Of a stretch of DNA of 64,000 nucleotides, positions 1-64,000 are shown piece after piece (within the stretch, counting starts at the first letter, position 1; each line of letters begins with the position of its first letter). A program made the translations under genes and the position numbers. Source of the stretch: Actinopolyspora mortivallis DSM 44261 (GTDB lineage: Bacteria; Actinomycetota; Actinomycetes; Mycobacteriales; Pseudonocardiaceae); the NCBI RefSeq assembly GCF_000384035.1, contig NZ_KB913024.1, forward strand, positions 1,317,655 to 1,381,654, read 5' to 3'. The notes under the pieces were generated by a model. It saw only the letters and a list, made by a program, of their open reading frames with translations, searched no databases and was not told the DNA's origin.

Positions 1-144
1 GGACCACCTGCCCCCCGGGGGCACGTGTACACGATCAGGCGGGCGATGTGGCTCGCCCGCTCGCGTCGAGGAAGGAACCGCAGCATATCGCGGCAGCAAG
101 CGAGACAGTCTTGGACGACTGGCAGGAAGTTTGGAGAGATTCAA

Positions 145-1563
145 TTGAGTACTCAGTTCAGTGACCACAACAAGAAACTTTCGGACCTCGAGGAATCGGC
201 AGTTCTGTCGATCCGGGACGCCACATCCGAGGATCGAGAGGCAGTCCGGGCCCTTCTGCACGGTACGCTCCGGCGCAACTACGACGGTGACCACATTGCC
301 CAGGCGGACCGCATCCTGGATGCGCACCTGGCGGGTGGAAAGGACGCCGTTGGACACTTTTCGCTGACACAGCGGGTTTTCGTAGCTATGTTGGGTGATG
401 ACCTCATTGGCGTGATGAACATCGCAGAGAAGCGACAAGGAACGATGAAGATCAGTCCGCTCATCATCAATCCGGATTACAGGGGTGCCAACGGTGCTGG
501 CAGTTCCCTGCTCGACAAGGCCTTGGAAGTCGCCCAGGCGCGTGGTGTGCGCCAGTTGTACGGCACCGTGGCAGAGTCCAGCTCCTGGATAGAGACCTTT
601 TACCTGAACCGTGGTTGGACATGCGGTTCGCAGGCGGACAGCCAGTACCGCCCGGGTGTTATCGAGCACGCGATTTACATCAACGTTGATGACGACATCA
701 GCGCGTATGAGGAGAAACTGGAGTTCGAGGAGTACTCACCGGAGAAGTACGAGGAACTTAACGACTTCCTGCTGGAGCACATGCCGGCGTTCGCGGACGG
801 GATCGACACCGAGTTCGTCCAAGCGCTGGTGGCCGGTCAGGAGCGCAAGCGGGAGCGCGTGGTTGAGCAGAAGTACAAGGAGGTCTACCTCGGGTACGAG
901 GGCGGTGTGTTGAGCTCTGTCGTCGCGTTCGGCCCGAAGAAGGGTGGCTCGGTCAAGCTCATGCCGCTCTGCGCCGTCTCACGGGGAGCGATGCAGGAGA
1001 CTCTCAGGTTCGCGCAGGAGTGGGCGACCGGACGCACTTATAAGCTTTACACGCACCAGCCAGTCGACGCGGCTACGGTAACGGCGTTCGAGGACGAGAT
1101 GTGGACGCTGGAGGGGTTGCTCCCAGGGGCGTATGGGGAGGGAAAGGTCGCCGCACAGTGGGGTTGGCTTTCCAACGAGACGACGCACCTCGGGCGCAAG
1201 ACGGATCGCCTCAAGGCTTACAGCGAGAGGTTGTTGGCGTTCACCCAGGCGCGCGGGTGGGATGAACTCGAGGATGCTCGGAGTCTGTCGATGGCGATCG
1301 GTGGCGAGGCGGGAGAACTCCTGGCCGAGCTCCAGTGGCTGAGCAGTGATGAAGTTCTGGATCGGTTGGAGAACGATTCCGGGTTCAAGAAGTCGGTCTC
1401 GTTCGAGGTGGCGGATATTCTAAACTACCTGATCCGTTTTTCACGGCACTGCGGATTCGACTTGATCGAAGCCGCCGACAAGAAGCTCGCGGTCAACATA
1501 GACCGATTTCCGGTGGACAAGGTCTACGGTTTAAAGGGGAAGACTTACAAGGCGAGTGAATAA
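145..1563 (+). CDS. GNAT acetyltransferase / MazG-like nucleotide pyrophosphohydrolase fusion
   Basis: A TTG start at 145 is chosen because GGAGAG lies at 133-138; it gives 472 residues. An upstream start at 25 is open but has no ribosome site. Residues about 20-175 read as a GNAT N-acetyltransferase (acetyl-CoA binding stretch around NPDYRGANGAGSSLL). The middle (about 180-355) looks like a weaker second GNAT-like fold. Residues about 362-470 resemble the MazG/dCTP-pyrophosphatase family: EAGEL near 389, then EVADILNYL, then NIDRFP. These are the acidic metal-binding helices that hydrolyse (d)NTP to (d)NMP and pyrophosphate. Fusion of the two activities is unusual. With the N-glycosidase gene downstream, the MazG-like part could supply a nucleoside monophosphate (inference). 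The true substrate of either half cannot be read from sequence. Confidence 0.75.
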   Translation: MSTQFSDHNKKLSDLEESAVLSIRDATSEDREAVRALLHGTLRRNYDGDHIAQADRILDAHLAGGKDAVGHFSLTQRVFVAMLGDDLIGVMNIAEKRQGTMKISPLIINPDYRGANGAGSSLLDKALEVAQARGVRQLYGTVAESSSWIETFYLNRGWTCGSQADSQYRPGVIEHAIYINVDDDISAYEEKLEFEEYSPEKYEELNDFLLEHMPAFADGIDTEFVQALVAGQERKRERVVEQKYKEVYLGYEGGVLSSVVAFGPKKGGSVKLMPLCAVSRGAMQETLRFAQEWATGRTYKLYTHQPVDAATVTAFEDEMWTLEGLLPGAYGEGKVAAQWGWLSNETTHLGRKTDRLKAYSERLLAFTQARGWDELEDARSLSMAIGGEAGELLAELQWLSSDEVLDRLENDSGFKKSVSFEVADILNYLIRFSRHCGFDLIEAADKKLAVNIDRFPVDKVYGLKGKTYKASE

Positions 1564-1674
1564 GCTGTCCTCCTCTGATATGTGTTTCTGAACCTGTTTC
1601 CGACGATGTCCCGAAGGCGGATACCGCTGTGGCAATCTCGGTACCCCCGAGGCGAGCAGTACCTTTGTGGACAT

Positions 1675-1752
1675 ATGCCGGGACTCGTTCAAGAAGATGT
1701 TGTTCCGGTGACCGTGATGAGCGTGGTCACCGAATACGGCCGCTCCTATTGA
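1675..1752 (+). other. Short ORF and inverted repeat upstream of the GT4 gene
   Basis: The 200 bases between the fusion gene and the glycosyltransferase hold no full gene. An ATG at 1675 opens a 25-codon frame ending at 1752, just before the GT start. Inside it CGGTGACC (1706-1713) pairs with GGTCACCG (1725-1732) across an 11-base loop. This could be a leader peptide with a regulatory hairpin, the 3' scrap of a lost gene, or chance. No recognisable ribosome site precedes the ATG. Confidence 0.2.
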
Positions 1753-1765
1753 GGTGTCAACACGA

Positions 1766-3244
1766 GTGAATATCCTGTTCGTGTGCAGTGTCTACTATCC
1801 GATCACCGGCGGGGCACAGGACCCGATCGACCAGTTGGGGAACGTGCTCGCCTCCCGGGGGCACCGTGTCGACGTTCTGACACGACACGCTCCTGATACG
1901 ACTCCCAAACTGGAGCAGCGCAACGGAATCTGGATTCATCGCATAGGTAACGCGGTGCTCCCATCGGACTTCCGGAGGACGCCTGCGGAGCTTCGATTGC
2001 TGGTGCAGCAGATGCCGAAGCCGGATGTGATTCAGGTGGTCGGGTTGCGACGCCCGCTTCCGATGATCGCCGAGTTGTTGGGCTGCTGGTGGAATGTCCC
2101 GGTCATTCAGACGGTGGGGGGCTACGACATCCCGGACCCGGTGGATCCCGATCCGAGAAAGGTTTTCCTGACCAGCAAGGACTCAATGCTTCCCGCGATG
2201 CGGCGGGCGGACCTGTTGAACGCCGCGTCGGACGATCTCGCCAGGAAGACCGAGCTGTTGCTGGGGAACAGGTCCCCGGTGCCAACGTTTTACGTCGGCA
2301 TCGACTACGAATTGTTCAACTTGGCTGCTCCTGAGGAGGACGGGAACGACAGACCCTTTCTGCTGTCACTCCGGCGGCTGGAGCCCGCAAAGTCGGTGGA
2401 CAAGATCGTCGAGGCCATGCACATCCTCCGGGACGAGATGCCGGAGCTCGACCTGGTGATCGCCGGAGAGGGCAGCGAGCGTCGCATGTTGGAACGATAC
2501 GTCGACCAGCTCGACCTCCGGGAGAGGGTCTCCTTCCTCGGGGAGGTGCCAATCGAAGTGGCGGCACGGTTGCTTCGAAGTGCCTTCGCGACGGTAGTGG
2601 CATCGAAGTCGGAAGGTGGCGGGCTGGTCAACGTCGAAGCTCAAGCGGCGGGGTGTCCGGTCATCGCCACGCGGGCCGGCGGCATCAGCGAGTACCTCGG
2701 AGACGAACGGGGAGCACTCTACGTCGGCGCCCCGGATGGCGGGGAGATCGCGGACGCGGTACGTAACCTGTGGCATGATCCGGATGTTCGCGAACGGATC
2801 ATCACTGCAGGACGCTCACTGGCGGAAGGTTTTAGCGCCGCATCGTTAGCTGAGCACTACCTCGAGGTCTATGCGGAGCTCGCCGAGTCTTACACTCCGA
2901 GGGAGTTCCTGCCCTGGAACATGATTACCGCAGCGCTGTGGGACGATCTCGCTCTCGAAGACGGTCGTGAGCCCGCTTTGGACGATCCCTGGAGCGAGCC
3001 GATCGCGGTCGAGAACCTCGTCCTGTCGACCGCTGAGCCCGAGTTCCGTGCGCTCGGGCGTGGTGCGATGGCGTTCTACTACCTCGGGTGGGCCAGCGGT
3101 GTGAGCACCGAAAAGTTGCGAGATGTCTGTCGGCACGTGTTGGAGGCTGAGCACGACGAATCGAAAGAAGCTGTCGCGGAGGCGCTGGAGCAAGCTGCTG
3201 ACTGGGGCCGGTTCGACGTCGATGATTGCTTGAAATATCTGTGA
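1766..3244 (+). CDS. GT4-family glycosyltransferase
   Basis: A GT-B retaining glycosyltransferase of about 492 residues. The N-terminal Rossmann half opens with VNILFVCSVYYP and a GGAQ loop typical of acceptor-binding GT4 domains. The C-terminal donor half has the conserved E-x7-E signature in SEGGGLVNVEAQAAG followed by GCPVIATRAGG. The GTG at 1766 is preferred to the GTG at 1754 because GAGGTG (1751-1756) sits about nine bases ahead of it. About 115 residues after the usual GT4 end (from roughly residue 375) form an extra acidic helical tail that I cannot assign. It lies 13 bases before the methyltransferase gene, so they are probably co-transcribed. Likely role: sugar transfer onto a small-molecule or nucleoside acceptor (inference). 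Confidence 0.85.
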   Translation: MNILFVCSVYYPITGGAQDPIDQLGNVLASRGHRVDVLTRHAPDTTPKLEQRNGIWIHRIGNAVLPSDFRRTPAELRLLVQQMPKPDVIQVVGLRRPLPMIAELLGCWWNVPVIQTVGGYDIPDPVDPDPRKVFLTSKDSMLPAMRRADLLNAASDDLARKTELLLGNRSPVPTFYVGIDYELFNLAAPEEDGNDRPFLLSLRRLEPAKSVDKIVEAMHILRDEMPELDLVIAGEGSERRMLERYVDQLDLRERVSFLGEVPIEVAARLLRSAFATVVASKSEGGGLVNVEAQAAGCPVIATRAGGISEYLGDERGALYVGAPDGGEIADAVRNLWHDPDVRERIITAGRSLAEGFSAASLAEHYLEVYAELAESYTPREFLPWNMITAALWDDLALEDGREPALDDPWSEPIAVENLVLSTAEPEFRALGRGAMAFYYLGWASGVSTEKLRDVCRHVLEAEHDESKEAVAEALEQAADWGRFDVDDCLKYL

Positions 3245-3257
3245 CAGAAGGAAGCGC

Positions 3258-4010
3258 ATGTCGGGAAAAGAATGGTACTCGGATGGTGACCTGACAAGTT
3301 CGGCGCAGTTCTATGATGCGTTTGCCGAGGCTTACTCATCGTACATGGACCAGCATGCGGGGTATATCGAGTCAGTCGAGGATGAGATCGTCGGTATCGC
3401 CGCCGAACGGAACGGGGTGGCCATACTGGATATAGGGACCGGTACTGGCGAGCGGTTCGATCGATTGACTTCGAGAATCGGTCCGAAGCGGGCGGTTGCG
3501 GTCGACGAAAGTAGTGAAATGACTGCACTGGCCCAACGTAACTGTCCGGGCGCCGAGGTGGTGGCTGTCTCGTTGACGGATCCGCTGATGAAAGATTCAG
3601 TGAAAGGCTTGTTCAATATTGTGACTTGCCTGTCGAATGTGCTGGGACACGTTCCTGCGGAGGAAATCGTCCAGTCGTTGCGGCAGGTCAGGGAGCTTCT
3701 TGAGCCGGATGGCATATTGATATTCGATGTCAATAATCGCTACAATGTAGCTCACTACGGTATCATTCCGGTCTGTCGCAACAAAATCAAGGACATGTTT
3801 TCGTCGCGCGGTGGGGATTTTGTCACTTCGTGTACATCCGGGGGGCGTGTATTTCGTACATCGGTTCACTTGTTCAACCGATCCGAGGTGGCCGGCCTGC
3901 TGCGTCGCTCCGGTTTCGAACTGAAGGAAATAACATTTCGTGATTATATGACAGGAAAGAAACGCGGTGAATACGGTGGCAGTATGGTCGTGAAAGCGGT
4001 TGTCAAGTGA
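3258..4010 (+). CDS. Class I SAM-dependent methyltransferase
   Basis: 250 residues with the Rossmann-type SAM motif I, ILDIGTGTGERFDRL, near residue 55. An acidic residue follows the second strand (VAVDESSEM), and motif IV sits around DIVTCLSNVLGH-like sequence (here NIVTCLSNVL). The start ATG at 3258 follows GAAGG. The family methylates O, N or C atoms of small molecules; the substrate cannot be told here. Codons are visibly richer in A/T third positions than those of genes after 37 kb, which suggests different ancestry for this cluster. The stop overlaps a GTG (4007) that could be an alternative start of the next gene, so translation is probably coupled. In a sugar/nucleoside pathway it may make an N- or O-methyl sugar (inference). 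Confidence 0.82.
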   Translation: MSGKEWYSDGDLTSSAQFYDAFAEAYSSYMDQHAGYIESVEDEIVGIAAERNGVAILDIGTGTGERFDRLTSRIGPKRAVAVDESSEMTALAQRNCPGAEVVAVSLTDPLMKDSVKGLFNIVTCLSNVLGHVPAEEIVQSLRQVRELLEPDGILIFDVNNRYNVAHYGIIPVCRNKIKDMFSSRGGDFVTSCTSGGRVFRTSVHLFNRSEVAGLLRRSGFELKEITFRDYMTGKKRGEYGGSMVVKAVVK

Positions 4011-4027
4011 GTGGTGGAGTCGGTGTT

Positions 4028-4552
4028 ATGTCCAAAGTTTTTTTGGCTGCACGGTTCGGCGGTCACGTGACCGAGACAGGATTCGTGCTGGAGCGCAAAA
4101 AAGAGATTCTCACGTACTACAACAGGTTGCGTGCGGACGGTGCGTCGGTGTTCAGCTCCCACATCAACGAGGCGTGGGGCGAAGAAGGACTGCCACCGGA
4201 AGAATGCATGCGCGATGATCTCCGTGCTCTCACGGCCTCCGACTGCCTGTGTGCCCTTGTGGACGATTCCCCTTCAGCCGGTGTGGCTTTCGAACTCGGT
4301 TATGCTGCCTCGATGCGCCGACCGACCGTGGTCGTGACGCTGGATTTCTCCAGGCTTTCCTCGATGATCCGGGGGATGGGAGAACTCCTGGATCTTCAGG
4401 TAGTGGAGGGGAATCTCGGCGACCCGGCTGTCGTCGAGAAGGCGTGCACGTCAGCGCTGGAGCTGGCATCGAATCAGGCCACCTCCGATCGGTTCTGGGA
4501 AAGCGCCGATGTCGTCCGGGCGCTGAAGTTCCGTTCGAATGGAGGGCGGTGA
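4028..4552 (+). CDS. Nucleoside 2-deoxyribosyltransferase-family nucleotide N-glycosidase
   Basis: 174 residues from the ATG at 4028 (GGAG at 4016-4019). A GTG at 4007 overlapping the previous stop would add seven residues. The protein has the N-terminal strand KVFLAARFGG, a conserved Asp (D72) before CLCALVDD, and SAGVAFELGYA with Glu89 at the catalytic nucleophile position of this family. Relatives are nucleoside 2-deoxyribosyltransferases, Rcl/DNPH1 dNMP N-glycosidase, and the CMP/hydroxymethyl-CMP hydrolases of nucleoside antibiotics (BlsM, MilB, AmiI type). Those release a free base or pentose phosphate from a nucleotide. A position beside two glycosyltransferases, NDP-sugar enzymes and a MazG-like domain fits base release for re-glycosylation (inference). 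The TGA overlaps the next ATG by one base. Confidence 0.78.
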   Translation: MSKVFLAARFGGHVTETGFVLERKKEILTYYNRLRADGASVFSSHINEAWGEEGLPPEECMRDDLRALTASDCLCALVDDSPSAGVAFELGYAASMRRPTVVVTLDFSRLSSMIRGMGELLDLQVVEGNLGDPAVVEKACTSALELASNQATSDRFWESADVVRALKFRSNGGR

Positions 4553-5751
4553 TGAAGACCGCGAGCGTGACGACGCGTGGTGTGCGGATAGGGGTCCTCG
4601 GCGTGAACTTCGGCTGGGGGCCGCATGCCGCCCTGGAGTCCACGTTGCGTGAGGTGCGGCGCATGACAGGTGGGCACTGCCGGATCGTCGGTTTCGGCAG
4701 CGAGTACGGCCGTGGCATTCTGCGCGACGTCGTGGACGAGTGGTGCGAGTTCGATGGAGCCGACCACCGTGCGCTCACCCGAATCGCTGAGGCGAAGGAG
4801 CTCGACGTGGCTCTTGTGGCGCTGGAGGGCTTTGCCGCGCGCTCGTTCGAGGAAGCCGGGGTCAGGACGGTCTTCCTGGACCTGATGCCATTCCTATGGC
4901 GGGGGGACGATCTTTCGGTGCCACCGCGCGAGGTGAGCTACTACCTCGCGATGAATCTTCCCGGATTGAAGAAGGAAACCCTCAGCTGGATGGAGACGGT
5001 CCGGAATCTGCGCTGGATAGGGGCGGTCGTGCCACTGCACTCCGGTGAAATGTCGGGTGGAGCTGAGACAGCGTTCCAGAAGGATCGTCAGGCGATCGTC
5101 ACACTCGGCGGAATTCTGGGCATGTACATGAAGAACACCAGTAATTATCCGAAGCTGGTGCTTCCGGGCGTCCTGGACGCACTCATCGATTCCGGGTTCG
5201 AGCATATCGTGATCGCCGGGAATGTGGCGGAAGGCGTGCTGGACGAGATCGTTGAGCCGTACCGCTCGTATGCGGAGTTCCGGATCGGTGCGTTGGGACG
5301 CGATGAATACCTCTCACGAATCGCCGAGAGTTCCCTCTGCCTCACTCAGCCGGGGTTGATGAGCCTGTTGGAAGCGAGTTCCTGCGGTACTCCGCTGATT
5401 CGTCTTCCACCACAGAACGTATCGGGGTTCGAGCAAGCCGAGATCCACAAATCGGGAACCGGAGCGGATACCGATGTCAGGTGGCCCTCCGAGGTCGTCG
5501 ACGAGAAGTTGGCTCGAAGCAAGGCGGCGAACCGCGAAGCGCCAGGGAACGAGTACGTCTACTCGGCGATAGCCGAAGGAGTTGCTCGGAAGGCAGAAAT
5601 CGTGCGTGACTCAGTCCGGAAGCAGATCACCGAGTTGGTTCCCGAATGCCGCTCTCTTCTCTCCAGCACGTGGCGAGGACTCGTGAATGAAGTGGGAACG
5701 GACGGTGCGAGTGAGGCCGCCGAGTTCGTAGTACAGGCGGCAGATGACTAG
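4552..5751 (+). CDS. GT-B-fold glycosyltransferase-like protein
   Basis: 399 residues starting at the ATG that overlaps the preceding stop, with GGAGGGCGG just upstream. The frame stays open further upstream but that part reads as antisense of the previous gene. The N-terminal half begins VRIGVLGVNFGWGPHAALESTLREV. The C-terminal half contains IVTLGGILGMY, EHIVIAGN and QPGLMSLLEASSCGTPLIRLPP, which resembles the donor-binding loop of UDP-glycosyltransferase/MurG-type GT-B enzymes (GG..S..EA..G.P.I..P). Overall similarity to named families is weak, so donor and acceptor are unknown. Tight packing places it in the same transcript as the N-glycosidase and the following SDR genes. A role attaching a sugar to the freed base or an aglycone is inference. 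Confidence 0.65.
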   Translation: MKTASVTTRGVRIGVLGVNFGWGPHAALESTLREVRRMTGGHCRIVGFGSEYGRGILRDVVDEWCEFDGADHRALTRIAEAKELDVALVALEGFAARSFEEAGVRTVFLDLMPFLWRGDDLSVPPREVSYYLAMNLPGLKKETLSWMETVRNLRWIGAVVPLHSGEMSGGAETAFQKDRQAIVTLGGILGMYMKNTSNYPKLVLPGVLDALIDSGFEHIVIAGNVAEGVLDEIVEPYRSYAEFRIGALGRDEYLSRIAESSLCLTQPGLMSLLEASSCGTPLIRLPPQNVSGFEQAEIHKSGTGADTDVRWPSEVVDEKLARSKAANREAPGNEYVYSAIAEGVARKAEIVRDSVRKQITELVPECRSLLSSTWRGLVNEVGTDGASEAAEFVVQAADD

Positions 5752-5765
5752 GATGGGAGTGTGAC

Positions 5766-6731
5766 ATGGCCGATACGGCGGTCGTGTTCGGCGCGAACGG
5801 ATTCATCGGCAGGTGGATATCGAGAGCCCTCGTACTGGACGGTTGGCGTTGCGTGGATCTCGATCGGCGCGGACGTGCCGGAGGTGCGGCACGTGATGTG
5901 GAGGCTCCGTACTACGATGGGGGGAACTGGTCGGAAGTCACGCTGACTCGATTCCTGGAACAGTTCGGTTCGGTCGTTGTCATCAACGCGGCCGGAGCGG
6001 CGTGGTCCACGGACGCCCCTACCGTTCTCCGGGACAACATCACCTGGGCGCGCCGGTTGGGTATCGCGTGCGAGATGTCCGAATCGGTCGCAGAAATCGT
6101 CCACATCGGTTCCGCACACGAATACGGTGAGCTGCCCGAAGGCGTGGCGGTACGTGAGTCGGACCCGCTGACACCCGACTCGACTTATGCTTCTTCGAAG
6201 TCAGCCGGGGCCTCTTATCTCGTTCGTGCGGCGTACGGAAGGGACGTGCCCATTCGAATCGTTCGTCCCTTCAATGTCGTAGGACCGGGTCACGGTTCCC
6301 AGGGACTCTGGGCATCTGCGGTCGAATTGTATCGAAATGCTCTGGCGGAGAGCTCCGAGCAGGTAGTGGCCAGTGTTCCGCGTCCGGAGACCACACGCGA
6401 CTTCGTGGATGTCAGAGACGTGGCGAGGTTGGTGACGTTGACTCTTGGACGCCCCGATCTTCCGTTGGCGTCCGTCTACAATGCCGGATCTGGTGAAGCG
6501 ACGACCATTCGGGAACTGTTCGACGTCTTCCGGGAGGAAACAGGAATCGATTATCAGTTCTCCTCCACGACGATGTCCTTGCGGCCGGGATCGCGATGGC
6601 AGTGTGCGGACATCGCGAAGGCCGAATCGGAATTGGGATGGCGGAGAGAGTTCTCCTTGCTGGGTTCGGTCCGGGCGAGTCTCGTCCTCTACGGGAAACA
6701 GGAGGATGCGGTTTTTCCGGGAAAACCGTGA
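5766..6731 (+). CDS. NAD-dependent epimerase/dehydratase (extended SDR)
   Basis: 321 residues. The NAD-binding motif GANGFIG is near residue 9 and the catalytic pair lies in YASSK, preceded by the IGSAHEYG strand that carries the active-site Ser. The C-terminal region RPFNVVGPGH...TTRDFVDVRDVARL and YNAGSGEATTIRELF are typical of NDP-sugar 4-epimerases, 4-ketoreductases and dehydratases. It begins 14 bases after the glycosyltransferase stop. With the RmlB-like enzyme next door, it probably reduces or epimerises a 4-keto or 3-keto NDP-sugar intermediate. The exact stereochemistry cannot be read from sequence. Confidence 0.8.
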   Translation: MADTAVVFGANGFIGRWISRALVLDGWRCVDLDRRGRAGGAARDVEAPYYDGGNWSEVTLTRFLEQFGSVVVINAAGAAWSTDAPTVLRDNITWARRLGIACEMSESVAEIVHIGSAHEYGELPEGVAVRESDPLTPDSTYASSKSAGASYLVRAAYGRDVPIRIVRPFNVVGPGHGSQGLWASAVELYRNALAESSEQVVASVPRPETTRDFVDVRDVARLVTLTLGRPDLPLASVYNAGSGEATTIRELFDVFREETGIDYQFSSTTMSLRPGSRWQCADIAKAESELGWRREFSLLGSVRASLVLYGKQEDAVFPGKP

Positions 6732-6939
6732 AGGGGATAAATTATCGAAGGACGTTGGAATCTGATTGCTGCGGGCCCAATCGTGGAGGATTGCGCGCTT
6801 CTCGGTAGAGTGGTCGCTCTGCTCGATTCCGTGATCGGAAATTGTGCGGCGGTACGTTCGCCAGTTGTGGTGGGGACCATGAGCCAGATGCCGATTGCCT
6901 CACGGGAGCGGGGGCGGCGCGCATGAAAGGTAGGAGTGA

Positions 6940-7905
6940 GTGAAAATTCTGGTCACTGGTGGCGCGGGATTTATCGGATCGCATTACGTGCGGAGGCTGC
7001 TGGCCGGGGGGTGCCCCGGGAGCCCCGATGTCCAAGTTACCGTTCTCGACAATCTGACCTATGCGGGAAAAATTGCTAATTTGCCGGATGAGCACCCGAG
7101 GTTGAAATTTGTCAAGGGCGATGTGTGCGATCAGGATCTGCTGTTCGGGCTGCTACCGGAGCACGACGCTGTCGTGCATTTCGCTGCGGAATCCCATGTT
7201 GATCGGTCGCTGGTCGGGGCCGCCGATTTCGTGCGTACCAACGTTCTAGGGACTCAAAATTTGTTGGATTCTTGTGTTCGTGTCGGGGTGGGTATGGTGG
7301 TGCACGTTTCGACGGACGAAGTATACGGTTCCATAGAGAGAGGGACTTGGACGGAGTCGGAGCCGTTACAGCCGAACTCGCCTTACGCGGCCTCGAAAGC
7401 GGGTTCGGACCTGATCGCGCGCGCCTTCCACCAGACTTATGGTCTCGACGTCCGGATCACCCGCTGCTCCAATAACTACGGCCCGTACCAGCACGTCGAA
7501 AAAATGATCCCGCTGTTCGTTACGAATCTTTTGAGCGGCTATGCGGTGCCGCTCTACGGCGATGGTGAAAATGTACGTGAATGGGTGCACGTCGACGATC
7601 ACTGTCAGGCTATTGACCGGGTACTGACCTATGGGGAACCGGGATCGATCTACAATGTCGGAGGCGGTACCATTCTGAGCAACCTGGAACTGACCGCGCG
7701 GTTGCTCGAATTGTGTGACGCGGGTTGGGACCGCGTGCGCCGGGTGTCGGACCGGAAAGGTCATGACATGCGCTATGCGATCGATGACTCGAAGATTCGT
7801 CAGGAATTGGGATGGAAGCCGCTCTGGAGCTTTGATGATGGGCTGAGCAAGGTCGTGGAGTGGTACCGTGATCACCCTGAATGGTGGCGAACTCTCCAGA
7901 GGTGA
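6940..7905 (+). CDS. rmlB: dTDP-glucose 4,6-dehydratase
   Basis: 321 residues starting at a GTG with AGGAG just upstream (6932-6936). It has the family hallmarks in order: GGAGFIGSH near residue 7, HFAAESHVDRS, and HVSTDEVYG with the Thr-Asp-Glu catalytic triad (125-127). Next come SPYAASKAGSD with Tyr149 and Lys153, NNYGPYQ, and NVREWVHVDDHC. The enzyme converts dTDP-glucose to dTDP-4-keto-6-deoxyglucose, the entry step to 6-deoxysugars. Length matches the family. A gap of 208 bases without a gene precedes it, so it may have its own promoter. No matching RmlA, RmlC or RmlD lies in the window, so the rest of the sugar pathway must be outside the window or supplied by primary metabolism. Confidence 0.9.
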   Translation: MKILVTGGAGFIGSHYVRRLLAGGCPGSPDVQVTVLDNLTYAGKIANLPDEHPRLKFVKGDVCDQDLLFGLLPEHDAVVHFAAESHVDRSLVGAADFVRTNVLGTQNLLDSCVRVGVGMVVHVSTDEVYGSIERGTWTESEPLQPNSPYAASKAGSDLIARAFHQTYGLDVRITRCSNNYGPYQHVEKMIPLFVTNLLSGYAVPLYGDGENVREWVHVDDHCQAIDRVLTYGEPGSIYNVGGGTILSNLELTARLLELCDAGWDRVRRVSDRKGHDMRYAIDDSKIRQELGWKPLWSFDDGLSKVVEWYRDHPEWWRTLQR

Positions 7906-8010
7906 CGTGCACTTTTAAGGGTGTATCGATCTGATGGTATGTCCTGATTAATTTAAGGTTGTCGACGCGCCGGGCGTGTGATCTGTCTCTTCCTCGCGTG
8001 TTCGTCGAAT

Positions 8011-8034
8011 TCGAACGCACTGCAGTGCGTTCGA
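8011..8034. promoter_or_regulatory. 24-bp perfect palindrome upstream of the DAHP synthase gene
   Basis: TCGAACGCACTG (8011-8022) is followed immediately by its exact reverse complement (8023-8034), with no spacer. It lies 48 bases before the GTG of the class II DAHP synthase and 105 bases after the rmlB stop. A perfect spacerless palindrome without a T-tract fits a dimeric regulator operator better than an intrinsic terminator. A factor-assisted terminator cannot be excluded. Confidence 0.5.
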
Positions 8035-8082
8035 GGGTTAGAGCAAGAGAGTTCAGCAGTGCCGAGTTGATGGGGTGAAAAA

Positions 8083-9363
8083 GTGAGAGTCCCGAACGTC
8101 AGCGGCAAGTCCGCGGTTTCCGATTCTGACGCGGTGTTGTCCGGATCTTCCGATTTCGGATGGTTGAGCTCGCTACCGGCTTGGCAGCAGCCGGACTGGG
8201 AGGACTCCGTACTGGTTGAACAGGTGCGCGACGAGATTTCCACGTTGCCTCCACTCGTGCGGGCCGAGGAAACCAATCAGTTCCGCGAGCTGCTGGCTGC
8301 GGTGGCGCGTGGGGAGAGTACCGTGGTGCAGGCGGGTGACTGCGCGGAGGACTTCTCGGAAACCCGCCCGGTGTGTATCGCTCGGAAAGCGGAGTTGATA
8401 GACACGATCGCCAAAACATTAGCCATTCGTAGCGGCACTTCTGTGGTCCGGGTCGGTCGTATTGCGGGACAGTTCGCGAAACCGCGGTCCCGTCCGGTGG
8501 AGCAGGTTGGTGATATGGAACTAACAGCCTACCGTGGCCACATGGTCAACAGTCCTGAGAAACATCCGGGCCAGCGCCGTCCCGACCCGAAACGGGTACT
8601 GTCGGGTTACTGGGCGGCCAGCGCGGCGATGGATGCGGTGCACCAGCACAACGCGGACCGGCTGGACCCCGGACAACGGATCTGGACCAGTCATGAAGCG
8701 CTGCTGTTGGACTACGAATTGCCGATGCTGCGCCGCACCGCAGAAGGCAAACTGCTGCTGACATCGACCCATTGGCCGTGGGTGGGCGACCGCACTCGGC
8801 AGCTCGATGGAGCACACATCGCCCTGCTCGCCGAGGTGCGCAACCCGGTGGCCTGCAAGGTAGGGCCGAGTGTGTCCGAGGACGAGCTGATCCGACTGTG
8901 CGCGCGGCTCGACCCCGAGCGCGAACCCGGGAAATTAACCCTCATCGCGCGGATGGGTGCGGCAGATGTCGTGGAGCGGTTAGCGAGACTGGTATCCGCC
9001 GTCCGCACGGCGGGACACCCGGTTATCTGGCTGTGTGACCCTATGCACGGCAACACGGTCAACACGTCTTGTGGGCGTAAGGCCCGGGTGTTGAACGACC
9101 TGGTAGACGAGCTGCACGGGTTTTTGAAGGTGGTAACCGTGGAGGGAGGTGTCGCAGGAGGATTGCATCTGGAGACCACTCCTGCAGAAGTCACCGAATG
9201 TGTCGCGACGCATGCGGACATGTTCGAAGCGCACAGCGTGCACACCAGTCTGTGCGACCCCCGACTGAATCCCCGACAGGCAGTTTGGCTCACTTCCTGC
9301 TGGGATGCCTCCCCCGTTGCTCCGGATCGGAGTAACGATCAGATCTCACTTTGGAGCTTCTGA
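8083..9363 (+). CDS. Class II 3-deoxy-D-arabino-heptulosonate 7-phosphate synthase
   Basis: 426 residues carrying the class II (plant/mycobacterial) DAHP synthase signatures. These are VQAGDCAEDF, VRVGRIAGQFAKPRS, WTSHEALLLDYE, KVGPSVSEDEL, IWLCDPMHGNT and GGLHLETTP. It joins phosphoenolpyruvate and erythrose-4-phosphate at the head of the shikimate pathway. It is shorter at the N terminus than the approximately 460-residue allosteric AroG of mycobacteria, closer to the dedicated PhzC-type enzymes of secondary metabolism. A cluster-dedicated enzyme boosting an aromatic or aminobenzoate precursor is therefore plausible (inference). The GTG start follows GGGG about ten bases upstream. The 24-bp palindrome at 8011-8034 may control it. 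Confidence 0.9.
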   Translation: MRVPNVSGKSAVSDSDAVLSGSSDFGWLSSLPAWQQPDWEDSVLVEQVRDEISTLPPLVRAEETNQFRELLAAVARGESTVVQAGDCAEDFSETRPVCIARKAELIDTIAKTLAIRSGTSVVRVGRIAGQFAKPRSRPVEQVGDMELTAYRGHMVNSPEKHPGQRRPDPKRVLSGYWAASAAMDAVHQHNADRLDPGQRIWTSHEALLLDYELPMLRRTAEGKLLLTSTHWPWVGDRTRQLDGAHIALLAEVRNPVACKVGPSVSEDELIRLCARLDPEREPGKLTLIARMGAADVVERLARLVSAVRTAGHPVIWLCDPMHGNTVNTSCGRKARVLNDLVDELHGFLKVVTVEGGVAGGLHLETTPAEVTECVATHADMFEAHSVHTSLCDPRLNPRQAVWLTSCWDASPVAPDRSNDQISLWSF

Positions 9364-9617
9364 CGCATTGGTCCCGACGCCACTGGTTGGGGGAACGGCG
9401 CGAGCAGACGGGGCTGATGACGAGGGAGTGGGGTGGCCGAGGTCGGTGCGGTGCTGTCAGCGGATGAATGTCCGGCGGACCTGGTGCGGCCGCTCCCCGA
9501 GCCAGCGCACCGGTTGATCGGAGTCGTGAGTGTGCTTCCGGCTGATCAGCGGAGTGGTCCCGCGGTGTCGGAGCTGTTTGGGGCTCGTCGCCATGGTCGC
9601 AGTTGGTGACGAGCACG

Positions 9618-9816
9618 TCGGGCTTGTGGTGCGGTCGGTGAGACTGCGCGCCAGATCGGTGAGGTTTTGGCCGTTGGTGCGGGCGTAGTCGCGGAGCATG
9701 GTGAAGGCGCGCTGCATGGTCGTGTTGCCGTATTCGGCGAGCACCCTTTTGGCCTGTTCGATGACGATGTGGTGGTGCAGAGTGGCTTGGAGCTGTTCGA
9801 ACAGCGTCGCGTCCCG
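9618..9816 (-). pseudogene. ANTAR-domain regulator remnant
   Basis: Read on the - strand, the stretch encodes FEQLQATLHHHIVIEQAKR, VLAEYGNTTMQRAFTMLRDYA and LTDLARSLTD. This matches the ANTAR RNA-binding three-helix domain (usual form EQL..AL..R..IEQAKG.LA). There is no start codon ahead of it; the frame runs into unrelated sequence on both sides, and no GAF domain precedes it. It is a fragment of a transcription antiterminator, now antisense to the truncated AbrB-like fragment that begins beside it. Confidence 0.5.
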
Positions 9817-9827
9817 GTGACCGTGCG

Positions 9828-10100
9828 GTGGTGGCCGCGCTGGGCTGGAGTCGTGCTCAGCGCTGCGAGCTCGGTGTGGTCGCGGGCTCGGTGCTGCTGC
9901 GGGCCCACCCGGACGGGCTCTACGGGCTTTCCGGGCCGGGGTATGTGGTGGTTCCGGCGCGGGCGCGTTCGCGCTGCGGGATCAGCCCGGGTGATCGTGT
10001 GCTGTTGGCGGGATCGCCGCGGCAGGGGGTGCTGCTGGTGCACCCGCCGGTGGTGGCCGAGCGGCACGCGGCCGTGCTGGGGATGAGCCTCGATGAGTGA
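9828..10100 (+). pseudogene. AbrB/SpoVT-like small regulator, 5'-truncated paralogue
   Basis: About 90 residues that align with the C-terminal two-thirds of the intact gene at 26737-27204. Shared features are ALGW near the start, an internal PARARSRCGISPGDRVLLAGS, then GVLLVH followed by an alanine-rich end. The other copy reads RERCAIRPGDRVLLAGS and GVLIVH. The first 60 or so residues of the family are missing and replaced by the antisense ANTAR fragment. As in the other copy, the stop overlaps the start of an integrase-like frame. Function is probably lost. Confidence 0.55.
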
Positions 10101-10368
10101 TCCCGGGGAGCAGTCCGGCAGTGTTGGTCCCGGTCCGTCGGAGCTGGAGGCGGCTCGGTTGGTGTTGGCGCGGATGGGGGTGGCGCCGGAGGATCTGGTC
10201 GGGTCGGCGGTGGAGTCCTGTGTGGTGCCGAGGTTCGTCGAGTATGTGCCGGGGGTCGGCTGAACAGCCGGTGGCGGAGGTGAACAGGGTGGCCGCCTCG
10301 ACGGGTAATGATCCGGCGTTGGATGCGTTGCTGTTGCGGTTGCACACCGAGACGGCCTACACGGTCCC
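10093..10368 (+). pseudogene. Tyrosine integrase remnant (paralogue of the 27.2 kb copy)
   Basis: The frame from the ATG at 10093 reads ELEAARLVLARMGVAPEDLV and stops at 10263 after about 56 residues. A second frame from about 10271 reads VNRVAASTGNDPALDALLLR. Both parts match the gene at 27201-28252 (EVEAARLVLTRMGVSPEELV and INRVAGQTGNDPMLDTLLLR). Roughly 110 residues between them have been deleted and the frame shifted. The match ends abruptly at about 10368, where IS110-like sequence begins. No integrase activity is expected. Confidence 0.6.
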
Positions 10369-10371
10369 ACC

Positions 10372-10535
10372 TCCCGCGCTTACTACGACAAACACCGAAT
10401 CAGCGGCAAGACCCATACACAGCACTACTACGCCTAGCCCGTCAACGCCTCAGCACCCTCTTCGCCATGCTCCGCGACGGCCCTTTTACCAACCCCGCCC
10501 CCCATGCATCGCTTGACAAAAACATAGAGACACCC
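10372..10535 (+). pseudogene. IS110-family transposase 3' remnant
   Basis: Reading SRAYYDKHRISGKTHTQHYYA from 10372 and then, after a frame change near 10431, LARQRLSTLFAMLRDGPF gives the C-terminal signature of IS110-type transposases (RA(Y/F)YDRKR.EGK..., then LAR.R...L.AMLRDG.FY.P). Only the last 55 or so residues survive, with an in-frame stop at the junction. No element ends were seen. Confidence 0.5.
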
Positions 10536-10540
10536 CTACC

Positions 10541-10783
10541 CGCCCCACTGGCCGACTGCTCACCGAACGCACCACATCCATCGGAGCGAACCACGGATCG
10601 GACTGGCTGTTCCCCGGCCGCCGACCAGGCCAACCTCTCCAGCACCGCAGCCTTGGCGACGCCCTCCGCCGCCACGACATCCCCATCCAAACCGGACACA
10701 CCTCAGTCCCGCACCACCTCGTGCTCCAAGCCCCGGCACCCGTCGTCGCCACCATGCTCGGGCTTCCACCTGGGCGGCCGCGT
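10541..10783 (+). pseudogene. Recombinase/integrase C-terminal remnant
   Basis: One frame reads TGRLLTERT, then DWLFPGRRPGQPLQHRSLGDALRRH and HHLVLQAPAPVVATMLG. This resembles the C-terminal catalytic part of actinobacterial tyrosine recombinases (WLFPG..PG.P, then L.HLV.QAPAPVVA..LG). It does not match the integrase at 27.2 kb, so it derives from a different element. It is a fragment without start or stop. The next 300 bases (10784-11092) hold nothing I can support. Confidence 0.35.
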
Positions 10784-11092
10784 CACGCGGCCGTCCAGGC
10801 GCATGACGACCTTTACGTTGTGCGGCGGACCCGATGCTGTCGGGGGAAGCACCGGCTCCGGCGCCCCTCATGGCGCTCGTGAGAACACCGAGGTCTCACT
10901 CATGGCATCCAGTCTTTTGCCGAACTTGCTGTAGCCGTACGTTCGTAGCGGCTCCACAGAAGAGCTACAACGTAGCTCCTACAGATCCAAGAGTTGTGCA
11001 TACGCCCATTCGGGTGATGTTGTTCTTGGGACGCGACCATGCGCTGTATGCCGAAGATGGGACGTTGACCAACAGACGAAGGAGACCATCAC

Positions 11093-11786
11093 GTGGTTGC
11101 CACTTCGAGTCCCGCGCTGCTTAAGCGCTGGATCGCTCTCAACCTGCGCCAGCTTCGTCAAGAAGCCGGTAAGGAGCGTTCCGAGGTCATGTAGCGGCTC
11201 GGTCCCACCATGGTTTGACCTGTTCTTGGGGCTGGAAGCGGGAGCCGCTGAAGTCTTCAGCTTCGACACCTCTGTCATCCCTGGACTGTTGCAGACACCA
11301 GCCTATGCCGAAGCCGTGATCCGTGCCGACCCCGAACTCACCGACGAGCAGGTCCAACAGCGTGTCCAGCTGCGCCTCGGCCGTCAGAATATCCTGGATC
11401 GGGAGGAGGATCCGGCCCGCCTGTGGGCCATCATCGATGAATCGGTACTGCACCGCCCCCGTGGCAACGCTGAGGTGATGGCCGAACAACTCGATCATCT
11501 GATCAAAGTCTGTGAGCGCCCTCGTGTTGACCTGCAGATACTGCCCTTGAACGCGGGAGCGCATCTGGCGCAGTCCGGTGGTTTCCAGGTTCTGAAGTTT
11601 CCCAGCGAGATGGCAGGAGATCCCGGGGTCGTGTATCTGGAAGGACTTGTCGAAGGCCGCTACTACGAAAAGCCCGACGAAGTCGCACTGTACGAGCGTG
11701 CCCTGACCCGCCTACGAGTACAGGCCGCGAACCAGGAAGACTCGCGGGCGATGTTGCGCCAAGCAGCACAGGAGGTACACAAGTGA
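11093..11786 (+). pseudogene. XRE-type regulator with DUF5753, HTH region deleted
   Basis: A GTG at 11093 starts a typical N terminus, SSPALLKRWIALNLRQLRQEAG, but hits a TAG after about 33 codons. Sequence then resumes in another frame at about 11205 with WFDLFLGLEAGAAEVFSFDT. It continues through GLLQTPAYAEAVIRA, PARLWAIIDESVLHRP and VDLQILPLNAGAHLAQSG to 11786, the complete DUF5753 ligand/partner domain. About 60 residues covering most of the helix-turn-helix are missing. The normal protein would be a DNA-binding regulator working with the adjacent DUF397 protein. The 3' end overlaps that gene by four bases. Confidence 0.65.
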
Positions 11787-11995
11787 CGCAGTATCCACTC
11801 GACGTCCCCTCGGATGCCGAGTTCCACAAGAGCAGTTACAGCAACGATCACCAAGGCTGCGTCGAGGTCGCCATAGCCGCCGACGGTGGTCGTTGGCTGC
11901 GGGATACCAAGGATCGCAACAGGCCGGCACACTACTACACGCCGACCGAATGGCAAGCGTTCGTTGCCGGGGTCAAGGACGGCGAGTTCGACTAG
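11783..11995 (+). CDS. DUF397 domain protein
   Basis: 70 residues. The sequence FHKSSYSNDHQGCVEVA, then WLRDTKD and TPTEWQAFVAGVKDGEFD, is the standard DUF397 pattern (W.KS..S...G.CVEVA...., RDSK.P..., F...W..F...V..G). These small actinobacterial proteins are nearly always paired with an XRE/DUF5753 regulator. In Streptomyces such pairs act in sporulation and antibiotic control or as toxin-antitoxin-like modules. Here the partner just upstream has lost its HTH, so this gene may be orphaned. The start is a GTG overlapping the upstream stop. A strong hairpin follows 26 bases after the stop. Confidence 0.85.
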   Translation: MTQYPLDVPSDAEFHKSSYSNDHQGCVEVAIAADGGRWLRDTKDRNRPAHYYTPTEWQAFVAGVKDGEFD

Positions 11996-12020
11996 CCACC
12001 AGTAGCATGTACTGCGCTTA

Positions 12021-12065
12021 TGGGCTGTCCTCCCGGCCAGACATGGGGGCCGGGAGGACAGCCCA
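12021..12065. terminator. Strong bidirectional hairpin terminator
   Basis: TGGGCTGTCCTCCCGGCC (12021-12038) pairs perfectly with its reverse complement at 12048-12065 around a nine-base loop. It sits between the convergent DUF397 (+) and methyltransferase (-) genes and can serve both. No T-run follows, as is common in actinobacteria. Confidence 0.75.
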
Positions 12066-12171
12066 ACGAGCGCCGCGCGGGCTCACGGCAGATGATGCCA
12101 CCACCACGCTCCGCGACAGCACCTACCGTGCTCAGTCCACGATGGCGTGACCAGGAAGCTCACTATGGTCA

Positions 12172-13386
12172 TCATTCTTCGGAATAGATAACGAGGAGTT
12201 TGCTGTGCCGCTTTTCGATGGATGCTTCCGGGGGATCGGTGTCGACTGGGTAGGCGGTCACGGTGGGGCGCGCGTCGCGTGCCTCCGACCAGAGTCCGAG
12301 TACCTCGATCAGCCGGTCGGCCAGTGTTTCGGCGTCCGGTCCGTGGCCGATCGCGCCGAGTTCCCATCGGGGACCGTTCTCGGTTTCGGTCCGTTGGTGG
12401 GTCACGTAGGCCAGAGAGGCACCCTGTACGAGCGCCGGGGCGCGCATGTGCTCGATCGGAGCGGCCACGTCGCGGGACACATCCGGGTGCACGTTGATCC
12501 GGCAGGTGCGGTCGTCCTCGGCGGTGAGCCGCAGCCAGATCCCGTCGAAGGGTTCGGAGCCGCCGAGGGTGTGGCCGGACCAGCGGGTGGTGCTCGGGGT
12601 GTCGAGCACGCCGCGTAGATCTTCGGGGGTCACCGGCTGGTCGCGGTCCCAGTGCAGGTTCACGGTGCCGTCCTCGGTAATCGCACCGGTCTGTTCACCC
12701 TCGGTGTCTCCGGTCAGATTGACGAATCCGCACAGCTCGACGCTATCGGAGACCAGTTTTCCGTCCTGTTCGGCGAACGCGATGCTGCGGGTTTGGCCGC
12801 GCCACCGCAGCGGGAGGACCATCCGGCCACCGGGGGTGAGCTGCTGCCACCAGGCCGGGGGGATCTCCCAGGGGGACACGGTGGCGATGATCCGGTCGTA
12901 GGGTCCGTGCTCGGGTACACCGTCGGTGCCGTCTCCGATGACCACGCGCACGTCGCCGTAACCAGCCGAGTCCAGGTTGCGACGGGCCTGCTCGGTCACG
13001 TCCTCGTCCACGTCGATGGTGGTCACGAGCTGGGAGTCGCCGGTGAGTTCGGCAAGCAGTGCGGCGTTGTATCCGGTCCCGGCTCCGATCTCCAGCACCC
13101 GATCGCCGGGACGTACGTCGAGCTGGTCGAGCATCATCGCCACGACGAACGGGGCGCTGGCACAGCTCAGTGAGGTGCCGTCGGCGAAACGGTGGGTGAT
13201 CACCGCCTGGAACGGGTGGTAGGCGGTTTCCAGGTCATGCTCGGGCACGAAGTCGTGGCGCGGCATGTCCCGCAGTGCTTGCTCCACGCGCGAGTTCGTG
13301 GCGAAGCCCTTGGCGCGGACCTTGTCGACCATGCGGGCACGCAGTTCCTCGGCGGAGGCTGCGTCGGTGGTGGTCTCGGTGTTCAT
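12172..13386 (-). CDS. FxLD-type lanthipeptide system methyltransferase
   Basis: 404 residues from the ATG at 13386, which follows AAAGGAAGC. The N-terminal half is a protein-isoaspartate-methyltransferase-like SAM domain. It has RVEQALRDMPRHDFVP, then motif I VLEIGAGTGYNAALLAEL near residue 115, and YDRIIATVSPWEIPPAWWQQL. The C-terminal 200 residues are the extension seen in the FxLD-system methyltransferases linked to class I lanthipeptides. In characterised relatives the PCMT-like enzyme methylates an Asp of the peptide to drive aspartimide/isoaspartate formation. It lies 28 bases after the lanC remnant on the same strand. No precursor peptide or LanB dehydratase is in the window, so the gene is probably an orphan of a broken cluster. 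Confidence 0.8.
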   Translation of the reverse strand: MNTETTTDAASAEELRARMVDKVRAKGFATNSRVEQALRDMPRHDFVPEHDLETAYHPFQAVITHRFADGTSLSCASAPFVVAMMLDQLDVRPGDRVLEIGAGTGYNAALLAELTGDSQLVTTIDVDEDVTEQARRNLDSAGYGDVRVVIGDGTDGVPEHGPYDRIIATVSPWEIPPAWWQQLTPGGRMVLPLRWRGQTRSIAFAEQDGKLVSDSVELCGFVNLTGDTEGEQTGAITEDGTVNLHWDRDQPVTPEDLRGVLDTPSTTRWSGHTLGGSEPFDGIWLRLTAEDDRTCRINVHPDVSRDVAAPIEHMRAPALVQGASLAYVTHQRTETENGPRWELGAIGHGPDAETLADRLIEVLGLWSEARDARPTVTAYPVDTDPPEASIEKRHSKLLVIYSEE

Positions 13387-13414
13387 CGCTTCCTTTCGTG
13401 ATGTTGTTGTCTGG

Positions 13415-14502
13415 TTACCCGTCGAGTAGTAGGCAGGCATCCCATCGCGTGAGGGGGGTCTGGTCGGTGGTGGCGGCGTGCAGCGAGAGCCGGGCTCCGG
13501 CCTCGCCGGTGAGCAGCCCCGAGTCCACCGGGGGCTGCTGGGCCAGCCGCTTCGTGACTCGGTCGATCAGCATCGGCGGATAGGCGCGGAGCCGCACGTC
13601 GTGCTGGCTCATGCGCCAGGTGGTGTGCAGCATCCCGGACCACCCGTGGCAGAGTCCCACGGCGGTGAGTTTCCCGATCTGGTGATCGTCGGCGAGGCAC
13701 GCTGCGAGCGTGGTCTCGGGGAACCGCTGACGGTGGGTGTCGCCGAGGGCGAGCCCGGCGAGTTGCTGCGCGCGAGCGATACCGGGTGTGCCGTAGCACC
13801 ACGACGGGCGCGGCGTCTCCCTCGGCGCTTCCCCGGTGTCCTGCTCCGGGCGGGAGACGGCGCCGGGCCAGCACATCCCGGTGCGGTCGAACCACTGGTC
13901 GAGCCAGCCGAGGATGCGGTGCATCGCGTGGGACTGCTCGGCAATCTGGATGCCGCGCCGGTGCGTCTGCGCGAGCAGCGCGAGGGGGCCCGCGATGCCG
14001 TGGGAGACCCCGAGGTTGCTGCCGTGCCTACCGTGCCACGCACTCTTAGCGCCGGTCGGGCCGTGGGCGGCCCACCAGCCGGGAAGCCCGTCCGGGCGGG
14101 GTTCGGTGAGCCGCACGAGATAGGCCAGCACGTCCCGCAGCAGCGGACCTTCCCCGTAGCGGCGCAGCAGATACGTCCCGAATCCGGTCAGCCCGGCCAT
14201 GAGGTCGTACTCGCCCTTGTCGGGCAGGTCGCCGTGATCGATGCGGCGGTGGGCCGTGGCGAGGCGGACGCGGGTGATCGTCTCGATGTGCCCGTCCACG
14301 GTGGCCAGGACACGGGTCGGTTCGATCGCGGCCAGCGTGAACGCCACGGCGGGAGCGCCCTGTGGAACAGGGTCGCCTGGTTGGGGTGAGTCATCACTGG
14401 GGCGGCGAGCATCGCTCGAATCCCGTCCATCCAGGGCGCGCCCTGTTCCCGGTGCAGCAGCACGGACCCGGCCGGGCCGTCCGCGAGCGACTGTGCCCGC
14501 CG
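13415..14502 (-). pseudogene. Lanthipeptide cyclase LanC, 5'-truncated and frameshifted
   Basis: Zinc-site and fold motifs of LanC cyclases are present: NLGVSHGIAGPLALL, SWCYGTPGIA and GLCHGWSGML, which supply the Cys, Cys and His zinc ligands. The gene is damaged. The region AQSLADGPAGSVLLHREQ to ATLFHR (14500 to about 14365) is in one frame and GAPAVAFTLAAIEP onward in another, so one base has been lost near 14360. The start is missing too: the coding sequence begins directly at the leader-distal repeat of CRISPR array 1 (14503). Any frame reading through includes translated CRISPR repeat. About 50-60 N-terminal residues are gone, so it is presumed inactive. Confidence 0.75.
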
Positions 14503-15446
14503 GGCTCACCCCCGCGTGAGCGGGGAAACCCGGCTGCGACGTGCTGACGCTGCCGAACATGTGGGCTCACCCCCGCGTGAGCGGGGAAACCCAAGCTCGG
14601 CGCGGCGCGCGGAGCTCCGTTTCCGGCTCACCCCCGCGTGAGCGGGGAAACCAACAGGTGCATCACGCCGAACTTCTTCTTGTAGGGCTCACCCCCGCGT
14701 GAGCGGGGAAACCAAATTCCCTCACACAGCTCCCGACGCGAACGGGGGCTCACCCCCGCGTGAGCGGGGAAACCTGACCAAATGGCCTTCGTGAGCGGTG
14801 AGTGGGGTGGCTCACCCCCGCGTGAGCGGGGAAACCCCGGTCCTGAGTCGCTGCTCAGCGACATGGGCGGGCTCACCCCCGCGTGAGCGGGGAAACCGTG
14901 CGATCTCCAGCCCCGAGGTTTGGCTCATGGGGCTCACCCCCGCGTGAGCGGGGAAACCGTTTCGCACAGTCACGCTAGTTCGTACGCGTGAGGCTCACCC
15001 CCGCGTGAGCGGGGAAACCCCACAGCCACTCCCACATCAGACCTCCCGGCCGGGCTCACCCCCGCGTGAGCGGGGAAACCCGGGGACCAGATATCGGCGT
15101 GGGCCTACCAGAAGGCTCACCCCCGCGTGAGCGGGGAAACCACGGATCCAATGCATCGACGATGGCCACGATCGGTCTCACCCCCGCGTGAGCGGGGAAA
15201 CCGTAGCGTTTTTGTTCCACTCCCTGTAGGACCTGGGCTCACCCCCGCGTGAGCGGGGAAACCCCGGTTTCAATGGTTTCAACGAGATCGGGTGACGGCT
15301 CACCCCCGCGTGAGCGGGGAAACCCCTCCAACACCTCGCTGACGAGGTTCCCAGCGCGGCTCACCCCCGCGTGAGCGGGGAAACCTCGCAGCAGGACAGC
15401 ACGAGCAGCGAAGGCGAGGGCTCACCCCCGCGTGAGCGGGGAAACC
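14503..15446 (-). CRISPR. CRISPR array 1 (type I-E), 16 repeats and 15 spacers
   Basis: 28-base repeats, + strand form GGCTCACCCCCGCG followed by TGAGCGGGGAAACC, start at 14503, 14564, 14625, 14686, 14747, 14809, 14870, 14931, 14992, 15053, 15114, 15175, 15236, 15297, 15358 and 15419. Spacers are 33 bases except one of 34. The repeat at 15175 has G-to-T at its second base. Transcription is inferred on the - strand from the leader at 15447 beside cas2. On that strand the repeat ends GTGAGCC and has a stem CCCCGC/GCGGGG closed by the loop TCAC. The leader-distal end abuts truncated lanC. Confidence 0.97.
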
Positions 15447-15492
15447 ACTTTTTGTGCTGGGAAAATAAGTGCGATTTACCGTTTTGTGATCT
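15447..15492 (-). promoter_or_regulatory. CRISPR array 1 leader
   Basis: The A/T-rich stretch between cas2 and the first repeat. It shares CTTTTTGTGCTGGGAAAAT and TTACCGTTTTGTGATCT, at identical spacing, with the flank of array 2 at 26041-26086. The second shared block is the 3' end of cas2 including its stop. Such leaders bind the adaptation complex and carry the array promoter. Confidence 0.7.
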
Positions 15493-15811
15493 CCGGTTCG
15501 GAATCGTTGTCAGGGGTCAGTGTCCAGGAGACGAGTGAGAGGCCGTCGAGGTCGACGATCGTTCGGCCTCTGGTTCCGGGGCCGTGGGTGTGGATGTTGT
15601 AGCCTTGTTCGTTGTCGGCGTTGCAGATGAGCGCGGCCCAGCCTTCCTGGTCGTCGATGCTCTCGCAGACGGCTTGCCACAGGTATTCTCGGACGCGGTT
15701 GGTCAGTGTGCCGACGTAGACTCCCGGAGCAGGTTCGAGCATCCAGCGGGTCAGGGCTCCGCGAGTGCCGTCCGCGACGGCGCTGGTGGTGATAACGGCG
15801 AAGGTGCTCAT
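15476..15811 (-). CDS. cas2: CRISPR-associated Cas2 (type I-E)
   Basis: 111 residues, the Cas2e/CasB-type half of the Cas1-Cas2 integrase that inserts new spacers. It has the ferredoxin-like start FAVITTSAVADGTRGALTRWMLEPAPGVYVG, then REYLWQAV and GYNIHTHGPGTRG, all typical of the I-E variant. It is the last gene of the cas operon. Its ATG overlaps the cas1 stop, and its final codons (ITKR, stop) run into the leader of array 1. Confidence 0.95.
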   Translation of the reverse strand: MSTFAVITTSAVADGTRGALTRWMLEPAPGVYVGTLTNRVREYLWQAVCESIDDQEGWAALICNADNEQGYNIHTHGPGTRGRTIVDLDGLSLVSWTLTPDNDSEPEITKR

Positions 15812-16791
15812 CAGAATTCCGGATCATCGTTGTTGTCGTCCAGGCTGGCGTAGTTGACCCCGGCGGGCACGTTGGTCTCTGGATCCCACAGGTCGACCAC
15901 TCCGGTGGGGGCGTCTTTCTCGGGTGCGGCGCCACCGTTGAGGACGTAGCGGATGTCGCGGATCATGCGGGGGACGAGTCTGAGTAGTCGGGCGTTTTCA
16001 CGTAGCCGGTAGCGCATGTCCCGGTCGGGATGGGCGCTTTGGGCCAGGGCGAAAGCGATCGGAACGGTGAGTTCTGCTTTGTACAGATCGGCGATGTCGT
16101 AGGTGAAGGCGCGTTGGTTGTGCTCGTGGATGATGCCCAAGGCGGGCGAGGCACCGAGGCTGAGCAGCACGGCGGTGCATATTCCGTAGAGTGCGCTGTT
16201 GCCCGCGGTGATGGCCTGGTTGACCGGATCGCTGGCGCTGAAGTCGTGGGGATCGTAGGAGCGGCGGAACGGCCCCACCCGATGCTTTTTCGCCAGCGCC
16301 TTGTAGGTGGCTTTCATCCTGGCTCCCTCCAGGCTCCTCAACCGAGCTACGCCCGCGTCCTCCGGAGGTGATTCCCCGAAACGGAGTTGGAAGTGCCGGT
16401 GCGCCGCGGTGATGCGCTGGTCGTCATCGGTCAGGAGCTGGACTTGTTGATGCAACAGTTCGGTGGAGGTGCTTTCGTGCAGGAAGGCGGAATAGCAGCG
16501 CACTCCACCGGAACCCACCCAGCCGAGCACGGTCCCGTCTCTGGTCAAGGCGGTGACGGCGGCGTGGGTGACGCTGGTGCCCGGCCCGAGCAGGAGGCAG
16601 GCCAGGCTGGCGGTCGGTAAGTAGACGCGGTCGATCGTGCCGGTATCGGGGTGTTCGGTCTGTGCGCACACACCGTTGCGGTCGGCCACGACTCGAACGC
16701 TGTCCACGTAGAGATAGGTGATGCGGTCTTTGACCGGGTGGAGCCCGAGCACGCTGGGCGCACCGAGTGCTTGGGGAAGCCGTTGGTTCAC
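15811..16791 (-). CDS. cas1: CRISPR-associated Cas1 (type I-E)
   Basis: 326 residues from a GTG start that overlaps the cas6e stop by four bases. It has the Cas1 N-terminal beta domain (RITYLYVDSVRVVADRNGV). Metal ligands are visible in the helical domain: Glu in RSLEGARMKATYKALA, His in LGIIHEHNQRAFTYDIADLYKAE and Asp in the same motif. These correspond to the three catalytic residues of the spacer integrase. It works with Cas2 to integrate about 33-base spacers at the leader end, matching the spacer lengths in both arrays. Nothing suggests inactivation. Confidence 0.96.
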   Translation of the reverse strand: MNQRLPQALGAPSVLGLHPVKDRITYLYVDSVRVVADRNGVCAQTEHPDTGTIDRVYLPTASLACLLLGPGTSVTHAAVTALTRDGTVLGWVGSGGVRCYSAFLHESTSTELLHQQVQLLTDDDQRITAAHRHFQLRFGESPPEDAGVARLRSLEGARMKATYKALAKKHRVGPFRRSYDPHDFSASDPVNQAITAGNSALYGICTAVLLSLGASPALGIIHEHNQRAFTYDIADLYKAELTVPIAFALAQSAHPDRDMRYRLRENARLLRLVPRMIRDIRYVLNGGAAPEKDAPTGVVDLWDPETNVPAGVNYASLDDNNDDPEF

Positions 16792-17453
16792 CGGTCACCA
16801 CCCGTCAGGGGGACGAGGGACAGCATCCCGCAGCCGTAGGATTTCGCACGTCCGATTCCTTCCAGGACAGCGCGGAAGGTTGCCTCGGGATGAGTGACCG
16901 TGGCGCTCCCGTCGAACTGAGTGGCCCCGTGGTAGTGGGGTCGTCGTGAACGCTGCGATTTGTCCCCGACCAGTCGGTATTCACGGGTGAGCATGGCTGA
17001 TTCGAGCTCGAGTCCTGCCTCTTCGGCGCGACGGTGCCACCAGGCCACGGCATGGTCCCCGACTAGCTGGCGTCGTTGTTTCCTGCCTTCGTCGGTGGTT
17101 TCGATACGGGTGGGATTGGCGACGATCCGGTAACGGGCTCGCATCCCGACTTCCAGCGCGGTGAGCAGAGGACCGAGGTCGCGATGCGCGGTGGTGGCGT
17201 AGCCACGTGGGAGTCGGGTGGTGTCGGGGGTGAGGGTGGACTGGATGAGCACGACGGCTTCTGCGTGACTGTGTTCCACGCGGTGGAGAACACCGGCTTC
17301 GGCACGAGGGTTGTTTCCGAGCGAGTCGGGGAACAAGGACATGACACGGCGGTGCATTCGATCTACATTGGCCAGTTCCCGGCCGGTGGCCGGATGACGC
17401 GGGTTCAGCCGGAGTTGCGTCAGCATCGCCGTGCGTGGGGCGGTTGTGGTCAT
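16788..17453 (-). CDS. cas6e: CRISPR RNA endonuclease Cas6e
   Basis: 221 residues starting at the ATG that overlaps the cas5 stop. It is the RAMP-fold endonuclease that cuts pre-crRNA in each repeat and stays bound in Cascade. Visible features are TAMLTQLRLNPRHPATGRELANVDRMHRRVMSLFP with an early His, an RVEHSHAEAVVLIQS strand, and the glycine-rich C terminus GIGRAKSYGCGMLSLVPL, the G-loop typical of Cas6/CasE. The two arrays present hairpins with the same CCCCGC stem but loops TCAC or GCAA, so this one enzyme must accept both. Confidence 0.95.
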   Translation of the reverse strand: MTTTAPRTAMLTQLRLNPRHPATGRELANVDRMHRRVMSLFPDSLGNNPRAEAGVLHRVEHSHAEAVVLIQSTLTPDTTRLPRGYATTAHRDLGPLLTALEVGMRARYRIVANPTRIETTDEGRKQRRQLVGDHAVAWWHRRAEEAGLELESAMLTREYRLVGDKSQRSRRPHYHGATQFDGSATVTHPEATFRAVLEGIGRAKSYGCGMLSLVPLTGGDR

Positions 17454-18202
17454 GCGGCTTCCTCCAAGGCCGTGGAGAGGGCATCGAGGTAGTCGGTGCC
17501 GTACCCGCCGCACAGGCCGGCGGGGAGGACGCGCCGGTAGCGGTAGGCGGGACGGCTGTGGTAGCTGCGGTGGTCGGGGGTGAAATCCCGCGGGTCGTCG
17601 GCGACGTTGTCTGTCCAACCTGTGGGCTCGTCCGGAGGATGTTCGGAGACGAATTCCACGGTCACCGATTTCTCATGCGGAACAGGTCTAGCCAGCGGAA
17701 GACGCTGGTGCAACCAGGTGTGGGGGTCGTCCACTGCGGTGATCAGGAACGGAGTGTCCGGAGGACATGCTCGACGCCCGAGGTAGCCAGCCCAGTAGGG
17801 ATGACGCAGCGCTTGCTCAGCCTCGGTGAGCATCGTGCCGTCCGAGCTGGTCACCGCCACGGTGAACACTGCGTCGGACAAGTAGTGCCGGTTGGAGACC
17901 AGTGTGCCCGTGCCTTCTTGCCGGTAACCGCCTTTGGCGGTCGGGACGGTCTGCTTCGATGGCCGTCCCCCGCCGACGGTGTGGAAGTCGACGAGATGAG
18001 TACCGGGCCGGTCGATACGCACCAGAAACCGCAATGAGGAAAAACGCTCGGGGTTCATGGTACGGGGATGTCCTCCGGAGGCGGCGATGAGGCCGATTAG
18101 CCCGGAGCGGGTCGGGTAGGGGTGTGTGTCCCGTTCGGTCCAAGCCGAATGGGTGCCCCACGACTGCAGGGGTCCGCCCAGACGGAGTAGGAGCCCACTC
18201 AT
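17450..18202 (-). CDS. cas5e: Cascade subunit Cas5 (type I-E)
   Basis: 250 residues beginning MSGLLLRLGGPLQSWGTHSAWTERDT, the standard Cas5/CasD start, with TRSGLIGLIAAS and the later VGGGRPSKQTVPTAKGGYRQ. It caps the 5' handle of crRNA in the Cascade complex. A four-base ATGA overlap with both the cas7 stop (18199) and the cas6e start indicates translational coupling. Length is normal for the family. Confidence 0.95.
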   Translation of the reverse strand: MSGLLLRLGGPLQSWGTHSAWTERDTHPYPTRSGLIGLIAASGGHPRTMNPERFSSLRFLVRIDRPGTHLVDFHTVGGGRPSKQTVPTAKGGYRQEGTGTLVSNRHYLSDAVFTVAVTSSDGTMLTEAEQALRHPYWAGYLGRRACPPDTPFLITAVDDPHTWLHQRLPLARPVPHEKSVTVEFVSEHPPDEPTGWTDNVADDPRDFTPDHRSYHSRPAYRYRRVLPAGLCGGYGTDYLDALSTALEEAA

Positions 18203-19392
18203 GCCGCATCCCCCGCTCGGTTCGTGCTGTCAGTAATCAGGTCGTGCAGGCTGTCGTAGCCTTCGCCGAGTTGGTCGTAGGGCTCGGCGGCGATCGAGGC
18301 GTGGCCGTGCCAGAACAGTCCGTCGGTGCCGAGGAAACGGTGCAGCCTGCCGGTGTAGTGGGCGAGCTGCTCACGCGACGGTTCCGCGTAGCCGCTTCCG
18401 TTGTGGCTGCGCACGGGCTTTTCGAACGCTCCCGCCAGCGACAGCGGATCGTGCCGCAGCGCCAGATACACCAGCTCGGGACGGGTGGTGGCTCCGGTGG
18501 TGCGCTGCTTTCCGCTGGGGACGGCTTCACAGAAGGCGCGCAGGTAGGCGTCGACCACTCGTAGGGCGTCGTCGAAGCCGTCCCGCGTCTTGTCCGTACC
18601 GCTGAGGTTGGTGGCGAGGTCGGTGAGGTTGACGCTGCTGTAGCGGTAGAACACACCGCTGGTGAACTCGGCTGTGGCCAAATGTCCGGAGCCTGTCGCA
18701 GCCGGGGGATTGAGGTCGTCGACGGCAGTGAAGAAGTCGAAGTCCATCGCTGATTCGTGTGTGGTGAACGCGTGGGCGAACAGACTCGCCCCGTCGACGC
18801 GGTGGCCGGGGATCTCGGCCAGCATCCGTCCGAGCAGGTTGATCGAGGGGGAACGGCGACGCAGGATGTCCTCCACGGTGGCCACCGGTAGCACCGGCCG
18901 CAGCTTGTCCTGTTTCTTCGGACGTTCCTTCTTGGTGACTTCCTGCTGCGACGGCAACGGCATGTCCGCGATGGCATCGGGGTACTGCTCGGCCAGGTCC
19001 GAGAGTTCCGTGATCACAGCTCGAGGAACCCAGAACAGCACATCGGACTGGTCGTCGTCCGGCGTGGGGAACAACCCGCCTTCCTTGGTGTCTTTGCGGG
19101 TCGCTGCCTGGTCCGCGCTGATCAGCACCGCACGTCCGGCCTTGCGGGCCGTGTCGTGATCCCAGCCGCGGTGTTCCAGCTCCTCCTGCACGGCTTTGGG
19201 GATTCGACGGGTGCGGACCGTGGGTTCGTCGAGTTGCTGTTCGAGTTCGAAACGGACGGCGCGTTTCCAGGATTGACTGGACACGCGTGTGCGCGTCGAT
19301 CCACCGTAGACACAGCTTTTCGGGCTGCCCAGCGCGTCGCGGTTCAAGTTCGAGTACGGGACAGGCTGCAAGGCGTGAATGTCCAGGTGCAT
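18199..19392 (-). CDS. cas7e: Cascade backbone subunit Cas7 (Cse4/CasC)
   Basis: 397 residues from the ATG at 19392, which follows AAAGGAAAG. It starts HLDIHALQPVPYSNLNRDALGSPKS, then YGGSTRTRVSSQSWKRAVR, the hallmark RVSSQ(S/C)WKR segment of Cas7e. Internal ADMPLPSQQEV and a C-terminal VRSHNGSGYAEPSREQL fit the family. Six copies form the crRNA-bound spine of Cascade in characterised I-E systems. A gap of 71 bases separates it from cse2, the largest gap in the operon, so an internal promoter is possible but none is clear. Confidence 0.95.
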   Translation of the reverse strand: MHLDIHALQPVPYSNLNRDALGSPKSCVYGGSTRTRVSSQSWKRAVRFELEQQLDEPTVRTRRIPKAVQEELEHRGWDHDTARKAGRAVLISADQAATRKDTKEGGLFPTPDDDQSDVLFWVPRAVITELSDLAEQYPDAIADMPLPSQQEVTKKERPKKQDKLRPVLPVATVEDILRRRSPSINLLGRMLAEIPGHRVDGASLFAHAFTTHESAMDFDFFTAVDDLNPPAATGSGHLATAEFTSGVFYRYSSVNLTDLATNLSGTDKTRDGFDDALRVVDAYLRAFCEAVPSGKQRTTGATTRPELVYLALRHDPLSLAGAFEKPVRSHNGSGYAEPSREQLAHYTGRLHRFLGTDGLFWHGHASIAAEPYDQLGEGYDSLHDLITDSTNRAGDAA

Positions 19393-19463
19393 GTTCTTTC
19401 CTTTCGGAATTCCTTGTCTGTTTCTTGGGCCGATGCCGGAGAAGATCGAGAAGGGGGTGGAGT

Positions 19464-20000
19464 TTATGAGGAGGAAGTTGTGGAGGCGAGGGAACGGTAG
19501 TAGCTCTGCAGCCAGGTCTTGGCGATTCGGCGAGACTGCCAGGGCCAGCGACCGGCATCGTCGAACAGCCGCGCGAAATCGACCGGTATCCCGGTGTCGC
19601 GCAGCGCGAGTACGACGGTGGTGAGGTACCGGCAGAGCGTACCGGGGTTTTGGCGGACCACGAGATGCAGGTAGTTCTCCGTGGTGGCGGGGGCGAGTAC
19701 GTGGTGTTGGGTGGCGAAGGCCAAGGACTCGCCGAGATCGCGGGGGGCGTTCTCCACGGTGGGGACGGCGGTTTCGGGGGCGTGTGCGATGAGTGCGGCG
19801 ATCGTGTAGTGGACGCGTTCCTTGTCGGGGTGGATATCTTCCTCCAGCCACGGGGCGACGAAAGAGTGCATGCGGTGGCACTGGTCGGGTTCTCGTCCTA
19901 TCCCGGTGCGCAGCGCGGTGCGTATGGCCGGGTTCGCAGTGGCCTGGGTGGCGATGTCGGTGACGAAGCGGGTCGCGTAGTCGCTGGCTGCACGGGTCAT
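19464..20000 (-). CDS. cse2: Cascade small subunit Cse2 (CasB)
   Basis: 178 residues, mostly helical and of the usual small-subunit size. Recognisable stretches are NPAIRTALRTGIGREPDQCHRMHSFVAPWL, VHYTIAALIAHAP, and the C-terminal YLTTVVLALRDTGIPVDFARLFDDAGRWPWQSRRIAKTWLQSYYR. The last (R.L..L......G...D...L..DL..W) is the conserved Cse2 end. Two copies stabilise the R-loop in Cascade. It starts 13 bases after the cse1 stop with GAGGAAA upstream. Confidence 0.92.
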   Translation of the reverse strand: MTRAASDYATRFVTDIATQATANPAIRTALRTGIGREPDQCHRMHSFVAPWLEEDIHPDKERVHYTIAALIAHAPETAVPTVENAPRDLGESLAFATQHHVLAPATTENYLHLVVRQNPGTLCRYLTTVVLALRDTGIPVDFARLFDDAGRWPWQSRRIAKTWLQSYYRSLASTTSSS

Positions 20001-20013
20001 GGGTGGTTTCCTC

Positions 20014-24140
<4,127 letters not shown>

Positions 24141-24528
24141 TGGACCCCAAAGTTCTTTGGTAGAACAGCCAACCTTTGTGAAGGTTACTGTAACTGGCTG
24201 GGGACTTGGGGTGAACAAGGGGGTCGACGCTGACCTGATCTGCTAGCTCTATCCGAAGAGTTCAGTGCAACGAGGTTGTCTTCTTGTCGCTCCACAAGCA
24301 GCACGGTATGCGCCCATTGAGGGGACGGAGACACTTACTGGTGTACTGTTCGACTACCCTTAGGGGAGATCCCCACACGGTGGGGGTGTACCGGTTGGCT
24401 GTTCGACGAGAGGTGTCTTGTCGCAGTTCCCCACGACCACGTAGCAGGGCCTGATCACGGACCGAATTACCTGATCAGAACTCTGTTCGCTAGTGGGGGG
24501 AGGCCACGGTTAACAAGAGTGGAAGCGA
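24141..24528. other. Noncoding region between cas3 and array 2
   Basis: No gene is supported on either strand. It should carry the cas operon promoter (reading -). Short runs such as GGGGAGATCCCC near 24364 form local inverted repeats. No leader-like block homologous to 15447-15492 occurs here, which agrees with array 2 having its leader at the far (26041) end. Confidence 0.5.
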
Positions 24529-24572
24529 CCTCTGACGGTGGTAGTACCTCAGCGTGCCGCCACCGTCAGAGG
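24529..24572. terminator. 13-bp perfect inverted repeat beyond the distal end of array 2
   Basis: CCTCTGACGGTGG (24529-24541) pairs exactly with 24560-24572 around an 18-base loop. It lies just past the leader-distal degenerate repeats of array 2, on the side where the - strand array transcript would end. A terminator for the pre-crRNA is the simplest reading; an operator is possible. Confidence 0.45.
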
Positions 24573-24614
24573 CCGGGTCTTCCTGCTATTTATCGGTGAC
24601 TCAGAGCATCTTCG

Positions 24615-26040
24615 GTCTCACACCGCTCGCGTGGGGAGTTCGACGGCCTCGGCGGCGAGCAACGTGTCCAAGGCTCACCCCCGCTCGCGCGGGGAAAACG
24701 CGTTGGCGACGGCGGCGGGGTTGGACGCGGAGGGCTCACCCCCGCTTGCGCGGGGAATCCTGGCCGCCTCGACCAGGGATGACAGATCCACGGGGCTCAC
24801 CCCCGCTTGCGCGGGGAATCCCACGCGAAGGCCACGCCGACGGCAGCCGCCGACGGCTCACCCCCGCTTGCGCGGGGAATCCGACCGCCGCCGGAAACGC
24901 CGCCGCACCGGCGCCGGCTCACCCCCGCTTGCGCGGGGAATCCTGCGGGTCGGTCATGTCACAGACCCGCAGCTGCGGCTCACCCCCGCTTGCGCGGGGA
25001 ATCCGCGCCGCACTCAGCGGGCCAACCTACGGGCAGAGGCTCACCCCCGCTTGCGCGGGGAATCCCGTCGCAGGAAAGTCCGGGCGCTCTCGCTGGCGGG
25101 CTCACCCCCGCTTGCGCGGGGAATCCTAGACGAGGCTGACCGCGAGGCGCGCGAATATCGGCTCACCCCCGCTTGCGCGGGGAATCCATCACGCGTCGTA
25201 GGGGTGTACGAACAGCTCCGGGCTCACCCCCGCTTGCGCGGGGAATCCAATGTCAGATACTGACCAAGGGTCCCATCCTGCGGCTCACCCCCGCTTGCGC
25301 GGGGAATCCGGGTACATACCGGTCAGGAACGGGTACCATTGAGGCTCACCCCCGCTTGCGCGGGGAATCCTACACGTGGAAGAAAACCGCAGGTCATACA
25401 GCCGGCTCACCCCCGCTTGCGCGGGGAATCCACATGTCAGAGTTTTACGCCAGGTCTCACGACGGGCTCACCCCCGCTTGCGCGGGGAATCCGGTCTTGC
25501 GGTGGAACGCGAGAGAGTCGTCCACGGCTCACCCCCGCTTGCGCGGGGAATCCCCTCGGGCTCCGACATAGACGTGGCGGAGGTCGGCTCACCCCCGCTT
25601 GCGCGGGGAATCCGTCAACGCCTGCAAGCGTGGGGTGCCCAGCCTGGGCTCACCCCCGCTTGCGCGGGGAATCCTCCATGTACGTGGAGATGTGCTCGTA
25701 GGCCTGGGGCTCACCCCCGCTTGCGCGGGGAATCCCGAACCAGCTCGCAGACCACCCCGTAGTCTTCGGGCTCACCCCCGCTTGCGCGGGGAATCCGGCA
25801 GCTGACCGCGGCGTTTCGGGCGGCCGGGAGGCTCACCCCCGCTTGCGCGGGGAATCCTAAGAGCATCCTCCTCGCCCAGCTAGCGTCGTGGGCTCACCCC
25901 CGCTTGCGCGGGGAATCCGGATAATGCCACGATTGAAAGAAAAGGCCGAGCGGCTCACCCCCGCTTGCGCGGGGAATCCCGAACTCCTCGGTGGCTATCG
26001 CAAGAGCCTCAGGGCTCACCCCCGCTTGCGCGGGGAATCC
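24615..26040 (-). CRISPR. CRISPR array 2 (type I-E), 23 repeats plus one degenerate
   Basis: 28-base repeats, + strand form GGCTCACCCCCGCT followed by TGCGCGGGGAATCC. They run from 24672 and 24733 in steps of 61 to 25526, then 25586, 25647 and on to 26013-26040. One spacer is 32 bases, the rest 33, giving 22 spacers between 23 repeats. The repeat at 24672 is altered (CTCGC centre, AAAAC end). A further degraded unit lies at about 24615-24642. Decay at the 24.6 kb end marks it as leader-distal; the leader is at 26041. On the transcribed (-) strand the stem CCCCGC/GCGGGG has a GCAA loop, unlike array 1. Confidence 0.96.
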
Positions 26041-26086
26041 CCTTTTTGTGCTGGGAAAATCAGAGTGGGTTACCGTTTTGTGATCT
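26041..26086 (-). promoter_or_regulatory. CRISPR array 2 leader, with copied cas2 3' end
   Basis: The 46 bases next to the last repeat align without gaps to the leader of array 1 (15447-15492). CTTTTTGTGCTGGGAAAAT is identical, about nine bases differ, then TTACCGTTTTGTGATCT is identical. The second block encodes the last codons and stop of cas2 at array 1 but has no cas2 gene here. The leader was therefore probably duplicated from a cas2-array junction. Confidence 0.65.
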
Positions 26087-26736
26087 TGTGGTGTGCTCGC
26101 TTGCCGCGATGTCGGAAGGTGTGGGGAGGGGCATCGACGATCAGTCTGTCATCGAAGGCGTAGTTCGTGTAGCCGCATGGTCGTGTTTGCCTCGAGCAGC
26201 GTGTGAACTCTGGCTGCTACGCGGGCTGGTGACCGGACCGGACGAGTGTCGTCAATAAGCATCTTTGTCAAGGAAACACTGACGTCGTTGTAGATCAGGT
26301 GATACTTCGATCCGGTTGTGTCTCGCTTGACCGCGAAGGGAACGGTTATCGAGCCGCCCTTTCTATGCGGAGGTGGGAAAGGCCGTGATGTTGAGAACAG
26401 TCGCCCCGCTCGGCATGTTTAGCTCGGCCCGAACCACAGCTTCTGCACAGCTCATCTCTCTGGATGCCGGTGGATCACACGAACGGCCTCCTTACGCTCT
26501 TGAGCGAGCAACGACGGTTTCGGGCCTGTCTGTTGGCAGCGCACACCGGCAGCAGAGGCTCGGCCGATGCCTAGTGAGCTTCGGAGAGGATTCGCGGAAC
26601 TGATGGTGGTCTCCGGGGCAAAATCGGACGTGACCGTAGGGCGTGTGGCACGCTCGCTCGGTGTGCGGTTGGTCCTGTCGCGGACATGTTGATTTCCCAG
26701 ATGCGCGATAGCGAGTGTGCTTCGAGGGGAGAGGTC
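26087..26736. other. Noncoding stretch after array 2
   Basis: About 650 bases with no gene I can support on either strand. It separates the array 2 leader from the AbrB-like/integrase pair. A - strand frame of about 60 codons ends in the copied cas2 stop, but it has no recognisable similarity or start. Confidence 0.4.
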
Positions 26737-27204
26737 GTGTCGTCGAAATCCAGAGCGGAGCGTGTTGTCGAGGGCCTCGTTCCGGTGGGAAGACCGACTG
26801 GTGGTCGGGTTCCGCGGCTTCCGGTGGCGGCGTTGTCGTCGACCGGTACGAGCTCGATGACCTATGGGATCGCGGCTGTTGATGCGAGTGGCCGGGTGAG
26901 TGAGCGTGGTGTGCTGCGGTCTTTGGGCTGGCGAACCGGCGATCGTGTTCGGGCGTGGTGCTCTGGGAACGCGGTGATCGTGCGGAGCTGTGTGGAAGGT
27001 GAGCTCGCGGCTGCCGAACGGGGGAGAGGGCCGATTCCGAGTTTGCTGCGTGAGCGGTGCGCGATTCGTCCCGGAGATCGTGTGTTGTTGGCGGGCTCCG
27101 TCGAGTACGGAGTGCTCATCGTACACACGATGTCGACGGTGGAGGCGATGCTCGCGTGCCATCACGCAGCACATGACGGCCAGGAGGCGGGGGAGGCGTT
27201 GTGA
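26737..27204 (+). CDS. AbrB/SpoVT-like small DNA-binding protein
   Basis: 155 residues from the GTG at 26737, which follows GGGGAGAGG; an ATG at 26686 lacks a ribosome site. The sequence has two repeated swapped-hairpin-like segments: YGIAAVDASGRVSERGVLRSLGWRTGDRVRAW and then IPSLLRERCAIRPGDRVLLAGSVEYGVLIVH. The second has the R...I.PGD.V.L pattern of AbrB/MazE-type folds. Function is not known. Its stop overlaps the GTG of the integrase frame by four bases, so the two form an operon. A 5'-truncated paralogue followed by the same integrase lies at 9828-10368, across the CRISPR locus. It may regulate the integrase (inference). Confidence 0.6.
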   Translation: MSSKSRAERVVEGLVPVGRPTGGRVPRLPVAALSSTGTSSMTYGIAAVDASGRVSERGVLRSLGWRTGDRVRAWCSGNAVIVRSCVEGELAAAERGRGPIPSLLRERCAIRPGDRVLLAGSVEYGVLIVHTMSTVEAMLACHHAAHDGQEAGEAL

Positions 27205-28252
27205 GTTCCTACGACGCACTCAGTCCGGATACCGGTCATCATCCGGCTGAGGTGGAGGCAGCGCGGCTGGTGTTGACCCGGATGGGCGTTTCTCCGGAGG
27301 AGCTCGTCAACACACCAGGTCAGCGGAAGACGGTGCCTGTGTTCGCCGAGTACGTTCCCCGGGTGGCCGAGGCGGTCTCGGTGGGGACTTCTCGGGCGTA
27401 TCGGTCGTACTGGAATCGGGTCGTACGTGAGTGGGGAGAACGTCGACTGGATGAGCCCACCCCTCGGAGATTCGTCGGCTCGCCGAGCACATCCGCGGTC
27501 AGGTCATGCACCGGCGCAACACACGTGGCGGTTGCTGCGCGGTGGAACACCTGATCGCGGCGTTGCGGTGCATATACAGTCACGCGGTGGCCGACGGGCT
27601 GCTCGACGAGGCGGACAACCCCGCCCTGCGGGTGCGAAAGCCCCGTCGGTTGCCGAGTACGCGGCGGGGGCTGTCGGACGAGAGCATGGCCGCGATCAAC
27701 CGGGTGGCCGGTCAGACCGGCAACGACCCGATGCTGGACACGCTGTTGCTGCGGTTGCACACCGAGACCGCCTGCCGTAGGGGAGGGGCGTTGGCCTTAA
27801 CCCTTGCCGATCTGGATGAGACGCAGTGTGTGGTTCTGCTGCGAGAGAAAAACGATACCGTGCGCTGGCAGCCTGTCTCCCCGACGCTCATGCGTCATCT
27901 TCGTGAGCACGCCGAGCAACGCGGTGCCGAGACTTCCGATGATGCCCTGCTGCGGTACCGCTCGGGAAAACCGTTGACTCGACGGCGCTACGACCATCTC
28001 TGGCACCGGCTGGGCCAGCATCTGCCGTGGGTGGCCACGCAGCAGATCAGCACCCACTGGCTGCGGCACACCACCCTCACGTGGGTGGAGCGCCACTTCG
28101 GCTACGCCATCGCTCGTGCCTGGGCCGGGCACACCGACTCCAGTCATGCCAGTGCGACCACCATGTATATTCGTGCTGATCTTGCCGATATCGCCACCGC
28201 CCTGGCGGCACTCACCGGCGAGCGGCACCCTCTGGCCGAATCCCGGAAATGA
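27201..28252 (+). pseudogene. Tyrosine recombinase/integrase with one frameshift
   Basis: The N-terminal core-binding half (EVEAARLVLTRMGVSPEELV, then AEYVPRVAEAVSVGTSRAYRSYWNRVVREWGERRLDEPTP) is in the frame from 27201. The rest, from EIRRLAEHIRGQVMHRRN onward, is one frame away, so a single base is missing near 27462 in a run of C. The catalytic domain looks intact: Arg in HTETACRRGGALALTL, HWLRHTTLTW with the H-x-x-R box, WAGHTDSSHASATTMYI with His and the Tyr nucleophile. A sequencing error or recoding could restore it. Otherwise the integrase is dead by one recent event. Confidence 0.7.
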
Positions 28253-28413
28253 TCCGAGACCTTCACAGGATTCCGCCATGGCAGCGGAGACTCCACTGCC
28301 GATATCTCTGCTGAGCTGGCGGTGTCGACGTACGAGCACACATCGTTCGTGACTTCGCGAAGTGGTGCTCCTCGTGTGTGACAGGCCGATGGTCTGTTAC
28401 GGTCTCGGTATGC

Positions 28414-28438
28414 TTTCCCCAAAGTGGGGAAATTTCCC
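28414..28438. promoter_or_regulatory. Overlapping palindromes downstream of the integrase
   Basis: TTTCCCCA (28414-28421) pairs with TGGGGAAA (28425-28432) across three bases. It overlaps the perfect 12-mer GGGAAATTTCCC at 28427-28438. Such compact overlapping dyads look like a regulator or partition-protein site. No adjacent gene is clearly its target. Confidence 0.35.
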
Positions 28439-28440
28439 TG

Positions 28441-28467
28441 GTCGGAGGACTCCAGTCCTCCTCCGAC
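28441..28467. terminator. Hairpin downstream of the integrase
   Basis: GTCGGAGGACT (28441-28451) pairs with AGTCCTC-C-TCCGAC (28454-28467) with one bulge and a two-base loop, the usual look of an actinobacterial terminator. It directly follows the overlapping palindromes and could end + strand transcription from the integrase pair. Confidence 0.4.
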
Positions 28468-29168
28468 ACCCTTATCGTTCACCCGGCCTGCTGGCTGGAT
28501 GGTGACGTTGGCTCTCCGAGCGAGTCGAGCCGCGCGTGAATCTCGTCGGCCTCGCTCAGAGAGCTGGTGATGGGAACGTCGAACTCGGCCTTGGCCGCTG
28601 GCCGTTTTCGGCTTGGCTCTCGTTGGCCGTCTCGACCAACGCTGGAGGCTCGGCGGTTTCACAGTGGATTCCAAACCGGACTCTGGAGCAAGTTACACCA
28701 AACGGTGCCGGACGAGCTCGGTGCCGAGGGCGGGATCGAATGGGCTTGCGCGCTGGTCGACACGGTCACGATTCGCGCCAGTGCACCTCGACGTGGGGCA
28801 CCGCTACCGAGGGCGAGGATTCGGTGAACTCGCTCTGACCGACCGTCGACACCGCACCGGCAGCCGATGGTGACCCCAGGCCGCAGACCGTGAATGAAGC
28901 CCGGCCGTGCGGGCCGGGAACAGCGGAGACGATACATGACCGAGCTGACCAGCGCTGTCAAAGATCATCGCGAGCACCACACACCCACGGCGGGCATGTC
29001 CACGCCGCTGTATGCACCTCGACAGAGTTGCCCGAGCGGGCTGGAGATGAACCGAAGCCCTAGGACAATCTCACCCACGCGTGTATGCCGGGACTGAACG
29101 ATCGCGGCGGTCGGGGCTTGGGACGTCTCGTCGTGTCGGGGTGGGTGTACCCGTGGCTGGGGGCGGGG
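28468..29168. other. Gene-poor stretch with scraps
   Basis: No intact gene is supported. A - strand frame around 28490-28610 reads KAEFDVPITSSLSEADEIHARLDSL and may be the tail of a lost gene. A + strand ATG at 28936 opens MTELTSAVKDHREHH and then stops being gene-like, with a stop at 29097. The region carries one copy of the direct repeat described separately. Confidence 0.3.
28826..28880. repeat. Direct repeat, copy A
   Basis: GAACTCGCTCTGACCGACCG and the following 35 bases through CACCGCACCGGCAGCCGATG are repeated, with a few substitutions and a two-base gap, at 29856-29913. The two copies lie in the same orientation and flank the DinB-type gene block. Confidence 0.55.
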
Positions 29169-29753
29169 TCAGGCTGGCGTCCACTGGGGGTCGCGGCCGG
29201 TCAGTCCGAGCAGTCGCTCGAGGTCGGGAGCGTCGGCAGGGACGGGCACGACCGGACCGTAGAGACCCTCGCGGTCAGCCTCCTGGCCGGGCTCGGACAT
29301 CGCGGCGGCGAAGTTCAGGCACGCGGTCACGCTGACGGGGTCGGCGTGGAAGGCCTGCCCCGTGGCCCGCGCCAGGTCCCAACCGTGCAGCACCAGTTCG
29401 TCGAGGGCCACCACGCCCATCGTCTCCGCGGGCATCACGACACCGCCGGCTTCGGCCTCGCCCTGCCAGGCCTCGGGCGTGTTCCACGCGGCGACCAGCG
29501 CGTCCAAGCGCTCATGTAGCTGAACCTTCCAATCGCTCGGCAGTCTCCCATCGAGCTCAGTGGTGTCTGCCCGCAATGGTGTCTTGTTGGCCGCAGCGGT
29601 AAAGGCCGCCGTCAGTCCGAGCAGATGGTCCAGCAGAAGGGCTACCGTCCAGTCCTCGCAGGGCGTTGCTGAGTCCAGCTGGTCGTGGTTCACCCCGTCG
29701 GCGAGGCGAGCCACCTGGGCTGCCGCGGGGGCAAGGTCGTAGGTGGTTGTCAT
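29169..29753 (-). CDS. DinB/mycothiol-dependent maleylpyruvate isomerase-family protein (TIGR03086-like)
   Basis: 194 residues forming the four-helix bundle of the DinB_2/MDMPI superfamily. QLDSATPCEDWTVALLLDHLLGL and VALDELVLHGWDLARATGQ carry the His residues that bind metal in this family. In actinobacteria these proteins are thought to be thiol(mycothiol)-dependent enzymes; the substrate here is unknown. The ATG at 29753 has GGAGGAT upstream. It stands alone on the - strand between two copies of a direct repeat. Nothing in the sequence links it to its neighbours. Confidence 0.75.
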   Translation of the reverse strand: MTTTYDLAPAAAQVARLADGVNHDQLDSATPCEDWTVALLLDHLLGLTAAFTAAANKTPLRADTTELDGRLPSDWKVQLHERLDALVAAWNTPEAWQGEAEAGGVVMPAETMGVVALDELVLHGWDLARATGQAFHADPVSVTACLNFAAAMSEPGQEADREGLYGPVVPVPADAPDLERLLGLTGRDPQWTPA

Positions 29754-29855
29754 GGGTATCCTCCGGTGAGCTCCTTCGCGGTCTGTCCCTCTACGCCTTC
29801 ACTGTGCAGTGGGCTCGTGACCACGCAACTCGTCGTTGCGGCGATACCGGACCCC

Positions 29856-29913
29856 GAACTCGGTGTGACCGACCGGTCGTGGACGCCGCACCGGCAGTCG
29901 ATGGTGACCCCAG
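29856..29913. repeat. Direct repeat, copy B
   Basis: Partner of the copy at 28826-28880. The best-conserved core is GCACCGGCAG, one mismatch, then CGATGGTGACCCCAG. It lies upstream of the DinB-type gene. Confidence 0.55.
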
Positions 29914-29973
29914 CCCGAACTGCGGCTCGGATCGAGTCGTTACGCCGCATCCGGAAGGCCGCAGCGAACCGGA

Positions 29974-30345
29974 TCATTCCCGATCCGGCTGCGAGAGGTG
30001 GGGGCTCGAGATGACCACCTCATCGCTGTTCCGCGTGACGTCGGCGACCTTGGTTCGCTCGAACACCCCAGCCGAAGAAGAGGGCAGGGCACGACTGGGG
30101 TCGTAGTCACAGTCGATGTCGTGCGTTGTGGGAGTTGACCCAACAGCCGCAGAACTCGGCCTCTCCGGCAGCACCGCGTCCTGACCACGTTCGGCGAGCC
30201 GCGGCGCCGCCGCCGCCATGCCACCCATGCCCCCGCCGACCACGGCCACATCGTACGTGAGGTCGCCATCGAGGCTTGGGAGGATGTCCGCGGGCGGGCC
30301 GATCCAGCCGGTGAAAGTGCTGTACTCCACGTTGTCGGTCTTCAT
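29974..30345 (-). pseudogene. FAD-dependent oxidoreductase remnant
   Basis: The frame from the ATG at 30345 starts like the intact oxidoreductase at 35604: YSTFTGWIGPPADILPSLDGDLTYDVAVVGGGMGGMAAA against YSNFTGWIDRPDDVQPALDGDLTCDIAVIGGGMGGMAAA. Only about 123 codons remain. Fragments of later parts (THDIDCDY, VFERTKVADV) follow with large deletions, and EAEFCG survives only in another frame. The FAD-binding GGGMGG loop is left but the substrate domain is gone. Its ATG overlaps the stop of the membrane-protein gene by four bases, so the two once formed an operon. Confidence 0.75.
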
Positions 30346-31046
30346 GACTTCGCGCTCGCTTCCTGAGTCGGCTCGACACCCGTCGCTACGTTGTGGGCGT
30401 GCAGTGCGCGGTATGCGAAGTAGTAGACGAACCCCTGGGTGCCCCACGTCGCCAGGGCGGCGGTGTAGAAGATCGTGCGCTGCTCGTCGTCGAACGGGAG
30501 CGGAAAGAAGTCGTAGGTGATCGCGATGATCGACGCCGCAGCGGTGACCAGACCCGTCCAGATCGCGAGCCGTTTGGAGCCGATGCTCCAGAGTCGCCTG
30601 GCGAAGTAAGCCAGGAAGAGTGTCGTGAGCAGGTTGACCACGACGTAGAACGTTGCGACGTAGAATGCTGCGGGGGCGGCATGAATGTCCTCGCCGTGGA
30701 AGTGCCGGAGGTAGAGTCCGGCGGCGACGGCGAGTCCGAACACGCCGATGTCGACGGCGAGCGTCGGTTTGTACCGATGAGTGACGACCATCAGACCCAG
30801 GACGAGGATCAGCGTGATGCCGACCGATCGTGAGAACGCGTCGAGGAAGTACGCGATGTCGTAGAAGACGCTGTCCTCGTCGCCTCCGAGCAGTGACCAG
30901 AGGAGGAAGTTGGAGCCGGACGTCGCGACGATCATCCACTCCAGCCCGAGGAGGTAATTGCTGTGGTTCCGGATGAACTTCCACCCGAAGACGAAGCCGG
31001 CGAAGATCATCCATAGATCCGCCAGCAGGAAGATCAGATCCTTCAC
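30342..31046 (-). CDS. Multi-pass membrane protein of unknown function
   Basis: 234 residues with about seven hydrophobic segments (for example LIFLLADLWMIFAGFVFGW, GITLILVLGLMVV, FYVATFYVVVNLLTTLFLAYF, LAIWTGLVTAAASIIAI). A short hydrophilic C-terminal tail is rich in Ala/Ser/Glu. No catalytic motif is recognised. The ATG at 31046 lies behind CAGGACAGT-type sequence on the - strand, and the gene is divergent from the monooxygenase at 31373. It is followed directly by the decayed FAD oxidoreductase, so an ancestral role with an amine- or ketone-oxidising enzyme, perhaps uptake or redox, is conceivable but unproven. Confidence 0.6.
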   Translation of the reverse strand: MKDLIFLLADLWMIFAGFVFGWKFIRNHSNYLLGLEWMIVATSGSNFLLWSLLGGDEDSVFYDIAYFLDAFSRSVGITLILVLGLMVVTHRYKPTLAVDIGVFGLAVAAGLYLRHFHGEDIHAAPAAFYVATFYVVVNLLTTLFLAYFARRLWSIGSKRLAIWTGLVTAAASIIAITYDFFPLPFDDEQRTIFYTAALATWGTQGFVYYFAYRALHAHNVATGVEPTQEASAKS

Positions 31047-31372
31047 TGTCCTGGTTCCTCTCGAGGTTCAGGTCGGGGCTGGAACGACGTGGCGACCGGT
31101 GCTCGATCGCGAAATCAGACGGTCATCGCGTGCATGGCTGCCGAATTGTTCGAACGAACTCAGCCACTTCGGATTTGAGCGATAATGGTGCGTGTCACAT
31201 CGCTTGTCAATCGGTGACGCTTTGAAGAAGTGGACTTGGTGCATCCTGCACATGCTTCGACCGAAACAGGTGCGCGTTGTTGTTGAGACCGGGGTTCACG
31301 GTCAGGGACGGTGAACACGCCGGTGACGGTGGATACGCCGGTACCGCGATCAGTGAGGAGTCGGAAGCAGCT
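31047..31372. promoter_or_regulatory. Divergent intergenic region
   Basis: 326 bases between the - strand membrane protein and the + strand monooxygenase. No gene is seen. It must hold promoters for both directions. TTGTTCGAACGAA near 31147 contains the palindrome GTTCGAAC and could be an operator, for instance for the PucR-type regulator downstream. Confidence 0.35.
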
Positions 31373-32908
31373 ATGGCCACTGAGGACTCGGAAGCAGCCG
31401 CGGAGTACGACGTCGTCATCATCGGAGCGGGAATCTCCGGGATCGGCGCGGCGACCTATTTCAGCCGGGAACTCCCCGACAAGTCGCTCATCGTGTTGGA
31501 AGCTCGCGACAACATCGGTGGCACCTGGGATCTGTTCCGTTACCCGGGAATCCGATCGGATTCCGACCTTCACACCTTCGGTTACGAGTTCAAGCCGTGG
31601 CGCCACGAAAACGCGATCGCGGACGCGCCCCTGATCCGGGAGTACCTCCAGGAAACCGTCGACGAGAACAACCTGGGACGCCTCATCAGGTTCCGCCACC
31701 GGGTCGTGAGGTCGGAATGGTCCTCAACGGACTCGAAGTGGACCCTGAGCGTTGAGGCAACCGATCCCGCCACGGGAGCGACCAGCACCAGGACGATCCG
31801 CGCGAAGTGGGTGTTCGCCGCCACCGGCTACTACAGGTACGACGAGGGATTCTCCCCGGAGTTTCCGGGGCGCGACGACTTCGAGGGATTGGTGGTTCAC
31901 CCCCAGCACTGGCCCGAAGACCTCGATTACAGCGGCAAGAAGGTCGTCATCATCGGCAGCGGGGCGACCGCGGTCACGATGGTGCCTGCCATGAGCACAG
32001 GACCGGGCGCCGCCCGGCACGTGACGATGCTGCAGCGCACCCCCAGCTACATCATGGCGATGTCCCGCGTTGACGGACTCGCTGTGACTCTCACGAAGCT
32101 TCTCGGTGAGCAGCGCGGCTACGCCGCGACGAGACTCAAGAACATCTGGCTCGAACACGCGATCGTCAAGGGTCTGCGGGCGTTCCCCAGGGCCGGGCGT
32201 GCGCTGATCCGGCGGCACAACATCAAGCGCCTGCCCAAGGGGTTCGACGTCGACAAACATTTCAACCCGCCGTACGACCCGTGGGACCAGCGGTTGTGCC
32301 TGGCGCCGGACGGCGACTTCTTCGACGCGATCAAAGCCGGCAGCGCCTCCATCGTCACTGACTCGATCGCGAGGTTCAGCGGACGCGGCATCGTTCTGAA
32401 GTCGGGCGAGGAGCTGGAAGCCGACGTCATCGTCACCGCGACCGGGTTGAACATGCAGCTCTTCGGCGGAATGCCGATCGTGGTCGACGGGCGTGAGATC
32501 GACATCGCGGACTCGGTCAGCTACCGCGGGATGCTGCTGAGCGGTATCCCGAACTGGGCGATGGCGATCGGCTACACGACATCGTCCTGGACTCTCAAGG
32601 TGAGCCTGATGTGCCGCTACTTCATCGACCTGGTCAAGCACATGGATGCCCACGGACATGACTGGGCGGTCCCGGTCCCGCCGCCGGGGATGGAGCGCAA
32701 GCCGATCGTGGACCTGAACGCCGGCTATGTCAAACGCGGGGAGGCGGTCCTGCCCAAGCAGGGGCTGGCCAGCCCCTGGCGGATGGCGATGTCGTACCCC
32801 GAGGACGCCAAGGCGCTCCGCGGTCCGGTGTCGGACGAGAACCTCCGGTTCGGCACCGGCCGGTCGGCGGCGCGGCCGGCCGATGGGAGGCGGTCCGCCG
32901 GTGTCTGA
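31373..32908 (+). CDS. Flavin-containing monooxygenase, Baeyer-Villiger type
   Basis: 511 residues from the ATG at 31373 (GGAAG upstream). FAD-binding VVIIGAGISGIGAATYF lies at the N terminus and a second nucleotide-binding loop VVIIGSGATAVTM near residue 190. Between them is FEGLVVHPQHWP, which fits the Baeyer-Villiger fingerprint F-x-G-x3-H-x3-W-P. The downstream HFNPPYDPWDQRLC is typical of this subfamily. The enzyme would use NADPH and oxygen to turn a ketone into an ester or lactone. It starts an apparent + strand operon with an alpha/beta hydrolase and an amine oxidase overlapping head to tail, which suggests a catabolic sequence. Confidence 0.85.
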   Translation: MATEDSEAAAEYDVVIIGAGISGIGAATYFSRELPDKSLIVLEARDNIGGTWDLFRYPGIRSDSDLHTFGYEFKPWRHENAIADAPLIREYLQETVDENNLGRLIRFRHRVVRSEWSSTDSKWTLSVEATDPATGATSTRTIRAKWVFAATGYYRYDEGFSPEFPGRDDFEGLVVHPQHWPEDLDYSGKKVVIIGSGATAVTMVPAMSTGPGAARHVTMLQRTPSYIMAMSRVDGLAVTLTKLLGEQRGYAATRLKNIWLEHAIVKGLRAFPRAGRALIRRHNIKRLPKGFDVDKHFNPPYDPWDQRLCLAPDGDFFDAIKAGSASIVTDSIARFSGRGIVLKSGEELEADVIVTATGLNMQLFGGMPIVVDGREIDIADSVSYRGMLLSGIPNWAMAIGYTTSSWTLKVSLMCRYFIDLVKHMDAHGHDWAVPVPPPGMERKPIVDLNAGYVKRGEAVLPKQGLASPWRMAMSYPEDAKALRGPVSDENLRFGTGRSAARPADGRRSAGV

Positions 32909-33833
32909 GAACAGTGGCCGAGGGAGCGTCGACCAGTACGCAACCCTCCCGTCCGGAACAACGATCTGCTTCCGAGACTACGGCGACGAGGCCGACCCCG
33001 CGATCCTGCTCATCGCCGGACTGGGCGAGGACCTCACCTTCTGGGGCTCGTTCGTTCACTCGCTCGTCGTCAGAGGCTTCCGGGTCGTAGCCATGGACAA
33101 CCGTGACGTCGGCCGATCCACGTTCACGGCCACACCGGCCCCCAGGCTGTGGCGTCAAATGCTGGGACGCCCCCGCCGTGATGGCTACTCGCTGGCGGAC
33201 ATGGCCGAGGACGGCGTCGGAGTGCTCGACCATCTGGGCATCGCGCGGGTTCATCTGGTCGGACGTTCCATGGGCGGAATGATCGCGCAGACGATCGCCG
33301 CGACGGAACCTCGGCGAGCCCTTTCCCTGACGTCCCTCTTCTCGACCACCGGGGCGGGCAGGGTCGGTCAGCCCGCGCTGTCGACACTGCGGCTGCTCGC
33401 CGCCCCACCGGCGAGAACCAGGACCGAAGCGGTGTGCGCCCACCTGCGGATCACCGCGCATGTCGCGGGGGAGGCATACCCCATCGACGACGCCGCGGAG
33501 GCCGCCATCGCGGCACGCGGATGGGACCGCAGCGCCGGTGACCCGGCGGCGGGCAACGCTCGCCAGATTCAGGCGATCCAGGCATCCGGGGACCGAACCG
33601 CCCAGTTGAGCAGGATCACTGCTCCCACCTTGGTCATCAACGGTGATCGGGACCTGCTGGTGGCTCCCAGCGGCGGTGCCGCGACCGTCAGGGCGATCCG
33701 CTCGGCGCGGCACGTCGTCTTTCCCGGCATGGGCCATCACATTCCCGAGGCCCTGGTCGACCCGATCACCCAACACATCTCGCAACACGCGGACCGCGTG
33801 GGCAACGGAGGAAATGATGTCGAAAACTCTTGA
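32901..33833 (+). CDS. Alpha/beta hydrolase
   Basis: 310 residues from the GTG at 32901 with GGGAGG at 32885-32890; it overlaps the monooxygenase stop. The fold motifs are in order: ILLIAGLGEDLTFWG (oxyanion region), MDNRDVGRST, HLVGRSMGGMIAQ with the nucleophile Ser in G-R-S-M-G, VINGDRDLLV with the acid, and FPGMGHHIPE with the catalytic His. It likely cleaves the ester or lactone made by the preceding Baeyer-Villiger enzyme (inference from coupling). The substrate is unknown. Confidence 0.82.
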   Translation: MSENSGRGSVDQYATLPSGTTICFRDYGDEADPAILLIAGLGEDLTFWGSFVHSLVVRGFRVVAMDNRDVGRSTFTATPAPRLWRQMLGRPRRDGYSLADMAEDGVGVLDHLGIARVHLVGRSMGGMIAQTIAATEPRRALSLTSLFSTTGAGRVGQPALSTLRLLAAPPARTRTEAVCAHLRITAHVAGEAYPIDDAAEAAIAARGWDRSAGDPAAGNARQIQAIQASGDRTAQLSRITAPTLVINGDRDLLVAPSGGAATVRAIRSARHVVFPGMGHHIPEALVDPITQHISQHADRVGNGGNDVENS

Positions 33834-35214
33834 GAGCGACTCGAAGGCCACATCGGTCGATGTCGTGATCGTCGGTGCCGGCTTCGCCGGCCTGACCGCC
33901 GCGGAGCGGCTCGTGAACACGGGCTTGTCCGTCCTGGTCGTCGAAGGCCGCGACCGGGTCGGCGGCCGAGCGCGCACAGGCGAGGTGGCCGGGGTTCAGG
34001 TCGACCTCGGAGCGACGTGGGTCTCACCGCGGCACGCCGCGATCCGAGACCTCGCGAGCCGATTGGGGTGCACCACGACCAGCCAGTTCGACGAAGGTGA
34101 CAACGTCCTGTGGATGGCAGGCCAGCGCAGCACCTACACCGGCACCCTTCCCGAGATCTCATCCGAGGCCTTGGAGGACGTGGGCCGCATCCAGATGATG
34201 CTGGAGGAGTTGACCTCGACCATCAACGTCGACGCCGCCTGGGAGTCCCCGGACGCAGGCCGGCTTGACGCGATTTCGTTCGGGGACTGGCTCGACCAGC
34301 AGCAGGCGAGAACGAGCACTCGTGCGCTGATGAGCATCCTCAGCAAGGTGCAGTGGGGCTGCACCCCAGGAGACGTCTCCCTGCTGCACGCGTTGCGCTA
34401 CATCCGCGCCGTAGGTGGTATAGACCATATGCTCAGCGTCGAGGGCGGTCAGCAACAGGATCGAATCACCGAAACGACCCAAGAGATCGCCCGGCGGCTC
34501 GCGCAGCAACTCGGCGACAGGGTCGTTGTGGGAACCCCTGTTCGACGAATCACCCAGGACGACAGCGGCGTCACGGTCAGCACCGACTCGGAAGAGATCA
34601 ACGCCAAGTACGCCATCGTCTCTACCGCCCCCTCGCACCGCGCCGACATCGACTTCCAACCCGCCCTGCCGGACAAGGCCGAGGGGGTCACGAAGACCTG
34701 GCGTCTGGGCACGCTGAGCAAGGCGTTCGTCGCCTACGAGAAGCCCTTCTGGCGGAGCAGTGGGCTCTCGGGGGAGGCACTGACCGACACCGGGCCCGTG
34801 TTCATCACCTTCGACGTTTCGCCCGACGACAGCGGACCAGGCGTCCTGATGGCCTTCTGCGACCCTCGCGTCTTCGACGGTTTCAACTCGGAGGACCGGC
34901 GCGGCCGAGTGATCCAACAGCTCGTCGAGCTGTACGGTCCTCAGGCGGGCACCCCCATCGACTACGTGGACCACTGCTGGGGCGCCGAATCCGAACCGTT
35001 CGCCCCCGGGGGGCCGAACCCCGCTGTAGCCCCCTATGCGTACGTCAGCTACGGCAGCGCCCTCGCCGAGCCGCACGGGCGCGTCCACTGGGCCGGGGTG
35101 GAAACCGCGGGCGAGTGGGCCGGGACCATGAACGGCGCCGTGCTCACGGGTCAGCAGGCCGCCGAACGAGTCGCACAGCGGATCGCGGGCAGCGCCGACG
35201 AGGGTGCCCGGTAA
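33817..35214 (+). CDS. Flavin amine oxidase (monoamine/polyamine oxidase family)
   Basis: 465 residues. The second of two adjacent ATGs (33817) is preferred for spacing to GGAGG at 33807-33811. It overlaps the hydrolase gene by 17 bases. It has VVIVGAGFAGLTAAERL, then EGRDRVGGRARTG (the GG doublet of amine oxidases), GATWVSPRHAAI, and the C-terminal HWAGVETAGEWAGTMNGAVLTG FAD-contact motif. It oxidises an amine to an imine that hydrolyses to a carbonyl compound with release of hydrogen peroxide and ammonia or an amine. Product ketone could feed the monooxygenase upstream (inference). Confidence 0.85.
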   Translation: MSKTLESDSKATSVDVVIVGAGFAGLTAAERLVNTGLSVLVVEGRDRVGGRARTGEVAGVQVDLGATWVSPRHAAIRDLASRLGCTTTSQFDEGDNVLWMAGQRSTYTGTLPEISSEALEDVGRIQMMLEELTSTINVDAAWESPDAGRLDAISFGDWLDQQQARTSTRALMSILSKVQWGCTPGDVSLLHALRYIRAVGGIDHMLSVEGGQQQDRITETTQEIARRLAQQLGDRVVVGTPVRRITQDDSGVTVSTDSEEINAKYAIVSTAPSHRADIDFQPALPDKAEGVTKTWRLGTLSKAFVAYEKPFWRSSGLSGEALTDTGPVFITFDVSPDDSGPGVLMAFCDPRVFDGFNSEDRRGRVIQQLVELYGPQAGTPIDYVDHCWGAESEPFAPGGPNPAVAPYAYVSYGSALAEPHGRVHWAGVETAGEWAGTMNGAVLTGQQAAERVAQRIAGSADEGAR

Positions 35215-35221
35215 GCAGCGT

Positions 35222-35481
35222 GTAGCCGTGCCCGACCTCGGCCCACCTGTGCAGCCGCCGCCGGACCGTGCGGTCCGAGTACCCCGCAGTGACGATGCGC
35301 TCGTAGCCACTGCCATGCACCAGCGCAGCGAGCATGTGCTCGAACACCGTCCGGTCCGGAATCCGCCGGCGATGACACCCCACGGGTGCGTCGGCGAGAA
35401 CTCAGGCCGCTCATCCATGCCGAGCAGCGTGGCGAACCCGACCCACAACGGCTCTGCCAGCGATACTGGCAGCAGAGGCAC
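35222..35481 (-). pseudogene. IS5-family transposase N-terminal remnant
   Basis: Read on the - strand: PLWVGFATLLGMDERPEFSP, then after a frame change RIPDRTVFEHMLAALVHGSG and SDRTVRRRLHRWAEVGHGYTLL. This is the N-terminal, helix-turn-helix part of an IS5-type transposase. The DDE domain is absent. It sits between the amine oxidase and the FAD oxidoreductase, so an old insertion may have split this operon. Confidence 0.55.
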
Positions 35482-35603
35482 GACCCTCCAAACGATCTCG
35501 GGACATCAGCAATCCCATGATCACTTCTGGGGCCGTGCCTCTCCCCACAGCGACACGCAGACATCATCCATCGTCGGATGCTCCTAAAGGAGATCAGGAC
35601 AGC

Positions 35604-36968
35604 ATGAGAACCGACGGCACGAAGTACAGCAACTTCACCGGCTGGATCGACCGACCGGACGACGTGCAGCCCGCGCTGGACGGTGACCTCACCTGCGACA
35701 TCGCCGTCATCGGCGGCGGCATGGGTGGCATGGCGGCTGCGCTGCGCCTCGCCGAGCGCGACCAGGACGTGGTCCTGCTGGAGGCCGAGTTTTGCGGCTA
35801 CGGCTCAGCCTCACGCAACGGCGGTCAGATCGCCGGGGCACCGGGTGGCGACCTGCGGATGCTCAGCCTCCAATCTCCGAAGAAGATGCCGGTCATGGTC
35901 AAACTGGCGGAGAACGCGGGCCACTACGTGGAAAACCTCATGAAAACGCACGACATCGACTGTGACTACGTGGCGAACGGCCTGGTGTGGGGTGCGGTCT
36001 CGCCCATCATGATGCTCAGGGTGCACACCCAGGCGGCGCTCCTGCGCGCCTTCGGTGGGCAAGGGACCGTCGGCAGCAGAGAGGAACTCGGCCTCCCGGC
36101 CGGCTTCGTGGGCGGCATGCGGGAGACCATCGGCGGGATGCTGAACCCGGGCAAGCTCGCTCGTGGTGTGCGTCGCGCACTGCTCGCCTCCTCGGCCAAG
36201 GTCTTCGAGCGGTCGCGGGTGAGCCATGTCCGGCGGACGGGCAGCACGGTCGAGCTCACGACATCGCAGGGCACCGTGCGGGCCAACAAGGTGGTGCTCG
36301 CGACCAACGCCTACTCCGGCGAGTGGGACATCACGCCCAAGAATCTCTCGACGCCGCTGTACGTCATCGAGATCGAGTCGGAACCCATCGCGCCGGAACG
36401 GCTCGCCGAGCTGGACTGGACCAGTCGTTCCGGCATCATCACCCAGCACCAGTTGATGACCCACTACCGGCTCACCGAGCGCAACACCATCGTCTGCGGT
36501 GTCCGCCAGCCGCAGCGCGGCCAGACCTACCCGCTCCCGGACCGAGTCCCGGATCCCAGTGTCGTGCGGGACATGGGGAAGGATCTGTCCAACCGGTTCC
36601 CGTCGCTGTCCGACGTGGCCATCGAGCGGGCCTGGGGCGGTTGGATCGGGATCACCCCGGACTGGCTGTCGGTCGCCGGGCAGGTGGGCGACAACGTCTA
36701 CTACTCGCTGGCCTGCAACGGCCACGGCCTCGCCCAGGTGCCGTACGTGGCCAATCAGCTCGCCGACTACGTCGTCGACGGTGAGATGTCGGAGGACCTC
36801 GCCGGCATCTGGTCGGACGTCTCGGAGTACCCACGGTCGATGGCGCGGCTGCTGAATCCGTTCGTCATCCGAGCCGTCTGGGGGCTGGACCGGTTCAACG
36901 ACTTCTTCAACGGCAGCAAGACGCTGGCGCGACGGGTGCTGCGTCGTCGCGGGCGCGGGGACCGCTGA
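35604..36968 (+). CDS. FAD-dependent oxidoreductase (DAO/PuuB-like)
   Basis: 454 residues from the ATG at 35604 behind AAAGGAG (35586-35592). It belongs to the D-amino-acid oxidase superfamily: DIAVIGGGMGGMAAALRLAE, then EAEFCGYGSASRNGGQIAG (the G-x-S-x-RNGG block of gamma-glutamylputrescine oxidase relatives), NKVVLATNAYSGEW, and AWGGWIGITPDWLSVAG near the C terminus with NGHGLAQVPY. It likely oxidises an amine or a gamma-glutamyl-amine. The pseudogene at 29974-30345 is a decayed copy. It precedes a PucR regulator by 260 bases. Confidence 0.85.
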   Translation: MRTDGTKYSNFTGWIDRPDDVQPALDGDLTCDIAVIGGGMGGMAAALRLAERDQDVVLLEAEFCGYGSASRNGGQIAGAPGGDLRMLSLQSPKKMPVMVKLAENAGHYVENLMKTHDIDCDYVANGLVWGAVSPIMMLRVHTQAALLRAFGGQGTVGSREELGLPAGFVGGMRETIGGMLNPGKLARGVRRALLASSAKVFERSRVSHVRRTGSTVELTTSQGTVRANKVVLATNAYSGEWDITPKNLSTPLYVIEIESEPIAPERLAELDWTSRSGIITQHQLMTHYRLTERNTIVCGVRQPQRGQTYPLPDRVPDPSVVRDMGKDLSNRFPSLSDVAIERAWGGWIGITPDWLSVAGQVGDNVYYSLACNGHGLAQVPYVANQLADYVVDGEMSEDLAGIWSDVSEYPRSMARLLNPFVIRAVWGLDRFNDFFNGSKTLARRVLRRRGRGDR

Positions 36969-37228
36969 GGGTTTGGGTGACTTCTGCTCCGTGACGGAGC
37001 GGCCGCTGCTGGAAGGATGTTCACCACGCCTGAGAGTCTCCGGCAAATGATGTCGTGGTCGTGACTCCGGTGACGTGACGGTTGGCAACATGTCGACAAC
37101 ATGTCGCCACCCGAGCGGAGACCCGTCACTCGCAGATGCGCTTACCCTCATTCGCCGTACGGTCTAAGATCGAGGAAAGCGCCCTGACGTTAAGTTGCAC
37201 GCCCACGTGATCGAGGCAGACTGCCGAC

Positions 37229-38464
37229 ATGGAGGAGTTGTGGTCCCCACCCGCCCCCGAGGTCGCTGAGGCGATTCGATCGCTGTGCCAGCGGATCCTG
37301 GCCGACACGGACGGCCTGACCGACGCCTTGGCAGTACCCGCACGCACGGCCGAGGACGATCCCAATCTGCTCTCGGACGCGTCGCTGGCCGAGGAGGATC
37401 GCCAGCTCAACCGCGCCGACGTCGTCCAGTGGCTCACCGCGAACATCCAGGAACCGGGGCGACGGGTGGCCCCTTACATCGGGACGAGGACATCGGCCTA
37501 CATTCGTGACCTCGTTTCCCGCGGCATCACCCCGGATTTCGCTGAAGGTTGGAGGGCGGCACTCCCAATCGCGTGGCGCCGATGGCTCGAAGAGTGTTCG
37601 GTGTACTGCGAGGACCGGGATCTGCTCGTGGAGGTCCTCGACGTGTCGGCGCAGTCGATGGTGCAATACGCCATCGACTCGGTGTCGGCCCTGCGTGAGG
37701 CCATGTTCGCCGCCGCGACCGGTGACGCGGATGCCGACGCGGTCGCGGTGATCCAGTTGATCGCGAACGGGGCCCCGCTGACACAGGACTTCGCGGAGGG
37801 GCGCCTGAACTATCGAATGTCCCGTTGGCACGTCGCCGTCGTCCTGTGGTCCGACGAATTTCAGCGGGTCGGTGCCTTGGACGAGGTGGTCGCGGCCGTA
37901 CGCTCCAAGACGGCTGGTCGAAACGCGCTCGTCGCCCGCGCGAGTGCCACCGCGCGTTGGATCTGGCTCTCCGGATCCGCGGTTCCGGACCCCCATCAGA
38001 TCGAAGAGGCCATGGCGAGGGCCGAGGAGATTCACGCGGCGGTCGGGAGGCCCGGGTACGGTCTCGAAGGGTTCCGGTCCAGCCACCAAGACGCTCTCGC
38101 CGCCCAGGCGATGGTGGTCCGGCTCGGATCCGACCGGCGCTTCACGGCGTACGCCGAGGTCGAGCTGATCGATGCCCTCACGAAGGACCGCTCCACCGCA
38201 CGCCGGTTCGTCACCAAGACTCTGGGCCCGTTGGCCGAAGCCGACGAAGAACTGCGGGAAACCCTTCTGAGGTATGTGCAGTGCGGTTTCAACACCACCC
38301 GTGCGGCAGCAAGTCTCTACGCGCACCGAAACACCGTCGAGCGGCGCGTCACGCGCGCCAACAACCTCTCCACGGTCAAAGTGGAAAACAACCCCACCCA
38401 CGTCGCCGCGGCACTCCTCGTTCTGGAGTTCGTGCCCGACATCGTGGCGGCCCCGTTCTCGTAG
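37229..38464 (+). CDS. PucR-family transcriptional regulator
   Basis: 411 residues ending in the PucR C-terminal HTH: ETLLRYVQCGFNTTRAAASLYAHRNTVERRVTRANNL (H-R-N-T-V...R). The N-terminal 120 residues are helical with no named domain; the middle is the GGDEF-like degenerate region usual for this family. Relatives respond to purines, amino acids or polyamines and usually control neighbouring catabolic genes. The neighbouring amine/ketone oxidation genes at 31.4-37.0 kb are the obvious targets (inference). The IS982 element lies 95 bases downstream. Confidence 0.82.
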   Translation: MEELWSPPAPEVAEAIRSLCQRILADTDGLTDALAVPARTAEDDPNLLSDASLAEEDRQLNRADVVQWLTANIQEPGRRVAPYIGTRTSAYIRDLVSRGITPDFAEGWRAALPIAWRRWLEECSVYCEDRDLLVEVLDVSAQSMVQYAIDSVSALREAMFAAATGDADADAVAVIQLIANGAPLTQDFAEGRLNYRMSRWHVAVVLWSDEFQRVGALDEVVAAVRSKTAGRNALVARASATARWIWLSGSAVPDPHQIEEAMARAEEIHAAVGRPGYGLEGFRSSHQDALAAQAMVVRLGSDRRFTAYAEVELIDALTKDRSTARRFVTKTLGPLAEADEELRETLLRYVQCGFNTTRAAASLYAHRNTVERRVTRANNLSTVKVENNPTHVAAALLVLEFVPDIVAAPFS

Positions 38465-38558
38465 ACCTCCGGGGGACGAGAGGCGGCAGCTCGACGGTAT
38501 CGACCATCGGCCACGTCGTCGAGCTGTCCTGTCTGTTCGACAGCAATCTGGGGAAGGA

Positions 38559-39549
38559 CTAGACGAGTGTTTCTTAATGGTCGTAGGCGATGAGGCTGCG
38601 GCGGTGGGGTTGGCCGGTGTGGGTGTTGTGCCAGATGGCGGCGGCCAGGGCGAGGAGTCGTTGCTCGACGCGGGTGTAGAGGCCGATTTCGGTGCGGGCG
38701 CCGTGGCGTTCCAGACAGAGTTGGCCTTTGAGGGTGTCGAAGATCGATTCGATCCACTGGCGAACACGTACGAGGCGGCGTACGAGAGGGCCGGGAGCGG
38801 GGTGAGGATCGGCCTTGCTGGACCGAGGTGGTGTAACCAGACGTGCACCGAGGTCGGCCACGAGGGCATCGAACTCGTGACCGGAAAAGCCTTTGTCGAC
38901 CAGGCTGACCTGTCCGGCGGTGAAGAGAGGGTGATTAATGTCGAGCAGGGCGGCCATGATCTCGCGCTCGCCGAGTGTGGGATGAGTCAGACACCAGGTC
39001 ATCGGCATGCCTTCGGCCGTGGTCATCAGATACAGCCGCAGGCCCCAGAAGAATCGGGTATGGCTGACGCAGTAGCTATACCCGGCTGTCCCTGTCAGCT
39101 CGGAGCGTTGCACCGTCTCCCGCGACGTTCCGAACGGCACCGGGGTGGGATCGGTCAGCTGCAGGGCCGACATTCCGATAGGGGTGGCCGCCGCCAGTGC
39201 CCGCAGCACTCGCGCGATCACCCCGGCGGCCCGCAGACGTTTGTTCCACCTCGACTGGCCGGGCAGGGAGGGAAACATCTCCGCCAGGTGTTTGCGGGCA
39301 TAGCGTAGCCAGGCAGTCTCCGAGGGAGGTTCCAGCAGCACTTGGGCCACTGCCAGGGTCACCAGCTCGGCATCACTCAACCGCTTCGGCCGACCCGGTC
39401 TGCAGGGCTGGTCCAGGGCATCGTCAACGACGCAGTACAGTGCGGTCAGAAGGGTATCCGAGTCGTTCTTCACACATCGATCATGGACACCCTTCGTCTA
39501 TGTCCCCACATCCCTACGACCAGCAACCACTTCGGAATCACTCGTCTAG
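38559..39549 (-). mobile_element. IS982-family insertion sequence
   Basis: An 11-bp perfect terminal inverted repeat, CTAGACGAGTG at 38559-38569 and its reverse complement at 39539-39549, encloses one transposase gene; imperfect pairing continues inward for several bases. AGGAC occurs beside both ends and may be the target duplication. The right end overlaps the stop codon of the neighbouring SDR gene. Confidence 0.8.
38574..39473 (-). CDS. IS982-family transposase
   Basis: 299 residues. The N terminus LLTALYCVVDDALDQPCRPGRPKRLSDAELVTLAVAQ is the standard IS982 start. WNKRLRAAGVIARVLRALAAA and GYSYCVSHTRFFWGLRLYLMTT follow. SLVDKGFSGHEFDALVADLG and RRLVRVRQWIESIFDTLKGQLCLERH carry the later D and E of the DDE site. 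The frame is complete and undamaged, with a start near the terminal repeat, so the element could still be active. The ATG reads inward from the 39.5 kb end. Confidence 0.9.
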   Translation of the reverse strand: MKNDSDTLLTALYCVVDDALDQPCRPGRPKRLSDAELVTLAVAQVLLEPPSETAWLRYARKHLAEMFPSLPGQSRWNKRLRAAGVIARVLRALAAATPIGMSALQLTDPTPVPFGTSRETVQRSELTGTAGYSYCVSHTRFFWGLRLYLMTTAEGMPMTWCLTHPTLGEREIMAALLDINHPLFTAGQVSLVDKGFSGHEFDALVADLGARLVTPPRSSKADPHPAPGPLVRRLVRVRQWIESIFDTLKGQLCLERHGARTEIGLYTRVEQRLLALAAAIWHNTHTGQPHRRSLIAYDH

Positions 39550-40550
39550 GACAGTTCCCAGGTCTGCCGGGGCAGTCCGGTGAGGTAGTCGGTCAGGTGG
39601 CGCAGGGCGGTCTCACTCGATTCGACGGTGGGAGCGGGTGGGCCGGAGGGAATCTGGCCGAGGGAGGTGGGGAACGGCTCGGCGTTGTCGTAGGCGGCCA
39701 TGAGGTTGGCGGCGCGCTCGATGACGCTGGGCGCCGCGGAGCTGGAGGAGCGGGAGAGGACGGCGGTGAGCACCGTGGAGGCCACTGCGGGGTCGATCAG
39801 CCGGGTGTGGAAGATCGTCTGGTCGATGTCGCGCAGTTCTTCGTCGTCCTGGGCGCGGGCGGAAGCGGCGTCGATAGCGATCTCGATGACGCGTTCCATC
39901 GGCAGGGCTGCCGGGCCGGCGGTGAGCCAGTGGTCACCGTGCGCGTCGTGGTCGTGGGCGAGGGCGGCCAGCGCGGCGGCGACGGCATCCCGGGGAACGA
40001 GGTCGACGCGGGTTCCGGGCGTGCAGGGCAGGAAGGGGAGCTGGCCGGACAGCGCGAAGCCGAGCAGGTAGTGGAACGCCTGAAGCCGCGGGACGTCGCC
40101 GATCACGGTGGAGATGCGGGCGATGCAGGCGGGCAGGCCGGATTCGCGGACCAGGGTCTCGCCCGCGGATTTGGTGGCGGCGTACGCGTCGAAGGGGGTG
40201 CCGTCACCCGCGCGGGCGACGAACGCCGTGGAGCCGTGCACGAGGCGGGCTTCGGCGTCCGCGACGAACCGCAGGACGTGGCCGGTGCCGACGACGTTGA
40301 CCCGATGCAGGTGCTCGTGTGAGGCCGAGAAGTTCACGGCCGCCGCGCAGTGCACGACCACGTCGACCTTGGCCGCGAGCTCGCGGTACTCGGCCGGGTG
40401 GAGGCCGAGCCAGGGCCGGGTCACGTCGCCACGCACGGAAGCGGTGCCGACCGGTTTGTGATGGGTGAGCGCGATGACCTCGTCGGTGCCGTCCAGCTCG
40501 CGCAGCAGGGCGGAGCCTACGGCACCGGAGGCTCCGGTGATCAGGATCAT
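39546..40550 (-). CDS. NAD(P)-dependent SDR / thioester-reductase-like protein
   Basis: 334 residues from the ATG at 40550 that overlaps the dehydratase stop as ATGA. ILITGASGAVGSALLREL is the NADP-binding loop; VVVHCAAAVNFSASHEHLHRVNVVGT and YAATKSAGETLVRESGLP (Tyr/Lys pair) follow. This pattern resembles extended SDRs that reductively release or reduce carrier-bound acyl chains (thioester reductase/SDR_5e type). As the last gene of the PUFA-synthase-like operon, it could release the product as an aldehyde or alcohol, or reduce a keto group (inference). The TAG stop lies inside the IS982 terminal repeat, so the C terminus may have been altered by the insertion. Confidence 0.78.
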   Translation of the reverse strand: MILITGASGAVGSALLRELDGTDEVIALTHHKPVGTASVRGDVTRPWLGLHPAEYRELAAKVDVVVHCAAAVNFSASHEHLHRVNVVGTGHVLRFVADAEARLVHGSTAFVARAGDGTPFDAYAATKSAGETLVRESGLPACIARISTVIGDVPRLQAFHYLLGFALSGQLPFLPCTPGTRVDLVPRDAVAAALAALAHDHDAHGDHWLTAGPAALPMERVIEIAIDAASARAQDDEELRDIDQTIFHTRLIDPAVASTVLTAVLSRSSSSAAPSVIERAANLMAAYDNAEPFPTSLGQIPSGPPAPTVESSETALRHLTDYLTGLPRQTWELS

Positions 40551-43500
40551 GGGGTCCTCACAGTGGCGGATTCCTCGTCCCAGCTGACGTCGTCGAGACT
40601 GGTTACCTCGACCGTGCTCGGGTGGACACCGGTGGTTCGGGCGACGTGGTCCTTGACGGCGATGTGGGCCAGCCAGTCCGTGGCGCGGGTGTCCGCGGGC
40701 AGACCGTAGATGACGTTGACGGTGCCCGGCACCGTGTCGGCCCGCTCCACGTCGTGCCGTCGCAGCACTCCGTCCGGGCTGGTCAGCAGGAGGCGGGAGT
40801 CGGGCGCTGCGTCGCGCAGGTAGGCGCGTCGTTCCCGTCCGGAAACCGCGGTCAGAGCTCCGACCGGGATGTGCACGACGACGGTCCGGAACGCGACCAG
40901 CACGTTTTCTCCCCGGCACATCTGGATGTCGATCGCGACGAGGTCGTCCGGCAGCGTGCCGGCGAAGCGGGCCTCGACCTCGATCTCGCCGTGGTCGGGC
41001 AGGGGCTCGTGCACGGCGAGGTGGCTGAGCCGGTGCGGGAACGCAAGCCGGTCGGATCCGATCGCCGGGTCCCACCGGTGCAGTTCGTCGTGTGGGATGG
41101 TGTGCAGCGCGGCGTCCAGCAGCCCTTGGTGCAGCACGCCACGGGGCACCGACCCGCGGTCGGCGTCGAGGACGCCGCTGGCCCCGGTGGCGCCCATCCT
41201 CAGTGTCGTCAGGTACTGGAAGCTCGGCCCGTGGAAGAGGTTCGCGTTTTCGTACGGATCTGGCACGTCCGCGAGGTCCGCCAGCGGGGCGAAGCGAGCT
41301 GGGCGCGGTGGCGGCTCGAAACTGACCGTCGCGGTGGCCACCGGCACGAATCTGGAGAGCGATCCGGCCTCGTGCCACACCGCGAGCCGCGTCTGCTCGT
41401 CGGTGCAGGTGGCGCGAAGCCGGATCGGGTCGGCGACGGGCAGCCAGCGCTGCATGCTCAGGTCACGCAGCACCCGCACCGGGCGTCCGGCACGATCCCC
41501 GGCGGACCGGACGAGGAGTTCGGCGGTCGACATCAGCGGCACGGCGGGGACCGTCCAGGTGGGGCAGTGGTCGGCCAGCCACGTGTCCGTTCTGGGGTCG
41601 AGTACGGTGTCGACCGCGGAGGGCGAGTCCGGCGCGCCGGGCACCACGCGCACCCGCAGGCGGGGCACGTGGTAGATCTTGCGACCGTCCACCCACAGCC
41701 AGGCCTCGGCCGTTGCGTGCCCGCCGTCGGGACCCAGTTCGACGTCCAGCACGTCCAGTTCGATGGTGACGAGCGCGTCGGAGGGCAGAACCTGACCGCG
41801 GTACGTCCACGAGTCGGGCACGACGGGCTCGAAGCGGAACCCGTCCTCGACGCCGTGCTGGATCAGGTAGCAGGACAGGAGCTGGCACATCGCCTCGACC
41901 CCGAGGGAACCGGGTTGGACCGGGTCGTTGAAGAAGTGCGCTTTGAAGTACCAGGCCTCGGCCCGCACGTCACACTCGGCGCGTAGCCGTCCGAGTCCTG
42001 CCGAGCCGCCGTCGGGCCAGTAGCCGGTGAGCCGGTCGAGCATCAGCAGCATCTGGCCGGGCAGCCGGGCGGAGTGCCCGAAGAACCGCGCGGGTCGGGA
42101 GCGCAGGTCGACAACGGGGTGTTCGCAGGGCTGGGCGAGGCGGGAGCGATCGTGGTCGCTCACCGGCAGACCGGTCTGGACCGTCAACTGCTCCGCCGAG
42201 GTCAAGGCGAATACCGTGGTGCCCTCCAGGGCGGTGACGCCGTCGGCTTCGCAGTGGATACGGAACGTTTCGATCGTCGTGCCGTCCCAGTGCTCGATGT
42301 CGGTGAGCTCGACCGCGGTACGCAACGAGCCGACGTCGGGGGGAACCTCGTGGACCGTCGAGAGTCGACCGTCGAGATTGCGGATTCGCAGCCGCTCGTC
42401 GGCCGTACCGCCGTTCATCAGGGCGGTCAGGAAGCCGCAGGGCTGTAGCGCGATCTCCATCAGCACGGCGACCGGCACCGTCCCGCTCTGCTCGCGGAAC
42501 CACACGTGCCGGGGTACGTCGTACTCGGCGGTCAAGCTGCTGCCGGGGAGGAAGTACCCGTGGGTGACGGACAGCTCGGTGACCCGGGTGAGGAACAGGT
42601 ACGGCGGCCCGGGCAGCCGCAACGCGTCGTCGCTGGCGCCGGGGAGGATCTCGGCACGCGGTCCCCAGGCGGCGGTGAGCATCGCGGCGTGGTCGTAGCG
42701 GATTCGGCCCGTGTCCGCTGCGGCCGGATCCTCGTGGCCGCGCAGGCCCGCCAGTGTGCTGAGCGGGACCGGGTCGCCGGTGCGCTGGACCGCGGGTGGG
42801 CCGAGGAGCTTCCAGTGGGGCAGGGGGGTGTCGGCGACGAGGTGAACGGCGAGTCCTTCGGCGCACAGCACCACCTGCTCGTCGATCGTGACGACCACGT
42901 CCGCCTGCGCGGTCGTGCCGGTGAGTGAGCGCAGGGTGAGGTGGTATCGGGGTGTTCCGTTGGGAGCGTTGAGCAGGATCCGCAGGCGGGCGGAAGCCTC
43001 CGGAAGTGGTTCGAAGCGCCAGCCGTCGTGGTGGATCGTGCAACCGGTCGCGGCGAGGTGGAACGCCGTCGCTTGCAGGCCGCCTTCGAGCAGCGCGGCG
43101 GGCGAGTGCCACGTGGTCGGCGGGGTGCGGCCGATCGCGGTGAGTCCGCGGTCGGGATCGAACGCGGTGACCTCGCGCAGCAGGAGGATGCGTCGTGAGC
43201 CGATTCCGGGGCTTCGGACGTGGGCACGCGTGAGCTCCCACTCGGGACCGGTGAAGCAGTCGGCTGGGCGGCCCTCGGCGAACGCCGTGACCGCGTCGGT
43301 GTCGAACGCGACCCCGGGATGCTCCGTCGGCAGGGCCACGTCCAAGCCGTCCGAAAGGCTGCCGTGCAACGACAGATGGCCGTCGATTCCGCCCTGCAGC
43401 GCCGCTCCGGTGGCGGTCAGCGAGCCGAGCAGCTGATCACCCGGTGCGGGCAGGGCGTGGTGGAAAGTGAGTTCGCCGTCGAGCACGCCGTCGCTCTGCG

Positions 43501-43798
43501 ACCACAGCGCCAGCAGCTCGTCCAGTACGGCGCCGCCCGTCATGCGGCCGGCCCGGTCGAGGTACCAGCCGTCGAGCTCGACGGTGGTCCGGGCCGTGCG
43601 GGCCGGTTCGGTGGCGGGTTCGACGGCCGTTCCCGTGGTGGGAGGGTGAAAGCTCGCCTGCGTGGCCAGGAAGCGCTCGTGGAGCTCGGTGGCCTGCCGC
43701 AACTGTTCGGAGATCAGCGCCGCGGCACTCTTCGGGGCCGGTGTCGGCTGGTGGGACCGCGGAGGGCGGGGCATGACCTCGAAGTCCTGGTCATCCAT
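40547..43798 (-). CDS. Multi-dehydratase (hotdog) protein of a PUFA-synthase-like system
   Basis: 1083 residues made of several hotdog-fold segments. Residues about 90-330 form a degenerate hotdog pair. About 380-560 is a FabA-like unit with VPVAVLMEIALQPCGFL. Next comes a FabA-like unit with WYFKAHFFNDPVQPGSLGVEAMCQLL, where His621 matches the FabA/PfaC catalytic His. The C-terminal PKS-type DH has LADHCPTWTVPAVPL (His744) and HQGLLDAALH (Asp895). PfaC normally fuses KS-CLF to two FabA-like domains; here there is no KS or CLF. The start overlaps the end of the KS-AT-ACP-KR gene by eight bases. It would dehydrate the beta-hydroxyacyl intermediates. Confidence 0.82.
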   Translation of the reverse strand: MDDQDFEVMPRPPRSHQPTPAPKSAAALISEQLRQATELHERFLATQASFHPPTTGTAVEPATEPARTARTTVELDGWYLDRAGRMTGGAVLDELLALWSQSDGVLDGELTFHHALPAPGDQLLGSLTATGAALQGGIDGHLSLHGSLSDGLDVALPTEHPGVAFDTDAVTAFAEGRPADCFTGPEWELTRAHVRSPGIGSRRILLLREVTAFDPDRGLTAIGRTPPTTWHSPAALLEGGLQATAFHLAATGCTIHHDGWRFEPLPEASARLRILLNAPNGTPRYHLTLRSLTGTTAQADVVVTIDEQVVLCAEGLAVHLVADTPLPHWKLLGPPAVQRTGDPVPLSTLAGLRGHEDPAAADTGRIRYDHAAMLTAAWGPRAEILPGASDDALRLPGPPYLFLTRVTELSVTHGYFLPGSSLTAEYDVPRHVWFREQSGTVPVAVLMEIALQPCGFLTALMNGGTADERLRIRNLDGRLSTVHEVPPDVGSLRTAVELTDIEHWDGTTIETFRIHCEADGVTALEGTTVFALTSAEQLTVQTGLPVSDHDRSRLAQPCEHPVVDLRSRPARFFGHSARLPGQMLLMLDRLTGYWPDGGSAGLGRLRAECDVRAEAWYFKAHFFNDPVQPGSLGVEAMCQLLSCYLIQHGVEDGFRFEPVVPDSWTYRGQVLPSDALVTIELDVLDVELGPDGGHATAEAWLWVDGRKIYHVPRLRVRVVPGAPDSPSAVDTVLDPRTDTWLADHCPTWTVPAVPLMSTAELLVRSAGDRAGRPVRVLRDLSMQRWLPVADPIRLRATCTDEQTRLAVWHEAGSLSRFVPVATATVSFEPPPRPARFAPLADLADVPDPYENANLFHGPSFQYLTTLRMGATGASGVLDADRGSVPRGVLHQGLLDAALHTIPHDELHRWDPAIGSDRLAFPHRLSHLAVHEPLPDHGEIEVEARFAGTLPDDLVAIDIQMCRGENVLVAFRTVVVHIPVGALTAVSGRERRAYLRDAAPDSRLLLTSPDGVLRRHDVERADTVPGTVNVIYGLPADTRATDWLAHIAVKDHVARTTGVHPSTVEVTSLDDVSWDEESATVRTP

Positions 43799-46700
43799 TG
43801 GTGGCCTCCCCGAGTCGCGTCAGCGCGCGGCCGGCGGTGATCAGTACGCGCGGGTCGTCGGCAGAGGAGCTCAGTTCCTGGGCGAAGACGCGTGCTCCGT
43901 CTCGCAGGGGGATCAGGTCGACACCGCCGAGGCGGAACACCTCGGCCAGTTCGGGGGTGACCATGCCACCTTCCCACGGCCCCCACAGCAGTGAGCGGAC
44001 CACAGCGTCCGGCCGAGCATGCTGTTCGGTGGCGAGCACGTGGTTGAGGGTTTCGTTGGCCATCGCGTAGTCGCACTGCCCGGCGTTGCCGGTCGTGGCG
44101 ACGACCGAGGAGAACACGCACAGCAGTCGCAGCGGGTCCTCGCGGGTGGCGTCCAGCAGTGCTCGCAGCCCGTCGACCTTGGTGCTGAACACCGCCTCGA
44201 ACTGACCCTCGGTCTTGTCCTCCACCCGCTGGTCGTTCAGCACCCCGGCCGCGTGGACGACGCCGGTGATCGGTCCCCACCGCTGTCGGACGTCGGCGAG
44301 CGCCGTCCGTACGGCGTTTCCGTCCCGGACGTCGACGGGCATGTAGCGGACCTGGTCCAGCCCGTCCACCTCGCGGCCGGAGCCGCGGCCGAGCAGGACG
44401 AAGCGTGCGCGGTGCCGGGATCCGAGTTCTCGCAGGGCCGCCGCCGTGACGGCCCCGGTCCCGCCGGACACGACGATCACCGGGTCGGCTTCCCCGCCAC
44501 CGGCCCAGTCACCGGCCGCGGCCGGTTCCGGGGCCTCGGTGGTGTCGAGCGTCCACCGGGTGCCGTCCGCGGCGAGCGCGACGTCGAGGTCCGGGCCTCC
44601 GGTGAGCAGTTCGTCGACGAGGGCGGTGGCGGTCTCGGTCGCCGAGCGGTTCGCACGCTGGCAGTCGATGGCCTTGACCGCGGCGAGCGGCCATTCCCAG
44701 CGGACGGTGCGGGCGAGTGCGGCCAGGCCGCCGATCCAGGGCCGTTGCGCGTCGCGGTGGCCGAATCCGCCTCCGGTGTCCTGCACGGTGACGAAGACAC
44801 CGCCCGCGGCGCGCAGCCGGGGCGCGACCGCCTGTGCGGCTCGGAAGGCGTCCCGTTGGATGGCCAGGGCCTCGTCCGCGGACGTGGTCTCGGCCAGCCC
44901 GCCGAGCAGCACCAGGCCGTCGGCCTCCAGCGTGGTGATGTCGGCCGCGGTGCCGACCCGCGCGTGGACGCCGCGCTCGGTGAGCAGTCGTGCCGTTTCC
45001 TCGGCGACTCCGGTTCCGTCATCGGTGACCAGGACGGTTCCGAGTCCTTGCATGGCGTCGCCCGGTGCGGGCGCACGCCGCAGCGTCGGCACGTGCCGGT
45101 GGATCGTCCGGTCGGGGGCGGTGGTGACGGGCTGGGCGGGTGCGTTCAGCAGCTCGCGTAAGCGGTCGGCGATCTCACCGAGGGTGCGCAGCGTCAGCAG
45201 CGGGGTGAGCCGTTCCCGGTCCATTCCCTCCAGTTGCGGGAACATCGGGCGCAGGGCCGAGAGAACCTGGGCGCGGGTGATCGAGTCCAGGCCGAGGTCG
45301 GCCTCCAACTCCATGTGCGGTTCCAGGATCTCCACCGGGTAGCCGGTCTTCTCGGCCACGGCGGCCAGCACCTGGGGTTCCAGTTCTTCGATGCCGCGTG
45401 ACTGCACGGGTTCCGGGGCCGTCGGGGTCACCGGGGTGGTGGAGGCGGCGGGCGGTTCGGAGGTCGCAGGGGGTTCGGGGGACGCGGGTGGCTCGGCCGG
45501 TGTGGGTGGTGGGGTGGTGGTCCGGAAAGTCGGTGAGGGAGCGGCAGTCTGCCCGAGGCCGGGGCCCGAGGCAGGGGCCAGCGAGGTCAGTGCGTCGATC
45601 GACTTCTCGGCCATGCTCAGGTACGCCGCGTGGGCGCGGGCGACCTCCTGCTGGGCTTCGGCGACCGCGCGCAGCGTCTCGTCGTCCTGGTTGCCGGATC
45701 CGGTCCCGGACAGCGCAGGGGCCGGTGTGGTCGGCGCGGACTCCGGGGTCGGCGGGTAGGACCTGCCGTGATTGCCTCCGTTGATCATGATGGGCATCGC
45801 CGGTCGTGCGGGCTCGGGCTCCTCCGGGCCGTGCCACAGTCCGGCGAAGTCGAGCGGGATGCCGAGTGCGGTGAGCTGCCCGAGCGCGTCGAGGAGCCCG
45901 GTCACCCCGTTGGAGTTCGCGCGGTCCAGGGCGATCGCATGGCAGTCGGAGAGGTTCTCCCTGACCAGGCTGGTCAACGTACCGCCCGGCCCCACTTCCA
46001 GGAAGATCCGCACCCCGTCGGCGTGCATCGCGTGCACCATGTCCGCGAACCGGACCGGTGAGGCGACGTGGTCGGCGATCGCCTGCCGGATCTCGGCCGG
46101 CCGCACCGGGTGCACGGCTGCCGTGGCGTTGCCGTACACGTTCAGCAGCGGTGCACGCACCGTCTCCGCCGACAGGAAGTCCCGCAGCGGTTCGGTCGCG
46201 GGGGCGACGAGAGGGCTGTGGAAGGCAACCGAGGTGTCGAGCGTCCGTGCGGTCATTCCGGCCGCGGTGGCGTGCTGGCGCACCAGCACGCCCGCCTCGG
46301 CGGTCGCGGCCACCACGACCTGGCGCGGGCCGTTGTGGTTGGCGATCCAGGCTTGACCGAGGTTCTGCCGCTCGAGGAGGTTGGTCACCTCGTCCGGGCC
46401 CGCGTCCAGGGCGATCATGACGCCGGAGCCCTGCCGCATCAGCTCGCCCCGCCGGACGGCGAGCCGCATCAACGTGTCCTCGTCGAACGCGCGTGCCGCG
46501 TGCAGCCCCACCAGCTCGCCGAAGCTGTGCCCGGCCACGCAGTCCGGTCGCACCCCCGCGGTCTCCAACACGTTCAGCAGCGCGAGGCTGTGCGCGGCGA
46601 TGGCGGGTTGCGCGACGCCGGTGTCGGTGAGCGCGTGCTGCTGTGCCTGCCGCTCGGCGTCGGTGAACGCCGGTGGAGGGAAGACCAGCGGGGAGATCTC

Positions 46701-48479
46701 GTGCCGGTCCCACACCGCGTGGGCCTGGGGGAAGTGCATCGCCAGGTCGGCCCCCATGCCGACGTACTGGGCTCCCTGACCGGGAAAGAGGAACGCTGTC
46801 CGACCCGGCGCGCGCCCGACACCGTAGTGCAGGCCGGAGGGTGTTGAGAACGGCTTCGTGCCGACCAGTCCCCGGGCCTGCTCCAGCTTCTGCTCGAGGT
46901 CCTCCTTGGACGAGGCGACCACCGCCAGCCGGTGTTCCCGCGTGTGCTGGAAGGCGTTCTGGGAGTGCCGCGCGACCGCGGTGAGGCTTCCCGACAGGTC
47001 GAGTGAGAACAGCTCCTGCGGCGTCGCGGCGGACAGCACCACCAGTTCTCCCGGCCGTGCTTCGCAGCGCACCGCGGGGCGGGCTCCCGCCGTTTCGTCA
47101 GTGTACTCCTCCAGTGTGACGTGGAAGTTCGAGCCGCCGAAGCCGAAGCTGGACACCGAGGCCCGTCTGGGGTGCTCGCTCGTGTTGATCCACGGTCGTG
47201 CCCGCGTGTTGAGGTAGAGGGGACTGTTCTCCAGGTTCAGCGCGGGGTTCGGTCGGTCGACCTTGATCGTCGGCGGTAGCACCTTGTGCTGCAGCGCCAG
47301 GGCGGTCTTGAGCAGGCCTGCGGCTCCGGCGGCGGCCTTGGTGTGTCCGATCTGGGATTTGACGGACCCGAGCGCGCACCACTGGCGGTCCGTCCGCCCA
47401 CTCGCCTCGAACACCGAGTGCAGGGCGGCGGTTTCGGTGGCGTCGCCGGGGGCGGTGCCGGTGCCGTGTGCCTCGACCAGCCCGACTGTGTCCGGTCCGT
47501 AGCCGGCGGTCTCGTACGCCCGGCGCAGCGCCCGTGCCTGCCCGGTGTCCAGCGGTGCGTACACCGAGGTGCCGCTGCCGTCCGAGGAGGAGCCGATGCC
47601 GCGGATGACGGCGTGCACCCGGTCGCCGTCGCGTTCGGCGTCGGCGAGTCGTTTCAGGGCGAACAGGCCGAGGCCCTCGCCCAGCATGGTGCCGTCCGCG
47701 TGCTCGTCGAACGGGCGGCAGTCGCCGGTGGGCGACAGGGCCGGTGTCTTGCTGAAGCACTGGAAGGTCATCGCGTCGTTGAGCGTGTCCACCCCGCCGG
47801 TGATCACCATGTCGGAGCGGCCGAGCAGTAGGTCGTCGACCGAGACCGACAGGGCGGCCAGCGAGCTCGCGCAGGCGGAGTCGACGGTGAAGTTGGTGCC
47901 GTGCAGGTCGAAGCGGTTCGCGATCCGCCCGGCGACCACGTTGCTCAGCATGCCGGGGAACGTCGCTTCCTGCCACGGTGGCGTGTACTCGAGGATTCGA
48001 TCGCAGACGGCGTCGGCGTCCGCCTCGGACAGTCCGCTGTCCAGCAGTGTCCGGCGCCACTGCGGGCGTCCGGACCGCATCGCCATCTCGCCGAGCAGCT
48101 GCAGGGAGGCGCAGCCGAGGAACACGCTGACCCGTTCGCCGTCGATCTGGCCGAGCCCGGTGTCGGAGAGTCCGGCCAGCAGGCGTTCCGCGGCGACCAG
48201 GGCCAGCAGCTGGGCGGTGTCGGTGGCGGGCAGGTTGCGGGGCGGCACCCCCAGGGCCATCGGGTCGAACTCGACTTCGGGCAGGAAGGCCCCGCGGCGG
48301 GCGTAGGTCTTGTCCTGCGCGTCCGGGTCGGGGTCGTAGAAGTCCTCGATCAGCCAGCGGTCGGCCGGTACGTCGGTCATGAGGTCGCGTCCTTCGACGA
48401 CGTTGCGCCAGAAGGAGTCCACGTCCGGCGCGCCCGGCATGATCGCGCTGACGCCGACGATCGCGATCCGGTGGTCCAT
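43791..48479 (-). CDS. Iterative polyketide/PUFA-type synthase, KS-AT-ACP-KR
   Basis: 1562 residues from the ATG at 48479; an open extension to 48863 is antisense to PfaD and is rejected. KS occupies about 1-440, with [12 protein letters not shown] (Cys203), [14 protein letters not shown] and [16 protein letters not shown] lies at about 550-880 with [14 protein letters not shown] and GHSFGELVG (Ser652). A Pro/Thr/Ala-rich linker is followed by one ACP with [10 protein letters not shown] (Ser1066). KR has VVSGGTGAV near 1337 and CDYAMANET (Tyr1471). The order resembles PfaA, but with a single ACP instead of a tandem set. An upstream PfaD and downstream DH protein place it in the PUFA/secondary-lipid synthase family, not modular PKS. 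Product unknown. Confidence 0.9.
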
Positions 48480-48496
48480 GTTCGTTCTGCCGTTTC

Positions 48497-50020
48497 TCAA
48501 ACCAGTGGGCGGGGGCGAAAGTCGAAGGCATCGGAGGGGAGGCGGACCCCGAGCGCGCGCAGCTGGTGCACGCGGGTGAGTACGGCGGCTCCCTGGAGCA
48601 GGTTGCGGGCGATCTGCGTGACCGTGCGTCCGCCGGGTTCGGCCAGGAAGCTGCCCGTGGTCCACGTGTTGAACGCTCCCGCCGCGGGGCCGCACCACAG
48701 CTGGTAGTCGTTGCGGCGGCCGGGCGTGCCGTCGACCGCCCATGTGACCGAATTGCCCAGGTACCAGCGGAAGACCAGTGCCATCCTGTGCTTGGGGTCC
48801 GCCTGAGCTCGGGTGATCTCGCTCGGGCAGCGCTGCGCCCAGTACTCCTCGGTGCGTTGCCACACCTCGTCCAGGCTGGCCCCGAGGATCTCGCGCTCCA
48901 ACGAGTCCCTGGTCTCGGCGGGCAGCGATTCCAGCGAGGAGTGCTCGAGATAAAGCTGGTACAGCCGGGCCGCCCGGCCGGCGAACATGGTGCCACGGCG
49001 CAGCACCTGGACCTTGGCGCCGAGTTCGAACATGTCTCCCGCCGGTGCCATCGCCACGTCCGCCACCCCGGCCTGCGCGAGCATGGCTTTTGCCTCGTCG
49101 CTGACCGCGGCCTCGCGCGACATCTGGTTCACCGAGCCGGTGAGCACGTAGGCCGCGCCGAGGGAGAACGCCGCGGACACCGCGGCCGGGTCGCCGAGTC
49201 CGCCCGCCGCGCCCACCCGCACTCCCGGGCTTTTCCGCCGCGCCAAGGACAGGACCGCGGGCAGGATCGACACCAGCGGTCTGCCGTCGGTGTGCCCACC
49301 GCTGTCCGCCTCGACGGTGATGTCGTCCGTCACCGGTATCCGGCTGGCCAGACGGCCCTCCTCCTCGGTGATCTCGCCGTTGTCCACGAGCCGACGAACC
49401 AGCCCGGAAGGGGGAGGCGACATGAACAGCTCAGCCGTCTCCGGGCGTGAGACCTTGGCGAACAGCGCGGTCTTCCGAATGATCCGGCCCGTCGCGTCGG
49501 TGCGCAGTCCGGAGGCTGCGCAGCGTACCACCGCAGGGGTGATGTCCAGGAACGCCGACAGAGAGATCTTCGGTACTCCGGCGCGTAACAGGCGCGCCGC
49601 GACCGCGTCCTCCATGGCCGCGTCGTCGGGGTGGTGGATGAGGTTGACGCCCCAGTTCCGTCGCCCGGCGAGACGGGTCCGCAGTCGTTCCAGTTCCCGG
49701 TCGAGCCGTTCGAGGCCGAGCCCCGCCGTCCCGAAGAAGGTCAGCATCTCCGCCCGCGCCATGGTCTCGACGAGTTCGACGCCGGTGATGCCGTGTGCCA
49801 TCTCGCCCGCGACGTAGGGGAATCGCACGTCGTGCGCCTCAGTGAAGCTCTGGCCGCCCAGCCACTCCGGGTACAAGGCAGGCACCGTGCCGACGGCTCC
49901 CGGAACCGGCCGCTCCGAGAGCCCCAGTGCGCCGTCCCGCTCGTGCGCCACCAAGTGTGCCGGCTCCGTCACCCGCTGGGCGAGTTCGACGAGGCCGGCA
50001 CCGTAGAACACTCCTGTCAT
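48497..50020 (-). CDS. PfaD-family enoyl reductase
   Basis: 507 residues of the 2-nitropropane-dioxygenase-like TIM barrel typical of PfaD. Motifs are GEMAHGITGVELVETMARAEMLTFFG, NLIHHPDDAAMEDAVAARLL, ITVEADSGGHTDGRPL (FMN phosphate region), RVGAAGGLGDPAAVSAAFSLGAAYVLTGSVNQ and a C-terminal helical PfaD extension (WYLGNSVTWAVDG). With FMN and NADPH it would reduce trans-2-enoyl-ACP during chain building. It lies 17 bases before the synthase and four bases after the EF-hand gene, so all five genes form one operon. The ATG at 50020 is used. Confidence 0.9.
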   Translation of the reverse strand: MTGVFYGAGLVELAQRVTEPAHLVAHERDGALGLSERPVPGAVGTVPALYPEWLGGQSFTEAHDVRFPYVAGEMAHGITGVELVETMARAEMLTFFGTAGLGLERLDRELERLRTRLAGRRNWGVNLIHHPDDAAMEDAVAARLLRAGVPKISLSAFLDITPAVVRCAASGLRTDATGRIIRKTALFAKVSRPETAELFMSPPPSGLVRRLVDNGEITEEEGRLASRIPVTDDITVEADSGGHTDGRPLVSILPAVLSLARRKSPGVRVGAAGGLGDPAAVSAAFSLGAAYVLTGSVNQMSREAAVSDEAKAMLAQAGVADVAMAPAGDMFELGAKVQVLRRGTMFAGRAARLYQLYLEHSSLESLPAETRDSLEREILGASLDEVWQRTEEYWAQRCPSEITRAQADPKHRMALVFRWYLGNSVTWAVDGTPGRRNDYQLWCGPAAGAFNTWTTGSFLAEPGGRTVTQIARNLLQGAAVLTRVHQLRALGVRLPSDAFDFRPRPLV

Positions 50021-50024
50021 GGCG

Positions 50025-50756
50025 TCAGATGCGCCCGAGCGCCAGGTTGCCCGGTGCCTGTGGGTCGATGCTGATGATGAAGTCGGTGACCGCCATCAGG
50101 CTCTCGGGATAGCCGAGGTAGCCGTTCCCGTCGGAGTCCAGCACCGACCACGCGTGCTCGGCGTGCTCCCGCTCCACGCGCAGTACCTCCGTGACGAGCC
50201 GGAGTCCGTCGTCCCGGGTGACCAGTCCGTCGTTGTCCTCGTCGGCCATCGCGAAAGCGAGGTTCGTGACCACGCCGATGTACTGCAGTGTTTTGTCCGG
50301 CGTTTCCGCCACGCTGTTCGCCATCACCGTGACGAACTGCTCCCTGTCCAGTCGTTTCGGGTCAGGCACCCAGGCGGGTTTGACCACCAGTGCGTGCCAG
50401 ATCCGGTTCACCGTGGCCTCCAGCTGCCGTGCCCTCGGCGAGTCCTCGCTGTGGCCGGTCAGTCGTGCGAGGCGGTGCGCGAACTGCATGGTGTCGGCGG
50501 GCGTTACCGCGCCGTCACCGTCGTCGTCCAGCACGTCGAACATCCACAGCTGCTTGCGTCGCAGGTACGAGTCCTGGTTCGCCGCAAGTCGCTCCGCCGC
50601 GGCGATGGTGGTCGCCGCGTCCGGTTTGGACTCGGTGGCCGCTTCGCCCGCCATGGCCATTCCGGACACGGCTCCGGCCGCCACGTCCGCGGTATCGCGC
50701 AGTGTCGATCCGCGCGTCACCTCTGTCGTTTCGTCGTCCTTCGGTGCTTCAGCCAC
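50025..50756 (-). CDS. EF-hand calcium-binding protein
   Basis: 243 residues from a GTG at 50756. Three canonical EF-hand loops are visible: DDDGDGAVTPAD (77-88), DEDNDGLVTRDD (172-183) and DSDGNGYLGYPE (207-218). A fourth, degenerate hand lies near 130-145 (PDPKRLDREQF). The arrangement resembles calerythrin/sarcoplasmic-type bacterial EF-hand proteins. The first 60 residues are low-complexity Ala/Thr/Glu. No signal peptide or membrane segment is seen, so it is likely cytosolic. It is the first gene of the lipid-synthase operon and ends four bases before PfaD. A calcium-sensing or scaffolding role for the synthase is inference. Confidence 0.85.
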   Translation of the reverse strand: MAEAPKDDETTEVTRGSTLRDTADVAAGAVSGMAMAGEAATESKPDAATTIAAAERLAANQDSYLRRKQLWMFDVLDDDGDGAVTPADTMQFAHRLARLTGHSEDSPRARQLEATVNRIWHALVVKPAWVPDPKRLDREQFVTVMANSVAETPDKTLQYIGVVTNLAFAMADEDNDGLVTRDDGLRLVTEVLRVEREHAEHAWSVLDSDGNGYLGYPESLMAVTDFIISIDPQAPGNLALGRI

Positions 50757-51175
50757 CCCGAGCCCTTCGAATTCACGACGTGATCGCTGTCGGAAACGTC
50801 GTTCGTGATCTTGCGCTCGGGATGCTAACAGCTCTGCGAGCTATCGATCTTGAAGGCACTCGGTCTGGCCATGTGAACATGAAAACTCCCGCGAGGTTTG
50901 ATGCGTTCGGTAGCGGGAGGCGGTCCTGGGACAGGCGTGCATCGGCGTCGTGTCGACCTCGTCGAGCTGGTGCTTTCAGGCTCTGTCGCACATGGACGAT
51001 CAGCGGGCTGGTGTGCTCGCACTCGGGGTGTCCGGGTGGTGTGGCGGCGGGTCGAGTGTCTCCGTGGGGGCCACGGTCGGGAATGCGATCACCACTGACA
51101 GGATCCGGGGCGCTGCCCCGTCGGTTGCCGGACCGGATGGGCCAGCCGGTGCGGCCGGGGTCGCCGTGCTCGGCT
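50757..51175. promoter_or_regulatory. Intergenic region upstream of the lipid-synthase operon
   Basis: About 420 bases without a supported gene. It should hold the - strand promoter for the operon starting at 50756. A somewhat A/T-richer patch (50825-50905) is the likeliest place. No clear -10/-35 pair can be named. Confidence 0.35.
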
Positions 51176-51430
51176 TCAGCGGAGCACCCGGTTCAGGAAC
51201 TCGGTCTGGTCGGCCAGCGCTCGTCGTTGCCACACGCCGTCATCGACGTTGACGTGCTCGGGGAGCTGGGCCCGGACCTGCGCGATGAGGAGCCTGCGCA
51301 TCAGCTTCGGGAACCGCTTGCTCCACTTGTAGAGAGTCCTCGTGACGGCGATGTTCTTGCGTCGGAGGTAGCGTTGTGCTCGCCGCGGACCGAGCACTTC
51401 GTTGAGGACGTGGGCGGAGGAGATCAGCGA
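51176..51430 (-). pseudogene. Flavin-containing monooxygenase internal fragment
   Basis: One - strand frame reads VLGPRRAQRYLRRKNIAVTR, then LYKWSKRFPKLMRRLLIAQVRAQLPEHVNVD. This is the segment that precedes the HFNPPYDPWDQR box in Baeyer-Villiger/FMO enzymes such as the one at 31373-32908. Sequence after VNVD is unrelated and hits a stop. Both FAD motifs are absent. The adjacent IS5-like element begins about 45 bases further on. Confidence 0.55.
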
Positions 51431-51475
51431 GCGGAAAACCGAGAAGTACGTCGGTTATGTGGCCAACGTGTTCAA

Positions 51476-52356
51476 ACTCTGAGAACGTTATTCATGAGGC
51501 TGTGTAGCAGGTACGGAAGTGTTCCAGTCCGGTGATGATGTGGACGACGCGTTGCAGGTGGCAGAGGCGCCTTCGATGTCCGGTGGCCGGAATGTTCCGG
51601 TTCTTGGGTTGTGCGATGACCCGTTCGACGGGAGCACGCCATCCTGCCAAGGCTGCGTTGAAGGCAGCGCGGTCGGCGTCGAGTTCGTACCCGTGTGGTT
51701 TCCGGACCGGAACGACCATGTTGGTGCCGCGACAACCACCGTCGGCGATGGTGTTGCTCTGGTTGGGCAGCGAAGCGAGGCTGCTGTTGCGGAAGGCTGT
51801 GACATCGTGGGTGGAACCACGAAAGATTTCGGAAACGGTCAGCAGTCGCCCGTCCGAGGTTGCGACGACGTGGGCACCGACTCCGGATGGGCGGCGTTTA
51901 CCGGAGTAGATTTTGTCCTGGTCAGACCGGTTGTCGATGGGGATGAGGAACCCGTCGAGCAGGGTCGCATCGTGCTCGGGGGCATCGAGGTCGATACGGA
52001 ACTCAGTCACGATGTGGGCCAAGCTCTCCTCGATGGTGGTAATGATCCGCGACAACGTCGGCTGCGATATTCCATGAAACGCCGCCAACATATTCTGGGA
52101 CAGGTTGTGCGACAGTACTCCAATGTCATAACCACGGCCTGAAACACGGAGAACGTATTCCCCGATCTCCACGTCACCATCCCCGTTGCTTCTCGGGTCA
52201 GGTAGTCAACCGCCTCGGTCGACAGTCCTGTGGCACGGTGGTAGTGCCACGGTCTTTTCTGCGTGCGAGTTTCTGTTCCCAGGAGCCATCGTACACGGAA
52301 GGCCGTTGCTCTTTCTGGGGCGCTCTTTCATACCCGATATGAATAACGTTCAGAGT
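51476..52356 (-). mobile_element. IS5-like insertion sequence
   Basis: Near-perfect terminal inverted repeats: ACTCTGAGAACGTTATTCAT at 51476-51495 and, reversed, ACTCTGAACGTTATTCAT at 52356-52339; the left copy has two extra bases. It holds one frameshifted transposase gene on the - strand. No target duplication could be confirmed. Confidence 0.7.
51492..52230 (-). pseudogene. IS5-family transposase, frameshifted
   Basis: The frame below 52172 contains NLSQNMLAAFHGISQPTLSRII (HTH), then TLLDGFLIPIDNR (first D), DKIYSGKRRPSGVGAHVVAT, STHDVTAFRN, IADGGCRGTN (second D) and GWRAPVERVIAQPKNR (E) of a DDE_Tnp_4 transposase. The preceding part, LSTEAVDYLTREAT to FQAVVMTLEY, is in another frame, joining near 52105. 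A single base loss has therefore separated N- and C-terminal parts. The C-terminal frame reaches the element end. Confidence 0.7.
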
Positions 52357-52453
52357 GTGAGTCCTTTTCTGCTTCGTTCGACGGTCAAGTACGAGGGCGT
52401 CGTGCTGCGCTCTGAGTGGTCGGGAGCTCCGCGTCGCAGCCGGATCAGCTCCG

Positions 52454-53200
52454 TCAGTGCGGGGAGTTCTCGCGGAGCAGGGCGTGTCGTTGCTCGGGAG
52501 GACGACCGGGGCAGGAGGAGCACTTGTCCTCGCCGGGCGCCCGGTAGAGCAGGCAGCACGAGGTCCGCTTGGTGAACAACCGGGGAGTTCCCGAGGGGGA
52601 GTCGATCTCGGTGTAACGCGGTGCGGGCATCGGAGCACCCATGGCCGCCACCAGCGGTTCGGCCAGGGCGGTGGCCCGCTCCGGCTCACCTCGGGCGCGT
52701 GCTGCCCAGAGCAGGCATCCGGCGACGGCGTCGGTCGCGATCGCCCAGAGGGGGCGATGCCGCATCCGGGCGGTGGCGGCTACCGAGGCGATGCTGCGTT
52801 CGAGAGTCTGTCGCAACGCCTCGGCCAGGGACTCCAGGGCAGGACCGCCGGTGAGCACCTTCACCGAGGTGACCCCGGACAGTCGGCTGTCCGGATGCCG
52901 GTGCAGCCACAGGTCCTCCAGACTGGGGGACAGTACCTCGCCGGTGACGACGAACGAGGCGATCGACGGCGTGATCAGCCTGCTCGAGGTCGAGAACCAC
53001 CACAGGGTGGCCAACACCCGCGCGTCGTCGGTGCCCCAGATCCGGCCGCGCAACCGCAGCTGCTCGGCCATCCAGTCGGGATCCTCGACGAGGGAGGCGG
53101 GCACCAGCTCGCAGTTCTCGGCGGGGAACAGCCGGGCGCGCTCGGTGGGGCTCATCCCGTCGAGTGTGCGGGTGAGCAGGTGGTTCGCGTGCGTGCTCAT
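52454..53200 (-). CDS. FhuF-like (2Fe-2S) iron-sulfur protein
   Basis: 248 residues from the ATG at 53200 (AGGAGAGAG upstream). The C terminus has RTSCCLLYRAPGEDKCSSCP, the C-C-x10-C-x2-C cluster ligand motif of the FhuF family. FhuF proteins reduce ferric siderophores in the cytoplasm. It follows the ABC ATPase gene by 48 bases and so belongs to the transporter operon. Because the operon is led by a cobalamin riboswitch, this protein may instead reduce imported corrinoid, or the system may import an iron chelate. Sequence alone does not decide. Confidence 0.8.
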   Translation of the reverse strand: MSTHANHLLTRTLDGMSPTERARLFPAENCELVPASLVEDPDWMAEQLRLRGRIWGTDDARVLATLWWFSTSSRLITPSIASFVVTGEVLSPSLEDLWLHRHPDSRLSGVTSVKVLTGGPALESLAEALRQTLERSIASVAATARMRHRPLWAIATDAVAGCLLWAARARGEPERATALAEPLVAAMGAPMPAPRYTEIDSPSGTPRLFTKRTSCCLLYRAPGEDKCSSCPGRPPEQRHALLRENSPH

Positions 53201-53248
53201 CTCTCTCCTGAAGGACGGGGCGCGGTCCACACGGTGCCGGGCGGCCGA

Positions 53249-54034
53249 TCAGTCCCCGAAGAGCACCGTCGGAGCGCCGGTACGGGGGTGGATGCCGATC
53301 TCGGTGGGCACGCCGTACACCTCGGACAGCAGCGGTTCGGTGAGCACCTCGACGGGAGTTCCGAGCGCCACCACCTCACCCGCGGCGAGCACGCATATCC
53401 GGTCGCAGAAACGGGCGGCCAGGTTCAGGTCGTGCAGCGTGGCGAGGGTCGTCACGTTCAGCCGACGCACCAGGGTCAGCACGTCGAACTGGTGACGCAT
53501 GTCCAGATGGTTGGTGGGCTCGTCCAGAACCAGCACCCCCGGTTCCTGCGCGAGTGCCCGAGCGATGAGAACCCGCTGCTTCTCCCCGCCGGAGAGCTGG
53601 TCGAACGGCCGACGGGCCGACTCGGCCATCTCGACCATCTCCAACGAGACGGTGGTGATCCGTTCGTCACCGATACGGTCCCCGCCGATCCCCCGCTGGT
53701 GCGGAGCGCGTCCCATCGCGGCCACGTCGTGGGCGGTCAGCTCGAACTCGGCGGGGAACTCCTGGGGCAGGGCCGCCAGCCGTCGTGCCAGCGAGCGGCG
53801 CGACATCCGGAACACGTCCGTCCCGTCGAGCAGAACCCGCCCCCGGCTGGGTCGCAGTTGTCGGTAGGCCGTGCGCAGCAGCGTCGACTTTCCGGCGCCG
53901 TTGGGGCCGACCACACCGACCATCTCACCCGACGCCACTGTCAGCGACACCCGCGAGAGGACCTCACGATCCCCGACGGTGCAGGAGACCTCCCGGATGT
54001 CCAGCTCGGCCGGTCGCACTTCGTGGTGACTCAT
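53249..54034 (-). CDS. ABC transporter ATP-binding protein (BtuD/FecE type)
   Basis: 261 residues from the ATG at 54034, overlapping the permease stop as ATGA. Walker A VGPNGAGKSTLLRT, Q-loop ALPQEFP, signature LSGGEKQRVLIARALAQ, Walker B GVLVLDEPTNHLD and the switch His in TLHDLNLAA are all intact. It energises import of cobalamin or an iron complex across the membrane together with the permease and lipoprotein encoded before it. Confidence 0.92.
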   Translation of the reverse strand: MSHHEVRPAELDIREVSCTVGDREVLSRVSLTVASGEMVGVVGPNGAGKSTLLRTAYRQLRPSRGRVLLDGTDVFRMSRRSLARRLAALPQEFPAEFELTAHDVAAMGRAPHQRGIGGDRIGDERITTVSLEMVEMAESARRPFDQLSGGEKQRVLIARALAQEPGVLVLDEPTNHLDMRHQFDVLTLVRRLNVTTLATLHDLNLAARFCDRICVLAAGEVVALGTPVEVLTEPLLSEVYGVPTEIGIHPRTGAPTVLFGD

Positions 54035-55176
54035 CGGAGTGCCCTTTCCCGACGCGCCTGACGACGCAACAGCCACACGAAGAACGGTCCTCCGCACAGC
54101 GCCGTGAGCACCCCGAGCTGGATCTCCTGCGGCGCGGCCACGGTGCGGGCGGCGAGGTCGGCGAGGATCAGGAACGTCGCTCCCAGCAGCGCCGCGGTCG
54201 GCAGCACGCGCCGGTGGTCGGCCCCGACCAGCATGCGCACCGCGTGCGGCACCATCAGACCGACGAACCCGATGGAACCGCTGACCGCCACCATCACGCC
54301 GGTCATCAGCGACACCAGCACGAACATGCCGGTGCGGAAACGGTGCACGTCCAACCCCAGGGTTCCGGCCGACTCCTCACCGGAGACCAGCAGGTTCAGC
54401 CAGCGCGCCTGCCACAGCAGCACGGCCAGACCGAGCAGCACCACGATCGCCGGGACCGGAAGAGTCCGCCACTCCGCCCCGGCGACGCTGCCCAGGGTCC
54501 AGAACCGGATCGAGGACAACAGGTGCGGATCGGCGGCGGTGCTCAGCAACAGGTCCGCCAGTGCGGACAGCACGTAGGACACCGCCACACCGGCGAGCAC
54601 GAGACGGGTGGTGGTCATGCGTCCCCCAGAACTGGCCAGCGTGTAGACCGCGACCAGGGTGACCATCGAACCGGCGAACGCGGCCACCATCGGTGTGGCG
54701 AGTGTCCCGAGAACCATGGCTCCGGAGACCAGCACCGCCACAGCTCCCAGGGACGCTCCCGAGGAGATCCCGAGCAGGTAGGGATCGGCGAGCGGGTTGC
54801 GAACCAGCGCCTGCAGGGCGGTCCCGACGGCGGACAGGCCGGCACCGACGATCCCGGCGAGCAGCACCCGAGGCAGGCGCACGTCCAGCACGATCGTGTC
54901 GTACGTGGCCGGCCATCCGGGATCGACCCATCCCGGAACCACCTGGTGCACCAGGACGGCGGCCACGTCCGTCGGAGGAAGCCAGACCGAACCGACGGCG
55001 AGGCTGACCACAACGGCCACCACCAGCGCACCGCCGAGCAGGGCCAGCACCGCCGGGTAGGGAATCCGGCGCTCGCGCGGCGAAACGCGTTCCGGAGCCG
55101 GGCGGTCGGGTTCCGGTGGCGGGTTCGTCTCCGCCGGTGCGGTGCTTGCTGAGCTTGTCACCCCACCACCGTTCAT
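54031..55176 (-). CDS. ABC transporter permease (BtuC/FecCD type)
   Basis: 381 residues with about ten hydrophobic segments after a proline-rich cytosolic N terminus. LPRVLLAGIVGAGLSAVGTALQALVRNPLADPYLLGISSGASLGA is the FecCD/BtuC hallmark. GSIGFVGLMVPHAVRMLVGADHRRVLP is the coupling region that contacts the ATPase. The start ATG at 55176 overlaps the lipoprotein stop by four bases. Confidence 0.92.
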   Translation of the reverse strand: MNGGGVTSSASTAPAETNPPPEPDRPAPERVSPRERRIPYPAVLALLGGALVVAVVVSLAVGSVWLPPTDVAAVLVHQVVPGWVDPGWPATYDTIVLDVRLPRVLLAGIVGAGLSAVGTALQALVRNPLADPYLLGISSGASLGAVAVLVSGAMVLGTLATPMVAAFAGSMVTLVAVYTLASSGGRMTTTRLVLAGVAVSYVLSALADLLLSTAADPHLLSSIRFWTLGSVAGAEWRTLPVPAIVVLLGLAVLLWQARWLNLLVSGEESAGTLGLDVHRFRTGMFVLVSLMTGVMVAVSGSIGFVGLMVPHAVRMLVGADHRRVLPTAALLGATFLILADLAARTVAAPQEIQLGVLTALCGGPFFVWLLRRQARRERALR

Positions 55177-56210
55177 CGGAACCGCCCCGGATGCAGCTGC
55201 TCACTCAGCTCGGCCACGGCGCGGGGGACACGCACTCCGGTCACCGCCGAGGACAGCGGCAGCACCGCGAACCGCCGGTGCTCGACGGCCGGGATCTCCG
55301 CCAGCGCGGGCTTGTTCAGCAGCGCGTTCCTCTTCTGCTCGACCGTGGTCGAACCGTAGTCCAGGATCACGATCCGCTCGGGACGCTGCCGGATCACCTG
55401 CTCCCAGGAAACGTCGAAGAAGCTCTCGTCCTGGTCGGCGAAGATGTTGCGACCACCGGACATCCGGATGATCGCGTTGGCGATCCCGTCACCGCCCGTG
55501 GTGTAGGCCGACTTCGTGCCACTGTCGTAGACGAACACGCTCACCGGCTGCACGTCGCCCAGCCGGCGCTGGACCTGCGACAACGTACCGGTCATACGGT
55601 CGATGAGCTTCTCGGCCCGTTGCGGGACGCCGAAGATCTTCGCGATCGTCCGGATCTCCTCGTGGACCTCGGACATGCCCACCGGTTCGTCGGTGCAGTT
55701 GGCGATGTTCAGGTGCGTGTTGACGCCCGCCTCACGCAGTCGTTGGCGCGAGCGTCCGTCCTGCTGGCTGAAGGCGGAGGAGTAACCGCCGTAGACGAAG
55801 TCGGGAGCCTTCTTCAGTAACGCCTCGTAGGAGGGGTAACGCTCGGCCAACACCGGGATCCGCCGGTACTGCTCCCGGTACTCCGGGAGGATGCGGTCGT
55901 CCAGGTAGGCGGTGCCCACCATGCGGTCCGCAAGGCCGAGAGCGAGCATGATCTCGGTGGCGTGCTGGTTCATCGTCACCGCGCGTTGCGGAGGGCGCTG
56001 GTAGGTGGTGCTCACCCCGCAGTTGGTGACCGTGACGGGAAAGCCGGGGGGAGTCTTCTCCTGGTCACCGCCGGTCGTTCGCGCGCCGGTGGTGCCGCAT
56101 CCGGCGATCAGCGCGGTGAGCGTCAGCGCGGTGAGCACCGTGACAACGCGTCGTGGCCGGTCGCGTCCGGCGCGGGGCCGGGCGGCGACACGTCTCGCCG
56201 GGTGGCGCAT
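55173..56210 (-). CDS. ABC transporter substrate-binding lipoprotein (BtuF/FecB type)
   Basis: 345 residues with an Arg-rich start, a hydrophobic stretch VVTVLTALTLTALIAGC and a lipobox ending in Cys38, so it is anchored outside the membrane. The body has QRAVTMNQHATEIMLALGLADRMVGTAY and RYPSYEALLKKAPDFVYGGY, typical of class III (BtuF/FepB) binding proteins. It is the first gene of the transporter operon and its ATG lies 33 bases downstream of the cobalamin riboswitch. That makes cobalamin or another corrinoid the best guess for its ligand. Confidence 0.88.
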   Translation of the reverse strand: MRHPARRVAARPRAGRDRPRRVVTVLTALTLTALIAGCGTTGARTTGGDQEKTPPGFPVTVTNCGVSTTYQRPPQRAVTMNQHATEIMLALGLADRMVGTAYLDDRILPEYREQYRRIPVLAERYPSYEALLKKAPDFVYGGYSSAFSQQDGRSRQRLREAGVNTHLNIANCTDEPVGMSEVHEEIRTIAKIFGVPQRAEKLIDRMTGTLSQVQRRLGDVQPVSVFVYDSGTKSAYTTGGDGIANAIIRMSGGRNIFADQDESFFDVSWEQVIRQRPERIVILDYGSTTVEQKRNALLNKPALAEIPAVEHRRFAVLPLSSAVTGVRVPRAVAELSEQLHPGRFR

Positions 56211-56242
56211 CTGTCCTCAATCCCTCGTCGAGCGATACCTGC

Positions 56243-56405
56243 GCCGCAGCCGGTCTCCTGGCTTCCGGATCCTCGTGTCCCGCGCTGCCTTCCCGGCGCT
56301 TCGGCCAGTGGCGTCGTTGGTGCGGGGACACTCCCCGGTCACAGTGGCGAGGACCACGCCGGACTCTCACCGGCTTCCCGAGCACTGCGGCGAGCAACGA
56401 AGCTA
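56243..56405 (-). ncRNA. Cobalamin riboswitch
   Basis: On the - strand the conserved pieces occur in order: GGGAAGCCGGTGAGAGTCCGG, a GCCACTGTGACCGGG block, GACGCCACTGGCC, CGCCGGGAAGGC and the B12 box GCCAGGAGACC (56262-56252). This is the standard core of the B12 aptamer. It ends just ahead of the BtuF-like gene at 56210, where it can occlude the ribosome site or terminate transcription when adenosylcobalamin binds. Confidence rests on motif order, not on a covariance search. Confidence 0.92.
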
Positions 56406-56567
56406 CACGGTCGAAGCGTGGTGGTGGACCGTCTCATGACATACCCCACTCGCGCACTCGTGCCGTGGTCCGTGCCGGCTCCGGGCGGTGGTGGCGCTCG
56501 GCGAACGGTGGGGCGCCCGGCTCCGCCGGGGGAGGGGCCTGGGTGTTCGACCGAGTTCCGGGCTCGG

Positions 56568-57227
56568 TCACCAGGGGTGTACGCCGCCGTAGAAGGTGTT
56601 CGCGTCGAGTCGGTACGTCCTGCGCATGACCCTGTCCGGGTTGTCGCCGGTGTTGCCCTCGATCAGGGTGACGCTGTCACCCCGGATCTTCTCGACCACG
56701 CCGATGTGGTGACTGGAGGTGGGAGTCCGCGGGCCGGTACCGAACAGCAGCACGTCACCCGGTCGGGCCTCCTCCAGCCGCGCGCTGTCGTAGGCCGTGC
56801 CCTCACTCCGTCCTGTGGTGTAGACGTCGCCGGTGAAGGCGAAGTCCTCGGTCTCGACGTCCACGCCCGCCCGTTCCCAGGTCGACATGGCGAACAGCGC
56901 ACACCAGGGCACGCACTGCTCGGAGTACGCGTGGCAGTTCCTGCCGACCTCCTCGGTGCCGAGTTCCGCCCGTGCCGCCGTGACGATCTCGTCCCGCACG
57001 GTTCCGGGAGCGGCCGTGATCACCGGCGCTCTCGTGCCGTCCGAGGGGGTCTCGGTCGGGGAGGGCGCGAGCACGGCAACCGTGGTCGCGACCATCACCA
57101 CCAGGCTCGTCAGCACGCCCAGCACTGTTGCGCTCCGGTGGAACCGGTGTGCGGCCGGGTCTCCGCTCCGATCGCCACGTTGAGTCACCGTCGGGCTCCT
57201 CGCGCTTGGTGCTGACGGGGTCACCAC
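56568..57227 (-). CDS. Secreted CHAP-domain amidase/peptidase
   Basis: 219 residues. A single N-terminal hydrophobic stretch (SATVLGVLTSLVVMVATTVAVLAP) acts as signal or anchor. From about residue 80 the CHAP domain shows VGRNCHAYSEQCVPWCALFAMSTW (candidate Cys nucleophile), RPGDVLLFGTG, SSHHIGVVEKI with the His, and TLIEGNTG. Such proteins cut peptidoglycan cross-links. It is monocistronic on the - strand and separated from the riboswitch by about 160 bases. Confidence 0.8.
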   Translation of the reverse strand: MVTPSAPSARSPTVTQRGDRSGDPAAHRFHRSATVLGVLTSLVVMVATTVAVLAPSPTETPSDGTRAPVITAAPGTVRDEIVTAARAELGTEEVGRNCHAYSEQCVPWCALFAMSTWERAGVDVETEDFAFTGDVYTTGRSEGTAYDSARLEEARPGDVLLFGTGPRTPTSSHHIGVVEKIRGDSVTLIEGNTGDNPDRVMRRTYRLDANTFYGGVHPW

Positions 57228-57556
57228 CCGAGGTACCCTGTCCCCCGGCGGTGGTAAGCATCAGTGACGTACACCGGACACGCCACAGGCCGGTCATGGC
57301 GCCGATCGGTGTCTCCGCTGCGAACACCCCAGGCGGTGGGGATCACCGTCCGTACTTCCTCGAGAGCTGTCGCAGCATCATCACACCCGGCTGGCAATCC
57401 GACGGACCTCCGTCCGGAGACGGGGTTCCGCGACTGTTCGTGCCCTGCCTCAGGGGTGGCCGGGCCGGGGAGCACGTGTGTCTCCGAGAGCGGCAGGCGA
57501 CAGCGAACGGGTTCGCCGGTCTCTTCACCCGGTCCTCGGCGGAACCGGACTCGCGA
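57228..57556. other. Noncoding region
   Basis: About 330 bases between the CHAP gene and the GT87 terminator with no gene I can support. Long GC-rich frames crossing it are antisense to the GT87 gene and lack family similarity. It should hold the CHAP gene promoter. Confidence 0.4.
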
Positions 57557-57584
57557 GGGCGCACCCGAAGCCGCGGGTGCGCCC
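57557..57584. terminator. Hairpin terminator after the GT87 gene
   Basis: GGGCGCACCC (57557-57566) pairs perfectly with GGGTGCGCCC (57575-57584) around eight bases. It lies eight bases beyond the stop of the - strand glycosyltransferase. Confidence 0.7.
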
Positions 57585-57591
57585 GGAGCGG

Positions 57592-58866
57592 CTAGGCTCG
57601 GACCGTTCCGGAGGTACGGGAACGGTTCGCCTGCCAGGCCGTCAGCAGCGACAGCAGCACCGCGAGAACGACGTAGGCGTTGCCCACGAGCTGCTGCGGC
57701 AGCCAGGGCATGTTCTCGTTGGCCAGCGCGGTGAACGGTAGCCTCCTGGCCGCGACGACGATCACCACGGCGAGGGCCAACCGGCTGAGGCTGCGGCACC
57801 GCACGGCGGATCCGAGCAGGATCAGCAGCCCGGGGATCACCCAGACCCAGTTGCTCGTCCAGGACGTCGGTGAGGCCAGCAGCGAGAACAGTCCGGTCAA
57901 CGTCATCGCCACCGGCGGGTCGACCCGTCCGAGGGTGCGCGCGAGTATCACGAGCAACCCGAGGCATATGCCAGCCCAGATCCCGTACTGCAACCATGGC
58001 TGCGGATCCAGCCGCGCGAGCATTCCCAGGATCGACTGGTTGGTGTCGGCCGCGTGCCCCGCCACGGAGGAGGCCGGGCCGTGGCGGAACCAGTATTCCA
58101 CCGAGGCTTCGAAGTCGACCACGAACCCCAGCAGCGTGCAGACCACCGCGGTGACCGCGCTGACCAGCGCTGCTCGAAAGTCCCTGCGGAACAGGAAGAA
58201 CAGCAGGAACGCAGCGGGCATGAGCTTGGTCGCGGCGGCGACACCCACCAGCAGTCCGCGTGGCCAGCGCGGGTTCGGTACCAGACAGTCCGCGGCCACC
58301 AGGCCCATCAGCACGAGGTTGATCTGCCCCTGGGTGAAGCACGCGGCGACGGGATGCAACCACAGTGTGCACGCGAGCGCCACGGCCGCGACCGCCAACA
58401 CGCCGCGCGGGCCCACGGCGGGCCAGCGGTGTCGCACGACCAGGTAGAGCGTCGTGCCGATGGCCGCCGCGTCAGCGGCCCACATCAAAAACGCGCCCAC
58501 CGCGGCCGGTGGCAGGGCGAACGGGCTCAACGGCAGCAGCGCGAACGGGGGATACACCCAGGGCAGCTTGGTGCCGTTCCGCAGCGGTGCCCAGTTCTCG
58601 ACGATGTCGCCGCCGGACAGCCAGGTGTGTACCGCCCAGCGGTAGACCTCGAAATCACCCCGGAGGTGGGGCCCCTCGCTCCCCCAGTGGAGGAAGGGCA
58701 GCAGCACCTGCCACACCGAGAACGCCAGTAGCGGTACCGAGGCGCCGAGGAGGACACGCGGGTACCGCCTCACCAGTGCCTGCGGCCATCCCCCCGAGAA
58801 GCCCTTCGAAGCCGACGTTTCGGGAACGACCGATGGCCTCGTGGAAGTGTGCTTCGAAGATGCCAC
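57592..58866 (-). CDS. GT87-family integral membrane glycosyltransferase (DUF2029)
   Basis: 424 residues with about nine membrane segments. Early GDFEVYRWAVHTWLSGGDIVENWAP contains the acidic loop of polyprenyl-phosphate-mannose-dependent alpha-mannosyltransferases. PWVYPPFALLPLSPFALPP, TQGQINLVLMGLVAADCL and LLVGVAAATKLMPAAFLLFFL are typical GT87 helices. It would add mannose or a related sugar to a cell-envelope glycan at the outer membrane face. It is transcribed divergently from htpG, with about 285 bases between them. Confidence 0.85.
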   Translation of the reverse strand: MASSKHTSTRPSVVPETSASKGFSGGWPQALVRRYPRVLLGASVPLLAFSVWQVLLPFLHWGSEGPHLRGDFEVYRWAVHTWLSGGDIVENWAPLRNGTKLPWVYPPFALLPLSPFALPPAAVGAFLMWAADAAAIGTTLYLVVRHRWPAVGPRGVLAVAAVALACTLWLHPVAACFTQGQINLVLMGLVAADCLVPNPRWPRGLLVGVAAATKLMPAAFLLFFLFRRDFRAALVSAVTAVVCTLLGFVVDFEASVEYWFRHGPASSVAGHAADTNQSILGMLARLDPQPWLQYGIWAGICLGLLVILARTLGRVDPPVAMTLTGLFSLLASPTSWTSNWVWVIPGLLILLGSAVRCRSLSRLALAVVIVVAARRLPFTALANENMPWLPQQLVGNAYVVLAVLLSLLTAWQANRSRTSGTVRA

Positions 58867-59150
58867 TTCGCCATTCGATCACACTGTTCCCGAGTGGGAA
58901 CCGAAGGTGGCCCGAACCCGGGCGTGGTGTCCGCCGACAGGCCCGGAACGCCACGAGAACGACCGATTCCAGCCCTTTGTCGGAGTGATCCGCTGGTTCC
59001 GCTGCCGCTCGGGTGACCGGTATGGGTGCGGCGTCACAGCTGTCCTGGCGGGATGAGTGTCGCCCTCGCACGGGGTCCTATGATCCTGGCCGTGCTGGTG
59101 TCGTCGTTCGGGACGACGTGTGGGAACCGTTGTTTCGGGAAAGGGGATCA

Positions 59151-61061
59151 GTGAGTACACAGGCGGAAACGTTCGAATTTCAGGCGGAATCCCGCAGATT
59201 GTTGCAGTTGATGGTCCACGCCATCTACTCGAACAAGGACACGTTCCTGCGCGAGCTCGTTTCCAACGCCTCGGACGCGCTCGACAAGCTGCGACTGGAG
59301 TCCTTCCGGGACAAGGACCTGGAGGTGGACACCTCCGATCTGCACATTCTGATCGAAACCGACAGGCAGAACCGCACGTTGACGGTGCGCGACAACGGTA
59401 TCGGGATGTCGCGTGACGAGGTCCAGGAGCTCATCGGCACGATCGCGAAGTCGGGCACGGCCGAGCTGTTGCAGCGGTTGAAGGAGACCAACGACGGCGC
59501 GGCCGCCCGGGAACTCATCGGCCAGTTCGGGCTGGGGTTCTACGCCAGTTTCATGGTCGCCGACAGGGTGACCCTGCTGACCCGCCGGGCCGGGGAGAAC
59601 ACCGGCACCCGATGGGAGTCGACCGGCGAGGGGACCTACACCCTCGAGACGGTCGACGAGGCCCCGCAGGGTACGGCGGTGACGCTGCACCTGAAGGCCG
59701 AGGACCAGGAAGACAGCCTGCTCGACTACACCGACAGCACGACGATCACCGACATCGTCAAGCGCTACTCCGACTTCATCTCGTGGCCCATCCGAATGGA
59801 GGTCGAACGCACCGACTCCGAGGGCGAAACCACGCGGCAGGTCGAGACGATCAACTCGATGAAGGCGCTCTGGGCACGTCCCAAGGAGGAGGTGGCCGAG
59901 CAGGAGTACCACGAGTTCTACAAGCACATCAGCCACGACTGGAACACCCCGCTGGAGACGATCCACCTGCGGGCCGAGGGCACGATCGAGTACCAGGCGC
60001 TGCTGTTCATCCCCTCGGTCGCTCCCTTCGACCTGTTCACCCGTGACCACAAGCGCGGCGTCCAGCTCTACGTCAAGCGTGTGTTCATCATGGACGACTG
60101 CGAGGAGCTCCTGCCGGAGTACCTGCGCTTCGTCAAGGGCGTGGTGGACGCGCAGGACCTCTCGCTCAACGTCTCGCGGGAGATCCTGCAGCAGGACCGT
60201 CAGATCCAGATGATGCGCAGACGTCTGGTCAAGAAGGTCCTGTCCACGGTCAGGGACATGATGGGCCAGGACCGGGACCGCTACGCGAAGTTCTGGGACC
60301 AGTTCGGTCAGGTCGTCAAGGAGGGGCTGCTCAACGACGTCGACAACCGTGACCAGATCCTGGAGATCGCCTCCTTCGAGTCCACCCACGATCCGGAGAA
60401 CAGGACGACGCTGCGTGAGTACATCGAGCGGATGAAGGAGGGCCAGGACAGCATCTACTACATCACCGGCAGCTCGCGGTCCAAGGTCGAGAACTCCCCG
60501 CACATCGAGGCTTTCCGGGACAAGGGTGTGGAGGTGCTGCTGCTGACCGACCCGGTCGACGAGATGTGGGTGGAGTCGGTCCCCGAGTTCGACGGTAAGC
60601 CGTTCCGGTCGATCGCCAAGGGGCAGGTCGATCTCGACGAGAAGGACGAGGACGGCGAGGACGGCGAGCGGGCACAGCGGGAGCAGGAGTTCTCCGAGGT
60701 GCTGTCCTGGATGACGACCAAGCTCTCCGACGACGTGAAGGAAGTGCGGCTGTCCTCGCGGTTGAGCACCTCACCGGCCTGCGTGGTCAGCGACAGCAAC
60801 GACATGGGGCCGACCCTGGAGAAGATGTACCGCGCCATGGGCCACGAGGTGCCGCCGGTGAAACGCATCCTCGAGGTCAATCCCGACCACCCCCTCGTGC
60901 GAGGGATGCGCGAGTCCTACGAGAAGAACGGCCAGAGCCAGGAGCTGGAGGAGACGGCCGAACTCCTCCACGGCATGGCACTGCTGGCCGAGGGCGGTGA
61001 GCTCCGGGAACCGGCGCAGTTCACCAGCCTGCTGGCCAACAGGCTCGCCAGGACGCTGTGA
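59151..61061 (+). CDS. htpG: Molecular chaperone HtpG (Hsp90)
   Basis: 636 residues from the GTG at 59151 (AAAGGGGA upstream). The GHKL ATPase domain has [28 protein letters not shown], and [16 protein letters not shown]. The middle domain has [27 protein letters not shown] and [16 protein letters not shown]; the C-terminal dimer part ends with ANRLARTL. Length matches bacterial HtpG. It folds or activates clients and, in some bacteria, supports biosynthetic enzymes or CRISPR function; no such link is shown here. Confidence 0.96.
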
Positions 61062-61073
61062 CCACTTCCGCCC

Positions 61074-61111
61074 CGTCGGGGTCGGAAAGCGACCGCTCTC
61101 CGGCCCCGACG
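61074..61111. terminator. Possible htpG terminator
   Basis: CGTCGGGG (61074-61081) pairs with CCCCGACG (61104-61111) across a 22-base loop that itself can form a small stem. It starts 12 bases after the htpG stop. Confidence 0.4.
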
Positions 61112-61267
61112 AGCGGGGAGCTGGGGACCCGAGAGGTGGATCCCGCCCCGGTGTGGATCTCGTGCGCCCACCGGTGGTGAGCGTGCTCCGTCGGGTGAGA
61201 CGGTAGTTCTGCGTGAGGGTGTGCTGGGTGATGACGCCCGCTCAACTGCCCCCGGCGGCCGGGCCGT

Positions 61268-62590
61268 TCACGGGGTTTCCCGCGAGGAACCGAGTCCTTG
61301 GGGATCGATCGTGGTGGCGGCCTCGCGGTCCGGTTCGTCGCTGAAGGCCCTGCGGGCTCCCGCTCTCACCAGCTCGAGCTGGGCCTCGACGGCGGGGGCG
61401 CGGTAGCTCGGAACGGTCTCCAGCAAGCCTCGAAGCAGCGCCAACAGCCGCCGGGAGACCTGTAGCGAACCCGCTCCGAATTGGCGGGTCTCGTCGAGGG
61501 CCAGACTCAGGTAGTCCTCCCAGGAAGGTGTTCGCGACCGGAACCGGGCGCGGCCCTCCGTGTCGTGCACCACGTCGGCTCCGAGACGGCGGTGCGCGAG
61601 GATCCGCAGCAGGACTTCGATCTGGTTGAGCGTCTGCGTCGCGGTGGTGGGGTCGTTGACCCCCGGAGACAGTGCCTTGACGGAGATGTCAGCGAGCAAC
61701 CGGAAAGCGAAGGCGGGATCCTGCTCCACGGACCGCTCGTCACCGACCACGATCGAGGACTCAAGCTCTTCCGCCTCGAGTGCCCCCGCACGTCCGTGGA
61801 CCCGAAAGAGCGGGTCGCCGGGGACGAGGGGGTCCCCGACAGCGGGCACCAGCTCGATCACCGCCTCGGCCTCGGTTGCCAACGACACCAGGTCCTGCCG
61901 GTCCACACTCTGAAGCACGCCGGGTTCGCCACGGTAGGTGATCACACGGGAGTCCTCCGGAAGGGGAAGGGGATCGCGCTCGCCGGCCTCGTCGGCTCCC
62001 GCAGGTTCGGGATAGGCGCGTTCGATCACCTTGCGTGCCTCCCGACCGAGCTCGCTCACCACCGAGGCCACACGCAGCCCGGAGGTCGTGTTGGTGATCA
62101 GCCGCAGGAACATGAACATGCTCGCCAGCAGCAGCACCAGGGCGATCGAGATCGAGTTGTGGGGCACGAAGCCGGGGTTCTCCGCGCGGCCGACCGCGCT
62201 CAGCACCAGCAGCGAGTACAGGAAAGTGGCGACGAAGGTGCCAAGCGCCAGCTGGGTGACCGGATCCCGCAGGAACAACAACAGCATCCGGGGGGAGAAC
62301 TGGCTCGATCCGAACTGCACCGCCACCAGCAGGATGGAGAAGACGAAGCCGGTGAAGGTGATCATCCCACCCGCCAACGAGCCAAGCAGGCTACGGGCAG
62401 CCTCCGGGTCGAAGGCGATGGCCGTCAACTCCGTGGCCCCGTCAACGACCGGGAACACGATCCCGGCCGTGATCGCCAGCACCGCGAACACGGCAGGCAC
62501 AACCCAGATCCTGTTACGCAGGTGCTCCGCGAGGCGCATGCGCATGCGCCACACCCGGAGCGGGATCCTGTGCGGCGATTCTCGGTTCAC
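61268..62590 (-). CDS. DUF2254 membrane protein
   Basis: 440 residues. Four hydrophobic segments lie in the first 170 residues (IWVVPAVFAVLAITAGIVF, MITFTGFVFSILLVAV, LALGTFVATFLYSLLVLSAV, ISIALVLLLASMFMFLRLI). The first loop has SSQFSPRMLLLFLRD, the signature of DUF2254. The C-terminal half is cytosolic with DISVKALSPGVNDPTTATQTLNQIEVLLRILAHR. Function is unknown. It ends convergent to htpG and stands alone. Confidence 0.85.
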   Translation of the reverse strand: MNRESPHRIPLRVWRMRMRLAEHLRNRIWVVPAVFAVLAITAGIVFPVVDGATELTAIAFDPEAARSLLGSLAGGMITFTGFVFSILLVAVQFGSSQFSPRMLLLFLRDPVTQLALGTFVATFLYSLLVLSAVGRAENPGFVPHNSISIALVLLLASMFMFLRLITNTTSGLRVASVVSELGREARKVIERAYPEPAGADEAGERDPLPLPEDSRVITYRGEPGVLQSVDRQDLVSLATEAEAVIELVPAVGDPLVPGDPLFRVHGRAGALEAEELESSIVVGDERSVEQDPAFAFRLLADISVKALSPGVNDPTTATQTLNQIEVLLRILAHRRLGADVVHDTEGRARFRSRTPSWEDYLSLALDETRQFGAGSLQVSRRLLALLRGLLETVPSYRAPAVEAQLELVRAGARRAFSDEPDREAATTIDPQGLGSSRETP

Positions 62591-62689
62591 CGGGCCCCGG
62601 CCCTCCTACGTCCTGGCGACGGGAGCACGCCCCCGAGGAGCGTCCCGATCCCGTCAGTGTCCCTCGGAGGGGCCGTCTTCGCGCGGTGT

Positions 62690-62893
62690 GCTCCCCCGAG
62701 CGGGCGACAAGCACGTGCGCTTCCGGTGCGAGTCGAAAGCGCGAACCAGTTCGCCGAGTGCCCGGTGGCATCCGGTGAACCACAGTTCGACACGCCTCGG
62801 GTACTCGCGGAAGTAGGCGGTAGACGGACGCGGTCGGGATGCCCGCACGCTCGCCGATCGTCTTGAGGGCGGCGACTCGTATGAAACGACTTT
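62690..62893 (-). pseudogene. TetR-family regulator fragment
   Basis: On the - strand, RVAALKTIGERAGIPTASVY is the HTH of a TetR repressor. Continuation as YFREYPRRVELWFTGCHRALGELVRAF needs a change of frame near 62815. There is no start or ligand domain. It lies directly downstream of an intact TetR gene in the same direction but is unlike it in sequence, so it is a different decayed regulator. Confidence 0.4.
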
Positions 62894-62964
62894 GTTGCGG
62901 AGCCGATAAACGGATACTTACGGGTACGGTGCCGCGGTCCGAGTCGGATGCCGCCTTGTCGGCT

Positions 62965-63540
62965 TTATCTCACGAGAGCGTGGCGGACGAGGGTTTCGAG
63001 TGTGTCGTGGTCGGGTTCCTCTTCTCCGAAAATCACTTGCATTTGCAGTCCACATGTCAGAGTGCCGAGCATGCGGCCGGTTGTCGTACTGGTGCGGGAA
63101 ACGAGTGGTTCGGCGAACGCGTCATCCCAGGCGGCTGCGGTGGAGCGGAGACAGGGTCGATGCAGCGCGGCCCCGTAGAGGTTGTGTTCGGCGACGGTGC
63201 GTTCTCGTTGTTCGGTTGTTGAGGTCACGACGAAGTCCGCGAGCGCGGCGGAGAGGTCGGCATCCGGGGGAAGGTTCTGCTCCCATTCCCGTAACTGGGA
63301 CACGCTGTGACGAGCGACTTCCTTCATCGCGGCTTCGACGAGGTGGTCGATCCCCGTGAAGTAGTAGGTCGTGGATCCCAGGGGGACGCCGGTGGCTTCG
63401 GCCACCCTACGATGGGTGAGTGCTTCGATGCCGCCTTCGGCGATCAGTGTGATGGCTGCGCGTACGATCCGGGAGGGTCGGTCGTCGGAGGTGTTCCGCC
63501 CACGGCCCCGCTTGCGCGTAACCGCGTGATCTCTCCCCAT
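62965..63540 (-). CDS. TetR/AcrR-family transcriptional regulator
   Basis: 191 residues from the ATG at 63540, which follows AAAAGGAGAAACC; an upstream GTG at 63576 is less likely. The HTH is RIVRAAITLIAEGGIEALTHRRVAEATGVPLGSTTYYFTG, a good TetR pattern with the GSTTYYF recognition helix. The C-terminal ligand domain ends CGLQMQVIFGEEEPDHDTLETLVRHAL. The target is not evident: the nearest divergent sequence is only the partial transposase at the window edge. Confidence 0.85.
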   Translation of the reverse strand: MGRDHAVTRKRGRGRNTSDDRPSRIVRAAITLIAEGGIEALTHRRVAEATGVPLGSTTYYFTGIDHLVEAAMKEVARHSVSQLREWEQNLPPDADLSAALADFVVTSTTEQRERTVAEHNLYGAALHRPCLRSTAAAWDDAFAEPLVSRTSTTTGRMLGTLTCGLQMQVIFGEEEPDHDTLETLVRHALVR

Positions 63541-63675
63541 GTCTGGTTTCTCCTTTTCCGTCCGCGCTGTGTACACAGGCAGTTGCGTCGTGGCGGGGCG
63601 CGACCGCCGTCGGGGCGCTGGATCCGACGAGTCTTCCGCGGTTCGCCAAAAAAAGATTCGAGGTTACTGTGACAG

Positions 63676-64000
63676 ATGACCAGGGGATTGCCCAGAAGTT
63701 TGTTCGGTGGGGAGCGTTGCCGTCGCGGCACGCGGTCGGGTACTCGGGTGTTGACGTGCTTTTGGCAGGTTGTGCTGGGGCTACGCTGGTTCCGGGGCCG
63801 CCTGGCGCCGAGTCGGCTAGGACGGGATCACGGGGTCTCGCGGGCCACGAGCTATCGCTACCTGGATGAGGTCATCGCGGTGTTGGCCGCCCAAGCCCCG
63901 GGCCTCCGCCGGGTCCTGCAAACCGCTCAGGATCAGTCAGGAAGTGGGGTATGTGATCCACTATGGTATCCTGCTGATCTCAGCCAACCTGAGCGAGAGC
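63676..64000 (+). mobile_element. Partial transposase, N-terminal part (IS5-like)
   Basis: An ATG at 63676 opens a frame that runs off the window. The stretch RLGRDHGVSRATSYRYLDEV and then IAVLAAQAPGLRRVLQTAQD resembles the HTH region of IS5-family (DDE_Tnp_4) transposases. After about residue 86 the usual ...VILDGK... sequence is not found, so the gene may already be interrupted or frameshifted here. What lies beyond 64000 decides. Confidence 0.35.

Follow-up and report, generated by a model that had tools for sequence, protein, structure and literature searches.

Amicetin-type antibiotics are cytosine nucleosides that carry a deoxysugar and an aminosugar and whose cytosine is amide-linked to p-aminobenzoate (PABA); amicetin itself contains amicetose, a 3-deoxy sugar, and alpha-methylserine. 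Amicetin is a ribosome inhibitor that blocks the peptidyl transferase centre of bacteria; selectivity for bacteria is presumed to come from the PABA arm (PMC12856912). Oxamicetin is named in the same family (PMC12339860). Cytosine is also handled by the enzymes of two other pathways, BlsM and BlsD of blasticidin S and MilB and MilC of mildiomycin, in which a CMP glycosidase is likewise followed by a cytosine transferase.

We analysed a window of 64,000 nucleotides of Actinopolyspora mortivallis DSM 44261, by which we mean the whole stretch of DNA under study. A preliminary description had proposed that the genes at positions 145-9363 may strip a nucleotide to its base, re-glycosylate it and attach a shikimate-derived acid, and had guessed at a product of amicetin type. 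Homology to the genes compared below suggests that this proposal was largely right.

Results

All eight window genes at 145-9363 are open and lie on the + strand, and the domains named for them in the preliminary description were recovered by ORF calling and by Pfam and NCBIfam profile matches. That description had overlooked a GNAT acyltransferase, which makes up the larger part of the MazG protein, and its limits enclose the right half of the cluster only: window positions 145-9363 belong to an island of ~27.5 kb whose left edge lies ~18.2 kb outside the window. The G+C content of the island is 60.1%, compared with 67.0% at window positions 10001-64000 and 69.4% in locus L002. The cluster is apparently intact and very likely of amicetin type, and the island was probably gained horizontally by this non-Streptomyces actinomycete.

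The genes that had been predicted to lie leftward were present: an aminodeoxychorismate synthase (PabAB fusion, above the profile cut-off), an aminotransferase of class IV, a benzoate-CoA-ligase-like enzyme (54.5% identity to its counterpart in Streptomyces sedi), a DegT sugar aminotransferase and a transacylase-like gene. The left half also carries RmlA, a 2,3-dehydratase, an A-T NRPS protein and an ABC-F protein. The class IV aminotransferase is PabC-like, shares 29% identity with the S. sedi protein and scores below every lyase cut-off; it could be the aminodeoxychorismate lyase.

In the right half, the GT4 glycosyltransferase (1766-3244; Pfam Glycos_transf_1, 117.9 bits; 67% to S. sedi) probably joins the second (amino) sugar, and the SAM methyltransferase (3258-4010; Methyltransf_25, 49.4 bits; 55% to S. 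sedi) probably N-methylates it. The SDR at 5766-6731 (Epimerase, 107.5 bits; 51% to S. sedi) is a probable NDP-4-keto-6-deoxysugar reductase. RmlB, dTDP-glucose 4,6-dehydratase (6940-7905), exceeds the TIGR01181 cut-off of 365 with 411.9 bits. The class II DAHP synthase (8083-9363) is divergent (Pfam 421 bits; TIGR01358 395 bits, cut-off 615) and is encoded at one of four such loci in the genome, among which the top score is 641 bits.

The protein encoded at 4028-4552 is a predicted CMP N-glycosidase of the BlsM/MilB type (Pfam Nuc_deoxyrib_tr, 42.6 bits; 67% to S. sedi) and, compared with solved structures, matched BlsM (5vto) with E 3.4e-12. The MilB residues Phe22, Glu62, Asp78, Ser97, Gly99 and Glu103, named in PMC4081090, correspond to F10, E48, D64, S83, G85 and E89, the last five being equally spaced; all six positions are invariant in eight of eight aligned sequences. 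Glu89, which had been called catalytic-type, thus occupies the alignment position of Glu103, the catalytic residue of MilB. Arg23, which in MilB selects hydroxymethyl-CMP according to the same paper, is replaced by Gly, so that hydroxymethyl-CMP is disfavoured as a substrate, and in the MilB-type motif F-L-x-x-P-F given there Arg takes the place of Pro. The enzyme would release cytosine from CMP.

The second glycosyltransferase (4552-5751; 59-62% to four Streptomyces proteins, and 63% in the gene-by-gene comparison with S. sedi) has no Pfam match. Its best NCBIfam match is TIGR04467, (hydroxymethyl)cytosylglucuronate synthase, with 235.9 bits against a curated cut-off of 300, which makes it a relative and not a member of that family. 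It is a relative of the cytosine glycosyltransferases BlsD/MilC, which corrects the preliminary description and is the strongest single clue. Named genomes scanned with this transferase alone gave 11 pattern matches and no confirmed one, the patterns being specific to its own sequence. The AlphaFold models of the transferase (pLDDT 55.6) and of the GNAT-MazG fusion (pLDDT 42.6) were too poor to use.

We found the closest relatives of the island in Streptomyces. It shares with S. sedi, at 51-71% identity, the order DegT, 2,3-dehydratase, oxidoreductase, GNAT-MazG, GT4, methyltransferase, glycosidase, transferase resembling cytosylglucuronate synthase (CGA-like) and SDR; RmlA precedes GNAT-MazG in Streptomyces only. 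The same nine-gene order occurs in S. inusitatus, S. sindenensis and S. camponoticapitis, in the last of which only part of the oxidoreductase was recovered. The cluster of S. sedi, the only one of the four seen whole (L049, L050, L080), comprises 21 genes, 17 of which have a counterpart by type at our locus. PabAB, the ligase, an AmiR-like protein and the ABC-F protein are also common to both, and orthologue-like matches of 45-71% extend over 13 genes. The transferase first led to S. sedi, and only the fusion led to the other three clusters, so that the presence of the fusion in these three of the four is a matter of selection. The alignment scan with GNAT-MazG used two short patterns and gave 92 pattern matches, of which four were confirmed; as only these two patterns were used, four loci are a lower bound.

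We used S. sedi as a stand-in for the ami cluster of Streptomyces vinaceusdrappus (BGC0000953), to which it is linked by gene order and in part by gene names; we take its order to fit amiF, amiL and amiR. The order also fits amiA, an aminodeoxychorismate lyase gene, and amiP, a TetR regulator gene, as both are given in PMC7040171. Our locus has the features compared for an amicetin-type pathway: the glycosidase and transferase pair, genes for PABA synthesis and activation (the lyase being a weak match only), an AmiF-like acyltransferase (so called after the Streptomyces proteins at the amiF position, not after the published AmiF sequence), and deoxysugar and aminosugar genes together with a second glycosyltransferase.

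The following route can be proposed from gene identity and order. CTP or dCTP would be converted to the monophosphate by the MazG domain encoded within 145-1563, the glycosidase would release cytosine from CMP, and the BlsD/MilC-like transferase would attach this base to a dTDP-2,6-dideoxyhexose, whose synthesis would fall to RmlA, RmlB, the 2,3-dehydratase, the 3-ketoreductase and the SDR. The GT4 enzyme would add a 4-amino-4,6-dideoxyhexose, aminated by DegT and methylated by the 3258-4010 protein. PABA would be formed by PabAB and the lyase-like gene product, with chorismate fed by the DAHP synthase; the benzoate-CoA-ligase-like enzyme would activate it to PABA-CoA, and the GNAT domain would place it on N4 of cytosine. 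Attachment of a terminal amino acid may be the task of the A-T and transacylase-like proteins, and the ABC-F protein and an ABC exporter would protect the producer.

The 145-1563 protein (472 aa) consists of a GNAT domain (residues ~20-340) and a C-terminal MazG domain (residues ~350-460, about 1192-1524), and is 70-71% identical to four Streptomyces proteins at the amiF position. The MazG-like profile scored 23.9 bits, just below Pfam's 27. The best solved matches of this domain were RS21-C6 and dCTP pyrophosphatase 1 (DCTPP1), with E 1.6e-8; these too are MazG-like pyrophosphatases, and the difference is that the domain is fused to GNAT here. Seven of the eight pocket residues of DCTPP1 that are named in PMC4491611 are kept (W372, E388, E391, W398, E421, D424 and Y428). 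The kept residues are invariant in eight of eight aligned MazG sequences, and both the ExxE...ExxD metal motif and the aromatic pocket are present; His38 of DCTPP1 has no counterpart in an ungapped extension. Since DCTPP1 acts preferentially on dCTP and binds NTPs only very weakly (same paper), and since His38 also lacks a counterpart, CTP as the substrate is a guess.

The combination with MazG, unfamiliar to the preliminary description, is not unique to the window, as the four Streptomyces clusters carry the same fusion. Among 27 loci compared, GNAT and MazG occur together in nine of the nine that have either, fused in six (our own, the four Streptomyces and Rhodococcus) and adjacent in three (G437, G822 and G700). 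The glycosidase is found in 11 of the 27 and in all nine MazG loci, and G934 and G301 possess it without MazG. The association of MazG is thus tighter with GNAT than with the glycosidase. None of the papers listed by a literature search on MazG in nucleoside antibiotic clusters deals with this subject, judged by title and the opening lines of the abstract.

This co-occurrence, together with the two glycosidase loci that lack MazG, would fit a different role of the domain: it may serve GNAT instead of feeding CMP to the glycosidase, either by binding cytosine as a scaffold on which N4 is acylated, or as a house-cleaning enzyme that destroys the triphosphates of modified cytosine nucleosides, a form of self-protection. 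We regard this as possible but doubtful, because the DCTPP1 metal residues kept in all eight sequences argue against a pure scaffold and because the glycosidase accompanies MazG in every one of the nine loci.

The cluster of S. sedi contains 3-dehydrase, SHMT, TetR and MFS genes that have no counterparts in ours. In the whole genome, we found only two partial matches of 30-33% to the 3-dehydrase required for a 3-deoxy sugar, one of them at ~1543 kb (33% over 130 aa). For the AmiS-like SHMT the whole genome offers a single copy of 48%; all four Streptomyces carriers have one copy of 77-100% besides others of 37-49%, the range into which this single copy falls. The A-T protein is only ~32% alike to its S. 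sedi counterpart, and alignment, read by eye, showed A-domain pocket motifs different from those common to two Streptomyces AmiT-like proteins (the motif positions are those we take to line the pocket). With the 3-dehydrase and SHMT missing and a different A domain, we infer a core sugar that retains its 3-hydroxyl, and either no terminal residue or one that is not alpha-methylserine. The nearest product type is presumably oxamicetin, which we take to be a hydroxy-analogue of amicetin.

It is unlikely that the product is plain amicetin or plicacetin, with the missing 3-deoxygenation and alpha-methylserine steps performed by other enzymes of the cell such as a housekeeping SHMT. The 17 shared gene types, the one SHMT elsewhere and the weakly matching protein at ~1543 kb would fit such a product, and an unrelated enzyme could bridge the missing 3-dehydrase. 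Against it stand the genome-wide lack of a close 3-dehydrase and of an AmiS-like SHMT, and the divergent A-domain motifs. S. inusitatus (L056; nine-gene core at 52-72%) shows no close 3-dehydrase either (best match 35%, in a draft genome) and keeps an AmiS-like SHMT (77%), so that variants of the cluster without a close 3-dehydrase seem to exist.

We consider it very improbable that the island is a cluster of the blasticidin, mildiomycin or gougerotin type, with the CGA-like enzyme coupling glucuronate to cytosine. Such a reading would fit the relationship of the transferase to TIGR04467 and its place after a BlsM-like glycosidase, an order also seen by eye in L005, but the 35 kb compared here contain no BlsE-type radical SAM gene, which is present in 18 of the 27 loci, and carry deoxysugar and PABA genes instead.

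A cell-surface polysaccharide locus common to the genus, which the preliminary description had named as a finding that would refute its proposal, might be suggested by RmlA, RmlB and glycosyltransferases, since these are also known from such loci. It is next to inconceivable, given that none of the nine other same-genus genomes listed has a match to the transferase (searched as the 4549-5748 protein) at E ≤ 0.001, that the upstream genes form no cell-wall set, that the locus carries genes for PABA, an NRPS, ABC-F and a glycosidase, and that the island is low in G+C.

Discussion

Homology and gene order very likely find their best overall explanation in an amicetin-type cluster, probably gained horizontally, that would follow the proposed route to an altered product. 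Without 3-dehydrase and SHMT, the cluster points to a non-Streptomyces source of a congener in which both the sugar and the arm are changed. The fusion in turn raises the question of where the CMP of the glycosidase comes from and why a cytidine-triphosphate pyrophosphatase-like domain and a probable N4-acyltransferase stay together in nine of the nine compared loci with either of them. Tentatively, we picture an unseen congener from outside Streptomyces, with a 3-hydroxy core sugar and another or no terminal residue, for which the fusion protein might both open the pathway through its DCTPP1-like domain and close it through GNAT. If this is true, the pathways to N4-acylated cytosine nucleoside antibiotics would in general begin with a dedicated cytidine-triphosphate pyrophosphatase, a step that has gone unrecognised.

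Compared with BlsM/BlsD and MilB/MilC, the island has in common a CMP glycosidase gene that precedes a gene related to the cytosine transferases, and differs in the absence of BlsE and in the sugar donor, which would be a dTDP-dideoxyhexose and not UDP-glucuronate. Plasmid p1 of Rhodococcus sp. 2G (L060) and G437, of the same family as the host, likewise combine GNAT and MazG with DegT, GT4, methyltransferase, glycosidase, CGA-like transferase, 2,3-dehydratase and ABC-F, at 29-46% identity from GNAT to transferase; they lack a PabAB or PabC match and a close ligase, and possess the 3-dehydrase (50% and 67%). From S. sedi, the island is further distinguished by two opposed gene blocks, an extra DAHP synthase and an extra ABC exporter.

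Results

Reading frames and domain searches confirmed the eight genes named in the preliminary description at positions 145-9363, all open and on a single strand, with the domains attributed to them. Two had been described incompletely. The MazG domain is present, but it forms the final ~120 residues of a 472-aa protein (145-1563) whose larger part, a GNAT acyltransferase, was overlooked. The second glycosyltransferase (4552-5751) is also present, but its kinship with cytosylglucuronate synthase (BlsD/MilC) was missed (TIGR04467: 235.9 bits, cut-off 300).

The host genome is a single contig of 4.23 Mb, in which the window spans 1317655-1381654. Leftward extension uncovered PabAB, a DegT aminotransferase and an AmiR-like gene left of the window. 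From left to right, the minus strand encodes an ABC-2 permease (window -18201 to -17422, positions 1-780 of the leftward stretch L092; Pfam ABC2_membrane, 31.3 bits) and then, in coordinates of the leftward stretch L003 (minus 17655 for window coordinates), an ABC ATPase (226-1137; Pfam, 112 bits), an ABC-F protein (1318-3003; 249 bits, cut-off 380; 80.5% identical to that of G437, from the host's family), a PabC-like protein (3445-4230; Pfam Aminotran_4, 84.8 bits; best lyase model 49 bits, cut-off 273) and PabAB (4242-6359; TIGR00553, 373 bits, above cut-off). On the plus strand follow RmlA (7989-8942; TIGR01207, 416 bits, above cut-off), a benzoate-CoA-ligase-like enzyme (9039-10592; TIGR02262, 202 bits, cut-off 375), an AmiR-like protein (10913-11812; no Pfam match), an A-T NRPS protein (11826-13658; AMP-binding, PP-binding), the DegT aminotransferase (13861-14979; 282.8 bits; start picked by eye), an NDP-hexose 2,3-dehydratase (15329-16672; Hexose_dehydrat, 247.8 bits) and an oxidoreductase (16669-17649; weak inositol-dehydrogenase matches), continuing directly into the window genes.

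Beyond the left end, frames judged by eye resemble ordinary chromosomal genes. Five proteins scanned to the right of 9363 (DUF5753, PCMT-like, LanC-like, Cas2, Cas1) showed no evident tie to the cluster. The DUF5753 protein lies at 11226-11786. At 12172-14347, minus strand, the PCMT-like methyltransferase adjoins the LanC-like protein, possibly as a lanthipeptide or related peptide system. Two CRISPR arrays with a 61-nt period (14503-15458 and 24672-26053), with Cas2 (15476-15811) and Cas1 (15811-16752) on the minus strand, probably make up a locus resembling type I-E, a few kb away from the island.

The G+C content of the island (-18201 to 9363) was 60.1%, that of window 10001-64000 was 67.0% and that of stretch L002, which overlaps the island by a few hundred bases, was 69.4%. 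The transferase (4552-5751) found matches at E <= 0.001 in nine of 249 genomes of the host's family, its own included; five of the other eight were at E 8e-28 or better (identity 29-37%). None was found at this threshold among the nine other same-genus genomes listed. The low G+C content and this absence fit horizontal gain of the island.

A search of 394 genomes of the class found the GNAT-MazG fusion at full length only in the host; five other matches at E <= 1e-20 covered the MazG part only. In a search of one genus, the transferase matched in 21 of 392 genomes, most closely in Streptomyces sedi (the rest 38% or less), and a GNAT-MazG scan of named genomes added S. inusitatus, S. sindenensis and S. 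camponoticapitis. The combination with MazG, unfamiliar in the preliminary description, is therefore not unique to the window. A small cytosine nucleoside cluster with the fusion and without PABA genes also lies on plasmid p1 of Rhodococcus sp. 2G (L060, 7212-23493), which is typed as mobilizable and carries a transposase and an integrase left of the cluster.

The best solved relatives of the MazG domain were RS21-C6 and dCTP pyrophosphatase 1 (E 1.6e-8). PMC4491611 places His38, Trp47, Glu63, Glu66, Trp73, Glu95, Asp98 and Tyr102 in the docked pocket of the latter. Seven of these eight are kept (W372, E388, E391, W398, E421, D424, Y428), and the seven were invariant in all eight MazG sequences compared (own, four Streptomyces, Rhodococcus, G437 and G822). 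The same paper gives dCTP as the preferred substrate, with very low NTP affinity, which speaks against a simple CTP-cleaving reading.

Across 27 loci chosen non-randomly via transferase or fusion, with related clusters as non-independent cases and two loci (in G592 and G647) on short contigs, MazG occurred in nine, GNAT in the identical nine, the glycosidase in 11 including all nine (our query was the window's own, and distant glycosidases may have been missed) and a BlsE-like protein in 18 (that of G934 with 27% identity). A literature search on MazG in nucleoside antibiotic clusters returned nothing on the subject by title or start of abstract. Two Streptomyces clusters, G822 (L053/L054) and G700 (L064), hold BlsE-like, CGA-like, MilB-like and ABC-F genes together with GNAT and a separate MazG protein, G822 with a second GNAT; they possibly make a natural N4-acylated blasticidin-type nucleoside.

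The best solved relatives of the glycosidase (4028-4552) were BlsM (5vto, E 3.4e-12) and MilB-type CMP/hydroxymethyl-CMP hydrolases. The MilB substrate and catalytic residues named in PMC4081090 have counterparts in F10 and in E48, D64, S83, G85 and E89 (these five spaced as in MilB), all invariant in eight of eight aligned sequences. Gly occupies the MilB Arg23 position, so the rule given in that paper would predict an enzyme for CMP and not for hydroxymethyl-CMP; the Pro of the motif described there is replaced by Arg.

Compared with the S. sedi cluster, no 3-dehydrase, SHMT, TetR or MFS gene was found in the island. The whole host genome yielded only two partial 3-dehydrase matches (30-33%), one being the cluster's own DegT, and one SHMT copy (48%). 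In four Streptomyces genomes, SHMT copies of 77-100% occurred in all four, plus extra matches of 37-49%, and 3-dehydrase copies of 82-100% in three; the draft genome of S. inusitatus yielded nothing above 35%. Two of five such amicetin-type clusters thus lack a close 3-dehydrase. A second 3-dehydrase-like gene in S. camponoticapitis (L103, G1011:C33:30132-31427; 70% identical, one internal TGA, separate contig) is perhaps a piece of a second, decayed cluster. The A-domain pocket motifs, read by eye, are FDMSIPE and NFYGPTEATVW here, whereas two AmiT-like proteins have FDMSVYE and GGATEASIHS; the A-T protein also lacks an N-terminal stretch. Our sugar and arm predictions rest on these missing genes and differing motifs.

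Discussion

Gene presence, order and homology are established and support the amicetin-type interpretation of the preliminary description; from them we infer the reactions. MazG would convert (d)CTP to the monophosphate, the glycosidase would release cytosine from CMP, and the CGA-like transferase would join it to a dTDP-2,6-dideoxyhexose. DegT, MT and GT4 may provide the aminosugar step. DAHP synthase, PabAB and the lyase-like gene would lead through chorismate to PABA, the ligase would form PABA-CoA, and GNAT would form the N4 amide; the A-T and AmiR-like proteins would perhaps add a terminal amino acid. The proposed role of the fused MazG domain is testable. The 4.2 Mb genome holds four class II DAHP synthase loci (923829, 1325824, 1908626, 3668880); the two beyond the best-scoring one and the cluster's own suggest further chorismate-drawing pathways.

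The kind of system is already known, and the novelty lies in the host, in the gene content and in the product predicted. The S. sedi cluster comprises 21 collinear genes: PabC, DegT, 2,3-dehydratase, oxidoreductase, RmlA-type, GNAT-MazG, GT4, MT, glycosidase, CGA-like, SDR, ligase, PabAB, RfbH-type 3-dehydrase, ABC-F, TetR, MFS, AmiR-like, SHMT, NRPS and RmlB (labels from comparison with our cluster; Pfam supplied those of SHMT and of the 3-dehydrase's DegT fold; RfbH, TetR and MFS from annotated Rhodococcus genes; the remainder by eye). The 2012 ami paper reportedly assigned amiF as N-acetyltransferase, amiL as benzoate-CoA ligase and amiR as transacylase, with cytosamine said to accumulate in amiF and amiL mutants. 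According to PMC7040171, amiA, a putative aminodeoxychorismate lyase gene, comes first, amiP encodes a TetR-like regulator and all genes share one direction, which fits the S. sedi order with its sixteenth gene TetR. Amicetin is made by Streptomyces sp. BP-8, whose cluster is described in PMC11677201 as highly similar to BGC0000953.

Identities between our cluster and that of S. sedi were 71% for DegT and GNAT-MazG, 67% for GT4 and glycosidase, 63% for the transferase, 62% for ABC-F, 59% for the 2,3-dehydratase, 57% for the oxidoreductase, 55% for MT and ligase, 54% for the AmiR-like protein, 51% for SDR, 45% for PabAB and 42% for RmlB, but only 34% for RmlA, across three quarters of its length, and 29% for the PabC-like protein. 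The nine genes from DegT to SDR stand in identical order in both, except that RmlA is interposed in Streptomyces; this order recurs in S. inusitatus, S. sindenensis and S. camponoticapitis, the last with its oxidoreductase only partly found.
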